From positions 52,987,899 through 53,051,898 of the forward strand of contig CP136067.1 of the NCBI GenBank assembly GCA_032622095.1: a stretch of DNA of 64,000 nt. The letters run 5' to 3'. The notes under the pieces are model-generated. The model had not been told where the DNA came from. It did not search any database and worked only from the letters and a program-made list of their open reading frames with translations. A program made the position numbers and the translations under genes. This DNA comes from Siphonodentalium dalli (taxonomy: Eukaryota > Mollusca > Scaphopoda > Gadilida > Siphonodentaliidae). Each line of letters starts with the position of its first letter. The first letter of the stretch is position 1. Shown in pieces: positions 1 through 64,000 of the stretch.

Positions 1-370
1 TCAAATGAAAAAGTAAGAGCATATTCGGACACATGGACGCGACAAGAGAGTGTTCATATAGGGTTCCACCCACACGTTTCCAATTACACCCCTTGAGTAA
101 GATCAAACTCCCAGTTTTGCGAAATTCAATTTGCACCCACCTACCTCGGATTGAAAGTTTCCAGCTGGTACCTCAAATTTCCACCTGTTAGAAATGTCTA
201 ACCTAATACTACCAATGATTTGGAAAATTTACATCTGATGGCCATATAGGCCACAATTTTGACTAAAAGTCGAACAATATGCTATTGATTCAGACTCACT
301 GGTCTCAAAACAAATTTCTCACAAATTACTGGTTGTGAAATTAAACAATGAGAACAATGTCAGCCTTTAT

Positions 371-828
371 GTTGCACTGGTGTAAATAGGGTTCGGGGTG
401 ACATCTAGCGGATGCGGGAGGATTATATAGGAGAGAATAAAATATACACTGAATATGGGCCCTGATTGGTCAATAGCCTTGTGTGCTTTTTGCATAAAAA
501 AATCATCACACCTCTTCCCTATGATTTCACATAGGTAAAATAGCCATTGGCACAGGAATTAACCCGTTGTAGTGAAGTTTGAATTTTTTGGTGTGGTCTA
601 AATTATGACAGTATTTTGTTTATGCGGTTCTGACACTAGTTACGAAAACACAAGATTTAAAGGCGAATTCCCTGCTAGACAGACATGATTTTGTTGTGTA
701 AAAAGTTTCCCCAAATGTAAATTTTTCAGATTTAAAGAAAATTTTGGACCCAACATTTATATTGCCAACAGTATACGCTAAAATGTTAGCACTGAGGCCT
801 ATGGAAAACATTTACACCAGTATAACCT
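371..828. mobile_element. 450-bp TIR MITE, copy 1 (diverged)
   Basis: Matches the elements at 45002-45453 and 46355-46805 along nearly its whole length. The inner ends are ACTGGTGTAAATA on the left and TTTACACCAGTATAACC on the right, so the terminal inverted repeat is damaged at the left edge and by one base on the right. No transposase is present. The 63-codon minus-strand reading frame inside it (620-811) recurs in the 46-kb copy, but only because the DNA is a repeat. Superfamily is not determined. Confidence 0.8.
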
Positions 829-1184
829 GTATGTGGTGTAAACTTGTTTGTATCTGCCTATGAGGTATGAAATTTCCAACTGTTGAATATTTTTGACCAA
901 CGTTGGGGAGAGACATCCACCAAGCCACCAAACACCCTAATCGGTCACCCCACCGTGGCCGAGTCGCTGTTCGGCCGAAATGGTATGGTCGGGTGACGAT
1001 AAAATTTAACTATAAACTATTAATAATATGTTTGTATATTCATAATTTAGTGTACAAATAATATAATCTCAATTGTCGCTGTACTATATATGAAACCACT
1101 GTGATATTTAACACAAATTTGATCTTACAAATTAATAAATACTATTGGTATTTCATGGTATACATTTTTTCAGAGTTGACTCCA

Positions 1185-1662
1185 GGGCCCGTATTCACCA
1201 ACTCTGCATTGATTTTATTATAGTCCAGTTAGTTTATATCGGACGAGACTCAACGCAAACCAGTCTGTGGTCGTCGCTGTATAGAATTATCCAGTCAATG
1301 GGACTTAATTATATTGACTATTGGCTATCGCCGGTTACAAAAAATAAACACATGCGCGCATAGCAGTATAGTAAATACACGTTTGGTTCATTTTTGAGCA
1401 AAACACACCACTGACGAAATGAATTATATCTTCAAAACTCATTCCCCAGAAAGATTCAGTTTGAGTCTCTATACGGCTTATGTGTAAGTAACGCGCGTAT
1501 TGATCCGAATTATATCAGCCGAGTGTTCGTGATTTGGTCACGAGGTGGTGTCTATATTGACGACAGTGTGTCGTAAATGCTAGCGAATGTACCTTGTCGT
1601 TCAGCCGCTGCCACACAAACTACCCGGTTTATAAAATAAACCCAGTTGGTGAATACGAGCCA
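1185..1662. mobile_element. MITE-like element with GGGCCCGTATTCACCAACT ends
   Basis: The left end GGGCCCGTATTCACCAACT at 1185 is mirrored at 1644-1662 by AGTTGGTGAATACGAGCC, giving 18-19 bp inverted repeats about 480 bp apart. I see no coding capacity and no convincing target duplication. The inverted ends are directly visible; the call as a non-autonomous DNA transposon is inference. Confidence 0.55.
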
Positions 1663-2395
1663 ATAGTTTCCCACTGCGTTTTTGGCGAATAATAGAGAGG
1701 TTTAGATTGAAAACTTCTAACTTCCCACGTCAAGAAATATCAGGCTATACCCTTAGTCATGGCGTGGTGGGAGATCGTGACCAATCGTAGAACAGCTACA
1801 GTTTGTTGATCAACTATGTACACTACCGTGTGTGAATGTTAGGCACGACTATAGCAGCCTCAGCTGTTGGTGCTGTCTTGGTATGGCAATGTTTCGCTTC
1901 TTATTGACAACTAACTAAATCGCTGTGCTATGTTGGACGGACTTCGTTTGAAAATAGAATTTGTATCAAACATTTTAGGGTATAGTGGACCGATTTCCCC
2001 CCATAATAAGGTAAAAATAAAGGATTCTTTTCACTTATATTAGCTTCTAATCCCATGACATAACATTTTAAGAGTATAATTGGTGGCGGATTTTGTTAGA
2101 AAATACAAAATGTGAATTCTATAGAAGTTTTTTTTAAATTAGTTTATCGGACACAAATCCAACAAACACAAAGTCTATATCTAAGAAAACAAATATGGGA
2201 ATTAGTACTGAAGACTCTAAAGAATGATGAACAATAAACACAATATTCATATGTTTTGAGTGACGACCGCTTAACCAGGGGTGTAACTGGCTGAGTATAC
2301 TGGATAATATATAGAGTCACAGAATATTTTGCTGTTGTTGTATGGAAGAGGTGGGAACATCTTTAGCATCGGATCAGTGTCCTTTATTTGAGAAT
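1663..2395. other. Stretch with no recognisable gene
   Basis: AT-rich DNA with stop codons in all frames. I see no splice-bounded coding exon, RNA gene or clear repeat here. Confidence 0.5.
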
Positions 2396-2396
2396 A

Positions 2397-4195
2397 AGGG
2401 TCAATCCACACCGGGCGCGAGCGCGCGAGTTTTACGGCCGTTTTCTGTCGTCCGTAGCGGTTCATAGCGCGCGATTTTTATATTCACACCGAAAGCGACC
2501 GGATCGCTTTGTCGTGCGCGATGGCTTGGGTATATAATCGTTTGAGTGCATTATTTACAGGCAGGTCACAAATAAAATGTATATGGACATTATAATAAGA
2601 GTTTGCTAAACATGTACATGTAAGAGTTTTAAAAACTCATTTAATTGTCAAATATACTATGTCAAGTGGAATAGTGCACGGGCTTCCTAAATTCTCATAA
2701 GAATTGCGTTTAATTGAATTTCATTCCTAAATTCCAGTTTGTAAGTTTTTTTTATCGGAGAGTGGGGGGGGGGGGGCAAATTGTGGGCAAAGTGACATCA
2801 CAAGCTTGGAATGGATTGGGACCAAACATTAACCAGACGATCCTGTTATTACGTCGAGCTCTTGCCAGACATTTTTCTCTTCTCATTTGTCCTTGCACTT
2901 CAGTTATCAGCATGTCGCTAAAGTCCTCCATCACCTTTGTTATCGCGACGATGAATGAATGTGTCGCCTTCAAATATAGGAGGAATACGCGCGTATAAAT
3001 ATCCCATTTGACAGCGACCCAATTATCCCGCTGGTTTGCCACAAAGCGAGAAATCGACGTAGCATAAAATCACTGCTGTGATCGCCTCGTGGTCAACGAT
3101 TCAGTCGCTTGCGGTGTGATCACAGTGTTCGCGCTGGAGCGAAAAATATTGTGGCCAAAAGTTTAGCCAAATGAAAATTTGATTAGCCAAATGAAAAAAA
3201 CTTTGGCCAAATGGTTTTTGGCCAAATTAAAAAAACTTTGGCCAAATTAAATCCTCATTTTCTGGGCGGTTCACAATTAATGACTAAAATATTTGTTTTA
3301 TACTTGATTTGTTACTCAGAATAAAAACATAATTAAAACAACACAAAAACAACTTTAAAAACAATATTATACGAACATAGGTATCACACAGGCAGATCAA
3401 TTCATAAAACATTAATATAGAATACGGCTATCGCAAACATGAAACTAAAATTCGATATAATTATAATCACACAAATCCGCTAAAACAATTGTAATAACTC
3501 TATGTCGATGACACCACGACGGTCGCTAACTATATTGCTTATCATAGTAAGGTGATAACTGTTGAATATCTATTGTTTTCAAACCTTTTATGGTGTGCAG
3601 ACAGGTTATTAGACGGAACGCAGTTAATGACAAATTACGTAACTATTCAGGTAAGAACTGCTCGTCTGTAAGGAACAAACCATTTAGGTAATTTATCTAA
3701 ATTATCTTCCAGACTGCCTAATCAACAAAACATTACATAGCCAGTATACAGCTTAAGTGTTTTAACGATTAGGCTGGTTGAATGTTAGAGCTTACCTTTT
3801 GCGGTCTCGTGAAGTTTGATTATGTGCAGTTTCAATGTGTAATGTTCCCTTTGTACAGCTGTCACAATTCAATCAACGCCACCGTTACAGTACGATATTT
3901 CTGTGGTACGAAATACTTTCGTCGCCTAATATCGTCTTGAATGTCGATCTATTCAGCGCTTTTTTAGTTAGCTCCATGCTTTCCGTCTCCATTTGGGGTA
4001 AAAAAAAATTAGCCAAAAGTTTACCCAAATGAAATTTTTATTAGCCAAATTCGAAAAAGATCGGCCATTGGCTAATTTGGCTACCGACAGCGCGAACCAT
4101 GAGTGTGAATATAAAAATCGCGCGCTTTGAACTGCTACGGACGACAGAAAACGGCCGTTATAATCGCGCGCCCGCGTCCGGTGTGGATTGACCCG
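2397..4195. mobile_element. 1.8-kb element with about 95-bp terminal inverted repeats
   Basis: The left arm (about 2397-2492) begins GGGTCAATCCACACCGG and contains ACGGCCGTTTTCTGTCGTCC. The right arm (about 4100-4195) is its reverse complement with a handful of mismatches. The arms are much more CG-rich (GCGCGC motifs) than the surroundings. The interior has no transposase-like frame and holds poly-G at 2764-2776 and a second inverted-repeat element from about 3119. No target duplication was recognised. Confidence 0.65.
3119..4098. mobile_element. hAT-like non-autonomous element, GTTCGCGCTG ends
   Basis: The left end reads CAGTGTTCGCGCTGG and the right end CAGCGCGAACCATG, its imperfect complement. 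CAG-initiated ends of this kind are typical of the hAT superfamily. The subterminal DNA is full of GGCCAAA / TTTGGCC motifs. A shorter relative lies at 34000-34189, and a possible one at 13410-13629 shares only the ends. I found no 8-bp target duplication, so the assignment is tentative. It sits inside the larger TIR element at 2397-4195. Confidence 0.45.
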
Positions 4196-5753
4196 TAGTC
4201 TTATTTTGTTTAAGGCACACAAAATTCGCCAATTCGCCTGGTATTTATTTGCAAGTATTTCGATACAGAAAGCTTTTATGCGTCAGAAAATGGACGAAAA
4301 ATACTTATAAATACATCTGTACTACAACTAACTACTTGAGAAGTAAATATCTGTATCGATGCTACCAACATTTGCCAATATATATCATGCAATTATCTCG
4401 CAAGAATCAATTATACAGGTATTTGAAGACAAATATTAGTGGCACCGTTACTTGACTAGAACGTCGTAAACTTTGGTATTGGTGCATTGTCATCACTATC
4501 AGGCAAACTTTCCAGTGTGTGAATGTACCCTTAGTTCCGACGTTTTTCACAGTTTACTTAAGTTTCATGTAACAAAGTTGGTGTTTTGTTTCTGGGTTGA
4601 CAAAATCTTGGTCATGTTTATGTTCATAAATCAATGCGCCAATTACTGTTTTGAATTTTGTTCGTTTAAAAGTGGATACAGCTCCATTAATAAATCAGGA
4701 AAATTATTCCAATGTGTAATCTTTTGTTATGTGTGGAATTTACTTTTCCTCATGTATATTTTTATGGCACAGAATTCTTTCTGAGCATGTTGGTAGCTTA
4801 CAGCTGTCCAAATTGTATTTGCGTTTACTGGTTTTATATTGGGTGGGTTTGTGAGGCCATTTAAAGGCCCACTTAATTTTCGAACCCCCAGATCACATAT
4901 ATAAAAGGTATGCCATGTTATATACCATTTGAAAAAAGAAAGAGGAAGCTCCAAAACATTGTATTATTAACTTAACCGGTGTTATAAACTGTGAACATTG
5001 TTTTTGTTGAGTTACCGACGTGTTTTTGTGCTTAAGTTTTATCTGTTTTGTTGTGCAAAGTGTATTATTTTTAATTGAGGGAGAATAGCTCTATATCTGA
5101 AAGATAGAGTTATTCCCCTTCCATTGAACATATATTTTTAGTTTGAATTCCGTTGCATTCTGGGGATCTTCTATGGGCATCTTCTGAGACACATACGTTT
5201 AAAATGGTTATGAATTATAGTATTTGAATCATATTTTATGGCATAGATTGCTATTAAAACCGTATGTCAAGGCACTATAAACAAATAATCAGTGACTCGA
5301 AAAGTATGTGGGTCTGTAAAGTGTTTATTATGCGGAGTGTTTGGGCTCTTTTTATTGGTGTGTACTACTACTATAACTACGGATTAACGACAATTAAAGA
5401 TGGTATATCTATTCCTGTATCACGTGTTATATAGTTTCATGTGTATACAATAACACATATATGAACGAAGACTCCTGTCCGGAAACGCTTCTATCAATTG
5501 ATATAATACAATTGATTTTCTGATACAACACATTCAATCAATTTGTGACATTTCACGGCTCGCCGAAACGTTCGCAGCGGAGCAGTCGAGAGAACTCTAT
5601 CTCTCTTTGAGATTTCCCGAAAGTGTAACGATGGTATAGATAAGATAAGATACGATACGATAAGATTTATATACATAAACACAAATAAAGTCAGTATGCT
5701 AAGAACACAATGCATAATACAGCAATAATTAATAAATAATTACATGCGAACCA
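4196..5753. other. Stretch with no recognisable gene
   Basis: Contains a 103-codon plus-strand frame (4473-4784) with low-complexity, Cys/Phe-rich content and no recognisable domain, which I treat as chance. A 16-17 bp hairpin lies at 5078-5119 (GAATAGCTCTAT...ATAGAGTTATTC). Otherwise nothing is recognised. Confidence 0.4.
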
Positions 5754-5776
5754 GGGGGGGGGGGGGGGGGGGGGGT
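5754..5776 (+). repeat. Poly-G tract, about 22 G
   Basis: Uninterrupted G run, the longest of about ten G or C homopolymers of 10 or more bases in the window. Others are at 2764-2776, 6289-6302 (C), 11288-11302, 14392-14405, 19949-19965, 52571-52592 and 54840-54854. Confidence 0.9.
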
Positions 5777-8478
5777 GAACAAAAAATTCCGGCACCTATG
5801 CATCAAAGCCACACCAACAAGCAAATTTTTCCGCAACTGAAAAAAAAATTCCTGCTTGTTTTTTTAGTGTTTGGGCAATGAGTTGGGCTTCAAAACCACT
5901 TTGAATGAGAGAAATAATGTAATTCTAACTGGTAAACTGACTGCAGGCAGTTATCGTGTTGTATTTTGTTGCAAATTTTGAAATCCAAGATGGCCGCTGG
6001 AAGCCATGTTTTTTTGGCCGAATGACCTCAAAATGACTCATTCCTATTTACATGTCCATGTTAACATCCATGATAAATAGTATGCACAGAAATTCATATA
6101 CAGCTGTTTACATTGAATTTCCCCTCGCAAATCTCTGTTTTAGTGTTAAAGGGGGGGGGTGGGTGTAAAAAAAAATGGTCGGAAAAAACTGCCGAAAACG
6201 GGAAATAATTTGGCGGTGGGGGTGGTGGGTACAAAAAATTATCGAAAGGGAAAAAATGCCATACGTGCCTGAATTTTTTTTCCGACCCTCCCCCCCCCCC
6301 CCGTGTGCGACCATGGCATTTCTATATAACTGCATGTGTTTTATTGTGTGATGGCGTGCATAATATTCATTCAGAACGCTTATCAAAGAACCACCGGACC
6401 ACGCTGCTGATTTTGCTGCTTATTTCAGGGGTATCATTCTTCATTATACAATTAAATTTCTGATCGTTTGACGTACTTGTAAAATTACTGTGATAACTAC
6501 CAACAATTAGGAAATGTTCATTTCTGAGATTGAAATAGTGTCATTCCACAATGAAGTGATACTCAATTTCTATATTAGCACCGCGGTCCTGTATTTAAGG
6601 TAGAGTATCTCCCCTTCCTTAATTATAGGCTGATGGTATTTACCTTTCTCAATAGCGAGTTTATGATCACTAATGCAGAGTTTTGTTTTTATTAACCCTA
6701 TCTTGTACATCAAGTGTGTTTGTTAAGTAAGTCTCTAAGACATACTCATTTTAAACAACCTATACGTTCTGATTTCTTCTGTCCATCTCGTGTAGTGCCA
6801 TCAAATATAGATCTCTTGAATCTTTCACATTTTCTTCCCGAATCTTATACTTGAGATTTCTAATGATACTATTATGTTTGGTTATGTAATGAAACCTGTA
6901 GGGCAATTTTGTTATCAAAATGTGTAATTACTAAACCGGAAATATTTACTCTATAGACTATACATTACTCCGGCCATACCGGTACACTTTTGTTAGACGA
7001 AACTATAGTGACCTTTGAACTTCCCATGATTCTCTTGGATATCCCATAATAATAATCTCGGGTATAAAAACTTTTCGCGCCGAAAACATTCACTCGATTT
7101 CGAATTCTTCGAAATGTCACTTCGATTCAATTTTCCCACCCACCCTATCCCCTTTGTAGTTTTTCCTGCTTTAGATAAGTTGCAGATCATTTTTCACTGT
7201 AATTCGCTTACCGCTATAGAATAATGGTTATTTCTTGAGATTTTGTCTCTTTTCTGATTACATAATTGTGAATAGATGTGTTATATATTTATGTGGACAG
7301 AATTGCAGAATTCACAATCATTTAATTTGTAAAAGGTAGAGTGCAAGCATGAGGAGGAGAGAAAAGTGAGAGTAAGGTTTCATTATTGTTCACATGTTTA
7401 ATGTATGTTTGTTGGGAGATCAGATCTCAATAAATAATATTATGTTCATTCCGCCTTAGTCATATTTCCATATGTAGTGGTTCTAGTTAATAGTGGAGGG
7501 AGTAGTAATTTATTTTGACCGCCAACTGCGTTTATCGTCCTGAATAAAGAGTTACGTTTATGATTAATGAATTCGGCAATGCATGGATAATCGTGCTCAG
7601 TGATATTTAATCACCAACTTGTGACGATGTAAGAATACATATCACGATATAAAATTAGTAACGAAGAAATATCCCACTTGATTATCGCATAATTTAAGAA
7701 AATATCATTATAAAATCAAATTTGCCTGTTAATTGATTGAAGCATTTCCGGACAGGTATCTACGACTCATTTTTATTATTTCACATACCAGAAGCTATAT
7801 AAAACGTATTTTGGAAGAGATCGTCCATCTTTAACATAAATCCAGGCTTTTAAAACCAGCTTGTCTTGGGGTATATACATAAAGCATATAAATTATACAT
7901 AAACTTATAAAACATTTAACACACGTATGCAAATGCTACATTTAAGTGCAATAATGCTGTGGTGAGATGTACAAGACATAAGACTCGTGCATTTTACATG
8001 CACGCGGGAAATATACACGCCTGTTCTTTTGTGCAGAGAAGCCATTCGCTGTGTATGCATGTCGCGTTTTATTTTTCGGCGTTCATCCATCCGGAAGTTG
8101 TATTGGATACAACAGGTGATGGCTTATATTATATGACAGTGGGATTAGTATATTATTGATTTCCTCGTCCATATATATAGTCTTGCAGCTGTAGATGCGA
8201 AATACATATATACGATACATAGAGCGCACCGTTGCGGGTATTCGCAATTTTAAAATATGCAGGTTTTATACATCTCGCCGCTGCAATAACCTGGTTATAA
8301 ATCTACTACTGCCCATATGTCAAACTCCAGCTCCGGAAACCTACGTCATAAATTGCTCGAAAATGGCGGCAAGATATCCCGCAAGCCAATTCCAATAAGC
8401 ATGCCATAAAACTAATGACATATGACAACAACTCATCTCGGATACAGAAAAGCCCTGCTATCGAACACATGACTGCGT
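5777..8478. other. Stretch with no recognisable gene
   Basis: AT-rich, with T-, A- and G-homopolymers around 6140-6300 that create frames without coding character. No RNA gene, TIR element or splice-bounded exon was recognised. Confidence 0.4.
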
Positions 8479-8500
8479 TTTAACCCTTTCATGGCTGAAT
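8408..8500. repeat. Duplicated flank of a piggyBac-type MITE
   Basis: About 90 bp here recurs at 9087-9180 with few differences (shared: GATACAGAAAAGCCCTGC). Both copies run into TTTTAACCCTTTCATGGCTG. At the second site the sequence continues into the full MITE; here it diverges after about 20 bases. The pair could be a duplicated insertion site, one side having lost the element. Confidence 0.6.
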
Positions 8501-9162
8501 TTTAAGTGCCGAAAAGGATAAACATGGCAACCGTTTAGGAAGTCATGAATCAAGCGCTAGCAACTGATGACGCTTCCGGTGTCATTTCAACCTTTCCAAA
8601 ATATGGGAACTCTTTGTTAACGTTCAAAATTATCTATTTTGGCTATTCAACTTTACTTTGGTATGTACGTTCCAAATCTTTTCCAAATTTCTGTAAACCG
8701 CTCCTGGATCATGCCTCACAAATCTTGTATCATGATGGACGGGGAAACCTGCATCTGTACAAATTTGGCAACAGAACCATAAACCACCCCCATATCTTTA
8801 ATATGCTTTGCAGCTACGTTCCTTTTCCATCATGATATGCACACACCCGTTTTATGCACATATCACATGAAAAATTATATTTATAGCGACAGAATTATCA
8901 GTCATTTTACTATTCTATATCCTTTGTTGACTTATAGATAGCCGAGGGTTCGCCCTTGGTTACCAGTCGATCCTTCATACTAGTATTTTCCTGCTAGTCC
9001 GTGGGGTCGGTGTGGTGCTATCCACCCAGTTTGTAGTTACTAGGTCTTGACATCCCCTTTGCCATTTGGCATAAACCATAAAACATAAAACTAATGACAT
9101 ATCAGAACAACTCATCTCGGATACAGAAAAGCCCTGCTTTCGAACACATGACTGCGTTTTAA

Positions 9163-9615
9163 CCCTTTCATGGCTGGAGCTTCCTGAATTTTTGCGAAAA
9201 CCCTGTGACAATGCATTCTCTTATATATGCAAGTCGATCATAGGTCGCCTCGCATATATAAGAGAATGCATTGGCCAAACAAATTATATATTATTTTTTA
9301 TAATTGTTAAAACATGTAAGAAAATGAAAAAATAAAATAAAAATTGTTAAAGAATGTAAGAAATAATGATAAAAAATGATAAACATTCTTAAAGAGTGTA
9401 GGAAAAAATGATAAAAATTGATAAATACTTAAAGAAAAATTAATAGATAATGATAAACAATGATAAAAATTGTTAAAGAATGTGAGAAAAATTGATAAAA
9501 AGTTGTTAGGCCAATGCATTCTCTTATATATGGGAGGCGACCTATGGTCGACTGCCATATATAAGAGAATGCATTTGGCACACGGTCTTTAATGCGCAGC
9601 TCCCGACATGAAGGG
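9163..9615. mobile_element. piggyBac-type MITE with two internal palindromes
   Basis: Flanked by TTAA on both sides (9159-9162 and 9616-9619), the signature target site of piggyBac-family transposons. The ends are CCCTTTCATGGC and its approximate complement. The interior holds two palindromes of about 67 bp (9209-9276, 9511-9578) built on ATGCATTCTCTTATATATG. These are reverse complements of each other and are separated by an A/T spacer of repeated GTTAAAGAATGTAAGAAA-like text. There is no transposase. Relatives lie at 14957, 32749, 58301 and 59165. Confidence 0.75.
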
Positions 9616-9904
9616 TTAAGGCGACATTGAAAAAATGCAATACCATTTCACAACCTATAGAAAAATCCTCGCCGATGTCACTTATATCTTCCCAATAGTC
9701 ATATTTATATTATATGGGGGAAGGGATTTTTTTGTGAGCTAGCAAGAATTTATATATAGCTCATTCTATCTCTTTGATTGAGTAATTTATATATAGGTGT
9801 AGAAAACTAAGAATACTGTGCCGTGGGGAGAAAATGCTGTTGAGAGAAAGTACCGTTATCATAAATTATTGTCCACAAAGTGTAATTTTATAGGTGTGAG
9901 TTGT

Positions 9905-10475
9905 GAACATCCCTGGTTAAGTGGTCCTGCTATGTTGTTATGATCCTGATGGGTCCTGCTAACAGGAAGGTAACCCCCTCGAATATATAATCATATAACT
10001 GTCAAATGTGTTATATATTAACGATATATGTGTATATAAGTTTTCACTTTTGCGATATTAAGCTAATCTGAGCGACTTGAGCAAAATCCAGTGTCTGTAT
10101 GAAACACTCAAGAACATATATACTTTTAAATATTTTAATAATGGTGGCGCTGGTGTTTGCAAAACTAAAGGAATAGCCATCTCAATGATGGCCGGTTTGC
10201 AACAACCAACACCGCCATTAGTAAACTTCACAATATCCATGTTTTGAATGTTTAAACATAATAATGGCTCTTCCTCGATTTGTTAATTCGGCTCGCCAGT
10301 AACATGTGGACTCATATCTTAGATTAGAGATTAAAAGCATAGCATAGCTCACACAAACACCATAAAAAATAGCAACTTCTATGGTACAGCATCGCTTTGC
10401 CCTATACCAGAATCATAGCAACTGAGCAGGACCCACCGCGTCATATCAAATTAACCACTTAACCAGGGGTGGTGA
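9905..10475. repeat. Inverted repeat pair, CCCTGGTTAAGTGGT ends
   Basis: Text at 9910-9960 (CCCTGGTTAAGTGG followed by GGGTCCTGCT) recurs reverse-complemented at 10428-10475, enclosing about 500 bp. A further degenerate match is at 10613-10645 in the 3'UTR of the neighbouring gene. It may be a MITE; no target duplication is seen. Confidence 0.45.
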
Positions 10476-10544
10476 AAATAATAAAGATCACAAGGTTCAT
10501 TTAAAGAACGTGAAATATTATTATTTGAAAATATAACGATTCTT

Positions 10545-10550
10545 TTTATT
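10545..10550 (-). promoter_or_regulatory. Candidate poly(A) signal AATAAA
   Basis: AATAAA on the minus strand, about 125 bases past the stop codon of the cysteine-rich gene. It is the first good hexamer downstream and implies a short 3'UTR. Confidence 0.5.
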
Positions 10551-10674
10551 AACACCATCTTTTTGCCCCACCAACATCATAGCTAATTAATCAACACAAT
10601 CCACCAGCATCATAGCGACTTAGCAGGATCACATAGCCAGGGGTACTCATATTGGATAATTGAACTAGAGCTGA

Positions 10675-10754
10675 TCACCACACCCGTATCATAACGTCCC
10701 ATGTCACAATGGCGATTGTCACGACGATGAATGTTCCTTTGGTTGTTTTTGTCG
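10675..10754 (-). CDS. Cysteine-rich gene, exon 8: hydrophobic tail and stop
   Basis: The acceptor is TTTTTTATTTCAG|CGAC. Entered in phase 1 it encodes Ala plus TKTTKG, then FIVVTIAIVTWDVMIRVW and TGA at 10675-10677. In this frame the exon is a textbook membrane or GPI-signal tail; the longer minus-strand frame over the same DNA is out of phase with every upstream exon. The frame is fixed by the chain of phase-1 junctions. Confidence 0.8.
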
Positions 10755-11459
10755 CTGAAATAAAAAATGTGTAATAATATTAATAAACTACATACTACGG
10801 ATGTCAGCTGATACGGTACTATGCATGCACCACCCCCCATGCTTTAATTTCACCCCACTCATTTTCTTCCTTGCTGTGTCCCTCGAATACTAAACAATAA
10901 TAAGACGAAACCGGTTGCCGTATATAATGAGCTCTCTACCAGCAAAGATAATTGTTCAACTGCGTTATTATTTGCATGTTCTTATACTGTTTCCATTGTA
11001 TGTTATTGCATTTCTTCTAGGAATCATTGTTGGTTGAAAAGTATTTTTATTTTATATATTTTCGTTTTATGGCTAACTGAATTGCTTTATTCCCTGATCC
11101 AATTAATAACATGAATGGATATTGAGAAAATGAAATTAATACAAAAGATGGACAGAATGACGAAAAGCATTTATGTACAAACTATACAGTGACCTCCCAA
11201 ACGTCTTCATCGTCACCACCGTCACCGTCACCATCTTCATCATCATGAGAAAATCCTCAAGATCATTTAGGTAAAGTGAGAAAAGCTGGGGGGGGGGGGG
11301 GGTGATATAATCTCGCCTTGTCGAACCCCAGACAAACATGGGAAACAATGGATGTCGTATTACCCATACGAACTTTCGATTTAATGCCGAAATTGGCATA
11401 TTAGTTTTTAATTGCACGTGTAAAATCCAATATATTTGGTTTTTAATTTTAATATTTAC

Positions 11460-11570
11460 CTTTGGATGTACAGTAATCAACACTCCCGGTTCCACAGCCC
11501 AGACATAAATGTCCGTCTGCACATTCGTCATGGCTCTGACAGATCGCTCCACCATCCTTGCTCCCTGTAG
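11460..11570 (-). CDS. Cysteine-rich gene, exon 7: Cys module
   Basis: 111 bases, phase 1-1, acceptor ACATTACAG|CTACAG, donor AAAG|GTAAAT. It encodes residues 232-268, with six cysteines spaced ICQSHDECADGHLCLGCG...DYC. This is the last cysteine module before the hydrophobic tail. A longer overlapping minus-strand frame (11136-11555) reads the same DNA out of phase and has no module character. Confidence 0.85.
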
Positions 11571-12869
11571 CTGTAATGTGTTTGAATGTTGTGAGAAGAT
11601 GGTGAAATAGATTCACGTCTGGTACGTGATTAACTCTTCCAGTTTTCATTTCGATTAGCAATGTGATATGATATACCTAGTTTTATGTTTATTGTTTTCA
11701 AAGCCTAATTTTAGTTAGAATTGTATGAATTGTGTGAATAGGCCACGCTCTAGAAGTGAATTTGTTTAATCTCAATATATACTGTTTTCGACCATGTGTC
11801 TGCAAATTTTGTCACGACCCCCCCCCTACCCCCTGGCTGATAAATGATAAACTGTTCGCCACTGGCAAGATGTATAACTCAACATCTAAAGATAAGTCTC
11901 GGAGATGTACACGCGAGATGGCGAGGTGCGCACACACGTGCCCCCGCCTGACGAGAGAAAGAAACAACGCCGAAATTCAACGCCACAATAGGAGATACCA
12001 GGAGAACGAGATAAGATAAAATATGACTTATGCAAATATGATTCACTGAAAATTTTGAAACTAAACGTGTGTGGCTGAAAAGACGCTTAAAAGTTTGTTG
12101 ATTTTTGTAATTAAATTTATTTGCTATATGTTTTCTAGAATCCATGCAAACAAACGACTGTGACGAACTGTGATTCTCGAAGGTTTCAAATCACCCCCGT
12201 GTACCTGGTATCACCAACCCGGAAGGTATCATCAACACCGGATTGAATGGGAAAGAAATATTCACGTATATAATATGCGAATATGTGTTTCTGATCGTAA
12301 AAGACACCAGACAAAATATTTGTGCGTCCATTTTGAGTGAGTTGTTTCAATAGTGTGTTTTCTTATTCTCTCTATAATTTTCGAGAAAATCTATTCATTG
12401 GTGTAATCGGTCAAGATTTCCATTCTATTTTTATACGTAACAGAAAAAATATATATAATTTACACTTCCTGTCGAATTTAGAAATACGTTGTAAAGCAGA
12501 CGAAAATTGGATAACAATTGAATGACAGTAACTCTATCACTCGCAGAGACTTTCACCAAGAGTCAAATGTCGGGGAGCTCAGAATGACTGGGGTGTTCAT
12601 ACAGGTCGTTCTGTCGCGCATTGATATTCGTTCACTATTATTCGGTAATTTTACCGAAAGTAAGCGACAGTGAAGTTATCATGCTTGAAAAACAAAATGA
12701 TATCTGTACTCTCTGTCTGGACACTAAATACGATATTTACGTTGCGGCAATTTTCCACTATTTAATTGGGAAGCATATAATAAATATATCGACCCATGTC
12801 TACAGTCTAACGTATACATTTGCTGCGTATATACCGTATGGCCAAGGACACTCACATACATATATTGGG

Positions 12870-13222
12870 TTTAAAGGGGGACTTTACCCTAAATCCTGCC
12901 ATGTTTTGGACCGTCTAATTTTATACTCAATAGAATATATGCAACAAATTAAATGAATATGAGCCACGGATGAGAGCAAACTACACTCATGTTCTCTACG
13001 ATGCCATCAACATGGTAATTATAATGAAAATTTATTTATGACTCCAGTTATAAATAAATTTTCATTATAATTACGATGTTGATTGCATCGTTCATAGAGC
13101 ACGTGAGTGTATTTTGCACTAATCCATGTCTCAAATTCATTCATTTGTTGCATATTTTCTGTTGAGTATAAAAGGAGATGGTCCCATACATTGTCAGATT
13201 TAGTTTACAGTACCCCTTTAAA
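12870..13222. mobile_element. Snapback MITE, copy 1
   Basis: About 350 bp that folds on itself almost end to end. The left end TTTAAAGGGGGACT pairs with the right end AGTACCCCTTTAAA, and the centre is a perfect or near-perfect stem (AATGAAAATTTATTTAT / ATAAATAAATTTTCATT) around a short loop at about 13045. The second copy is at 30370-30718. There is no coding capacity. The terminal TTTAAA may include the target site. Confidence 0.8.
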
Positions 13223-13409
13223 TTTCATCGGTATAATAATATTACCATTTCTGTATCTCTGCAAAAACAGTAACGGCAATAAGCATGCGTTCATAGCTTG
13301 ATAACTTTGTCATGAAATTCTTCGAGTTAGTATACCATGTGATAATCTACACGACACACTATACTTATGAGATGATATGTGTAACCACTATTTACCACAC
13401 GAGCAGTGA

Positions 13410-13629
13410 ACACGTTCGGCGCTGGACCAAAATTGTCTCTTGCCGTAATGTTTTTTTTTTCAAATGAAATTTTGTTATATAATGTAAAACTAACCACAGA
13501 CACAGGTAAAATGAGCTAGTAGCTAGTAAAGCAAGCTATAGTATTACTAATAATATAACTACATTTTTTTGTTAAATGAAAATATTTTTTGTCATCCGCA
13601 AATATGTCAAGCGGCAGTGCGAACCCTGG
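13410..13629. mobile_element. Short hAT-like element
   Basis: Begins CACGTTCGGCGCTGG and ends GGCAGTGCGAACCCTGG, approximate inverted ends related to those at 3119 and 34189. It is 220 bp of A/T-rich filler with no coding capacity and no clear target duplication. Confidence 0.35.
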
Positions 13630-13892
13630 TATGAAGTGAGATAAATGTATTTCTGTAAACTATCCTACAACTGACTGCCCGAAATTAGCCTTCATATACC
13701 GGGCAAAAGTCAATCGTGCGATTATTCGAGGCTCAAATAACGATACCACATTGGAAGACCCATAAGTTGTATAAGTTATACATATATTATTCAAAGGAAC
13801 TCAATACATAGCCCTTTGAGAAGAATTATATGATTATTTGCAAGGTAATTTTTATCAGCTGTGTGGACGTAGCCTCATTATATATGAAATAC

Positions 13893-14084
13893 CTTTGCAA
13901 ATTCCTCCGAGTTTGTCATTTATGAACATATATTCGTTGTGTGAGCCCAGGCATTGGCATGTATTGTCAGATGAGCAGTTGATTCGGCGCGTAATCCCCA
14001 TGCCACCAGAGGTTCCGTATGCACAGTTCCCGCCAGTTCCGGATGGGTGTGTGTCTGTTCCACTACACGATTCACCCTTCTTCA
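13893..14084 (-). CDS. Cysteine-rich gene, exon 6: Gly/Ser/Cys module
   Basis: 192 bases, phase 1-1, acceptor GACTTGCAG|TGAAG, donor CAAAG|GTATTT. It encodes residues 168-231 with six cysteines. The first pair is separated by a Gly/Thr/Ser-rich stretch (SGTDTHPSGTGGN), and a CQC motif follows NCSSDNT, which is also a possible N-glycosylation site. This is the longest of the modules. Confidence 0.85.
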
Positions 14085-14332
14085 CTGCAAGTCGGATAAA
14101 CATTAGCATTAAAGTGGGTGTATCAGTTAATATATACATTTCTGAATTTGGTCGATGGTCGTTGATGTAGCTTTACTTAGTTCGATTTCTAGTCAGTGAT
14201 GCCCATAACTATTGAAATACCATATTACTTTTGGGCCAGATGCGAATTATACCTATCTTCACAACTAAATAATTAAAAGTTATAGTGTATACATTTATAT
14301 CGTGATGGTCTTTAAATCTACTTTAAATTTGT

Positions 14333-14650
14333 GAGAATGATTAAAGATGCAATATCCGAATTAACGTTCCAAAATTATTATTTGTTTTCGTTGGGGGGGG
14401 GGGGGTATATGTTTCGAGTCTTCGGAACCTCCCATCATGCTCAGAGTGATCAGATATCGATTTTTGAAATCTATTATTTTTCACCGCCTGTAATTTTTGG
14501 CGGCCTGGATAAAATTCGACGAGAAGACGGTCTTGGACCAAATTGCGAATGAAGATGATGGATAACTCTAAAATCAAGTGGCTTTGTATTAGATATTTGA
14601 CAATCGGGCCAAATTTCGTTCAGCAAAATGTTGACAACTAACAGGTTTTA
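14333..14650 (+). repeat. 430-bp interspersed repeat with internal poly-G, copy 1
   Basis: Matches 23577-24035 and 54790-55222 (shared: GGATAACTCTAAAATCA, CAAATTTCGTT). It carries a run of about 13 G at the position where the 54-kb copy has about 14 and the 23-kb copy has only 5. It lies in an intron of the cysteine-rich gene. Class unknown; no terminal inverted repeats seen. Confidence 0.7.
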
Positions 14651-14956
14651 AGCAATTACATACTATAGATGACACATGTTTTTCACGAACATATTTTTAT
14701 CAGTATAAATACTGATATAAAATAAAAATCTCGGGGAGAGCTTTCCGATGAAAGGCAACAAGCCATATTTCCGACTAAATCCTGAAAAGTTACCCATAAT
14801 TCTGCTGTGTTTAAGGAGTCGATTACTTTGGGCATTACTGTATCAGTATTTCGTGTATGTGACAACCTATATTATACTTTCCTCCAAATTACGTAGACAT
14901 AATTTAGAAACTCGAATGAGCCATGTCCGTTTAAATACGAGTAAGGTATTCATTAA

Positions 14957-15132
14957 CCTTTGGCTGGAGATTCCTGAAATTTGGCGAAAACCCTTTGCAA
15001 TGCATTCTCTTATATATGCGGGTCTCCCATAGAGAATACATTGGCCTAACAATATTGACCTTAACCTTGTAAGAGAATGCACTGGCACGGGATATTTAAT
15101 GCTTCATCAGCGCAGCTCCCGTCATGAATGGG
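14957..15132. mobile_element. piggyBac-type MITE, short decayed copy
   Basis: TTAA flanks at 14953-14956 and 15133-15136. The left end CCTTTGGCTGGAGATTCC and right end GCTCCCGTCATGAATGG are related to the copies at 9163 and 59165. Only a partial ATGCATTCTCTTATATATGC palindrome remains. Confidence 0.6.
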
Positions 15133-15207
15133 TTAAAGAAAGAGTTAATTGTGACACAATTTTTGGAAGCTGGAAATTCAAACCATATTTAGTGTGTATA
15201 TTCTCAC

Positions 15208-15330
15208 GTTTGAGCCTGAAATTGCAGCCAGTCCCTGACGCGACGAAATCGGTGTCTCCACATTGGCACGTTCCACCACTGCAAGCCGGGCTCACCTCCT
15301 GTCCTGTAATCTCGTCGTGTCCAGAAGATG
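15208..15330 (-). CDS. Cysteine-rich gene, exon 5: Cys module
   Basis: 123 bases, phase 1-1, acceptor TTCAAACAG|CATC, donor CTCAAAC|GTGAGA. It encodes residues 127-167 with four cysteines in C-x4-C-x-C-x11-C (CSGGTCQCGDTDFVASGTGC). With the final two cysteines of exon 4 it would complete a six-cysteine module, so a structural unit probably spans this splice junction. Confidence 0.85.
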
Positions 15331-15385
15331 CTGTTTGAATTATATCAGAGGCAGATGTAATACTAATTTCCTTGTCACATTTTCA

Positions 15386-15450
15386 TTGTGAGTATGGAGT
15401 ATGGAGTATGGAGTATCGAGTATGGAGTATGGAGTATGGAGTATGGAGTT
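15386..15450 (+). repeat. 7-bp microsatellite (GAGTATG)n
   Basis: About nine tandem copies of GAGTATG with one TATCGAG variant, in the intron between exons 4 and 5. Confidence 0.9.
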
Positions 15451-15974
15451 CATTTTGATGATCATATGGAAATGCCAATTTGAGAATTAGCTATATATAA
15501 TTACAGAGATATCACTGTCCATGTAATGTATCGGTGGTATAAGTAAAGCGAAAAGTGTTGTCTTCGTATCTTTTCCAAGAGTTATCTATCCTTGAAACGC
15601 GTCAACCAACCTATGAGTTAACCATCTGCGCCGTTCAGCAAGCGTTTTATTTAATAGTTCCCATTATTTTTGCATACTTAAACAATACAAATAAGAACGA
15701 TGAGATAGGACTACAAGGAATAAACATATTTACAGTTAAACAAAATGCGCCGGAAAGGGGCAGCCGGTTATCTTGTATGTTAGCGTATTTCCAGAACCTA
15801 TGAAGACAACACCTTCAGCATAAGTAAATTGTAGTATTAGAGTTGAACATGGTCCCCTGTGACGAATCACTTAACACTTGCCAGGAAAATGTGTCAGGGA
15901 TTTAACATATATATAGCCAAAAAGACTGTTTCTGAGACATGATGTAGTACCGGTATAGCTATACATGTACCTAC

Positions 15975-16160
15975 CAAGGCATGTTTCGGTTGTGCACGCC
16001 TCTCCAATCTTCTTATAGCTTGTTCCCGCGCATATGTTAACTTGCCATGTTAACCCAGACGGGCATTCGCATAAGTCGGTATTCGCATTGCAGATCAGTC
16101 CGGCGAATGTTATACACTCCTGTGTGTGGGCGCATTCTTTCCCATATGTCTGCCATTTTT
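15975..16160 (-). CDS. Cysteine-rich gene, exon 4: EB-like module
   Basis: 186 bases, donor CCTTG|GTAGGT. I place the acceptor at ...CTCATTGAAG|AAAAATGG because it gives a phase 1-1 exon divisible by three, like its neighbours. The AG 11 bases further in (GGCAG|ACATAT) has an unsuitable phase. It encodes residues 65-126, eight cysteines: ECAHTQEC, then ICNANTDLCECPSG, then C...ACTTETC. The spacing C-x5-C-x7-C-x6-C-x-C-x10-C is the clearest EB-like pattern in the protein. Confidence 0.85.
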
Positions 16161-16204
16161 CTTCAATGAGATCAAAATCGTTATGATACGATGCATATTA
16201 AAGG

Positions 16205-16252
16205 GACTCGGTGCCTTCGCAGTGGCTTCATGCGAAAGGCACAAAAGTCCGT
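16205..16252. other. Near-perfect short hairpin
   Basis: GGACTCGGTGCCTTCGCA and TGCGAAAGGCACAAAAGTCC pair around a nine-base loop. It lies just outside exon 4 in the intron. It could be a cruciform or RNA hairpin, or the core of a decayed palindrome. Confidence 0.6.
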
Positions 16253-16404
16253 AAAATAACAGACTATCATCAACAATTACATAAACACGAAATGTGCCCC
16301 AACGACCCCAGGGTCGAATCCGCTAGTAACCCACACACAAACACACCACTATGTTCGTTTCTTAAATTTATATAGCTTCATTATGAGTTATTCCCATAAC
16401 AAAC

Positions 16405-16882
16405 CTGAGTGTATTCGAATTTATTTTCAAAAAATCTGCCGATAAGTTGAGACTAGCCCACGCAGCACATTCAGGCAGCCAAATATAAGATTTCCAAGCA
16501 CTTAGTAACGATAATGTCAGATTTGACACAAAATCAGTCAGAATTTCTCTAGCCACTGTTTGGCCGATTATATCAAATTTTATTCTCGTTATACATATAT
16601 GTGCCATAGGTATTAGGATATAACATTGTGCACAGAAATAAAGTTTTATGAATAATAACGTAACCTAAATATGTAAATATTTATTTTTAAGAAATGAATG
16701 TAATGGGTGTGTGTTATTTGTGGGATACAGCACTGTTGTTCGTGGTACGCATTGTGTGAACCACGAAGCTGAGTGTATTCGAATTTATTTTCACAAAATC
16801 TGCCGAAAATTTGAGAATAGCCCACGCAGCACTTTCATACAGCCAAATATAAGATTTCAAAGCACTTAGCAACAATAATGTG
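16405..16882 (+). repeat. 113-bp direct duplication, 365 bp apart
   Basis: 16405-16517 and about 16770-16882 share most of their bases (GAGTGTATTCGAATTTATTT ... CCAAATATAAGATTTC). Intronic, origin unknown. Confidence 0.75.
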
Positions 16883-17021
16883 ATTTATATAAATAACTGA
16901 CTTCAGATGCAATTCGGCTGAAATATGAAACACGCCCAATTATTCTGCTGACCGCTTTTAGTGATTAGGTCAGATTACGTCAACAATTTGTGACGTCGTG
17001 TTACAGTCTGTGTGTTATTTA

Positions 17022-17152
17022 GGAGATAAACATACCATGTTGAGTTGTACATTATGGGATTCGAGCATGTAAACAGTTAAGCCGGCGAGTTCACAAACTG
17101 TTTTCATGCTCGAATCCCAGAATGTACAACGAAACAGGGTACGTTTATCTCC
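17022..17152. repeat. 131-bp foldback, 57-bp arms
   Basis: GGAGATAAACATACCATGTT to AACAGTT pairs with the reverse complement at 17096-17152, with about six mismatches and an 18-base loop. Each arm contains GGGATTCGAGCATG. It lies in the intron between exons 3 and 4. Confidence 0.8.
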
Positions 17153-17321
17153 ATTGTAATTCAATCTAGCAAGGAATTTGCACACAAAAAACTGTATAAA
17201 AAGTATCATTTAGTCATTTTCATGACACGAATCGAGACTTTCATTTCGCCGTTGTCACCGTGCACAAATCATTGTGCGTTACTCGGAACACTGCTCCGTA
17301 ACCATTTCCTGTGGGCGGGTT

Positions 17322-17520
17322 GGCTCGTTTCGCTACTCCGTTCTGCGCCGATGAAATTGTACCGTGGCACATTCAGATTTGATGCACGCTGAAGCGGCCG
17401 ATGAACGGTATCTATAGACAACAACGCGCGGGTGTGCTCGTTTCGCTACTCGTTCTGTGCCGATGAAATTTGACCGTGCTACATTCAGATTTGATGCACG
17501 CTGAAGCGGCCGATGTCGGT
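17322..17520 (+). repeat. Tandem duplication, 113-bp spacing
   Basis: CGTTTCGCTACTC to GCTGAAGCGGCCGATG occurs twice, at about 17325-17403 and 17438-17516. GC-richer than the flanks. Confidence 0.75.
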
Positions 17521-17779
17521 GAATCGAAAACGAAAGTTAGCCGCTCTCGGCCAATCAGAATGCTTGTTTTTAGTGACAAATACTCAATTGAATTACAATG
17601 TAGTATTAATCGGGTCACCACTATGTGGTTGACAATTCACCGAACAGGATTTAATGTAACACAGACGGGCTTTGTAAATATCATGGCATGAATCTCTATA
17701 CTCTGGCTACGGTCGTTGATATCATATTCCAACACCCCAATACCTAATTTTTAATAAGCATAAAAACATAACAAAACGT

Positions 17780-17843
17780 ACTAAGTCCTAATTAGGAGAT
17801 ACTAAGTCCTAATTAGGATATACTATATCCTAATTAGGAGATA
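17780..17843. repeat. TCCTAATTAGGA palindrome cluster
   Basis: Three copies of the self-complementary 12-mer TCCTAATTAGGA about 25 bases apart, each preceded by ACTAAG or ACTATA. It sits 105 bases downstream of exon 3, in the intron. Confidence 0.8.
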
Positions 17844-17947
17844 GTATTTTTTGTTAGGTGGCACTAATACGCTTCCATGGAATATGATACCTACTGATGA
17901 AGACAGAACATAGATTCGTGGGATGGAATGTAACATATTCTGCTTAC

Positions 17948-18094
17948 TTCTGCATTTCCCACTCGCAGTGGTGAATGTAGCGTCAGGACATGAGCAGTCC
18001 CCTATTTTGCATCCGGGAGTCCGCTTTAAGCAAACCTCACCCAGTGTCCTATCACAATCATGGTTGTCTAGACACTGATTACCATGTCCACGAA
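17948..18094 (-). CDS. Cysteine-rich gene, exon 3: EB-like module
   Basis: 147 bases, phase 1-1, acceptor TTTTTCATCAG|TTCG, donor TGCAGAA|GTAAGC. It encodes residues 16-64 beginning VRGHGNQC, immediately after the signal peptide. It has seven cysteines: C-x5-C-x7-C-x6-C-x4-C-x-C-x11-C, including GDCSCPD. The C-x5-C-x7-C start and the late CxC match exon 4, supporting module duplication. Confidence 0.85.
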
Positions 18095-20628
18095 CTGATG
18101 AAAAATAAAAACACATTATTAGATTAGATTATACATTACATATGTTCACAATAACAACCTCCCTTCTTCATTCTCTGGACGCACCCACTGCAACATTAAT
18201 CCTTTCTTTACTGATTATATTATCCCATTAACAGTTATACGTTCGAATGGAATCGGGAGAGTTTAAACATATTTTATTTGCTCAATGAATAATATAAACA
18301 TATTCAAGGGCAAAAGGGATTGGATGACAAGTGCTGTCACTTACAATAACATTCTCTCCCCATTACCAAAACACTGAATATAAACAAATCAAACGTTAAC
18401 AAGGACAAGGACATTATGTTATGACAATATAACTATGTTCAAGGACATGATGTTATGACAATATAACTATGTTCAAGTAATGACAACTAACAGTAGAATT
18501 GTTTGGATTGTTTCATATGTTATGTATAAGAGTAAGAAGAGTGATACAAAAAAACGCACGATAGAGTGACTGAAATTAAGCAAACGGTAGAGATTGATAG
18601 AGAGAGGGAGAGAGGGGGAGAGTGTGTGTAAGAGAGAGAGAGGATGAAGAAATGGGGAGATATAAAGGTATTGCACGTGCATGGTGTCGACAGCTTTACT
18701 GGGTTCGATATATATATAACATCAAGGGCGAAATATCACCAATTGTTAATTCAATTGTTTCTTCAGTTCGCACTACACATTTCAGACGTCGAGATCAAAA
18801 CGTTTTCTTTAATGCACCGATGCGCGTAATTAAAGATTACAGTATTCATATCGTCCCTTATATATATGGGTATCTTATATCTGGAGAGGTGTTTACGAAA
18901 TGTAAGCAGACGACAGAGAGACGAACATATATTACAACTACATAAGGATTCATATTTATTCAAGTTTGTGGTAAATGTTCAGATATAAGTCCAACAAACG
19001 TCACATTACCGTTTGATGAACTTATAATCAAATCAATTATAGAACAAAAGGGTTAACCGAATGATTTTTGACATTCTGATTGATGAACGTTTTCGATAGA
19101 GCGTCCCCACAAAGGAGGGCGTCACCCATACACCCTGAATCGTGAATACCAGTCGACATAATTCTGCGTACCCGTTAAGACAAAACGAAGTAAAGACATA
19201 TATAGTAACTAGAAGGTGACCCGACTTCGTCCGGGCTATTCAAAAACCAAATTTCAAGTCGATTGCTCCACCCGTTACCGAGATCTGGTCTGCGCATGCG
19301 CGAAGCTGGCGTCGCACGGGCTCGGCGACCCGATAAAATTCGTATCCGGGGCAAGATACATTCACATACCAAATTTCAAGTCGATAGCTCCACCCGTTTT
19401 CGAGATATATAGCCCAATGGCATTTGCGGATACCTCGGCCGGTGATGAGTTAACGCGACATCGGCCAGTTAAGAGTTAACGCGATCACGTCACGATATGT
19501 TGATGGCGTAATATATTTACGCAATGATTTTCGATGAGCGAAGCATGGTCCTGCGTTCTTCCCGATAATTAAGGTAGAAACTTTAAACGTACACAGGCGT
19601 GTGATACATCATTGGAAAGATGAAGCGCCACAGATTCTAACCGTGCAAATTATATGACTGGCAATTTATTATTCGCGCTATATCGAATCGATTTGTGAGC
19701 ACCGAACTGAAATATATTAGCGCAAAACGGCGTAAAAACAGATTTGACCTCGGCACGTGAAAAGTTGACCTCGGATCTGAAAATCAATAGGCCTATGTTA
19801 CTCCTGACCCGAAAATACCCCCACATACCAAGTTTCATCGAAATCGGCTGGGCCATTTTAACGGGATAATGGTAAACTCTTTGGGAAAGTAATAACCATA
19901 CAGTAAGAGGAGTGAGACTGAATTGCATCAAAATATGTCATCTGAGTCGGGGGGGGGGGGGGGGGTTGTCATCCCGACACCTGCTTACCATCGTGGTACT
20001 ATACCAGAGTAGCATTATGTATATATCAGTAACGCAGTAATTCTGGGATTGTTGACAGCACGGTGTATGTGTTACAAGATATTATATTGACATATAATTG
20101 GTGAAAGTGTTGACTTTTCTTGAAATTGGCTTGTGGCAATCACAAGTAGTGCATGGTGCATTCTATGACTAAATTTTATGTGTCTAACTTTGGATTTTGA
20201 TGCTGAGTAAAACACTTGTATTGCGGCTGATGGACCACCCACAACCCCCGACCAACGTGTCAAAAATTTTACCCGCCGTGTCTGGTTTAAGAAATAATCC
20301 AGTACTCAAAATTTAATTAATTTGGTACCCTAAATTCAATGTATACCAGTGTACTGTTGAGTCTTGAATATTATACATTAAACCCATTTACCGCGGTTAC
20401 CAATTAACGGAGAGTGAAACCTGCATACCACGTAAAACTCACAAATCCCGTGTGCCCAAAATGGGAGTGCTACCCTTGCAAAACACATGAGAAATATCTT
20501 AAGCCACACTAGTAAACTGGCAACATTTTCAGACTCGCTTGCTAAGATTGGGATATAGCCACGACAAATTTATATTACATTATTAATCAAATCATGGAAT
20601 TTGAAGAAATATAGAATGTTCCACTTAC
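18095..20628 (-). other. Intron 2 of the cysteine-rich gene
   Basis: 2.5-kb intron. It contains a tandem 39-bp duplication at 18400-18480 (ATGTTATGACAATATAACTA), GA-rich text at 18600-18640, a two-unit repeat at 19215-19440 (ACCAAATTTCAAGTCGAT, GCTCCACCCGTT in each half) and a run of about 17 G at 19949. No coding exon was recognised. Confidence 0.6.
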
Positions 20629-20668
20629 CCCTTGCCACGAATAATATTGCCAACAACCACGTTGATAG
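20629..20668 (-). CDS. Cysteine-rich gene, exon 2: signal-peptide core
   Basis: A 40-base exon, acceptor GTATTTCCAG|CTAT, donor AAGGG|GTAAGT. It is entered in phase 0 and left in phase 1. It encodes LSTWLLAILFVAR, a typical hydrophobic signal-peptide core, lacking only an initiator. The frame is closed upstream by a stop inside the intron, so the methionine must come from another exon. The ATG GAG ending at 28023 supplies it exactly in phase. Confidence 0.8.
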
Positions 20669-21009
20669 CTGGAAATACACAAATAGTAAAGATGTAACGA
20701 ATTAATTGTTGCCTTAAACGCAACAGAAATTCGTGAACTATATAAAATTCACCATACCTTTAATGCACGAATGGTTTTGTCAACACATCCGCCTTTTGGC
20801 AGCTGACAATTCGTGTCTATATAAACTTCTTCTCCCCTATAAAGGTTTCTCCAGATATACGTATAATTATCTGAAAAATTGTAACCGATCTAATAGTAGT
20901 CACACGTTCGCTGAGTTTGGTCAACGTCGCATTGTTTTGCGCATATTACGTTACTGAGAATCTCCAAAATGTGCATCAAGTTACCCAATACGGGATTTTA
21001 AATTAGTCT

Positions 21010-21690
21010 TCTTCCCAGGTAACCTAACGCACGTTTTGGCGATCGTTATGTCATTCAGGATCTAGACAACGTGCGTTATTATAGCAACCCATGATCTCCA
21101 AAACGTGCGTTATTATAGCTACACATGATCTCCAAAACGTGCGTTATTATAGCTACCCATGATCTCCAAAACGTGCGTTAGGTTACCGGGGATATAAATA
21201 AGACGTGACTTACATTACCAATGATCTCCAAAAACGTGCGTACGGCTATGTTTTGGAGATCATGTATAACATACAACGCACGTTTTGGAGATCACGGATT
21301 ATTTAACTCACGCTTTGGAGATCACGGATAATTTAACGCACGCTTTGGAAATCACGTATAGCATATAACGCACATTTTTGGAGATCTCACGGGTAACCTA
21401 TAACGTGAGTTTTAGAGATCACGTATAACATATAACGCACGCTTTGGAGATCACGGATAATTTAACGCACATTTTGGAGATCACGGATAATTTATTCACG
21501 ATTTGGAGATCACGGATAATTTATTCACGATTTGGAGATCACGGATAATTTATTCACGATTTGGAGATCACGGATAATTTATTCACGATTTGGAGATCAC
21601 GTATAACGCGCGTTTCGGGGAGCACGTGTTATATATACCTCATATTGTTTTGGATATCCCGGGAATCATAACGCCCGTTATTGGAGATCC
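21010..21690. repeat. Head-to-head tandem array around GGAGATC / GATCTCC
   Basis: From about 21060 to 21245 the unit reads GATCTCCAAAACGTGCGTTA with a 34-bp period (TATAGCTACCCAT spacer). From about 21250 to 21690 the same unit runs in the opposite direction (AACGCACGTTTTGGAGATC), ending in a 29-bp subarray (TTATTCACGATTTGGAGATC) repeated four to five times from about 21480. The switch of orientation makes the whole block a large foldback. Arms built from short tandem repeats recall Foldback/Galileo transposons, but no terminal boundary or transposase is visible. Confidence 0.8.
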
Positions 21691-22199
21691 CGGATAAAAA
21701 AAATTCAACAGTGAAAATTCCATGCCTGAAATTGTTCTGATAGTTTGATTTTCCAACCGATATTTAATGTGGAATATGTTGTTTTCCGACAAAATGTCGA
21801 GTATTTAACTACTTTAGGGTAAAGTTTTCATACTTAAAGGCACGTGAGGCCTTAGTTGTCGAAAATATTCATATTTGTTCCAATCACCGTAAACAGAAAA
21901 GCATTAAAACGCATACAGTTTCGTTCATATATACCATGACCATATAGCATGACCATCACGTAAACAGCATGTTATCATAAAGATTTACTATATTTTACCT
22001 AAGCAAGAGCATGATTGTGTTACATAAGACAGCACAATGCTGCTGGCTAATCACACACAAATGGCATAAACGCTCTTTATTCGTTCCATATCAGGAATTC
22101 ACCAACAAAGAACGCTCTTTATGTTTACCATCATAATATAAACAAACACCAGAAAAGTAACTTTTTATGCTTTTGTTTACATAACAATGGTCAAATATA

Positions 22200-22790
22200 T
22201 GACAATAACATACTGTTTATGCGATATTTCTTATTTGTATACGGACAAAGTCTGTCTACATTTTGTTGTTCTTTCTGTTTGTGGCGGTTTTTGACGGGTG
22301 GAAATATTTTCACAGGATACCCACCGCCAAGGCCAACCGTACCTTTAAATAAAAGGTTTTTGGACCGTCCGAAAAAATTACGACTACAAACAGCTATTCG
22401 TATTAGTACCTCTCGTCGTTCATTGTGTGAAAGGTGTCTAATATTAAAAATGTTACCGTCTTGTAAATTACACACGTTGGAGTTTTATAGTATTGGCCCC
22501 AGTGAGTCTTACGCAGGAAAAGGGAATATATCTCCAGATTCAGATTGTTTATTAACATAAACACTCTCAAGGAGCAGTATGTACAATGGGCATAGTATGT
22601 AACACATATAACATGTGGATGGTACATGGATATATGTATATAGCATCAACAGAAACAAAAATTAAAATGTTTGCATGAGGCGTACACGCATTGAATCCAT
22701 AATGTTTTCTATTACGTTCGTGTCTTTGTATTTATATATAGTTCTTCGGTTCTGGAGGAAATAAAATATCTATCTATCTATCTATATATC
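22200..22790 (+). mobile_element. Possible retroelement 3' end with (ATCT)n tail
   Basis: Ends GAGGAAATAAAATATCTATCTATCTATC. A polyadenylation hexamer followed by a tetranucleotide tail is typical of non-LTR 3' ends. A 113-codon frame at 22219-22560 lies upstream but shows no recognised domain. Confidence 0.3.
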
Positions 22791-23576
22791 GATCTACACG
22801 TTCATATCTATCTCTCAGTCTCAACATTTGTTACAAATTGAGAAGAACTCGCCAATAGTATCAATGATCAAGTTGTACTGGGTTGAATTGTCATTCCGCA
22901 TTAGGTATGACGCTCATCAAGTATTCTCTTACGAAACCAACGATATGTTTATGGAGGCGATTGATAATTAATCGAATGTTATCTCTTGGGATCGAAGCCA
23001 AGGCGTAATTCTTATGTATTCATGAGGGCGAACCGGAATGATCGCCGTAACGAAGCTGATGTGTCAGAGCAGTCAAATCATCATTCTTTCGACCATCGCG
23101 TGTTTTAATTAGGGTTTGTTTTGTGAAATAAATTATGAATGAAAATAGTGTTGCAATGCGTACCCATCCTATGATACTCGCCACCGCCCTCGATGCTAAC
23201 AAAGGCTTATCTATTCTGTTTTATGTCCGGCTATAGTCACTAATCTTTACCTGTACGATTATTACATGCCAAATGACAATGTTTTATATTATGACGGCAG
23301 CACTGCAATATACACTTTACGTCGAAGTGCATGGTATATCTTATGTTGATACATTGGAAGAACGCCATTAGCCAAGCAGGGATATCGTTATGATCAACGC
23401 AGGATGACGTGATACAAGACGAGACAACTCACATACATGTGTGCCTACAATCAACACCAAACTGGAAGAGGCCAGTAATAATCTGGTCACAAAAAATCGA
23501 GTCCTCAATAGAACGTGATAACATAATGTAACACATTTGTGGAAATTGTTTTGAGGGAGGCTTACAATTGTTCTTT

Positions 23577-24035
23577 GAAGATGAATTATCCGAATTAACG
23601 CTCCCAAATTACTATTTCTTTGGCTTCGGGGGTAAAAAATATCTAATTCGAGTCGAGGAACCCACCCGTCAAAGCTCAGAGTGATCAGAATTTTGAAGTT
23701 TGTTATTTCTCGAGATGTGCAATTATTTGTGGCCCAGAAACCAGTCGTCCAACCATCGGTCATGGATATAATTGTGGATGAAGAATGGATAACTCTAAAA
23801 TCAAGTGGTAATACGGCCAAATTTCGTGATACTCAAGTGATAATACGGCCATCTTTCGTTGAACAAAATGTTGATAAATAACACGTTTTGGGAAATTTGA
23901 CACCATAGTTGACAGAGGTTAGCATTATATTGTTGCATTAATCGATTATGATAACTAAAGCGTATTTTGAAGAAATGTTGTTGTTGTTGAATCTTGATGA
24001 TATGGGGACCGTCTGATCGGATTGCGTACCTTTAA
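23577..24035 (+). repeat. 430-bp interspersed repeat, copy 2
   Basis: Extended copy of the family at 14333 and 54790. It continues through GTTGTTGTTGAATCTTGATG and GGGGACCGTCTGATCGGATT, which the 54-kb copy also has. Its G run is reduced to five. A 150-codon minus-strand frame across it is an accident of the repeat. Confidence 0.7.
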
Positions 24036-24054
24036 CTTCTCAGTGGAGTCGTGT

Positions 24055-24303
24055 ATATGCAAGTCTGGAGTGTACAAATGGCATGTGTGTGGCGAATATG
24101 GGAGTGATAAGGGAGTGACCGTATGGCCAATGGCGAGGTGGTATACAGGGTATACTGATATGGCCATTACTTGGTGAGGTGGATACGTATACACCTGGAG
24201 TGTCTACATGGTCATGAGTTGGGTGTATGACGTGTATGTGTATATATCGGGTGGCTATATGGTCATGGGTGTGGCCAATAGTATACGTCATTATCAATGA
24301 AGA
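24055..24303 (+). repeat. Degenerate TATGGCCAT...GGTGAGGTGT minisatellite, left part
   Basis: Loosely 36-60 bp units containing GTATGGCCAATGGTGAGGTG or ATATGGTCATGGGTGTGGCC. It is continuous in style with 25141-25502 and 25838-26470 and is interrupted by a LINE tail. Confidence 0.7.
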
Positions 24304-25140
24304 CGCCCCTTTGTATCTGACATATCTCCTACCAGCACGCTCCAGAGAACGATCGGAATATAACTTTAAATTTCCAAATAAATTGTATTCCTATTTCGCT
24401 AATATTGAACATTTTAAACAGTCATTTCTCCCATCCGTTGTTCTGGAATGTATCAAATTACCTGTGTATATAATCAATGCAACCTCCATTTCAGATTTCA
24501 AAGCCAATATAGGGATTATAGACCCAATAACTACCCCCCCCCCCCTCTTATTTTTATACAGGAAAAATGAAAATTAATACAATACACTGTAAAATCCGGA
24601 ATCATTGTAGTGATCTCCGTTCGGATTGTTTGATAATCACATATCCGATTCGCCTATATGCCCCTGTAACTTAGACATTGAAGACGCCAATCACTATTTT
24701 CATGTATGCCCTTTATTTATGAATCAGAGAATTGACTTCTATCGAAATCTAAGCATTAATGGCTTTCAATCATTAAAAGCAAAAATTTCTTCTAATGGGG
24801 TTAAAGGTATATCAAACCACAAGAACACTACTCTTTTTCGCATTACTCAATCTTTCATAGCTAATACAAAGCGTTTTGAACAATCCCATGTATGATATCA
24901 TTGTTAGTCTCGCCACTCATCTTTCAAACTCACTGAACTCTAGGCTTTTTTCATAACCGAGATTGGCCGACATCCGCAGCACACACACTCTGCACTACTA
25001 TTTATAAACACTATGCTACATCTGCTATGTATTTTTATGTATGTTCCATGATTGTGTCAGGAGAGGGGCAACTTATAAGTTTTGTAACTTGTGCCCCGAT
25101 CCTTATGTATATTATCTTTATAGATACATTAAAATATGTT
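24304..25140 (+). pseudogene. LINE 3' end (RT C-terminal region and 3'UTR), 5'-truncated
   Basis: Two plus-strand frames, with a frame change around a C-run at 24535-24545, encode the C-terminal part of a non-LTR reverse transcriptase protein. The second (24626-24895) has the characteristic cysteine/histidine motif ICPCNLDIEDANHYFHVCPL and ends IANTKRFEQSHV. About 240 bases of 3'UTR follow, with an imperfect hairpin (GGGGCAACTTATAAGTTTTG ... TTGTGCCCC). The element has lost its endonuclease and catalytic RT core and is dead. A related C-terminus is at 34430-34749. It is inserted in the minisatellite, within intron 1 of the cysteine-rich gene. Confidence 0.7.
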
Positions 25141-25502
25141 TAAAGTAAAGTGACCGTATGGTCTATGGTGAGGTGGATTGCAGGGTATCGGTATGTTCTG
25201 AAGGCTGCATGGCCATTGGTGAGGTGTATATGTATACATGGAGTGACTCTATAGGCATGGATGGGGTGTGTATGTATATCTTTAGTGGCTATATGATCAT
25301 GGGTGTGGCCAATAGGTATACGTCTTGGAGTGACCGTATGGTCAATGGTGAGGTGGATTGCAGGGTATCGGTATGTTCTGAAGGCTGCATGGCCATTGGT
25401 GAGGTGTATATGTATACATGGATCGAGTGACTCTATAAGCATGTGTGGTGTGTATATGTATATCTTTAGTGGCTATATGATCATGGGTGTGGCCAATATG
25501 TG
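25141..25502 (+). repeat. Minisatellite, central part with 180-bp duplication
   Basis: Two near-identical units of about 180 bp (from 25146 and from 25326) share CAGGGTATCGGTATGTTCTG and CTGCATGGCCATTGGTGAGG. Each is itself made of the smaller degenerate unit. Confidence 0.85.
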
Positions 25503-25838
25503 TTTATCACATAATTTGGCCATAAAAGCAGTTTCATAATTATCGGTAATAGACACGTTTAATATCAGCGCGTGCGATGACGTCACGGCGTTCTTCAAAT
25601 AACTTGCGATCGCTGTAGTTTATGATTGTTGTTTTTGATGAATATTTCGCGTTGCTTCGGGTTTATTTGATCATGTGATAAAAGGTATCTCACACTCGTC
25701 CTATTTTATACGTAATTTATCAACCTCGTCCTCTAAATTCTATTTGAGCCTCGGTAAACATCGGCTCAAATCGAATTTAGTGAACTCGGTTGATAAATTC
25801 CGTATAAAATAGAAACTCATGTGAGATACTCTATATAT
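25503..25838. mobile_element. Hairpin element, copy 1 (full length)
   Basis: Starts TTTATCACATAATTTGGCCA and ends in CTCTATATAT. The copy at 47991-48327 is almost identical, and a truncated one lies at 51278-51432. The 3' part (25685-25829) is a long imperfect palindrome whose arms include GTATCTCACACTCG...TATTTTATACG and centre on GAGCCTCGG / CGGCTC. The first half contains TGACGTCA (a CRE-like palindrome) and GCGATCGC. No coding capacity. The insertion splits the minisatellite. Confidence 0.8.
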
Positions 25839-26470
25839 GAAGTGACTGTATGGCAAATGGTGATGTGAATTGGTAAACAATGATATGACCATGATATGAA
25901 TTGGTAAACAAGGATATGACTATGAATGTGGTTATGAGTATTCAGTCGGTGGCTGGATAGTCATGAGTGAGGTGTATATGCAAGCCTGGAGTGTATGAAT
26001 GGCCGTGTGTGTGGGGGTATTGGCATATTTAGAACGGCTATATGGCCATTGGTGATGTGTATATGTGTACTTGGAGTGACTCTATTGTTATGGGTGTGGT
26101 GCATATGTATATATTGAGTGGCTACATGGCCATGGGTTGTGGCAAACAATATATACATGTAGTGATTGTATGGCCAATGGTGAGACGAATGTGCATACAA
26201 GAAGTAACTGTTGTCATGAATGTGGTGTATAGAGTGATTATACGATCATGGGTGAGGTGTAGAAGTATACCCGATGTACATACATGGTGACTCATGACTG
26301 TATAGTCAAGTGTGTGTGATGTACGAGTATACCCAAGTATGGCTGTATGGTCATGGGTGAAGTGTATGTGTGAAAAGTGACTGGCTACATGGTCATTTGT
26401 GTGGTGTTTATGTATACATGGAGCGAGTGTATCACCATGGGTGGGTTGTACAGGTGTACATTTGGGTGGA
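25839..26470 (+). repeat. Minisatellite, right part
   Basis: Continuation of the degenerate repeats (GTATGGCCAATGGTGAGACG, ACATGGTCATTTGTGTGGTG). Both boundaries with the hairpin element are sharp. Confidence 0.7.
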
Positions 26471-28022
26471 TATCGCTTCCTAGAATATCTCAGGGATGTA
26501 TTAATCGATATAGAGGTAATGTCAGAGAGTTCTAACTTCTACGTCTTGATGGTGGTTTATATGCACAATGGGGGAAATGTTTTTCCTGATATTCGTCAAT
26601 CAATTTCGATGCCAATGAGCCAGTCTTTTGATGCTATTGAGCCAGAGTATCCACATAATGTGGCCCGTTGGAGTTCAGTTTCAAAGTTCTGTCCATTTCC
26701 GTACAAAAACATGGTCAGAATTCCGAAAGATGATTTTGGCAAAAGACCATACTGCGCCCTTTTTAATGAATTAGTCATGCCGCATAAGGTACATGGAAAA
26801 CCAGAATAGAAAATGTAGTTGTCAATTGATTAAGTAACATGGTTAATACAAAGTGAGTCACAATGTGAATAATGTTCGGGATATATCTGAAAAATCTACT
26901 TTTTAAAATCATGTTTGGATGCCATTTTGTAAACCATCTTGAGTAATTTTTACCGATTTTGGTGTAAAGTTTGTGATAGAAAAAGTCCAATAATTCTGGT
27001 AATGCCAGTGTTTGAAATAGCAAAAATTAACCAAGGTGCATCATAAACTTGTATGCAGTTGAATGGCACGGTGGGGCAATATTTACAATTTTCCATATTT
27101 TGGTCGCCATTTTGAGCTAAAGAGACAATTTGTGTACCATTGTGTTGGAATATTCATAAGAATTGGAATTCCTCACTTAGATTGCACGGTTCTTCCCATT
27201 GCTTGACGAAATATGACAAGAATACAACTGTGATTTTTTGGTGAAATTTATACCGCGTTCTGTAAAATCAAATTTTTGAACTGTGTGTATTGTCTCAACT
27301 AGTTCGAAGTATATATTTTTCGCCAGGCAGAGCCTCGCGAAAAATCATACTTCTAACTACTAACAAACGTATCGCTTCTCATCGGGGAAGCCATTGCTAT
27401 GGTACAGGAACACCCCTAGGTAAGGAACCTTAATATCATACTCACACTCACCCTCCCATTTCACTCCCCCCCCCCTTCAAGCTTTTTGTTTTGTTTTGCA
27501 AACATTCGATAGAGAAAGCTATAATGTGGCTGTCAGAATACGAACGCAAAATGGTTATAAAATGCATTTTACTTCTCGTGTAGTTAGCGTTCTGAAAGGT
27601 TTTGTATGCTGGCACCATATGGATTTCTGTGACGACATGACCTGCAAATTATACAAATTTGCCAGTGTGTGAAGGCTATTTATGGGTTGGTTTAGATTGT
27701 CAGACTCTAGAACTCTAAAAAGAGAGTTTCACCACGATTTTACATTTGTCAGGCAAGAAAACGTGAAATAAAAACTCTGATAAAACGCGTTCACGCTTTC
27801 GCTGCACAAGAAAAAAACCTGCATATTTTAAAGAGCGTTTATATTATGCTGTTTCGTGCTAGTTCTCGTAATATTATTTTTTATTGCCAATGTGATGCAA
27901 GTAATTTAAATTTTCCATCTGCCTGCTGAATGGAAATTTGGCATATAGCAGAACTTATATGGTAAATGTGGTGAATAACCCGATGTGGGATCTTTAATTG
28001 ATATAACAAAAAAAGTACTCAC

Positions 28023-28300
28023 CTCCATATTCCAAAATTCAATTGACTACACGGTCGAATCACCAGTTTCCAGTTGACGAGGATATCACACGAAGTAGAT
28101 ATCGTCTCAATGCGTACGCATTCAAAGAGAAAGTTGATTCTGCCAATCCAATTAGTGATGACGCGCTTGTCCAACTGTGAACATCCAACACACCCGTATT
28201 TTGTTGTGGTTACGATCGACTTAACCGGGATGGAATATCGGACAGCCAATAACCGTGGCGTTTCAATGACAAGCAACCTTTCTTTAATCTTTATTTCGAA
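28023..28300 (-). CDS. Cysteine-rich gene, exon 1: 5'UTR and first two codons
   Basis: The minus strand reads GGAATATGGAG|GTGAGTACTT. The donor is strong. The last six exonic bases are ATG GAG (28028-28023), with A at -3 and G at +4, a good start context. They join in phase to exon 2, giving MELSTWLLAILFVARG, a convincing signal peptide. Only these six bases would be coding. The upstream limit is unknown; 28300 is approximate. An overlapping upstream frame begins with an ATG at 28274-28276 and runs across the exon in another phase, so the exon could instead code for something else. Exon and donor are seen; the link to exon 2 across 7.35 kb is inference. Confidence 0.55.
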
Positions 28301-30369
28301 TATTAAATCAAGCTAGGAATCGATCCGGACAACCGATTGGAGTGCTGCTGCGCAAGTCATGCTACCAATCAGCTTCATGTTAATGTAATCGCATACATAA
28401 AACATATATATCTGATTACGTTGCGCTCTCTTACACACAACCCAATGTCCATAAAACCGTTGTTCGTCCGCTTGTTGTGTGTTCGAGACAGCAGTGAAAA
28501 AAACTGTTTGCTGTTGTTCCGATCATCCTGGTGCCAGTACTATACAAACCTTTTGCATGCGTAAATTACAAGATAGTAAAACATCGAGTACTATATATAT
28601 ATCGTCAATCATGCACGTTCTTATGATGTGAAATTTATTAAACTGGCTAAACTCAACATTGATTGTCATGCATTGTGTGTTTTTTATAAACTAAATTCAC
28701 GGTTAGTAATCACGTGGTTTCGAGGTTCGTGAGTTACACACACTCAAAATGGTCGAGACGAGCGCAAACGTGCACAAACATAATATAGCATGCATCAGAT
28801 CGCCCATGAACTATTTTACAAGATTTAATCACGTATATTTTGAAAGTGTTATAAATGTAATGTATATATTCATCACACAATTTGCCCCTAAATCCGGCCT
28901 CATATCTTTGGAAAGACACACGTGTATTACCGGCACGCGCAGTAACATAAGAGCTTAGAGCAATTATATCGATCCCGGATTTAGTATGGTGTTTAGTATA
29001 GTATTTAGTATTATGTCAATTAGAATATAATTATGATATTCAATTTGTGTTGGGTTATTTAGTGTTGACTGTGAGATAAACATGGATGATAAGGGTGGTT
29101 GAAAAAAATTTGTCAACACGAAAAGACACATTTAAAATGGAATAGTGTTTTCTTGAAGGTGTCTTTACTTCCTCTCTGGTTGTGATAATGCATATGCTAT
29201 TTTGGGATCAATCAAATGAAAAATGCTGCATATATAGAGAACGCCAAATGACAAATTTACAGAAAAAAAATCAAGCCTAGAAGGCTGTGGGCGGCCATCT
29301 TTTTCATCGAAAATGGTTCAGCTTCAGTCTATAGGTCATCAAGATAATGCATGTGATAATTATGCACTCAGCTGAGGGATATAGGCGTTGCTCATAAATG
29401 ACGGCTGCAGTTCCAATGAAATCAAATGTAGAAATCCAAGATTGCTAATGGCGGTCATATTTTTGAAACAATAAATCAGATTAATCGGATGAAAGATGTG
29501 ATGTCCAGAGGTGATGTTAACTGGTCGGAAGTGTCCAACAATTAAAACTTGCTGTATATGTTGGAAGAGTTCAACCCGAGGGGAGGGGTGAGAATGAAAC
29601 TTGGAAATTTCGGTCTGGTTCAAGGGGCATGCAGTTAAGAGACCAGCCATGAGAACATGGGCGTGGCGACATGACAGTTGTGGTGTCTCACCCAACCCCA
29701 ACTTTGGCCAAAATGTTCAACATTTGGAAATTTCATGCCTTAACATTCCATTTCATTGCAAATTGAAATAAATATTAGGTTGAATTGTTCCGAGAGTTTG
29801 ATATTTCAACCATGCAGTATATAGTGTGAAATTAGTAGTTTTTAGACAAGAATCGAATGTTTACCTACCTTGGATGGGCGCTTCAGAAGGGGTGAAGTTT
29901 GAAATTTCAAGTTGGGTACCAACAATAGAGACCCTCTATGGTCACGCCCCTTCACAAATGTCATACATTGCTTCAGTATTCTTCGATACATGTTAATACT
30001 TCAGATTGTTTTCCTCGAGAAAATCGCGTGGACACAGCAGTTTGAATGCGTTCTGGACAAATCTAAACATCCAAAATGCTAACCTATGTTAAAAATATAC
30101 ATTGCATGCAGATGTGCCATGTAACCACTAACACGTATATCCATGTCCAATTGCGTGCTGACTGGAACCAGATGCGTGTGGGGTGTGTGGGAGCACGAAT
30201 TTGGTCAAAATAAATTTTGAGTCTAAGTGTTCTTAGTCCAGCGGTGGCCTCGAAAATGGGGAAACTGAGTTCAAATTCGAGTGGGAGAGCACGAATTTTT
30301 CATGCGAATATCAAACGAATGTCTTAAGCCGAACGCTTAAATAAATTCACGCATCTCATGGTATTGTGT
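28301..30369. other. Stretch with no recognisable gene
   Basis: Includes an AT-rich TATATATATAT run at 28585-28600, roughly 300 bases upstream of exon 1 of the cysteine-rich gene, a possible but unproven core promoter. Between 28600 and 30369 I see no exon, RNA gene or clear mobile element. Confidence 0.4.
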
Positions 30370-30718
30370 TTTAAAGGGGGACTGTACACTAAATCCGGCC
30401 ATTTGTTGGGACCATCTCATTTTATACTCGACATAATCTATGCAACAAATGAATGAGTTTGAACCATGGATGAGTGCAATATACAGTCAGTTACCGTATG
30501 AACGATACAAACAACATGGTAATTATAACGAAAATGATTTTATGACTCCAGCCATAAATTCATTTTCATTATAATTACCATGTTGTTTACATTGTTGATA
30601 GAGCACAAGAGTGTATTTTGCACTAATCAATTCATTCATTTGTTGCCTACATTATGTTGAGTATAATAGGAGATGGTCCCATAAATGGCCGGATTTAGTG
30701 TACAGTACCCCTATAAAG
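30370..30718. mobile_element. Snapback MITE, copy 2
   Basis: Same family as 12870-13222. Left end TTTAAAGGGGGACTGTACAC, right end GTGTACAGTACCCCTATAAA, with a long central stem (AACATGGTAATTATAACGAA and its complement). It is better preserved at the ends than copy 1: the outer 27 bases pair nearly perfectly. Confidence 0.85.
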
Positions 30719-31251
30719 GAACAAATATGGGGTAAATATTGAAATTGGGAGTCCATTTGACTTGACTAATTCTCTATTTTGGTCCAATTTACAAACAATT
30801 CAATTCAATTAAATATAATAGTAACTCTGTCATCATAAAAGACATTACAGGGACAATGCATATGACACAATTACTTATCATTAGTATATATACATGTACA
30901 TGTATACAAACACAACAAATCATTAAATAGAGAATGCATGGTATACTATAATACATCGATGTCGCGTTTAATAGATGTATACTTATGGATAATAATATAT
31001 GGATAATATATTTACCAATAAATGGTCTATGGTGTGTATCAACGAAGTTATATTTACTTATATACATGTGTGTACTCGCGCACCTACAGATGTGAACGCG
31101 CGTAAGCCTCAGGAGTTTCTGAAAAATTCCAAAATCTTTTTAATAAATATCGAAAGGTTTTTTGTTTTGCGCTCGCTATTTTTATTGAATAATTGGTTCA
31201 ACTTCAAAGTGTTTGGTCTATTGAAATAATATGGTTTGATGTATCTTACTC

Positions 31252-31497
31252 TCATATACCCTTTAATTTTTCACACTTCGAGATAACGCGGAATTCATCT
31301 CCTAACTCTGCATTATATAATGTGCACTTTATTTCCGAGTAGTCTCGGTTTGTCCATGATCCTTCTTCGATTGGTAATTTATGATTTATTGTCCGGAATC
31401 TCATGAGAGCGTGTATCATATATGTATCGCTGGATGACAAATATTGTTCGCGAACAAAGTTATCTTCCATAGGATTTTGGTGGAGATTTCCCACCAA
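31252..31497 (-). pseudogene. LINE RT C-terminal fragment
   Basis: The minus-strand frame contains MRFRTINHKLPIEEGSW followed by CTLYNAELGDEFRVISKCEK, the pattern (R-F-R-T-x-N-H-K-L-P, then C-x-L-x-N...GDEF...C) seen at the C-terminus of many animal non-LTR RT proteins. One cysteine and one histidine of the usual Cys/His motif are replaced (TLYN, RVIS), and the frame is closed on both sides. Probably the 3' remnant of the same element as the ORF1 remnant at 31736-32690, after loss of the endonuclease and RT core. Confidence 0.6.
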
Positions 31498-31735
31498 GTT
31501 GAGTATTGTTCACAGCTACACGGCCGGTGTTATTGAACGAACACTGTTTCTGAGGATTTCCTTGTTTGAATTTGAGTGGTGATTTTGGCTTTTGTGTTTG
31601 CTTATGCCGATAATTCTGAGTTCTCGTTATGGCCCCTGCAGTTAATTTATAGTTTGGCAGAACGAAACTTATTTCTGATGAACTTTGCTTTTGCTGGTGC
31701 TGCCATTCTCGCTGTTGGTGTCGTGGTTGTTGATT

Positions 31736-32690
31736 TTAACGTTGTTGTTGTTGTTGTTGTTGCTGTTGTTGTTGTTTTTTATGTTGTTGTTTACCTCGTA
31801 GAGGACTATTGGCGCGATCAGTTAACACAGTATTTGTTTGTGAATTATCCTGTCTGTAGTTTGGCTTGATGTTAGGCGAAAATTGCTTATTGTCGACGTA
31901 TATTCTGTCAGAAACAACTCGAGCTTTGTGTCCCTTATTTCGGGTGTCTATTGCAATCGGATTTAGCATTTCTTTCCTATACTCGTTTACCGAGGTGGGA
32001 TAATGTGATCGTTTATGTAGTATTTCGTTCCATTCAACAAACCACTAGCTTTCCCTATCGACTCCTTATCCTTCAATTTACTGAATTTAACAAGAATTGG
32101 CCGTTTCCCCTTGTCGTCAAATTTTCCCATACGCCTTACTTGCTCGAATTCTATTATCCTTACGAATATGTAGTGATTGCCTGATGAATTCTTCAAGAAC
32201 AGTTTCAGTTGTAATGTCGTCCTTGTCCCTTTCGAATTCATCTACGCCGCTGAATATTAAATCACAGTGCATTGCATCAATTTGTAAATTTGTTACCTGC
32301 TCAATCACATACTGTGTTCGTCTATCCATGAGGTCGAGTTTGGCACTTTTCTGGTATTCTTCCACTTTCATCTGTTTTTGAGCTTGGTTTGTATCGTCCA
32401 GTCTTTGTTCAAGAATGTCCTGTTTACATTCAATCGAAGCTAGCTACTCTTCCCGACAATGCTCTGACAGACTGTTCAATCGATGTGAGTTTATGATTGA
32501 TTTCTGATTTTGAATTTATGGTCCATACTGTCAGAATTGAAATTATGTGATTCAGCTTTGAGTCGGTGTCACCTCCGCTGCACATAATGCTATTCACTTC
32601 CAAGTTACTATTGTTCTGAGTGTTTGATTTAGGGTGATTATGAATGTGGGTATCCATACCTCCTCCTGTCGACGATCTGGTTGGGTTCAA
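31736..32690 (-). pseudogene. LINE ORF1-like remnant with polyQ tract
   Basis: Three overlapping minus-strand frames (32690-32430, 32371-32117, 32241-31987) and a fourth (31969-31736) form a broken ORF1 protein. In order they encode a Ser/Asn-rich N-region, a coiled-coil-like segment (INHKLTSIEQSVRALSGRV, then RRTQYVIEQVTNLQ), an RRM-like core (DLIFSGVDEFERD), a basic segment (VRRMGKFDDKGKRPILVKF) and a C-terminal part (NKGHKARVVSDRIYVDNKQF). The last is typical of CR1/L2-type ORF1 proteins. A GTT repeat at 31740-31786 gives about 11 glutamines. At least two frame changes and an in-frame stop make it non-functional. Confidence 0.6.
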
Positions 32691-32748
32691 GTATAGATTG
32701 ATGAGATCATGTTCACTTTGGATCGACCCTGCATTCCTTTGAAGTTAA

Positions 32749-33139
32749 CCCTTTACCCAACAGAAGGGCCCTGTGCCAATGCATTCTCTTATATATGCGA
32801 GTCGACCATAGGTCGCCTCGCATATATAAGAGAATGCATTGGCTTAACACATTAAAAATATAAAATTGTTAAAGAATGTAAGAAAAAATGGTAAAAAGTG
32901 TTAAAAAAAGGTTTTTTTTAGGCCAATGCATTCTCTTATATATGCGAGGCGACCTATGGTCGACTCGCATATATAAGAGAATGCATTGGCACATGGCATA
33001 ACAGTAACTATCACAATGTGGTCAATGAGCCGGTTCCAATGATATCCATATTTGTATGGTTCTATTGAGACAGACCGAAGATATTTTAGGCTGTTAAAGC
33101 TTTATTTGGCCGGTTTTGGCCGGTTTGTTGGGTAAAGGG
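32749..33139. mobile_element. piggyBac-type MITE with two palindromes (best copy)
   Basis: TTAA at 32745-32748 and 33140-33143. A perfect 14-bp terminal repeat: CCCTTTACCCAACA at the left, TGTTGGGTAAAGGG at the right. The inner palindromes (32776-32844, 32921-32989), built on CCAATGCATTCTCTTATATA, are reverse complements of each other around an A/T spacer. It lies between the ORF1 remnant and the frame at 33140-33436, which may be more of the same LINE. Confidence 0.85.
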
Positions 33140-33436
33140 TTAAAGGCTTGGTTTCCAGTTTTGAAGTCGAATATTAGAATATTCTGGGGTTTCGGGGTGA
33201 AATTCATTAGACATGTCACTGTTATAGTCAGTGTTTACTACACTAAGACTATTATACACTACAGATGACAAATCTGGTTGTTCAGTTCCATTTTCACCGA
33301 CGCCGCCATCTTTGTTTACTTTTTGAATTTGAAAAGATCTGCGACAGTGTTCAAAGTTGACATCTCTACCATCGTACCTTATTTTTCCGAATTTCACGAC
33401 ACATATTAATCCATAGTATCCAATAAGTATATACAT
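33140..33436 (-). other. 98-codon frame, possibly LINE-derived
   Basis: An acidic, Ser/Asn/Glu-rich minus-strand frame (NGTEQPDLSSVVYNSLSVVN) directly upstream of the ORF1 remnant and separated from it only by the MITE. It ends at the MITE junction. It could be the N-terminal part of the LINE protein or an unrelated chance frame. Confidence 0.3.
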
Positions 33437-33999
33437 CGTAGTATATGCGAAACTGAATCTCGAAATTTAACTTATTATCGGCGTTTTCGTTCCCAAAAAA
33501 TTCAAACGTCTTTATTGTTTGCGCATGCGCACGGCATCCCTCATGAATGTTTATTTTTATTTTAGTGCATGGCCATATATTGTCTTTAAACCTGGCTTGG
33601 AACAAAATTATACAAATGACATGCAGAGGACAAATCTGCGGTGGGGGTCTATACCCAACACACCCAGACCTTGTATATATATGATGTATGTATGTTTTTG
33701 CTTCCCCCTCCCGCTGAGGCTCACAGAAATACAAAACGGCAAAACTGCCTTTTTTTTAAAGTAAATATATCTGGCCATCTATGCATCATATTAATGGGTT
33801 CATGTGTGGTACATGTGTGGTACATGTGTGGTACATGTGTATCTAATTATTTTCTGATATGGAAAACGTACAGAAGGTGGTTTTATGGTGTCGAATCTTT
33901 AAGGATCAGATGCCCCGATTTTATCCTAGGAATTCACTCTTGCAATATTCATCATATCTTGTAGATATACGCTCTGCTGAATATATTTATGTCGCATAC

Positions 34000-34189
34000 T
34001 GTCACGATACTTTCGTCGCCTAACTTCGTCGCCACTGTCGAGCAATTCGGCGCTTTTCAATTAGCTCTCTATCTCCATTTGGGGTAAACAAAAGTTTGGC
34101 CAATAATTTGGCCAAATGAAATTTATAATGGCCAATTTCGGACAAAATTGGCCATTGACCAATTTGGCCACCGACAGCGCGAACACTGT
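34000..34189. mobile_element. hAT-like MITE fragment
   Basis: Matches 3910-4098 (TACTTTCGTCGCCTAA, CATTTGGGGTAAA, the GGCCAAA-rich region) and ends CAGCGCGAACACTG, an intact right terminus. The left terminus is missing. Confidence 0.55.
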
Positions 34190-34399
34190 TTATGTGCAAA
34201 AATAAATCATTCACAATACAATTATTTTTATAATGGAAAACAAATGCCCTGTGGCCAAGTAAGTTACCCAATTTCATGGCACACATTGGGGGTCACCTAG
34301 CACTCAATTGTTACAGACAACTATAGTTATTTTCCATTGACGACAGTGTTAGCTATAAGTCCCGCCGGCCATGGGTTAAGCCCATTTGAACTTCAAGTG

Positions 34400-35400
34400 G
34401 TCACTTTTCCATTATAACATCATCCGATACACCACTCGGTGACAACAAACATGCCCGCCTCAGATTAAACTGTAGCAATTTGAAATACCACAAATATTCT
34501 AACTTCGTTTCCGACCAACCCATGTGTACCTGTGGAGGCTGTGTTGAAGTAGAAGACACAGAACATTATCTACTTGAATGCCAATTATACAATGCACAGC
34601 GATTGTTATTTATGAACGAAGTATCTTATATATATAACTTCACCGCCAATATACTTCTACATGGTTCTAATGAACTATCGCAGGAAGATAACATAACGAT
34701 TTTCCGAGAAGTTCAGAAATACATTATTCGAACAAAAAGATTCAAATAAAATCTCGACCACAAACCAAGGGCTTCCACTTGAGCCACACACATGCATATC
34801 ATCTATCATCTAACAGTTACCAAATCGACTCATATCGTCAAAAATCGCGTGAGAAATAGAAATATTAATGTTGATGTTATTAGATATTCATACAAATCCA
34901 AATGATAGTGGTGTCGGCTCGGATGCAAAAATGCTACACAAAATTAGTGTATAAATTAAAAACAATAGCTTATCAGTTACACTCCCCACCTCCCCTCCAT
35001 ATACTGCATATCAGACTCGCCCAAACGTTTGATATGTCACCTCACACTCTTGTCTATACCGATCTATACTTCGTTCCGCTATACTAAATCTATTTTCAAT
35101 CAATTTCTTTCTATTTCTCCATAAGAAAAAACAATCTCATTTTGATATATCTATCGATCCAGCCCACACGGTGAGTAGCTGATTAACATATATACCAACA
35201 ACGATCTTCTAAAATTATTATGAACACAATTACCTAATATTATGTCATCAGTCTCACAGTGTGGGCTTATTTACACGTAATCGGAAACGACCCCCATAAG
35301 CTTTATGCTTGATGTCGGATCCCCTTCCATACAACCAATATTCATGCTTCATATTTTGTAACATGCACTGTATTTGAATTATATGGAATAAATACTGTTT
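34400..35400 (+). pseudogene. LINE 3' end (RT C-terminus and 3'UTR), 5'-truncated
   Basis: The plus-strand frame to 34749 reads HARLRLNCSNLKYHKYSNF, then MCTCGGCVEVEDTEHYLLEC, a well-formed CxC...H...C C-terminal motif of non-LTR RT proteins, ending IIRTKRFK and a stop. It is better preserved than 24304-25140 (same motif and ending TKRF). About 650 bases of 3'UTR follow, closing near GGAATAAATACTG. The endonuclease and RT core are absent. It lies just left of the 30-bp array. Confidence 0.7.
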
Positions 35401-35564
35401 ACATCAACGTGCCCATTGCGGTATTTTAATGATAATCTTGCATTTCCACAACTGCCCCATTATAATATACTGCACAGACATCAGCAGATACCCAGACCCC
35501 TTCCATAACTCCGGGACAACACCAGACTCTTCTTGGCCATCTGAACAAAAATGAGCGCCACATT

Positions 35565-38500
35565 CACGTATGCTATGAGTTTCTGTTCCTGCATCACGTA
35601 TGCTATGAGTTTCTGTTCCTGCATCACGTATGCTATGAGTTTCTGTTCCTGCATCACGTATGGTATGAGTTTCTGTTCCTGCATCACGTATGCTATGAGT
35701 TTCTGTTCCTGCATCACGTATGCTATGAGTTTCTGTTCCTGCATCACGTATGCTATGAGTTTCTGTTCCTGCATCACGTATGCTATGAGTTTCTGTTCCT
35801 GCATCACGTATGCTATGAGTTTCTGTTCCTGCATCACGTATGCTATGAGTTTCTGTTCCTGCATCACGTATGCTATGAGTTTCTGTTCCTGCATCACGTA
35901 TGCTATGAGTTTCTGTTCCTGCATCACGTATATGCTATGAGTTTCTGTTCCTGCATCACATATATGCTATGAGTTTCTGTTCCTGCATCACGTATATGCT
36001 ATGAGTTTCTGTTCCTGCATCACATATATGCTATGAGTTTCTGTTCCTGCATCACGTATGCTATGAGTTTCTGTTCCTGCATCACGTATGCTATGAGTTT
36101 CTGTTCCTGCATCACGTATATGCTATGAGTTTCTGTTCCTGCATCACGTATATGCTATGAGTTTCTGTTCCTGCATCACGTATATGCTATGAGTTTCTGT
36201 TCCTGCATCACGTATATGCTATGAGTTTCGGTTCCTGCATCACGTATGCTATGAGTTTCTGTTCCTGCATCACGTATGCTATGAGTTTCTGTTCCTGCTT
36301 CACGTATGCTATGAGTTTATGTTCCTGCATCACGTATGCTATGAGTTTATGTTCCTGCATCACGTATGCTATGAGTTTCTGTTCCTGCATCACGTATGCT
36401 ATGAGTTTCTGTTCCTGCATCACGTATGCTATGAGTTTCTGTTCCTGCTTCACGTATGCTATGAGTTTCTGTTCCTGCTTCACGTATGCTATGAGTTTCT
36501 GTTCCTGCATCACGTATGCTATGAGTTTCTGTTCCTGCATCACGTATGCTATGAGTTTCTGTTCCTGCATCACGTATGCTATGAGTTTCTGTTCCTGCAT
36601 CACGTATGCTATGAGTTTCTGTTCCTGCATCACGTATGCTATGAGTTTCTGTTCCTGCATCACGTATGCTATGAGTTTCTGTTCCTGCATCACGTATGCT
36701 ATGAGTTTCTGTTCCTGCATCACGTATGCTATGAGTTTCTGTTCCTGCATCACGTATGCTATGAGTTTCTGTTCCTGCATCACGTATGCTATGAGTTTCT
36801 GTTCCTGCTTCACGTATGCTATGAGTTTCTGTTCCTGCATCACGTATGCTATGAGTTTCTGTTCCTGCTTCACGTATGCTATGAGTTTCTGTTCCTGCAT
36901 CACGTATGCTATGAGTTTCTGTTCCTGCATCACGTATGCTATGAGTTTCTGTTCCTGCATCACGTATGCTATGAGTTTCTGTTCCTGCTTCACGTATGCT
37001 ATGAGTTTCTGTTCCTGCATCACGTATGCTATGAGTTTCTGTTCCTGCTTCACGTATGCTATGAGTTTCTGTTCCTGCATCACGTATGCTATGAGTTTCT
37101 GTTCCTGCATCACGTATGCTATGAGTTTCTGTTCCTGCATCACGTATGCTATGAGTTTCTGTTCCTGCATCACGTATGCTATGAGTTTATGTTCCTGCAT
37201 CACGTATGCTATGAGTTTCTGTTCCTGCATCACGTATGCTATGAGTTTCTGTTCCTGCATCACGTATGCTATGAGTTTCTGTTCCTGCATCACGTATGCT
37301 ATGAGTTTCTGTTCCTGCATCACGTATGCTATGAGTTTCTGTTCCTGCATCACGTATGCTATGAGTTTCTGTTCCTGCATCACGTATGCTATGAGTTTCT
37401 GTTCCTGCATCACGTATGCTATGAGTTTCTGTTCCTGCATCACGTATGCTATGAGTTTCTGTTCCTGCATCACGTATGCTATGAGTTTCTGTTCCTGCAT
37501 CACGTATGCTATGAGTTTCTGTTCCTGCATCACGTATGCTATGAGTTTCTGTTCCTGCATCACGTATGCTATGAGTTTCTGTTCCTGCATCACGTATGCT
37601 ATGAGTTTCTGTTCCTGCATCACGTATGCTATGAGTTTCTGTTCCTGCATCACGTATGCTATGAGTTTCTGTTCCTGCTTCACGTATGCTATGAGTTTCT
37701 GTTCCTGCATCACGTATGCTATGAGTTTCTGTTCCTGCATCACGTATGCTATGAGTTTCTGTTCCTGCATCACGTATATGCTATGAGTTTCTGTTCCTGC
37801 ATCACATATATGCTATGAGTTTCTGTTCCTGCATCACGTATATGCTATGAGTTTCTGTTCCTGCATCACATATATGCTATGAGTTTCTGTTCCTGCATCA
37901 CGTATGCTATGAGTTTCTGTTCCTGCATCACGTATGCTATGAGTTTCTGTTCCTGCATCACGTATATGCTATGAGTTTCTGTTCCTGCATCACGTATATG
38001 CTATGAGTTTCTGTTCCTGCATCACGTATATGCTATGAGTTTCTGTTCCTGCATCACGTATATGCTATGAGTTTCGGTTCCTGCATCACGTATGCTATGA
38101 GTTTCTGTTCCTGCATCACGTATGCTATGAGTTTCTGTTCCTGCTTCACGTATGCTATGAGTTTATGTTCCTGCATCACGTATGCTATGAGTTTATGTTC
38201 CTGCATCACGTATGCTATGAGTTTCTGTTCCTGCATCACGTATGCTATGAGTTTCTGTTCCTGCATCACGTATGCTATGAGTTTCTGTTCCTGCTTCACG
38301 TATGCTATGAGTTTCTGTTCCTGCTTCACGTATGCTATGAGTTTCTGTTCCTGCATCACGTATGCTATGAGTTTCTGTTCCTGCATCACGTATGCTATGA
38401 GTTTCTGTTCCTGCATCACGTATGCTATGAGTTTCTGTTCCTGCATCACGTATGCTATGAGTTTCTGTTCCTGCATCACGTATGCTATGAGTTTCTGTTC

Positions 38501-39459
38501 CTGCATCACGTATGCTATGAGTTTCTGTTCCTGCATCACGTATGCTATGAGTTTCTGTTCCTGCATCACGTATGCTATGAGTTTCTGTTCCTGCATCACG
38601 TATGCTATGAGTTTCTGTTCCTGCATCACGTATGCTATGAGTTTCTGTTCCTGCTTCACGTATGCTATGAGTTTCTGTTCCTGCATCACGTATGCTATGA
38701 GTTTCTGTTCCTGCTTCACGTATGCTATGAGTTTCTGTTCCTGCATCACGTATGCTATGAGTTTCTGTTCCTGCATCACGTATGCTATGAGTTTCTGTTC
38801 CTGCATCACGTATGCTATGAGTTTCTGTTCCTGCTTCACGTATGCTATGAGTTTCTGTTCCTGCATCACGTATGCTATGAGTTTCTGTTCCTGCTTCACG
38901 TATGCTATGAGTTTCTGTTCCTGCATCACGTATGCTATGAGTTTCTGTTCCTGCATCACGTATGCTATGAGTTTCTGTTCCTGCATCACGTATGCTATGA
39001 GTTTCTGTTCCTGCATCACGTATGCTATGAGTTTATGTTCCTGCATCACGTATGCTATGAGTTTCTGTTCCTGCATCACGTATGCTATGAGTTTCTGTTC
39101 CTGCATCACGTATGCTATGAGTTTCTGTTCCTGCATCACGTATGCTATGAGTTTCTGTTCCTGCATCACGTATGCTATGAGTTTCTGTTCCTGCATCACG
39201 TATGCTATGAGTTTCTGTTCCTGCATCACGTATGCTATGAGTTTCTGTTCCTGCATCACGTATGCTATGAGTTTCTGTTCCTGCATCACGTATGCTATGA
39301 GTTTCTGTTCCTGCATCACGTATGCTATGAGTTTCTGTTCCTGCATCACGTATGCTATGAGTTTCTGTTCCTGCATCACGTATGCTATGAGTTTCTGTTC
39401 CTGCATCACGTATGCTATGAGTTTCTGTTCCTGCATCACGTATGCTATGAGTTTCTGTT
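35565..39459. repeat. 3.9-kb array of a 30-bp repeat with higher-order structure
   Basis: About 129 copies of a 30-bp unit with core TATGCTATGAGTTTCTGT and linker TCCTGCATCACG. A 32-bp variant with an extra TA (CACGTATATGC) clusters at 35929-36230 and 37769-38080. Point variants (CTGCTTCAC, TTTATGTTCC, TTTCGGTTCC) recur in the same order 1846 bp apart, so most of the array is one 1.8-kb block duplicated in tandem. Because 30 is divisible by three, two frames on each strand stay open for up to 521 codons, encoding 10-residue repeats such as MQEQKLIAYV (minus) or MSFCSCITYA (plus). I see no evidence that they are genes. The right end breaks off at GTTTCTGTTTCCAGGG. Confidence 0.95.
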
Positions 39460-39639
39460 TCCAGGGAATTTTCCATCAAAGATAATAAACCAATCGGCAG
39501 CCAGATTTTTATATGCTGACTCGACATAAATTCAAGAAGCGTAACTCTATATAATTAGTTGCGTGTAACCTGAACCTTCAAAGTTCTACGCCTTTTCATT
39601 GTGGTGAAAGATTTATTTAGTATAGAGTTATCAACCATA

Positions 39640-40940
39640 GAATAATATACGGAGTTTGCAGGGAGAAATCTCTGTTATCTGTGGCTTATCGGCGATCCGT
39701 GGGTTCTACGTGCACTGCTGAATGTTCGTACTGAGAAAATTAATGACAACATTTCCCTTGCGCTCGATAGCGACCTGGATGTCATAATAGGTGGATATTT
39801 CAGTGAAACTATGAACACAACGGTAATGGCAAAATAAACGGCATATGTAGCGAGCGTGGTCTGACCCAATTGGTCGGTGATAAAACGCATTTTATTGAAA
39901 ACTCCTCATCTATTCTCGACTTGCTCGTGACTAGCAACCCCGACCTTGTTGATCCCGGTAACATATTCGACAACATAGTTAGGTTGTTGCTCGGATAAAA
40001 CTTTTGAAAAATAAATCGGCTATAACCCTCACTAGACGTGTCTGGAATTATAATCTGGCTCACTTCGATACCACGAACGAAGACTTATCAAGCTGGAACT
40101 ATGACGATAATACACCATTTGAACTATCAGCTTATGCAGATAACTTGATTCCAAAAACTGAGAAGGTATGAAGTGAAAATATCCCCAATAAGATAGTACT
40201 GATCCGGAAAGGTAGTCCCCAATGGCTTAAGTGTAATATTCGGAAACTGATGAGGCAACGAAATCGATTACACAAGATAGCTAAAAAGCAAAACACAAAC
40301 TTTAGATCTAAACGTAATGAAACTACATCGGCTATTAGAAAAAATTAGAAAAATCAGACGTGATTATGACACCAAGAATGACCAGTCCTCTTGTGGAAAA
40401 CCCTCCAAAAAAATAGTATTTGCAACCAGTGATCGATCAATACCCCCCTTAAACATAAACGGCGACTTCCTGATCTCACCAACTGAAAAAGCAAATGCTT
40501 TCTATTCCTATTTTTGTAATATTTCATCAGTTGATGACGTCGTGAAACGCCTGCCAGTGCTCGATCCTGATAACTCCATATCCACATTAAGCGATATAAA
40601 AATCACAGCCCCTGACATTTACAAAGCGTTAAAAAGTCTCAAAATATCTAAGTCAAGTGGGCCCGACGGAATTTTGAAAAATTGTGCCTCCTCGATCTGT
40701 GAACCTCTTGAATTCTATTTTAGAATATTTACCGAAAACAGCTACTATACCCACCCCAGTGGAAGGGTTCCCATGTTACACCTATATTCAAGAGCGGTGA
40801 TCCCAGTCTATATATCAAATTACCGACCAATTTCCCTACTAAGCTACGTCTCAAAGGTCTATGAAAAATGTATTTATAAATACCTATGGGAATTTCTTGA
40901 TGAAAACAAACTCCTATCATTTTAACAAGCTGGTTTCATG
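39640..40940 (+). pseudogene. LINE endonuclease/RT remnant
   Basis: The first part (39700-40000) encodes the end of an apurinic-type endonuclease across frameshifts: DLDVIIGGYFS stands where GDFN is expected, then ICSERGLTQLVG and SSSILDLLVTSNPDLVDPG. A linker follows with SPQWLKCNIRKLMRQRNRLH. The open frame 40317-40925 then covers the start of RT: SSGPDGI, then NYRPISLLSYVSKVYEKCIY, ending LLSF-stop-QAGFMRDI. A frame change near 40750 and stops at 40169 and 40346 show decay. The catalytic YxDD region and everything after it are missing. It begins about 180 bases from the 30-bp array. Confidence 0.75.
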
Positions 40941-41028
40941 CGGGATATATAGAACTAACATGCACCATGTAGAAATGACATATATATAGAACTAACATGC
41001 ACCATGTAGAAATGACATATATAGGGTG
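40941..41028 (+). repeat. 43-bp tandem duplication
   Basis: ATATAGAACTAACATGCACC plus ATGTAGAAATGACATAT occurs twice in a row, directly after the LINE remnant. Confidence 0.85.
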
Positions 41029-41029
41029 A

Positions 41030-43100
41030 AACAACTATAGAGTAAACATAAATCACTATCATCATAAACTTTGTTGTCAGTTACATGTACCTTTCCACTC
41101 TGCTGTATTTTCAAATGAGTTCGTCTAAAAGTTCGCGTCACGTGTAGATGTCCTTTCCGCCTCTACATTGGCCACACAGCCACATGAGTCTCGTGCTATC
41201 ACCGTGTTTATACAAGATCCTGCTGGATCATCCCATTACAACGGGATTCCTGAAAAGGAAATTCATATTAGCGTGGTAGCGGATCTTTTTTGTTAACTGT
41301 GTCGCTGGATATTTGTTCTTAGCTCCAAAAGGGAGAGGAAGCTATCTTGTGGCTTTCTTTAGATATCCCAGCAGTTTAGGCAAACACGTGTGGTGCTAGT
41401 GTTTGAATTGTCTCGAGGATCATTTCACGCGAGGTGGGGTATCGGATTGCGGTCATCGGACGTGAGCTATCATGTTGAGGCCACCTCTCTAATCCCTCGA
41501 TCAATACGTCACAGGGAGAATGCAAATACAGGGGATTTAATCGAGAAGGACTCATCTCGTTACAACGCAAATCGCACAAATCTACAATTCTATTTGGCGA
41601 GACGTTTGTGGTAATGCGTCCGCTTATTCATCTGGTCGCATACACCCTGTATCTGTTGGGCTGCGTGCACTTCTGGTGGAGATTAGGTGACATATTTTGA
41701 ATGGTAATTCCAATTGTAAACTCATGAGCAAAGGTCCATCTGAAACGGATGCCAAGGAGCACAAGCGTTTCATCAGCAATTAGTCTTCAGACTTGTCTGG
41801 CGGAAGGGTTGGGTAGTTTATTGGTTTAACCATTCTCGCATACATGTGTGTCCAATGTGATGTTATTTAATGGTTACTCAATCGAACAGATGCACGTTTG
41901 GCCAAAATGTCCTGGTATTTCTAAATGGATTTTCTCAAAATCAGTCAAAAATGTATTTGTGAAATTTGGTACAAGCGATTATTGTGATACAATATTTAAG
42001 AACCATCGAGAAATTGGTCAATTATAATCTCATTTACTTCACTTTTTTGGCATGGAAAATATTAAAAATGTCACCGTTTTCAGGTACCAAGAACTTCTGT
42101 AAATTAGATTTGTTTCAAAAGTGCAGTTCTTATATCCATGATATCATATCCAAAGATCATGAGAGGAGACTTAATATTTCTTGATTCGTGAAATTTTATG
42201 ATTATTTTCACTTAGAAAGACAACTACCCACAAATAATTTTCTATATTTGAGAATTTTCATGTCATTCATGTTGTTCAATGAAAAATTGGGATGAGATGA
42301 GTTCTGGGTAATGACTCCATGACCAAGTTAAAGCTGGCCACCATATCTCTTATCAGCGTGGCCTAATTTCCAGTTGATTGTGCCCTGCTTGAGTGGACCA
42401 CTCTACATTCCAATATTTGTTTTCATTGGGCTGGAATATTTGTGACTGCGTTATTCTTCGTTATAATATATTATGTAATTAAAAATCTAACTCCACATAA
42501 TGATACATGGAGCCAAAGAATTATAAGCTGTTTGGTGATTGCAGTGTTGTGTGAAATTATTCATTATTCTAGTTCTAGTTCTTGGTACCGAAAGGGACAA
42601 CAAAGAAAACAATATGTTCAACCTCCCAAATGTATCTTAATCCATTGTTTTTGTCACCTCTTAATAGTTGCTCAGATTCTGCAAACAATGAAGATGATTA
42701 TGTGAAATTCAAGATTTTTCGCCAGATAGATGCAGATAAATTCTTTGTTGAAATCTCTTGCCATATTTGGCTGTATTTATGCAAAACGTGCATCTCCATC
42801 TTAAATAAAAACAACTCAAATCAATATTATTGGAAAAAATCCAATTGTCATTGTTTTGGGAACGATATGCACTGTTGAGATTCAAATGGAGATAATTTAT
42901 ACGTCCGATTAGGTGACATGTTTTTTAAACAGAAAATATAAAAAAAAAAAAAACTATGGTTGAATCCTTATGAAAACCACAAAAAGCAGAATTAAAGCCG
43001 AAAGCTCATATTGTAATACACTACAATCCGTGGTGTATTAGTTAAAATTATTACTTTGTTATATAGAATGTGGATTTTCTTTTCAAAACCAGGAAGTATT
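41030..43100. other. Stretch with no recognisable gene
   Basis: 41370-41620 is GC-richer and open for about 70 codons on both strands (for example 41390-41614 plus), but without a domain or clear splice signals. The rest is AT-rich with nothing recognised. Confidence 0.4.
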
Positions 43101-43129
43101 GTTTTTATACGCCCGTTTGAAATTGGTCG

Positions 43130-43820
43130 TATTATGTAAATGGGTTGTCCGTCCGTCGTCCGTCCGCTTTTGGTTCCGGGTGACACCTTTAGATTGAATC
43201 GAGTGAACTGAACCAAATTTGGTACGTTAGTTTACCACACCAAAATACAGATCAAGTTATAATATGGATTTATGGAGTTATGCCCCTTTTTCGACTTAGA
43301 TTTTACCTGATATGCGGTTTCCAGATGATAACTTTAGATTGAATCGAGTGAACTGAAGCAAATTTGGTATACAGATCAAGTTGAAATATGGGTTCTGTCT
43401 ACATGATTTTGCAGGTCAAGTTCGAATTTGAGTCCGATCCGATCCTTTTTGCCAGAGTTATAGAATTTGTTTGTCTGAAAATAGCCGAAAATAAATATTT
43501 TAATTTTTTTTTTCGGTTTTTCAGTCAAAAATACCACACTTGAAGTTATTGTGTTTAATTTTTTTATTATTTCGTCTTAAGTCAAAGGTTTCAAGCAAAT
43601 TAATTAAACCTTGCCCCACTCTACTCCAGAAACGGGAGTATTATGCCACGCCCCGACGGCGTGCTCTTGTTTAAGGAAGTGTACAAAATTCCTTCAATAC
43701 TATATCTTGTCCTGGAACATCTATATGTATAAAAGAGTAGGATCTGTCTGTCCGGATTTTTCTGACAGACTGCTGCTCCGATTTCAACCAAATTTGGTGT
43801 GGTGACTCTGGCGAAGGTTA
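43130..43820. repeat. Diverged interspersed repeats with GTCCGTCCG and CCAAATTTGG text
   Basis: AGATTGAATCGAGTGAACTG followed by CAAATTTGGTA occurs at 43190 and 43330. GATTTCAACCAAATTTGGTG follows at 43780 after a CTGTCTGTCCGG motif. Wording of this type is common in dispersed repeats of invertebrate genomes. Boundaries and class are unclear. Confidence 0.4.
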
Positions 43821-44278
43821 TAACGGCGTCAGTTTTTCAAATTTTGATTTAAAAACATTTAATTTAATTTAAATGTCAATATTAAGGTCCAATATGAACA
43901 TATATGCTGTAGCTTTTCGATGAATTTGAGGATGTAGATTCAATTCTAGACGATTAAAGATGGTATATGATATATACGGACGTTAACTGGCAAGAGTAGA
44001 TATTCGTGGCATGATGTACGCTGTAACATAACCTGTAGATATCTACCTAGTGCAGTTATCGATATAGACCTATCTTATATTCATCCTTCCAAACCAAATT
44101 TGGACTCTAAAATAACCCTTGTCCGTTTAACCCTTTCTATACTAAAGTATCATTGATGAGTAGTTCAGTTCAGATAATAAGTTCAACAAACGACCGATTG
44201 TTGAACTTATTATCTAAACATTTCCCTCAATAAATAGGGCTCCGTCTGCACTTTTATTAATCTGTCGTCTCCTTTTAC

Positions 44279-44857
44279 CAGTTACCACATTAACATCCCT
44301 CCCGTTACCACATTAACATCCCTCCCGTTACCACATTAACACCCCTCCAGTTACCACATTAACATCCCTCCCGTTACCACATTAACATCCCTCCAGTTAC
44401 CACATTAACATCCCTCCCGTTACCACATTAACATCCCTCCAGTTACCACATTAACATCCCTCCCGTTACCACATTAACATCCCTCCCGTTACCACATTAA
44501 CACCCCTCCAGTTACCACATTAACATCCCTCCCGTTACCACATTAACATCCCTCCAGTTACCACATTAACATCCCTCCCGTTATCACATTAACATCCCTC
44601 CCGTTACCACATTAACATCCCTCCAGTTACCACATTAACATCCCTCCCGTTACCACATTAACATCCCCCCGTTACCACATTAACATCCCTCCCGTTACCA
44701 CATTAACATCCCTCCCGTTACCACATTAACATCCCTCCAGTTACCACATTAACATCCCTCCAGTTACCACATTAACATCCCTCCCGTTACCACATTAACA
44801 TCCCTCCCGTTACCACATTAACATCCCTCCCGTTACCACATTAACATCCCTCCCGTC
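44279..44857 (+). repeat. 23-bp minisatellite, about 25 copies
   Basis: Unit GTTACCACATTAACATCCCT plus CCC or CCA, 23 bp. The CCC/CCA variants alternate in a semi-regular order. A few copies have CACCCCT or a one-base loss (44670). 23 is not a multiple of three, so no frame runs through it. Confidence 0.95.
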
Positions 44858-45001
44858 GTGGACTTTGTAACTCGAAATCGTTATCTGGTGGAGTTGCCAA
44901 TTGCTTGCCCATGGCCCGTGGTTAGCCGCACATGGCCGACCAGTCGACTGATGGCCGACGAGTTTATTAGCCATTGAAATCACTGTTAGATTAGCCGTAA
45001 A

Positions 45002-45453
45002 GGTTACACTGGTGTAAATAAGGTTCCGAGTGACATCTAGCGGATGCGGGAGGAATATATAGGAGAGAATAAAATAGACACTGGGCCCTGATTGGTCAAT
45101 AGCCTTGTGTGCTTTTCACATAAAAAAATCATCACACCTCTTCCCTATGATTTCCCATAGATAAAATAACCATTGGCACAGGAATTAACCCTTTGTAGTG
45201 AAGTTTGAATTTTTTGGTGTGGTCTAAAATATGACTGTATTTTTTTATGCGGTTCTGACACTAGTTACGAAAACATAAGATTTAAAGGCGAATTCCCTGC
45301 TAGACAGACATGATTTTTTTTGTGTAAAAAGTTTCCCAAAATGTCAATTTTTCAGATTTAAAGAAAACTTTGGACCCAACATTTATATTGCCAACACTAT
45401 ACGCTAAAACGTTAGCACTGAGGCCCATGGAAAACATTTACACCAGTGTAACC
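45002..45453. mobile_element. 450-bp TIR MITE, copy 2
   Basis: Ends GGTTACACTGGTGTAAAT and ATTTACACCAGTGTAACC, a perfect 18-bp inverted repeat, flanked by TAAA on both sides (44998-45001, 45454-45457), a candidate 4-bp target duplication. It is nearly identical to 46355-46805. Confidence 0.85.
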
Positions 45454-45459
45454 TAAAGG

Positions 45460-46350
45460 GAAAAAATAGCTTTTTATCATTTTTGATTCCTGGGAGTCAC
45501 TTTAAAGCATTTTAATGCATTTTACAGAGCCTGGTCTTTCAGTCCAATGAATATCTCATGCTCGATGTGGCTATTCTTGCTGCTGATGCCTTCTTTCACT
45601 TACATCAGCCAAAAAAATAGTAAGATTTTTCATAAAAAATGCCAATTTTTCAAGGTATTTTCAAAAAATTTCAAGGTGGTAATAGTCACATGATAATGCA
45701 AATGACCCATAACATGGGGATGTCAACGACACATATATCAATTGTTATAAGAACCTAATTTAACAAGTATTTTGGATTTTATAGCCAGTGATATACATAT
45801 ATATATCATAAAAGTGTGTCATTTCCACTGGTGGGTATGGTCATTTGAAGGTTAATAGCACTAAAACTTGGACACATTTAAGAAAATGCTTCAGCAATTC
45901 AAAGAGAGCATATCTTTATTCAACTAATTCAATATACACCCACATCCAGTTATCTTGGATCACCCTTGCAGACCTGAAAATGTCATATTTTATTCTTCAA
46001 TGTGCTGATAAAGTCATGCGCTTGATGCTCAGCTGATCAGATCTGGACTCAATGACCTCACATCACCAGAAGTTCTCTCATGGAAAGAATATTGAACAGT
46101 CTTCCATAGCTGATCCAAGTTTGCAACACCAGACCCCTAAAACTGAGTGAAAATGGGGCCTGAACATGACTGGTGGTGGAAAATTGTGCTTTTTTGATGA
46201 ATAATTTGTTAAAGGGGGTGGGGTTAAATTGTGTGTGATAAATAAAGAACCACAGACGTGATATTGTTTTTGAACACATTTTTTCCATGGATGGGCAATT
46301 CTGAAGAAATGTAGGGAGTTACAATTATTCCGCGAAAAGCGGGCTATCGC
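45460..46350. other. Spacer between two near-identical MITEs, no gene recognised
   Basis: About 900 bases of AT-rich DNA with no recognised exon. It is flanked by two copies of the same MITE in the same orientation, so it could be deleted or duplicated by recombination between them. Confidence 0.4.
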
Positions 46351-46354
46351 TTTA

Positions 46355-46805
46355 GGTTACACTGGTGTAAATAAGGTTCCGAGTGACATCTAGCGGATGC
46401 GGGAGGAATATATAGGAGAGAATAAAATAGACACTGGGCCCTGATTGGTCAATAGCCTTGTGTGCTTTTCACATAAAAAAATCATCACACCTCTTCCCTA
46501 TGATTTCCCATAGGTAAAATAACCATTGGCACAGGAATTAACCCTTTGTAGTGAAGTTTGAATTTTTTGGTGTGGTCTAAAATATGACTGTATTTTTTTA
46601 TGCGGTTCTGACACTAGTTACGAAAACATAAGATTTAAAGGCGAATTCCCTGCTAGACAGACATGATTTTTTTGTGTAAAAAGTTTCCCAAAATGTCAAT
46701 TTTTCAGATTTAAAGAAAACTTTGGACCCAACATTTATATTGCCAACACTATACGCTAAAACGTTAGCACTGAGGCCTATGGAAAACATTTACACCAGTG
46801 TAACC
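46355..46805. mobile_element. 450-bp TIR MITE, copy 3
   Basis: Same 18-bp ends as copy 2, flanked by TTTA on the left and TAAA on the right, so the target duplication is less clear here than at copy 2. Sequence differs from copy 2 at only a few positions, indicating recent spread. Confidence 0.85.
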
Positions 46806-46845
46806 TAAATGTGCGGATTTCCTCCACCATTAAAACTGACAATGT

Positions 46846-46848
<3 letters not shown>

Positions 46849-46887
<39 letters not shown>
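46849..46887 (+). repeat. (TA)n microsatellite
   Basis: About 19 AT dinucleotides. It is followed by 100 bases of TATATG-rich text. Confidence 0.9.
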
Positions 46888-46891
<4 letters not shown>

Positions 46892-47113
46892 ACAAACACA
46901 ACATTTAGTGTATATAAGCATGCGTATATACACGACATATATATGCATGCATACACATATATACACCTGGTTATACACGTTTATATATGCATGTAAATAA
47001 TCTTACATACACCAAAGCATAAACCTTATGGGACACGGGGTGTATGACGATATATAGAGTATGAAACGGTTGAGGTTGTGTAGAAATGGGATGTTCGCCG
47101 AGCTCGTGACATA

Positions 47114-49283
47114 CTGGCCGGATTCGTCATCTCCGGTTTAAACCTCCGAGTTTAAACCTGGTTTAAACCTACATTGGCGGTCCAGCCAAACCGGGTCTAA
47201 GGGGGCGTTTTTGTCGTTCAGTTACCAACTTATTGACAACTCGATTTGGTGATATGAGCATACAGTCAAACTACTATCTTACCTATCGGACCAAAAGACA
47301 AGCCGATATAATGGTTATTGACATGTCATAAATCATCGCGAACGCGTGCACGATTTATTCATTGAGAAATGAGTATCGCTCATGGACCATTAATCCGATC
47401 TCTTTGTGGGTTTAAATCAATTTGACAAAGGGCATGTTTCTCAACACGAGCTTCACGCGCTGTTTATCACTTTGATTGTGATTGACTTTCTACAAGATGC
47501 TTTACCCGCAAAGACAAAATTTGGTGTATTTACGTGTATATATCTGTATATATTAAAGGATATAGGAGCTGCATATATGTTTGTCCGTTTGTCTGTTTGC
47601 AACTGTTCTAAAACTGATATAAAAATAAGGAAAATTTTATTTGACATAAAATGAAAAAAATTGTGTTGTTAAATTGAGCAAGGAGTTGTATCTAACAAGA
47701 AACAATATTTAAAATTGATATTAATATTTGTTTGTTTTCAATATAATTAATTGTTTTGTTTTAATTAAAATGTTCAAATGATCAAAATGTGCGCAAATGT
47801 GACGCAGGCTCCTGTCGCACGAAGGGGCCGCAGGCCCCTCTGACGCTGAATAAAGGCTCCATAATCGAGTCAATCCTGGTCCAAGAGGTCAGTCAAGTAA
47901 AAGCAATTTGCTTATGAGTTCACACCAGAGGCGGCATCTGAACTGTTTAAAGTGGGCAACTATACAGAGGCACAGCATTTAATAAAGAAATTTATCACAT
48001 AATTTGGCCATAAAAGCAGTTTCATAATTATCGGTAATAGACACGTTTAATATCAGCGCGTGCGATGACGTCACGGCGTTCTTCAAATAACTTGCGATCG
48101 CTGTAGTTTATGATTGTTGTTTTCGATGAATATTTCGCGTTGCTTCGGGTTTATTTGATCATGTGATAAAAGGTATCTCACACTCGTCCTATTTTATACG
48201 TAATTTATCAACCTCGTCCTCTAAATTCTATTTGAGCCTCGGTAAACCTCGGCTCAAATCGAATTTAGTGAACTCGGTTGATAAATTCCGTATAAAATAG
48301 AAACTCATGTGAGATCCTCTATATATTACATGCGTCGCTTTTTTTCAATGTAATAAATTTTCCGCCATGCAGAAAATCAAAAAGTTCCCAGGCTTTTAAT
48401 TGGTGGAATAGCATGGGAATTTATGCGCGGAGCCAGAGTAGATCTTTGTGGCATGATCTACATCAAAATAAGTTATAAAATTTGACTCATATAGCAATAT
48501 AAGTTTAGGATTGCAAACTATGTGTATAGCATGTCTGGTCATGCAGTGGCATCGTTTTGGTGTCAAAATAAAACGTTGAACCATTCAAATGAATTCGTAG
48601 AAAACACCAGTATTTGTGATTGCCACAAGCCAAAAAAAAACCCCACAAGATAGTTGTAAAAATCATACTGAAGGAACATGTCAATATCTAAGCAAAGCTC
48701 GCGTGCGAATGAATCAACCAACTATGACATGATAACACCAGTCGGCAACCGCCACTTGGACACGCCCTCACTCGCGATAATTTACAGCTCCACCCTTTGA
48801 TTGATTGTTTGACAATTCTAAACCGCGATGAAGAAAAGACGGATTCGTCATCTCAAGTTTAGCCTCGGGAAAGCTGGTTTAGCTGGACCGCCGAATTAGA
48901 TGGTCTAGTTGCCGGTTTAAGCTTATAAAACGCAAACAAAATATCGAAATTGACAAAAACCTATCCCCACACGCTTTATAGGTGTGAGTGCTTCTCGCTT
49001 ATAAATTTCCAATCAAAATATGGTCGCTGTCGTAATTATGGATTTTTGCAATCAATAAATCAAGGCGGTCCGCATTAGGAAAGTACGATTAATTATCTCG
49101 ACGATACAGAGACACTACTGCTAAACCACTGGTCTGGCTGGACCAGGTTTAATCCAGAGATGACGAATGCGTCACTTAGACCTGCGGTCGCGGGGTTTAA
49201 ACCACGGATTTTGCTGACTCACGGCGGTTTAAACCTAGAGGTTTACGTAGACCAGGTTTAAACCTGAGATGACGAATCGGGCC
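47114..49283. mobile_element. Outer TIR element, GGATTCGTCATCTC...GTTTAAACC ends
   Basis: Left end GGCCGGATTCGTCATCTC followed by repeated GGTTTAAACCT. The right end is GAGATGACGAATCGGGCC, with ACT directly outside both ends (a possible 3-bp target duplication). A second left end at 48840 (GGATTCGTCATCTCAAG) and a second right end at about 49155-49172 (CCAGAGATGACGAATGCG) indicate a family member nested inside. It also contains the hairpin element at 47991-48327. No transposase was recognised. Confidence 0.6.
47991..48327. mobile_element. Hairpin element, copy 2 (full length)
   Basis: About 99% like 25503-25838, including the palindrome (here from 48173 to 48316) and the TGACGTCA site. It is preceded by CATTTAATAAAGAAA. 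The sharp loss of similarity at both ends defines the element limits. Confidence 0.85.
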
Positions 49284-49733
49284 ACTGTGTTAAAAGTTTA
49301 TCTGAAGTACAAGCGAGTTAACTCCAATTGCGGAGGTTGTATATATATGAGTTCTATATTGTTCCAAGCATTTAATATTTATGCGGGGAATGGCATGCAG
49401 CAATGCATATCCGATCAATGATGTAATTGTTATTATGGATAGGGCTTGTACGGTCATGCACCCGGGAGAGTACTATGATGATTGTATGGATGTCATTCAA
49501 AGTTGGGATATCTGGAGAATGTTTACGTATATACTGTACTAATAACGTACGCCTGTAAGGAAACGTGGGTAAGTGGAAGTATATAATATATAGCATATAT
49601 TCGTCGGAATGATGCCAGGTATTGAATCGGCCATTATTGAGACAGAGCTAATAATGGCAGTGATACCAACTAATTGCAAATGTATTAATAAAAACATGGT
49701 TATTCTACTCTGAAAGAGCGCCGATCACTTTAC

Positions 49734-50535
49734 TTAACCATTATCAAAATGAAACCTTTTCCACATAATAAATGCGCCCGACCTAACCAGCAAGCGAGTC
49801 AGATTGGAGTGATCATCTGACAGTATAGCGAGATCTCTTGGAGGAGATCCCAGAATGGCAGACAACAGCTGCAAACGGGGTAATTGGTCCAGATAGAGGA
49901 AACATTCAATACCATATTGGTCAATGACATGGTACCACATGTCGTTCCGAACATGTAGCACTGACTGGCAGTCTAACAAGATGTGTTGTACCACGCACGA
50001 GTAGGTCGGCTGAACAGTGTTTACATGTGTCATTGTCTCAGAACGCTGTATTTGCGATTATGCGACCGATCAAGAGGAATACAATTTTAATTGTGAGCAT
50101 TATTAACTGACTGGGATAATCCATTTAGTATGGAAAGGGTGAAATTGAGGCATGATCATTAAGAGCCGCTTGGTTTAGTTTATTGGAGTTTATGGTCGGT
50201 TCGACCCCTGTATAGGTTACATCACTGGAGGAAAGACCGCGCATGTTCACAGACACATCAGGTGTTCCCCATCCACCCAGAGATTTAAAAAACTGGAATG
50301 CACTCCCAGGTATACATGTGACCATATCACGTTGATCCGAGGGCAACGAGGTCTCTTATATATACAGCGAGTGTAGGTATATAGAAGCACAAACACCACC
50401 GGGAGTCTAAGTCCTTACGACAGGAGAGCTGTTTCTTCCATGTCACATTACAAACAGCAGCCAGTGTGCAGAGTAAATAAGTCCAGAGTAAGAACACTGA
50501 GCACGCCCTAGCATCTGACGAGAACCCAAACATTG
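49734..50535 (-). pseudogene. Probable LINE RT C-terminal remnant
   Basis: The minus-strand frame 50033-49734 reads VVQHILLDCQSVLHVRNDMW and YLDQLPRLQLLSAILGSPP, the layout (H-x3-L-x-C-x3-x-x-x-R-x-x-x-W) of the region after the Cys/His motif in non-LTR RT proteins. Upstream frames to 50535 are broken and less recognisable. It is unlike the two plus-strand LINE tails, so probably another family. Confidence 0.45.
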
Positions 50536-50673
50536 TTAAAATTGTCCATGTTTACATGCTTTTGTTCGATTCATTTCGAGCAGCTTTGATTAAATACTTT
50601 GAACAAATGATGGTTGCTACTTCCTTCATTCATGTCATTTTTCGTGCCATGTCGAGAGTTTAGTGTCCGCATC

Positions 50674-51101
50674 TACGAAAGCGCATTAGGGCCATCCGAA
50701 ACACCACCGCACCTCCAAATACACAACTCGTTATAACGACTTGTTGGAAGCCGTTATATCGCGACTTGTAGAAACACAAACAAGTCGTTGTAACGACTTG
50801 TTTAAAAATTTACAAGTCGTTATAACGACTTGTTTTTATTTCTACAAGTCGTTATAACGAGTTGTTGGAAGTTGTTTCACGACTTGCAAGTAATTATAAC
50901 GACTTTTCAAGAGAGTTGTTGGAAGTCGTTATAACGACTTGCAAGTCATTATAACGCGTTGTAAGTCGTTATAATAACTTGAAAGTCGTTAAAACGAGTT
51001 GTTGGAAGTCGTTATTACGACCTGCAAGTCGTTATAACTAGTTGTGTATTTGTATATTTGGGGTGCGGTGGTATTTCGGATGGCCCTAGTGCGCTTTCGT
51101 A
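50674..51101. mobile_element. MITE built of AAGTCGTTATAACGACTT palindromes
   Basis: Outer inverted repeats of about 57 bases: TACGAAAGCGCATTAGGGCC at the left and GGCCCTAGTGCGCTTTCGTA at the right, continuing through CCGAAATACCACCGCACC. ATC lies directly outside both ends (possible 3-bp target duplication). The interior (50725-51050) is about 15 copies, whole or partial, of the self-complementary 18-mer AAGTCGTTATAACGACTT separated by TTGTTGGAAG-like spacers. No coding capacity. Confidence 0.8.
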
Positions 51102-51124
51102 ATCGTACCGCATCTTATCGTGTG

Positions 51125-51270
<146 letters not shown>

Positions 51271-51277
51271 ATATATA

Positions 51278-51432
51278 TTTATCACATAATTTGGCCATAA
51301 AAGCAGTTTCATAATTATCGGTAATAGACACGTTTAATATCAGCGCGTGCGATGACGTCACGCGTTCTTCAAATAACTTGCGATCGCTGTAGTTTATGAT
51401 TGTTGTTTTTGATGAATATTTCGCGTTGCTTT
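51278..51432. mobile_element. Hairpin element, copy 3 (truncated)
   Basis: Carries the first 155 bases of the family (TTTATCACATAATTTGGCCA to ATATTTCGCGTTGCTT) and then switches to unrelated DNA. The palindromic half is missing. One base is lost in TGACGTCACG(G)CG. Confidence 0.8.
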
Positions 51433-51870
51433 CAATCAATCAAGTTTATTGTCTATGTAAATCAATAAATGACATTTAGACATCAATTAACATATATACA
51501 TATAATTTACAGGTTACACGCGTGCGTTGTAATATGTTTCCCCACAGCAACCGGCAGCCTTGAGCATATTAAAGCCGCACACATTTCTTGGAAGTCCAAA
51601 AAATGCATGCAGCTCCAATCTACCCACGACTACCAACCACTGTGGTAACACCCTCATTCCCACCACCCCTGCCATACCACTTCACCGGGCGCCTTGGTGG
51701 AGCACACCCCGCTCCACGCGAGACAAATGCACCGCGTGGAGCGGGCCCGATCGGCCCAGGCATCCCTCCGCGGCACCGCAGAGCTGGTGCACTTTTACTG
51801 ACCATCTCTTATTTTCCATATATCTGGCGAAATATTCTGATTTCAATTAAAATTAAAATAAACTTTAGAT
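51433..51870 (-). mobile_element. Possible retroelement 3' end with GC-rich body
   Basis: On the minus strand, a GC-rich block (51640-51800) is followed by AT-rich DNA with GACAATAAACTTGATTGATTG, a poly(A)-like signal and short TTGA/ATTG repeats of the kind that end some non-LTR elements. The GC-rich block contains a perfect 12-bp hairpin (51709-51744). Frames in it are Pro/Gly/Arg-rich with no recognised domain. Confidence 0.3.
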
Positions 51871-52344
51871 GAGCCTAAATAGTTCATTAATAATATAAAA
51901 CACGGTATTAAAATTAGTTAATATCACTAGCATTGTCGCTGTTGGCATTGATTTCGATAGCTCACGGTAGATATAATGTATCGGCACAGAACTACACGCC
52001 TCTAAGCTACCTCTTCACGCCCCTGTTTTCATTACTGCTATTTTTGGCACATTGTCAAATTAGATGAGGGACCACATAAGCGCACGTGCAGATCATGCTG
52101 AGCGGGTAACCTTGACACGATGACACAGTTAGCCAAAAGGCAGTGACCGATTGACGTGTTCGTGAATTTGTGATTTATTTCTGGAGTTGTTCGGTAAGAT
52201 TTAAGGAGTGAATTGTGAATGTATATGGAGTCTTTACGCGTAATTCTAGGTCTGAGCTTACTGGAAACAATGACACACTTTAATCTGTCATTTATCATTT
52301 GAGTCAAATACACTTCAATTCTTAAAAGTAACTACATGATTGGA

Positions 52345-52435
52345 CCCCGCCTGGCTCAGTGACTGCGTGTCGTAGAGTGCCGATTCATTACATTATCTGT
52401 GTTAGAGATATGGTGTTTGAAATTCCAGTCTCATT
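52345..52435 (+). mobile_element. Possible tRNA-derived SINE head
   Basis: TGGCTCAGTGAC at 52352 resembles a pol III A box, and GTTTGAAATTCC at 52412 resembles a degenerate B box about 50 bases further on. A SINE body is not demonstrated. Confidence 0.25.
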
Positions 52436-52822
52436 AATATTTTCACCATTGCGGCATGGTCAGAAGACCGAGAAAGTGAGGGGTTGTAATATATACATGG
52501 TGAGTATCATATAGATTAAATTAAATATCATTTCATGCATATTATTATTACCACTATTCCGGAAATTTCAGGGGGGGGGGGGGGGGGGGGGGTCAGTTGA
52601 CCAGAACTGTATGGGGACCTCCAAGCAAATCTCCACAGCATAAGTTATATATAAGCAGTTATCTGTGACGTAAATCAGAAGTATCTTTAAACATACTTTT
52701 CATTTAACTGACGGATTGGGGTTTGGTAAAATATCTTTTTTGCTATAAATTTATGGAGATTTTTCCCTGGATTTGCAACATTTGACAAAAATTTAGAATA
52801 ATTACACCAGCTTTCTAGTGCT

Positions 52823-52922
52823 NNNNNNNNNNNNNNNNNNNNNNNNNNNNNNNNNNNNNNNNNNNNNNNNNNNNNNNNNNNNNNNNNNNNNNNNNNNNNN
52901 NNNNNNNNNNNNNNNNNNNNNN
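52823..52922. other. Assembly gap, 100 N
   Basis: Exactly 100 N, the usual placeholder for a gap of unknown length. Continuity of features across it cannot be assumed. Confidence 1.
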
Positions 52923-53706
52923 AACACTTTTATACCAACCAATTCATGGTGAACGACATCTCGCCAAAAATTTATTGCCTTCTACGGCTTCAAGCCAATT
53001 ACTATAATTTGTGTTTGTTTTCCAGTTTGGATTATATTTTGCACTTTCCCGCTGGGCATTATGATTATTTTGTTTTATCGTCTGCAGACGAAAGCGAAAA
53101 ATAGCGCAGGGTTTTCCCCGGCGCATCACGTATTGCTACACTAACACATCTTCTATGGTATGCGCGACATGATAGTGGAAAATAGAGAACCGAAGTAGTG
53201 ACAACCAATCAGGGAGCCGCTTACATCAGCATGCACAAGTCTAAATGAACCGACGTAAACAGATGGAACCCAGCGGAAATTACCGAAGTGTTACTTTTCT
53301 TGGTTCCGTATTACGGAGCAACCGCGAGTTATATTAATTTAACTTCATTACGCGATCGGCGAGAATTGGATTTTTCCAGGGTTTTCAAGGAGGGTTGAGA
53401 ATTCCAGGGTTTTCAAGGGTCCTTGCAAACTAATTTTCTAATTCCAGGGTTTTCAAGGATTTCAAGATGTCGCGGGTACCCTGTAAATAAACGGCATTTC
53501 CTCAAAGTCCTAACGTCTTAACTAACTTATGTAAATAGGACATCCTATCCTATAGGACGAAACGAAATTAGTGGAACTCCGAGGGCGAGAAAAAGCACTC
53601 TTCCAAGCCCAGCGATGACTCAGTGCAGAATCGTGTGTGTGGATGACAAGGAATTCAAGTTTGTCTTTAGTAATCAGATAACAAAACAGTTGTTGCACTT
53701 CTTCTC

Positions 53707-53803
53707 GGGAGACATTGAGATTTGTCAACCGCTCGAAAATGAATGTCTGACATTCCTGTCGGACATTCCATTCTCAAGCAGGTGACAAATCTCAATGTCT
53801 CCC
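53707..53803. repeat. 97-bp palindrome with perfect 21-bp arms
   Basis: GGGAGACATTGAGATTTGTC (plus A) at 53707 and its exact complement ending at 53803. The interior (GAATGTCTGACATTCC / GGACATTCC) is also partly self-complementary. Confidence 0.85.
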
Positions 53804-53942
53804 TTGACATTGGGTGACAAGTGTATAATGTTTTGCACACTAATGTCCAATACATATATATGGACATTTTGACAAAGACATAAAAAAAAACATTTTAAAA
53901 AAGTGTTCTTTGTCATAACATCAGGCATTGAAATAGAAATGC

Positions 53943-54509
53943 CTAACGTGGCCCTTTTTTTTCAAGGCGGCGGGGCCTGAGGACTAAACCCTTTTTACAG
54001 GTGCACATGTTCCCACAGTGGTAATTATCAGTGCCATGTTTTAAAACACGTACCTTCTTTTTGTACCATTTTCCTCTGAGCTTGTTTTGACCTGGATAGT
54101 AAAAAAAAAAAGTTTTTTTGAAGCGATTCAGCAAGGCCAATTGATGTGAGTATTGATTTTTCGACTCATTTTGGAAATAAATAGTCAAATTTGACCACAA
54201 AGAAACAAAATTTAGGAAGTCCGTGAAGAATTGTGATACAATCAGCTGACTTGCGCCCTGTAAAAATTCAAGTATTCGAATCAAATCAAAATCACCATGA
54301 AGGTTCAATTTGATTTTATTCGAAAATTTCAAATCCTGGGCAACGATAAAACTTTCAGTGATAGTCATTCTCACAGTTACATGGTTGATATTTTTGTTGC
54401 CCAGAGAGTATAATATACAGCCTGTTGAACAGCCAGAAGATCGTTTGTTTACAGCCAGTTTATAGTATTGGCAATCAGAAGAAGCAATAACACAGGGTTC
54501 TGAATGCAT
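53943..54509 (-). other. Unrecognised 188-codon open frame
   Basis: The longest frame in the window outside the tandem arrays. It has a cysteine-containing N-part (CVIASSDCQYY), a middle with alternating hydrophobic and polar residues (GDFDLIRILEFLQGASQLIV), and a very basic C-terminus (KKKVRVLKHG, then RPRRLEKKGPR). I do not recognise a family. No good Kozak or splice context was identified. It lies downstream of API5 exon D on the same strand and could be a separate gene, a 3'UTR or chance. Confidence 0.3.
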
Positions 54510-54789
54510 TCATGCTGCACGAAGCTTCTATTTCATATGTGTATATAACTAACGCTTGGTTTAACTATGAACAACTTTTCAGCTTAGTTGTCACACCTAC
54601 ATTAAATGTGGTTGTGAGTCGAAATAACAGGGTGATGCATGTGTGGAAATAGTTCTAATGAGTAGGCGATAAAAAGGACTAACAAGATTGGCATCTGAAA
54701 TGCGGGTTCGAGTTGCAGTAGCTATACCAAACATGGGCTTGGATTGAAAATGCATTAATTGTAAATTTGCTATCATACACAAAACTGTT

Positions 54790-55222
54790 AAAGATGCATT
54801 ATCTGATTAAACAACCTTAATTACTATTTATTTGGATTCGGGGGGGGGGGGGGATATTTGAATCGAGTCGAGGAACCCACCCATCAAAGCTCAAGAGTTG
54901 TTAGATATCTTTTTTGAAATCTATTATTTTTCACCATCGAGAATTATTAGTGGCCTGGTAAAAAGTCGACGAGCCGACGGTCTCGGACCAAATTTCAGAT
55001 GAAGATGGATAACTCTAAAATCACATGCCTTTGTGTTGATAATAAGGCAAAATTTCGTTGAACAACATGTTGCTAAATGACACGTTTCGGGTTCTGAACA
55101 GTGGTTAGCATTATTTTTGGGCAATTAAGCGATTCTGATAACTGAAGCGGAATTTTAAAAAATGTTGTTGTTGGAATCTGATTATATGGGGACCATCGAA
55201 TCGGATTGAGTACCTTTAAATA
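54790..55222 (+). repeat. 430-bp interspersed repeat with internal poly-G, copy 3
   Basis: Full-length match to 23577-24035 (GTCGAGGAACCCACCC, GGATAACTCTAAAATCA, GGGGACCATC.AATCGGATTG), with about 14 G where copy 2 has five. Confidence 0.75.
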
Positions 55223-56865
55223 AGCCTGACATTCTGAATATTCCCACAAGCTACCCTCATCAAAGCTATGGTGCTATCGCGATCAAAATGCATACAAAAT
55301 AATTAAGGGCTTTAACTCTGCCCAAAATATGCGGAACTGGCTAGTTTTCAAACTCAAGATATTATTGAACAATTCTCATATACCGAATATAAAAAATCAG
55401 TTGATATTGTTCAAGTTATATCATTAACGTGATCAAAATTCACAAAAAATAACTAATTAAGGGCCATAACTCCACCCACAATACGAGGACCTGGCTGTTT
55501 TTTTAACTCAAGGCATTGTGAGTTTTTGGAAAAACTTGACCTAAAATGGACTAAAAACAACTATTGTTCTTTTGTGTTGGTTTGAGTTCATCATGAATTT
55601 TTAGTAAAATATGTTCAATATTTAGTTGTCCATTCCTTAATTCACCATATTTGCATATGTGTTGACTGAACGTATCAGTCTTGAATCTTATAAAATTACC
55701 TTTCAAATTAGCTTCAAAGACATATTATAGACTTGTTTGCTTGTGTGAAACTGTTAGTATTCAGGTGCTATGCCAACTGGAGGAATGTAGTGTTCTAATA
55801 ACAAGGCCGAAAAATTCAAAAAAATCTACCGTACCATACCACTAAATAGAAAACATCGTCTGAACTACACTCATATGTAAATATTAACTTCTCAATTCGG
55901 GACGTAACTATCAGAGATAAACTAACAAAAATGATTTCGCCATCACGCGTCACTGCATTTAATTAATATATAAGAATGATGGTGTTGTGTTGTCAATTTG
56001 GATATAATATTTGTAAAAATAACTACTTTGAGCAAGATTATTCTCCATTTCTATTTGATCAGGTGCCTTACCGGAGTGTTTCACATCACTTTAAATTCCT
56101 CAGAAACTGGTTATCCAAAATTTGCATTGTACACTTTTTATTAAGAAGCAAAACATGTGAGCATACATAAAAGAATTCTCAACCTTTGAGCTGTAAGGTA
56201 CAAAGAGCTCACGGTCCGATGACCTACTTCCATGCCATGCTTATTACAGTCTCAAAACACTAAGTAGAGTTGCATTATATACTATGTAATGCCCTGCTTT
56301 GTGCCATTACCATGAAAGCAATTTCAGAATCAAAAGATTCCATTAACTAGCAACATCCTTCTAGACTATTCTCATTATATCTTAAATTGTGATTTATAAT
56401 TTACCGATGTCATGCCATATATTAATCATATTTTCAGTACTCATTATGACTGGCAATTAGATTTGGGATAGGTTTTGATTCAAACCAAAATCTGAGCTTC
56501 GCATGACCCTACAGTTAATGTTACCAAATTTGACCATACACAGCAATGCATCCTGTTTATTTCATAATTCAACTTGATTTCATCAGAAATATAATGAGCC
56601 ATTGGTTTAATTTGGTTTCAGAAAAACACCATATTATATTATATATGTTTGTTGTGCGGTATAATCTGGCACCAGAGAATTTCTTTCTTTAAAACTATAA
56701 CATCAAGAATTATCTCAAAGTCAGATAAAGTTTGTTGGAACAATCACGTTCTCTTCTTGCACGTCGTGTAATTTCAGAAGATAATGTTGTCGAATAAATT
56801 GCCATTTAATGTGCTGACAACAGATCCGTAATTTTTCAAGGCTAGCCAGAGGCTTTCTAAGACAA
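55223..56865. other. Stretch with no recognisable gene
   Basis: AT-rich DNA on the 3' side of the API5 exons. The missing C-terminal API5 exon should lie in this direction on the minus strand, but I could not identify it here. Confidence 0.4.
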
Positions 56866-57414
56866 CAAGCAATCAGTTAGACCAAGTCTTCTAGGTCCAC
56901 AACAGCTTGGGATATCGGTTGGAATGATGCTATATTGGACCGAGTCCCATTCCGTTACTCTTCTATAATGGACTTTATGCCCAGAATCATGAGCGGGAGT
57001 AAGCTTGTTTGTATGTCTTCAGAGTAGGTGATATGGAAGCTTTGCATATATGAACATAGAGGGCAGCCTTTCCCAAGCATCATGGTATCAAACATGCATA
57101 TATCAGAGATCCGTTAAACGTCAAAGCAACAATATTTATAAGTAAACAAAGCCTTGATTTCCAGACAATTTTGATCTGCGTTGCTATCAGAAAATGCATG
57201 TAAACAATACATAAAACGATTGTATCATCACTATACCTTTTTGAAGACTGATTAATCACGGACATGTTAGATGACTAATCACATGTAGTACGTCTTTGGA
57301 ATGAAAGTCCGTTATAGAAGAGCAACGGGGCAGGAGACTCAGTCAAAAACATCATCAACCCAACCGATATCCCTAGCTGTTGTGGACTAAGAAGACAAGG
57401 TCTAGCAATCAGTC
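56866..57414. mobile_element. 550-bp element with about 110-bp inverted arms
   Basis: The left arm (AGCAATCAGTTAGACC ... GGTCCACAACAGCTTGGGAT ... CTCTTCTATAATGGACTTT) is matched in reverse by 57300-57414 with scattered mismatches. The arms enclose about 300 bases without coding capacity. Probably a MITE in the intron or 3' flank of API5. Confidence 0.7.
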
Positions 57415-57582
57415 AGCCATAACTAGAGGTGTAACAGCGTCAGCCATAACTAGGTCTAACAATCCCTTGATGATTTATAATATTTATTTTCGGTGGGCCA
57501 TAAAAAGAATTCAGTGGGCCACATTTTTATGAGGATGCAGGTGTCTGAGAAACAGAACATTAATTTTTGTTGTATCACTTAC

Positions 57583-57699
57583 AGCAGGCTTCCATGATAA
57601 AACAATGGTTGTTTTATATGACGGTGGGTTGTGGAACAGGTCGCGAATCAGGTTATTAATGTTCGATGTCGTCTTCAATGCAACCACTTTTATCTTGTT
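57583..57699 (-). CDS. API5: API5 exon D
   Basis: 117 bases, phase 0-0, acceptor TTCTTTTGTAG|AACAAG, donor CCTGCT|GTAAGT. It encodes NKIKVVALKTTSNINNLIRD then LFHNPPSYKTTIVLSWKPA, matching the highly conserved stretch of metazoan API5 after the leucine-zipper region. In the family a nuclear-localisation and RG-rich C-terminus follows; that exon was not found in this window. Confidence 0.92.
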
Positions 57700-58556
57700 C
57701 TACAAAAGAATAGAATAATAGTAATAAATTCAGGGAGAAAACATGTAAACATTGGTGTAAACATACTTATTTCCCAACAAACACAACCTCAGTTTATATG
57801 GAATTTTTAGAACCATATCCCCATCACAACCTCAGTTTATAACTTTATATGGAACTCTTAGAACCATATTCGCAACACAAACTCAGATTATATGGAACTC
57901 TTATAACCAACCTCAGTTTAGATGGAAATCTTAGAACCAACCTCAGTTTATATGGAAATCTTATCAGAACATCTCCAATATACAACATACAATTTATTAC
58001 ATGTGAGAATAATTCCGAAAGATGCCATCACAATGCAGTTATTAGGCTTCCCTTACTAACGAGTCATAAGGATAAGTGCTTAGATGTATCGACGGAGCCC
58101 AGTCTATATGTCCCAAACATTGACTGTTTGCGGGAATAATAAAGCTTCTGATTAGAAATGATGACAGTGTGGTGTTTGGAGAGAAGAATTTGTAGGAATA
58201 GTGTATGTGTTGTAAAATATGTCAAATTCTCACTGACATAATAATTTGTTTCACCCACTCACAACACCTCTAAGCCAACAAAATGATCTATGTCTCTTAA
58301 CCCTTTGAGTGCCAGGGGCTGATCTGATCGGCCCTAAACCTACACAATAAGTCTGTTAAAGAATATAAGAATAAATTATTAAAATTGTAAAAAATTGTAA
58401 AAAAAAAAAAATTGTTAGGCCAATGCATTCTCTTATATATGCGAGGCGACCTATGGTCGACTCACATATATAAGAGAATGCATTGGCACAGGGTATATGG
58501 GTTTATACAAAAATCGACCTGGCACTCAAAGGGTTAATAGCATGGACTCTACTTAC
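57700..58556 (-). other. API5: API5 intron C-D
   Basis: 857 bases, GAG|GTAAGT to TTTTGTAG|. Contains degenerate tandem text at 57785-57965 (CCTCAGTTTATATGGAA, CTTAGAACCA) and the piggyBac-type MITE at 58301-58533. Confidence 0.85.
58301..58533. mobile_element. piggyBac-type MITE with one palindrome
   Basis: TTAA at 58297-58300 and 58534-58537. A perfect 16-bp terminal repeat CCCTTTGAGTGCCAGG. One internal palindrome (58422-58487) of the CCAATGCATTCTCTTATATA type. Half the size of the 9163 and 32749 copies, as if one hairpin had been lost. Located in an API5 intron. Confidence 0.85.
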
Positions 58557-58650
58557 CTCGTCTGTCTTGAGAGCCTCTTTAGACTTTCCCAATAAAGCTG
58601 CTTTCAGTTGCCGTATGTAAACTTGTAAACCACGGGCAAAGTATTGTAGT
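58557..58650 (-). CDS. API5: API5 exon C (leucine-zipper helix)
   Basis: 94 bases, entered in phase 2, left in phase 0. Acceptor TTATTTGCAG|ACTA, donor GACGAG|GTAAGT. It encodes the end of an Arg codon, then LQYFARGLQVYIRQLKAALL and GKSKEALKTDE. Leucines at seven-residue spacing, starting with RLKDF of exon B, form the L-x6-L-x6-L-x6-L zipper known from API5. Confidence 0.93.
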
Positions 58651-58812
58651 CTGCAAATAAAAGTTGTCAAAAACTATCCCAAATTATGACTTCCAGAAAT
58701 ATATAATAAATTACAAAATATTTAAAAATTAACATCAGGTCTCAGCCACTCGAGCCAATTGTTGATATCCACCTCAAAATATTAGAAATGGAATATGATC
58801 TATAATATCTAC

Positions 58813-58991
58813 CTGAGTCTAAAATCTTTTAGTCGCTCAGCATTTTTCTCATCAGTTAAGAAACTTTCACAGTGACGCCCAAGGTTGTGAAATGCAAACA
58901 GCAAGCATTCAACAGTAGAGAACTGCAGCTTTGGTTCGTCACCTGTCGGCACCTCCTCGCTGTCCTCGGGAGGTGGCAGTGGCATATATTT
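58813..58991 (-). CDS. API5: API5 exon B
   Basis: 179 bases, phase 0 to 2, acceptor TCTTTTGCAG|AAAT, donor AGACTCAG|GTAGAT. It encodes KYMPLPPPEDSEEVPTGDEP, then KLQFSTVECLLFAFHNLGR and NAERLKDFRL. YMPLPP and LQFS.VECLL..FH.LGR are diagnostic API5 sequence. The intervening acidic loop is variable in the family. Confidence 0.93.
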
Positions 58992-59164
58992 CTGCAAAAG
59001 ATATCTTGCAATTAGAAATTCAACCAAAAGGGGTCCAAAATTGCTTGGAAGTGGGAGCTCACAAATAATTTAGAAGTGAGGGGGCCACCAATATTCCAAC
59101 AGCAGCTGGGGTAGATTACTTGTACACACTTTTGTCAACATTGCAAGAACAAGGAATAGTCTAA

Positions 59165-59420
59165 CCCTTTCATGGTGGAGCAGTGCTGGTGCAGCATTAA
59201 ATATCATGTGCCAGTGCATTCTCTTATATATGTGAGTCTCCCATAGGGAGCCTTGTATATAAATAGGATGCACTGGCTTAAAAGGTCATGGTAAATATTG
59301 TTAGATGGTAAACGTATTCTCTTATATATGCAAGGATTCCTATGGGAGACTTGCATATATAAGAGAATGCATTGGCACAGGGTTTTCGCAAAATTTCAGG
59401 AAGCTCCCGTCATGAAATGT
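59165..59420. mobile_element. piggyBac-type MITE, diverged
   Basis: Left CTAA|CCCTTTCATGGTGGAGC, right GAAGCTCCCGTCATGAAATGT|TTAA; one flank base has mutated. It contains two decayed TGCATTCTCTTATATATG palindromes (59215-59275, 59312-59375). Its right end carries GGGTTTTCGCAAAATTTCAG, shared inverted with the left ends at 9163 and 14957. Confidence 0.65.
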
Positions 59421-59656
59421 TTAATTAACTAGAGGTGGGACTGTCCCAATGGGACTAAGGATACCCCGCAGAGCTCACTATTAGTAGTTCAAAGATAAAA
59501 GTGTCCAATTGAAGTGATTAATGTAACGTGATGTGACGTAATTTGGAGGAAGCAGTAAGTTGCAAGGAAATGAAATTTCGACGAGATTATGATAGACAGT
59601 ATGTCAGCATGACTCTCAGCGTATGTTTACACAGACTGCACAATGACACACATGAC

Positions 59657-62063
59657 CAGACCTGTTTACTTTCCCCGATTTTGGCGGGAGTCTCCTGATT
59701 TTGTGTCATTTCTCCTGTGCTCCCGATCGGGAAACGAAATCTCCCGATTTAAAAGATAAAACCAAAAATTAGCCGACGGCTGTATCAAGCGATAAGCCAT
59801 GCATGCTATAGTGTTACAAATCAATTAAAAATGTATCGCCTGCAAGTCAAACATTGACACAATGTTGACACAACGTCTACTCTTTTGTTTAACAGCGTTG
59901 AGTAAGTAATGGGTCTTCAATGTCCAGACAAGGATTATAATATATCAAACAAGAAGCCTTCCTTTTTGGCCACACATAATAAAGTGTTTCTGCTCATCCC
60001 GACCGACTGCTTTAATACCGCCGACTCAAATTATTATATTGCTTATTTAAACTTTTGTTTTGTTTTGTGTCGGTGAAAGTTCCGTTTTTGTGGTATTCCG
60101 TGTTTTGTATACGCATTACACAATAACAGGCTAAATACGTAAAACCGACATCATTCGCTGGCCAAATTTTTATCCTATATTTAGTTTGTGTATGACGTCA
60201 GGAAATTCCCGGCTCAGTTGACTATGTTGCCAATTTTATATTGAGTATTATTTATAAAAATGATAGGGCTTACTGGGTGATATTTCTTTTTTTTATTTTG
60301 ATACATTGAGTGACAAATTTTGACAATTCAATAAAGTTTTGATTGGAAAGTTGCACCAAGATTTTATATTTTCTGTTCACGCATTGTTGAAGAATGAGAA
60401 CGTTACACGTCCCAACGTACGTCATGCCAATTCAGCCCAATGATGTGGGCACGGGAATTGCTTAGATTAATACCCAAATAAATTATGAATTTAAAGCGCA
60501 TTGACAAATACATAATCTTGAGTATATTCTCCACAATATAATCGAAAAATACAAACGAATGGGACACATGATTCAATCCAAATGGTTTATTTAAAAAAAC
60601 ATTCCCGCCAAGAAACGCCCACTGATTACGTGCGCAGGAAATATGTACTAGTACAGGTCTGTGAACACGTGTTGTTGTCATGTGGGGCACGCAGTGGGGA
60701 CAATCGCAACTTCTCGGATTTTGCGTACGGAAATCACCGAGGTTTGCCGATTGGCAGTGGGGAATGGCATCTATCATGGCTATAACTATTACCCATTCGG
60801 TAATAAATAAATGACATTCATTGAAAATTCAAACAGAATATATCTTAGAGTTAGTATCAATTGACAATTACTCGAGTTGCCATTGAATTTATTGATCAGC
60901 TGATGACAATGAAAAAATCTGGGAACATTGCCGCGACGTCAGAGTAGCAATGATAATAATCGGAAGCACAAATGTGTATGGGCCGTTTTGTTCTCTTGTT
61001 TGATTCAGAAAATGTTTATTCCCCGCGCTTTAACATTGCGAAATACTCCAGTAAAATGGCCATAGCATGATGTGAAAAATCAAAGAAATGACATTGTAAT
61101 ACATTAGTTATGTTTATTTGAAAACACGTGCTCACGAGACATATGCGGTTATTTTTTAAATAAAAGTGCGCGAAGCAATTCGAAATATTAATTAGTGCGC
61201 AAGGCTGCATTTACCGCAAATTAATTATCAGCATTGTCTTGTCATTTTATATTGAACACGATTACTCAGAATTCACTAAGAGAAAGCACATTTCTCGATC
61301 GTAATACACAATGTAGGCACGAATGAATTGTTTACTTTACACAAGATCTATACGGGCGAATGTATTGACTGCAATGTCAAGGTTGAAAACCGGTGCCAGA
61401 CAGAAGTAAACAGAAAACACGTGCGTGTAATCACTGGTACAACAACAGGCACAATGCGAACTAGTTTTGACTAATAATGCAGACAATTGTAACTGAATTG
61501 CAGTTTTAGAGAGAGTGGTGTTGTTAAAATGAATCAAAATAAATTATAGATTAAACGGGACACTTCCCCCATACATCTGAAAACAATTTACTCACGGTGC
61601 GCCAAAAACTTTAAGAGATCACGTTGAGCTGGGAATTTCCTGACGTCATACATAATCTAAATATAGGATAAAATTTGGCCAGCGAATGATGTCGGTTTTA
61701 CGCATTTAGCCAATAACAGAACGCGAATCGAGCGGACCTCAATGTGTACTCTCTTTAAATTCACCAATGTTACCTGATGTTACTGAATATATTTGGCAAA
61801 AAAATTATCCGAGAGCACCATAACGGGAAAATCGTAATTTTATTCCCAATGATTCAGTGATTTTAGAGACACTTGGTGTCAAGGCCGTTAATTATGGCCG
61901 ATGCAAACCAAATGCAACAAACAGTCTATATGACATTTAAATGAAAAATATGAAGTTTTTTCCATGATACTGAGATTGAAAAAAATCTCCCTATTTTTCA
62001 CTAAATCTCCCTATTTCTGAGGACAAATCTCCCTATTTCCCATTTTGAAAGTAAACAGGTCTG
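59657..62063. mobile_element. hAT-type non-autonomous transposon, 2.4 kb
   Basis: Ends CAGACCTGTTTACTTTC and GAAAGTAAACAGGTCTG, a perfect 17-bp inverted repeat beginning CAG. A perfect 8-bp direct repeat CACATGAC lies at 59649-59656 and 62064-62071. An 8-bp target duplication with CAG ends is the hallmark of the hAT superfamily. Subterminal DNA repeats CTCCCGATTT on the left and AATCTCCCTATTT three times on the right. No transposase frame remains; much of the middle is a second element at 60134-61707. Confidence 0.85.
60134..61707. mobile_element. TIR element nested in the hAT element
   Basis: About 88-bp inverted arms: GGCTAAATACGTAAAACCGA at the left, and its complement ending at ATTTAGCC near 61707. 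Both arms hold ATCATTCGCTGGCCAAAT and ATGACGTCAGGAAATTCCC. AATAACA lies just outside both ends, a 7-bp candidate target duplication. Long inverted repeats with a 7-9 bp duplication would fit a Mutator-like class, but that is speculative. The longest internal frame (60403-60777, minus, 124 codons) has no recognised domain. Confidence 0.7.
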
Positions 62064-62135
62064 CACATGACCATTATTGTCTTACAGACTGCTTGCAAAT
62101 TTTAAGGTGCACATGTTCAGAAACTTTAGCAAGAA

Positions 62136-62458
62136 ATCTACCTAGAAGTAATAGGATGTACCTAGAAGTAATAGTTTGTACCTAGAAGTAATAGGATGTA
62201 CATAGAAGCAATAGAATGTACCTAGAAGTAATAGGATGAACTAGAAGTAATAGGATGTACATATAAAAGCAATAGAATGTACCTAGAAGTAATAGGATGT
62301 ACCTAGAAGTAATAGGATGTACCTAGAAGTAATAGGATGTACTTAGAAGTAATATGATGTACCTAGAAGTAATAGGATGTACCTAGAAGTAATATGATGT
62401 ACATAGAAGCAATAGAATGTACCTAGAAGCAATAGAATGTACCTAGAAGAAGTAATAT
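62136..62458 (+). repeat. 20-bp minisatellite, about 16 copies
   Basis: Unit GTACCTAGAAGTAATAGGAT with variants ACATAGAAGCAATAGAATGT, a shortened copy at 62237 and a lengthened one at 62445. It lies directly right of the hAT insertion, in the API5 intron. Confidence 0.95.
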
Positions 62459-62689
62459 GATGCAAATGAAGAGAAAATCTCATTTCATACATGGAATCCC
62501 ATTAAAAGAACTCTTCAGACAGTTTTTAAACTTAAACAATTGAATACTTTCCACGATTTTTAGGACATCACATAGCCTGTGTGGACAATATAAATCATGC
62601 AACATGAATGCTGGTACATGAATATGTGAGCACAGAAATAAGAAAAACATGAGCCTAACAAACTTATGAGGATACTGCCAGCTGACCTC

Positions 62690-63120
62690 TTTAAAAATAT
62701 CAAGATAAACAAAGAAGAATAACTCTAGAACAAGAATGCGAACATAACCAATGAAAACTTCTCTGAAGCCATATCGATGGTAAACACCCATACCAAATTT
62801 CATTGCAATCCGCCAATCCTTGGTTGAGATATCTAGAAAAACCATTCTTTCCGGAAAAACAAGAAGGATCTCTAGAAAGAAAAATTGCAAACAGCATCAT
62901 TGGTCCCTCATTTGAAAGCAATCCTGATGGTAAACCTCCATACCAAATTTCATTGAGATCTGATAAACCATGACTGATTTGCTGTGTGGACAAACAGAAA
63001 TAAATTATTTTCAGATAAATAAAGAAGGATAACTCTAGAACGGGAAATGAAAAAAACATCATTGGGCACTATTTAGAAAGGCCTCCTGACAGGGAACATC
63101 CATACCAAATTTAGATTTGT
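62690..63120. repeat. Dispersed repeat, tandem-like units (CATACCAAATTT)
   Basis: Three units each contain GATAACTCTAGAAC or a relative, then CCATACCAAATTTCATTG 60-100 bases later. A fourth, more distant unit is at 63850-63970 (GGATAACTCCACC, GCCAAGTTTCATGG). The long minus-strand frames here (62480-62890, 62700-63062) follow the repeat and are not genes. Confidence 0.5.
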
Positions 63121-63389
63121 GCTCTGATGTACAGACAGACGGTTGCATGTAATCCAGTTTACCCCATAATCTTTGAGTGGGGGCATCATGCCATACAAAG
63201 ATGATTTAACAGCCCCCTGCATCATTTTAGCAGCCCTTAACATTGTCACAGCTCTCTATTAAGATGTTGTACTGTTAATCAGTTCTGACCAGCTGCTAAT
63301 GCCCTTCGTAATCATGTAATGCCCTTCAAAATTATGTTATACTTTATCACATGTTTTATTATTATCATGCATTGACCAGAAAAACTTAC

Positions 63390-63584
63390 GACTAGCGTGG
63401 AGTAGACATATTCTATTCTGTCCTCCTTCTTTTCGTATTCACCACAGAATTCTGAGATTTCTGCGAACACTTTGAGAACTTCAAGCTGTGTGTTAGAGCT
63501 CTCACCATCTGTTGTAATTTCTGATAACACCGGTAATACGTGATCACACATATAGCAAACAAATGTTGCTGAATGTACACCTTT
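63390..63584 (-). CDS. API5: API5 exon A
   Basis: 195 bases, phase 0-0, acceptor CTTTTTTCAG|AAAGGTG, donor CTAGTC|GTAAGT. It encodes KGVHSATFVCYMCDHVLPVL, then the segment NTQLEVLKVFAEISEFCGE. GVHS..F..Y.C..VLP.L and QLEVLK..AE.S.FCG are conserved in API5 helical repeats. The preceding exon lies beyond the right edge. Confidence 0.92.
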
Positions 63585-64000
63585 CTGAAAAAAGGGAGAA
63601 AACACAGGACATTATGGCAATAGTTCAGTCAATCTGACTCACAAAATTAGAGATGTAACTTTCCCAATGGGATTAAGGATACCCCCGTGTTTTTAAAACA
63701 CTAAGTAAACATTTAGTTAAAATAATAAAATAACAGATTCCCATAGCAGGTGCACAACCCTAAGCCCTTATCCTAATCCTAAACCTATTGACTGAAAAAT
63801 GTAGGAATAAAAGCTCGGAAAAAATTAAACATGTTGCGAAAAATTTCTAAGTAGAAAAAGGGGGATAACTCCACCAAAAAAAGTCTGACAGACGTCATAA
63901 TCCATAATCGCAGGTGCAAAGGTTCCCTTGGTGGCCGATGTCTGTGCCAAGTTTCATGGAAAATTATCAAAAAACGACTGAGAAAAACTCCGGACAAATT
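63585..64000 (-). other. API5: API5 intron, runs off the window
   Basis: No further API5 exon is recognised before the right edge. It includes a diverged unit of the CATACCAAATTT repeat family. Confidence 0.7.

Follow-up and report, generated by a model that had tools for sequence, protein, structure and literature searches.

The 64,000-nucleotide stretch of DNA analysed here (the window) carries on its minus strand an eight-exon gene that, so far as sequence alone can tell, is real, and whose spliced product runs to 294 residues with 30 cysteines in an uninterrupted frame. It is very probably a single animal gene; its product begins with a signal peptide, continues with a small ectodomain in which EB-type six-cysteine modules stand in tandem, about four and a half of them, and ends in a short hydrophobic segment, the putative membrane anchor. 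A preliminary description of this DNA had arrived at the same product length and at the same five cysteine-rich exons (E1 to E5), with the lengths and phases given in Table 1.

Table 1. Features of the gene, in order of transcription (positions in the window)
Feature	Position	Strand	Length (nt)	Phase	Content
First coding exon	28023..28028	-		donor phase 0 (7.9 bits)	ATGGAG, Met-Glu
40-nt exon	20629..20668	-	40	0 to 1	hydrophobic core of the signal peptide, LSTWLLAILFVAR
E1	17948..18094	-	147	1-1	7 Cys; module M1
E2	15975..16160	-	186	1-1	8 Cys; whole M2 (6 Cys) and the first two Cys of M3
E3	15208..15330	-	123	1-1	4 Cys; the last four Cys of M3
E4	13893..14084	-	192	1-1	6 Cys; module M4, long loops
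E5	11460..11570	-	111	1-1	5 Cys; M5, degenerate last module, no C-x-C
Last exon	10675..10754	-			hydrophobic stretch GTFIVVTIAIVTWDVMIRVW and stop
AATAAA, polyadenylation-like signal	10545..10550	-			124 nt past the stop

The borders of the five module exons are GT-AG throughout, and when the splice sites of each cysteine-rich open frame were ranked with no phase imposed and all cysteines of the frame retained, the top acceptor and donor coincided with those described before in all ten cases, every one of them in phase 1. A scan for cysteine-rich AG...GT intervals found eight on the minus strand, five of them 1-1 (exactly E1 to E5) and three asymmetric, and seven on the plus strand, three of them 2-2 and none 1-1; its thresholds were chosen once the acceptor of E3 and the donor of E4 were known to be weak, and the scan of the real DNA skipped the tandem array at 35.4-39.6 kb, so that the count is somewhat favourable to the model. 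Among 20 random sequences of 60 kb (order-1 Markov), 17 lacked any 1-1 locus and the other three had 1, 2 and 1. Moreover, GC content was higher in all eight exons (0.45-0.56) than in their flanks (0.33-0.40), the first exon having only 6 nt. As for duplicated exon DNA, no exon was overlapped by any of the repeats of at least 30 nt listed for 10.6-28.1 kb.

The linker between modules measures 11 residues within the unspliced E2, and 10, 11 and 11 residues at the E1/E2, E3/E4 and E4/E5 junctions. Such regularity across spliced joins speaks independently for correct junctions, to be read with the fact that 7 of the 20 possible exon joins also produce a linker of 10-11 residues. These regular linkers at three junctions, together with 294 codons spread over eight GT-AG-bordered exons with neither stop nor frameshift, speak against a decaying gene or fragment whose frames are open by chance or after a recent loss and which makes no protein. 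We regard that reading as very unlikely, even if the missing C-x-C pair of M5 and the weak acceptors of E2 and E3 (-2.0 and -2.1) would fit it. The acceptor of E5 is weak as well (-0.3), and these three sites count against the gene model.

The exons, their phases, the cysteine pattern, the hydrophobic ends and the EB match can be read directly from the DNA letters. The modules repeat in tandem in a regular cysteine register, with C-x-C in four of the five modules, M5 being the exception, and linkers of 10, 11, 11 and 11 residues. M1 adds one cysteine to the six-cysteine pattern, and M2 is spaced C-x5-C-x7-C-x6-C-x-C-x10-C. An EB-like spacing had been noticed earlier, with a profile search of the product proposed as the check, and this search bore the likeness out: the Pfam EB profile (PF01683; gathering cut-off 24.3 bits) matched the full protein at 21.8 bits (E=2e-4) and the protein minus its signal peptide at 20.3 bits, both under the cut-off, and a 60-residue segment from the end of E1 and E2 at 27.0 bits, over the cut-off. 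In a small control at the length of the ectodomain, none of five shuffled ectodomains sent to Pfam, out of eight made, matched the EB profile (two full shuffles and three with cysteine positions fixed), which speaks for a specific match and not one owed to cysteine content. E1 alone gave a weak EB match (E=0.31). The spliced end of E2 plus E3, that is, module M3, also matched weakly over the junction (E=0.023), and neither half did so alone. For the unit formed by the end of E3 and E4 there was no Pfam match, and for the E4/E5 unit no EB match. Altogether, the product looks like an EB-module protein with a full-length score under the cut-off, a new and unremarkable member of a poorly studied family, so that a family can be named where the preliminary description could offer none.

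EB modules contain four disulphides each, and EB proteins are also called 'prion-like-(Q/N-rich) domain-bearing protein 25'. A loose EGF cysteine layout accommodates the M2 spacing too, and the modules might be EGF-like, or have another six-cysteine fold, with a superficial EB match. We find this quite improbable, as no EGF family came up in Pfam with E-values up to 10 allowed (the filters remove most matches above about 0.1), and the two PROSITE EGF patterns had no match in the product. Pfam hits to zf-UBR (E=0.055 and 0.022) were treated as noise, though they lie near the EB score of the E2/E3 unit, and so were those to carboxypeptidase inhibitor, albumin I and WAP. The best PDB sequence match, the GIP receptor (E=0.014), was not credited, and none of the NCBIfam profiles matched the product. 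Folding E2 alone (mean pLDDT 54.6) and a MAFFT alignment of E1-E5, with one invariant column, were both uninformative.

All five module-bearing exons lie between phase 1 introns, an arrangement that had been presented as noteworthy. In the account of metazoan exon shuffling given in PMC8001218, all domain types involved are class 1-1, and the symmetric phases seen here are the common, ordinary inheritance of animal extracellular modules. The gene resembles those class 1-1 shuffled proteins in its symmetric module exons and in the phase 1 intron after the signal peptide, and differs from them at E2/E3, where exon and module borders do not coincide and an intron splits M3. Exon shuffling, or else internal duplication with intron gain, may have produced the gene. 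The claim of one cysteine module per exon fails at the E2/E3 border. Introns fall at differing places within the modules, and symmetric phases by themselves are no proof of interchangeable exon modules.

In this line, the earlier proposal that any module could be included without damage stands for the reading frame, which survives every skip, but not for the modules. None of the three single internal skips (E2, E3 or E4) retains both whole modules and a linker of 10-11 residues: each disturbs the cysteine pattern, M3 is left incomplete when either E2 or E3 is lost by itself, and the linker grows to 15 residues when E4 is missing. Joining E1 to E4 would give a linker of 7. In line with the earlier proposal, the gene may be read as a multi-isoform receptor in which E1 to E5 are combined differently by tissue to give many ectodomains. 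Besides the symmetric phases, the two tandem acceptors of E5 (11570 and 11564, a distance of 6 nt) and the 11-residue linker kept when E1 is joined to E5, with E2-E4 lost together, agree with it, but the broken M3 and the altered linkers make it rather improbable in our opinion. The joins E2-E4, E1-E3, E1-E4, E1-E5 and E3-E5 also failed to match Pfam EB (none of five), a weak control, as the natural E3-E4 and E4-E5 joins are equally unmatched. Free exon-by-exon alternative splicing is not supported; clean removal would be possible for E1, for E5 and for the block of E2 to E4. A lineage-specific cell-surface receptor made of five EB-type exons with introns in three different registers, in which clean omission is limited to E1, to E5 and to E2-E4 as one block, seems to us highly unlikely. 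If it were true, regulated loss of these parts would shorten the ectodomain at one end or the other, or reduce it to two modules, and one gene would yield a small, set series of receptor lengths.

With regard to the ends of the protein, Kyte-Doolittle profiles place hydrophobic segments at both the N-terminus, as a signal peptide, and the C-terminus. An in-frame stop lies six codons upstream of the ATG at 28028, with no earlier in-frame ATG. Three candidates for the 40-nt exon lay in the interval from 28.0 to 18.1 kb, acceptors scoring below 0 being excluded; the one chosen ranked best by its hydrophobicity and its splice sites, both of which are good (donor 6.1 bits), and brings the product to exactly 294 residues. 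A signal-peptide exon ahead of the modules had been announced, and a putative signal peptide lies there, but it needs two exons (28028-28023 and 20668-20629). Phase 1 introns close to the signal cleavage site are a known animal pattern (PMC1626468). Under strict thresholds no single-exon signal peptide was found, and loose ones gave 27 candidates from 1065 ATGs, including one at 18414-18345 (MSLSLLTFDLFIFSVLVMGRECY), about 250 bases ahead of E1. This exon might serve, from an alternative promoter, instead of or besides the pair at 28.0 and 20.6 kb, which would leave the same gene with another beginning; its hydrophobic score (3.16) and its phase 1 donor (1.8 bits) lie among the values found for the accepted exons. 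We judge it unlikely, since the 20.6 kb exon has the stronger donor, and since this candidate shares bases with a 34-nt tandem repeat (18406-18477) and brings in an odd cysteine.

At the other end of the gene, the tail exon described earlier is hydrophobic (mean Kyte-Doolittle 1.79 over 19 residues) and ends in the stop; the segment is short and contains Asp and Arg. By eye, such a short tail with Asp and Arg inside is a poor anchor. The earlier label of secreted gene is upheld in the wider sense of a secreted or membrane protein, and the small cysteine-rich product is probably exported and membrane-held. The 294-residue protein would be exported, its modules held together by disulphides and its short hydrophobic C-terminus anchored as a transmembrane segment or possibly a GPI signal, and outside the cell the ectodomain may serve as a compact stalk, or as a surface that binds proteins or makes contact with cell surfaces, in a protein that would lack a signalling tail of its own.

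A six-frame scan of the window for at least five cysteines in 35 residues, run without the 35.5-39.6 kb array and with E3 and E4 under the threshold, recovered E1, E2 and E5 as well as other stretches, none of which was judged EB-like by eye. Rfam at gathering scores and a tRNA scan found nothing in the window. Three pattern matches in viral contigs and four in prokaryote contigs were not confirmed as relatives, as expected for an animal gene. The bivalve Ostrea edulis has EB-domain orthogroups (OG0002210 and OG0013280) that have expanded in tandem to 31 and 11 copies (PMC9679249); the likeness seen is one of domain type and, unlike those tandem copies, a second copy was not seen by eye in the 64-kb window. 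This oyster genome paper, which terms the EB domain uncharacterised, was the only one to bring the EB term and bivalves together among the papers listed for EB modules, whose titles and abstract openings make no mention of EB intron phases. The present gene has little significance alone; it adds a single EB-module gene structure, worked out with care and with a module-splitting intron, that can aid annotation of that domain. Predicted proteins of Anisakis are described with three to five EB modules each, EB being often associated with Kunitz domains (PMC5763927). Our product shares with them the tandem EB-type cysteine pattern and differs in that no Kunitz domain was found, the last module is degenerate, M4 is long-looped and without a Pfam match, and the C-terminus is hydrophobic.

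The five minus-strand, cysteine-rich exons that the preliminary description had placed in this gene (E1 to E5; 147, 186, 123, 192 and 111 nt), each said to begin and end in phase 1, were all recovered with those sizes and phases. When AG and GT sites were listed for each of the five open frames, keeping all cysteines, imposing no phase and scoring with approximate splice-site weight matrices, the top-scoring acceptors and donors were the described ones in 10 of 10 cases, all 10 of them in phase 1. The announced hydrophobic tail exon was also present, stop included, with an AATAAA 124 nt downstream of the stop, and GC content exceeded that of the flanks at all eight exons of the gene. Because cut-offs were set once the weakest accepted sites were known and the real scan skipped the array at 35.4-39.6 kb, counts of cysteine-rich exon-like intervals are support for this exon set and not a test of it: the minus strand held eight, five of class 1-1 (E1 to E5) and three asymmetric, and the plus strand seven, none of class 1-1. 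Of 20 random sequences of 60 kb, generated by an order-1 Markov model of the minus strand, 17 lacked any 1-1 locus and the remaining three had 1, 2 and 1, with 0 to 4 loci of any phase per sequence.

Coordinates of coding exons, and of cysteine modules (M1 to M5) along the product
Feature	Position	Strand	Signals	Content
First coding exon	28028-28023	minus	strong donor, 7.9 bits	ATGGAG
40-nt exon (candidate)	20668-20629	minus		
E1	18094-17948	minus	flanking AG and GT; phase 1-1	M1, seven cysteines
E2	16160-15975	minus	flanking AG and GT; phase 1-1	M2; two cysteines of M3 (split)
E3	15330-15208	minus	flanking AG and GT; phase 1-1	four cysteines of M3
E4	14084-13893	minus	flanking AG and GT; phase 1-1	M4
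E5	11570-11460	minus	flanking AG and GT; phase 1-1	M5, five cysteines, without C-x-C
Last exon	10754-10675	minus	stop	hydrophobic stretch
API5 exon	63315-63611	minus		Pfam API5 1.8e-12; solved API5 structures
API5 exon	58812-59069	minus		Pfam API5 1.8e-10; solved API5 structures

At the 5′ side, where the signal peptide would be encoded, the only position described was the outer end of the gene, 28028, which is an ATG. Beyond the donor that follows it, a scan for exons running from phase 0 to phase 1 gave three candidates, after dropping acceptors scoring below 0, a filter that the accepted E2, E3 and E5 would fail; the 40-nt exon ranked first of the three by hydrophobicity, acceptor and donor. 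A single exon at 18414-18345 is a possible alternative start, and inclusion of the 40-nt exon reproduced the 294-residue product originally described.

More independent than these site and interval checks is the regularity of the linkers, the residues between the last cysteine of one module and the first of the next. The linker inside the unspliced E2 has 11 residues, and those across the spliced junctions E1/E2, E3/E4 and E4/E5 have 10, 11 and 11, the long end of E3 offsetting the short start of E4. This backs the junctions, in a supportive way and not as proof, because 7 of the 20 possible ordered joins of E1 to E5 yield 10 or 11. As the cysteine positions indicate, introns therefore fall at differing places relative to the modules: one residue past the last cysteine for E1/E2 and E4/E5, five residues past it for E3/E4, and inside a module for E2/E3. 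E5 carries tandem acceptors (cattacag/ctacag, 11561-11572) 6 nt apart, and use of the second would make the linker two residues shorter.

The suggested resemblance to EB modules (PF01683) was supported by the profile search: the full product matched Pfam EB at E=2e-4 with 21.8 bits, under the 24.3 cut-off, and a segment made up of the E1 end and E2 reached 27.0 bits, over it. EB appeared in none of the five shuffled ectodomains submitted to Pfam (eight were made), a control at full ectodomain length; one of them gave Peptidase_M13 at 0.21. The end of E2 and E3, each without any Pfam match alone, gave EB once joined (E=0.023, profile positions 16-49), a match that is weak since zf-UBR also matches the join at 0.055. 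E1 alone reached EB at E=0.31, and the E3/E4 and E4/E5 units had no EB match in Pfam. Pfam listed no EGF family, and the two PROSITE EGF patterns had no match in the product. We read the product as about four and a half EB-type modules, two of which are too divergent for the profile.

Most likely, the signal peptide would export this protein, the hydrophobic C-terminus would anchor it, and a small ectodomain, predicted to be rich in disulphides, would serve contacts with other proteins. Alternative inclusion of any module, as first proposed, holds for the frame, which no exon skip would disturb, but not for module integrity and linkers: single skips of E2, E3 or E4 give a broken module or linkers of 17, 7 or 15. 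Given the split M3 and these linker changes, free inclusion therefore holds for frame only, and the losses that would be clean are those of E1, E5, or the whole E2-E4 block (linker 11). Fold prediction of E2 alone had a mean pLDDT of 54.6 and lends no structural support to export, anchoring, disulphides or binding.

The types of domain recruited by exon shuffling in animals are reported to be all of class 1-1 (PMC8001218), and phase 1 introns are in excess at the signal cleavage site (PMC1626468). The phase 0 intron of our gene is not covered by the latter source, because its phase 0 peak just past the start codon lies at codons 1/2 in proteins without signal peptides, and this intron follows codon 2. 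Also reported are two oyster families with an 'uncharacterized EB domain', for which Ostrea edulis has 31 and 11 copies versus 1 or 2 in Crassostrea (PMC9679249), and nematode proteins that each carry three to five EB modules (PMC5763927). The gene thus looks like a further member of the already known EB-module proteins. That its source is an animal is indicated by the structure of the gene, by the match to EB and by API5 nearby.

Upstream on the same strand lie exons of API5 (apoptosis inhibitor 5; 57500-63611, minus). Two more, near 58.65 and 57.66 kb, are presumably API5 exons by their sequence motifs. A 30-nt tandem repeat of ~129 copies (35564-39459) is open in several frames; two sets of ORFs in it, at 36161 and 38007 (1846 nt apart), look near-identical, as if by block duplication. 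LINE-like pieces seen by eye at 40281-40922 (plus), 32120-32744 (minus), and 24614-24892 and 34390-34746 (plus), none credited with a Pfam match, resemble reverse transcriptase, ORF1 and a C-terminal zinc knuckle. Satellite-like arrays of 23-nt units and 20-nt units lie at 44281-44856 and 62139-62449. A short motif containing AGAGAATGCATTG, also seen by eye, occurs at ~14985-15090 in an intron of the EB-type gene and in an API5 intron near 58.45 kb, and is perhaps a small dispersed mobile element.
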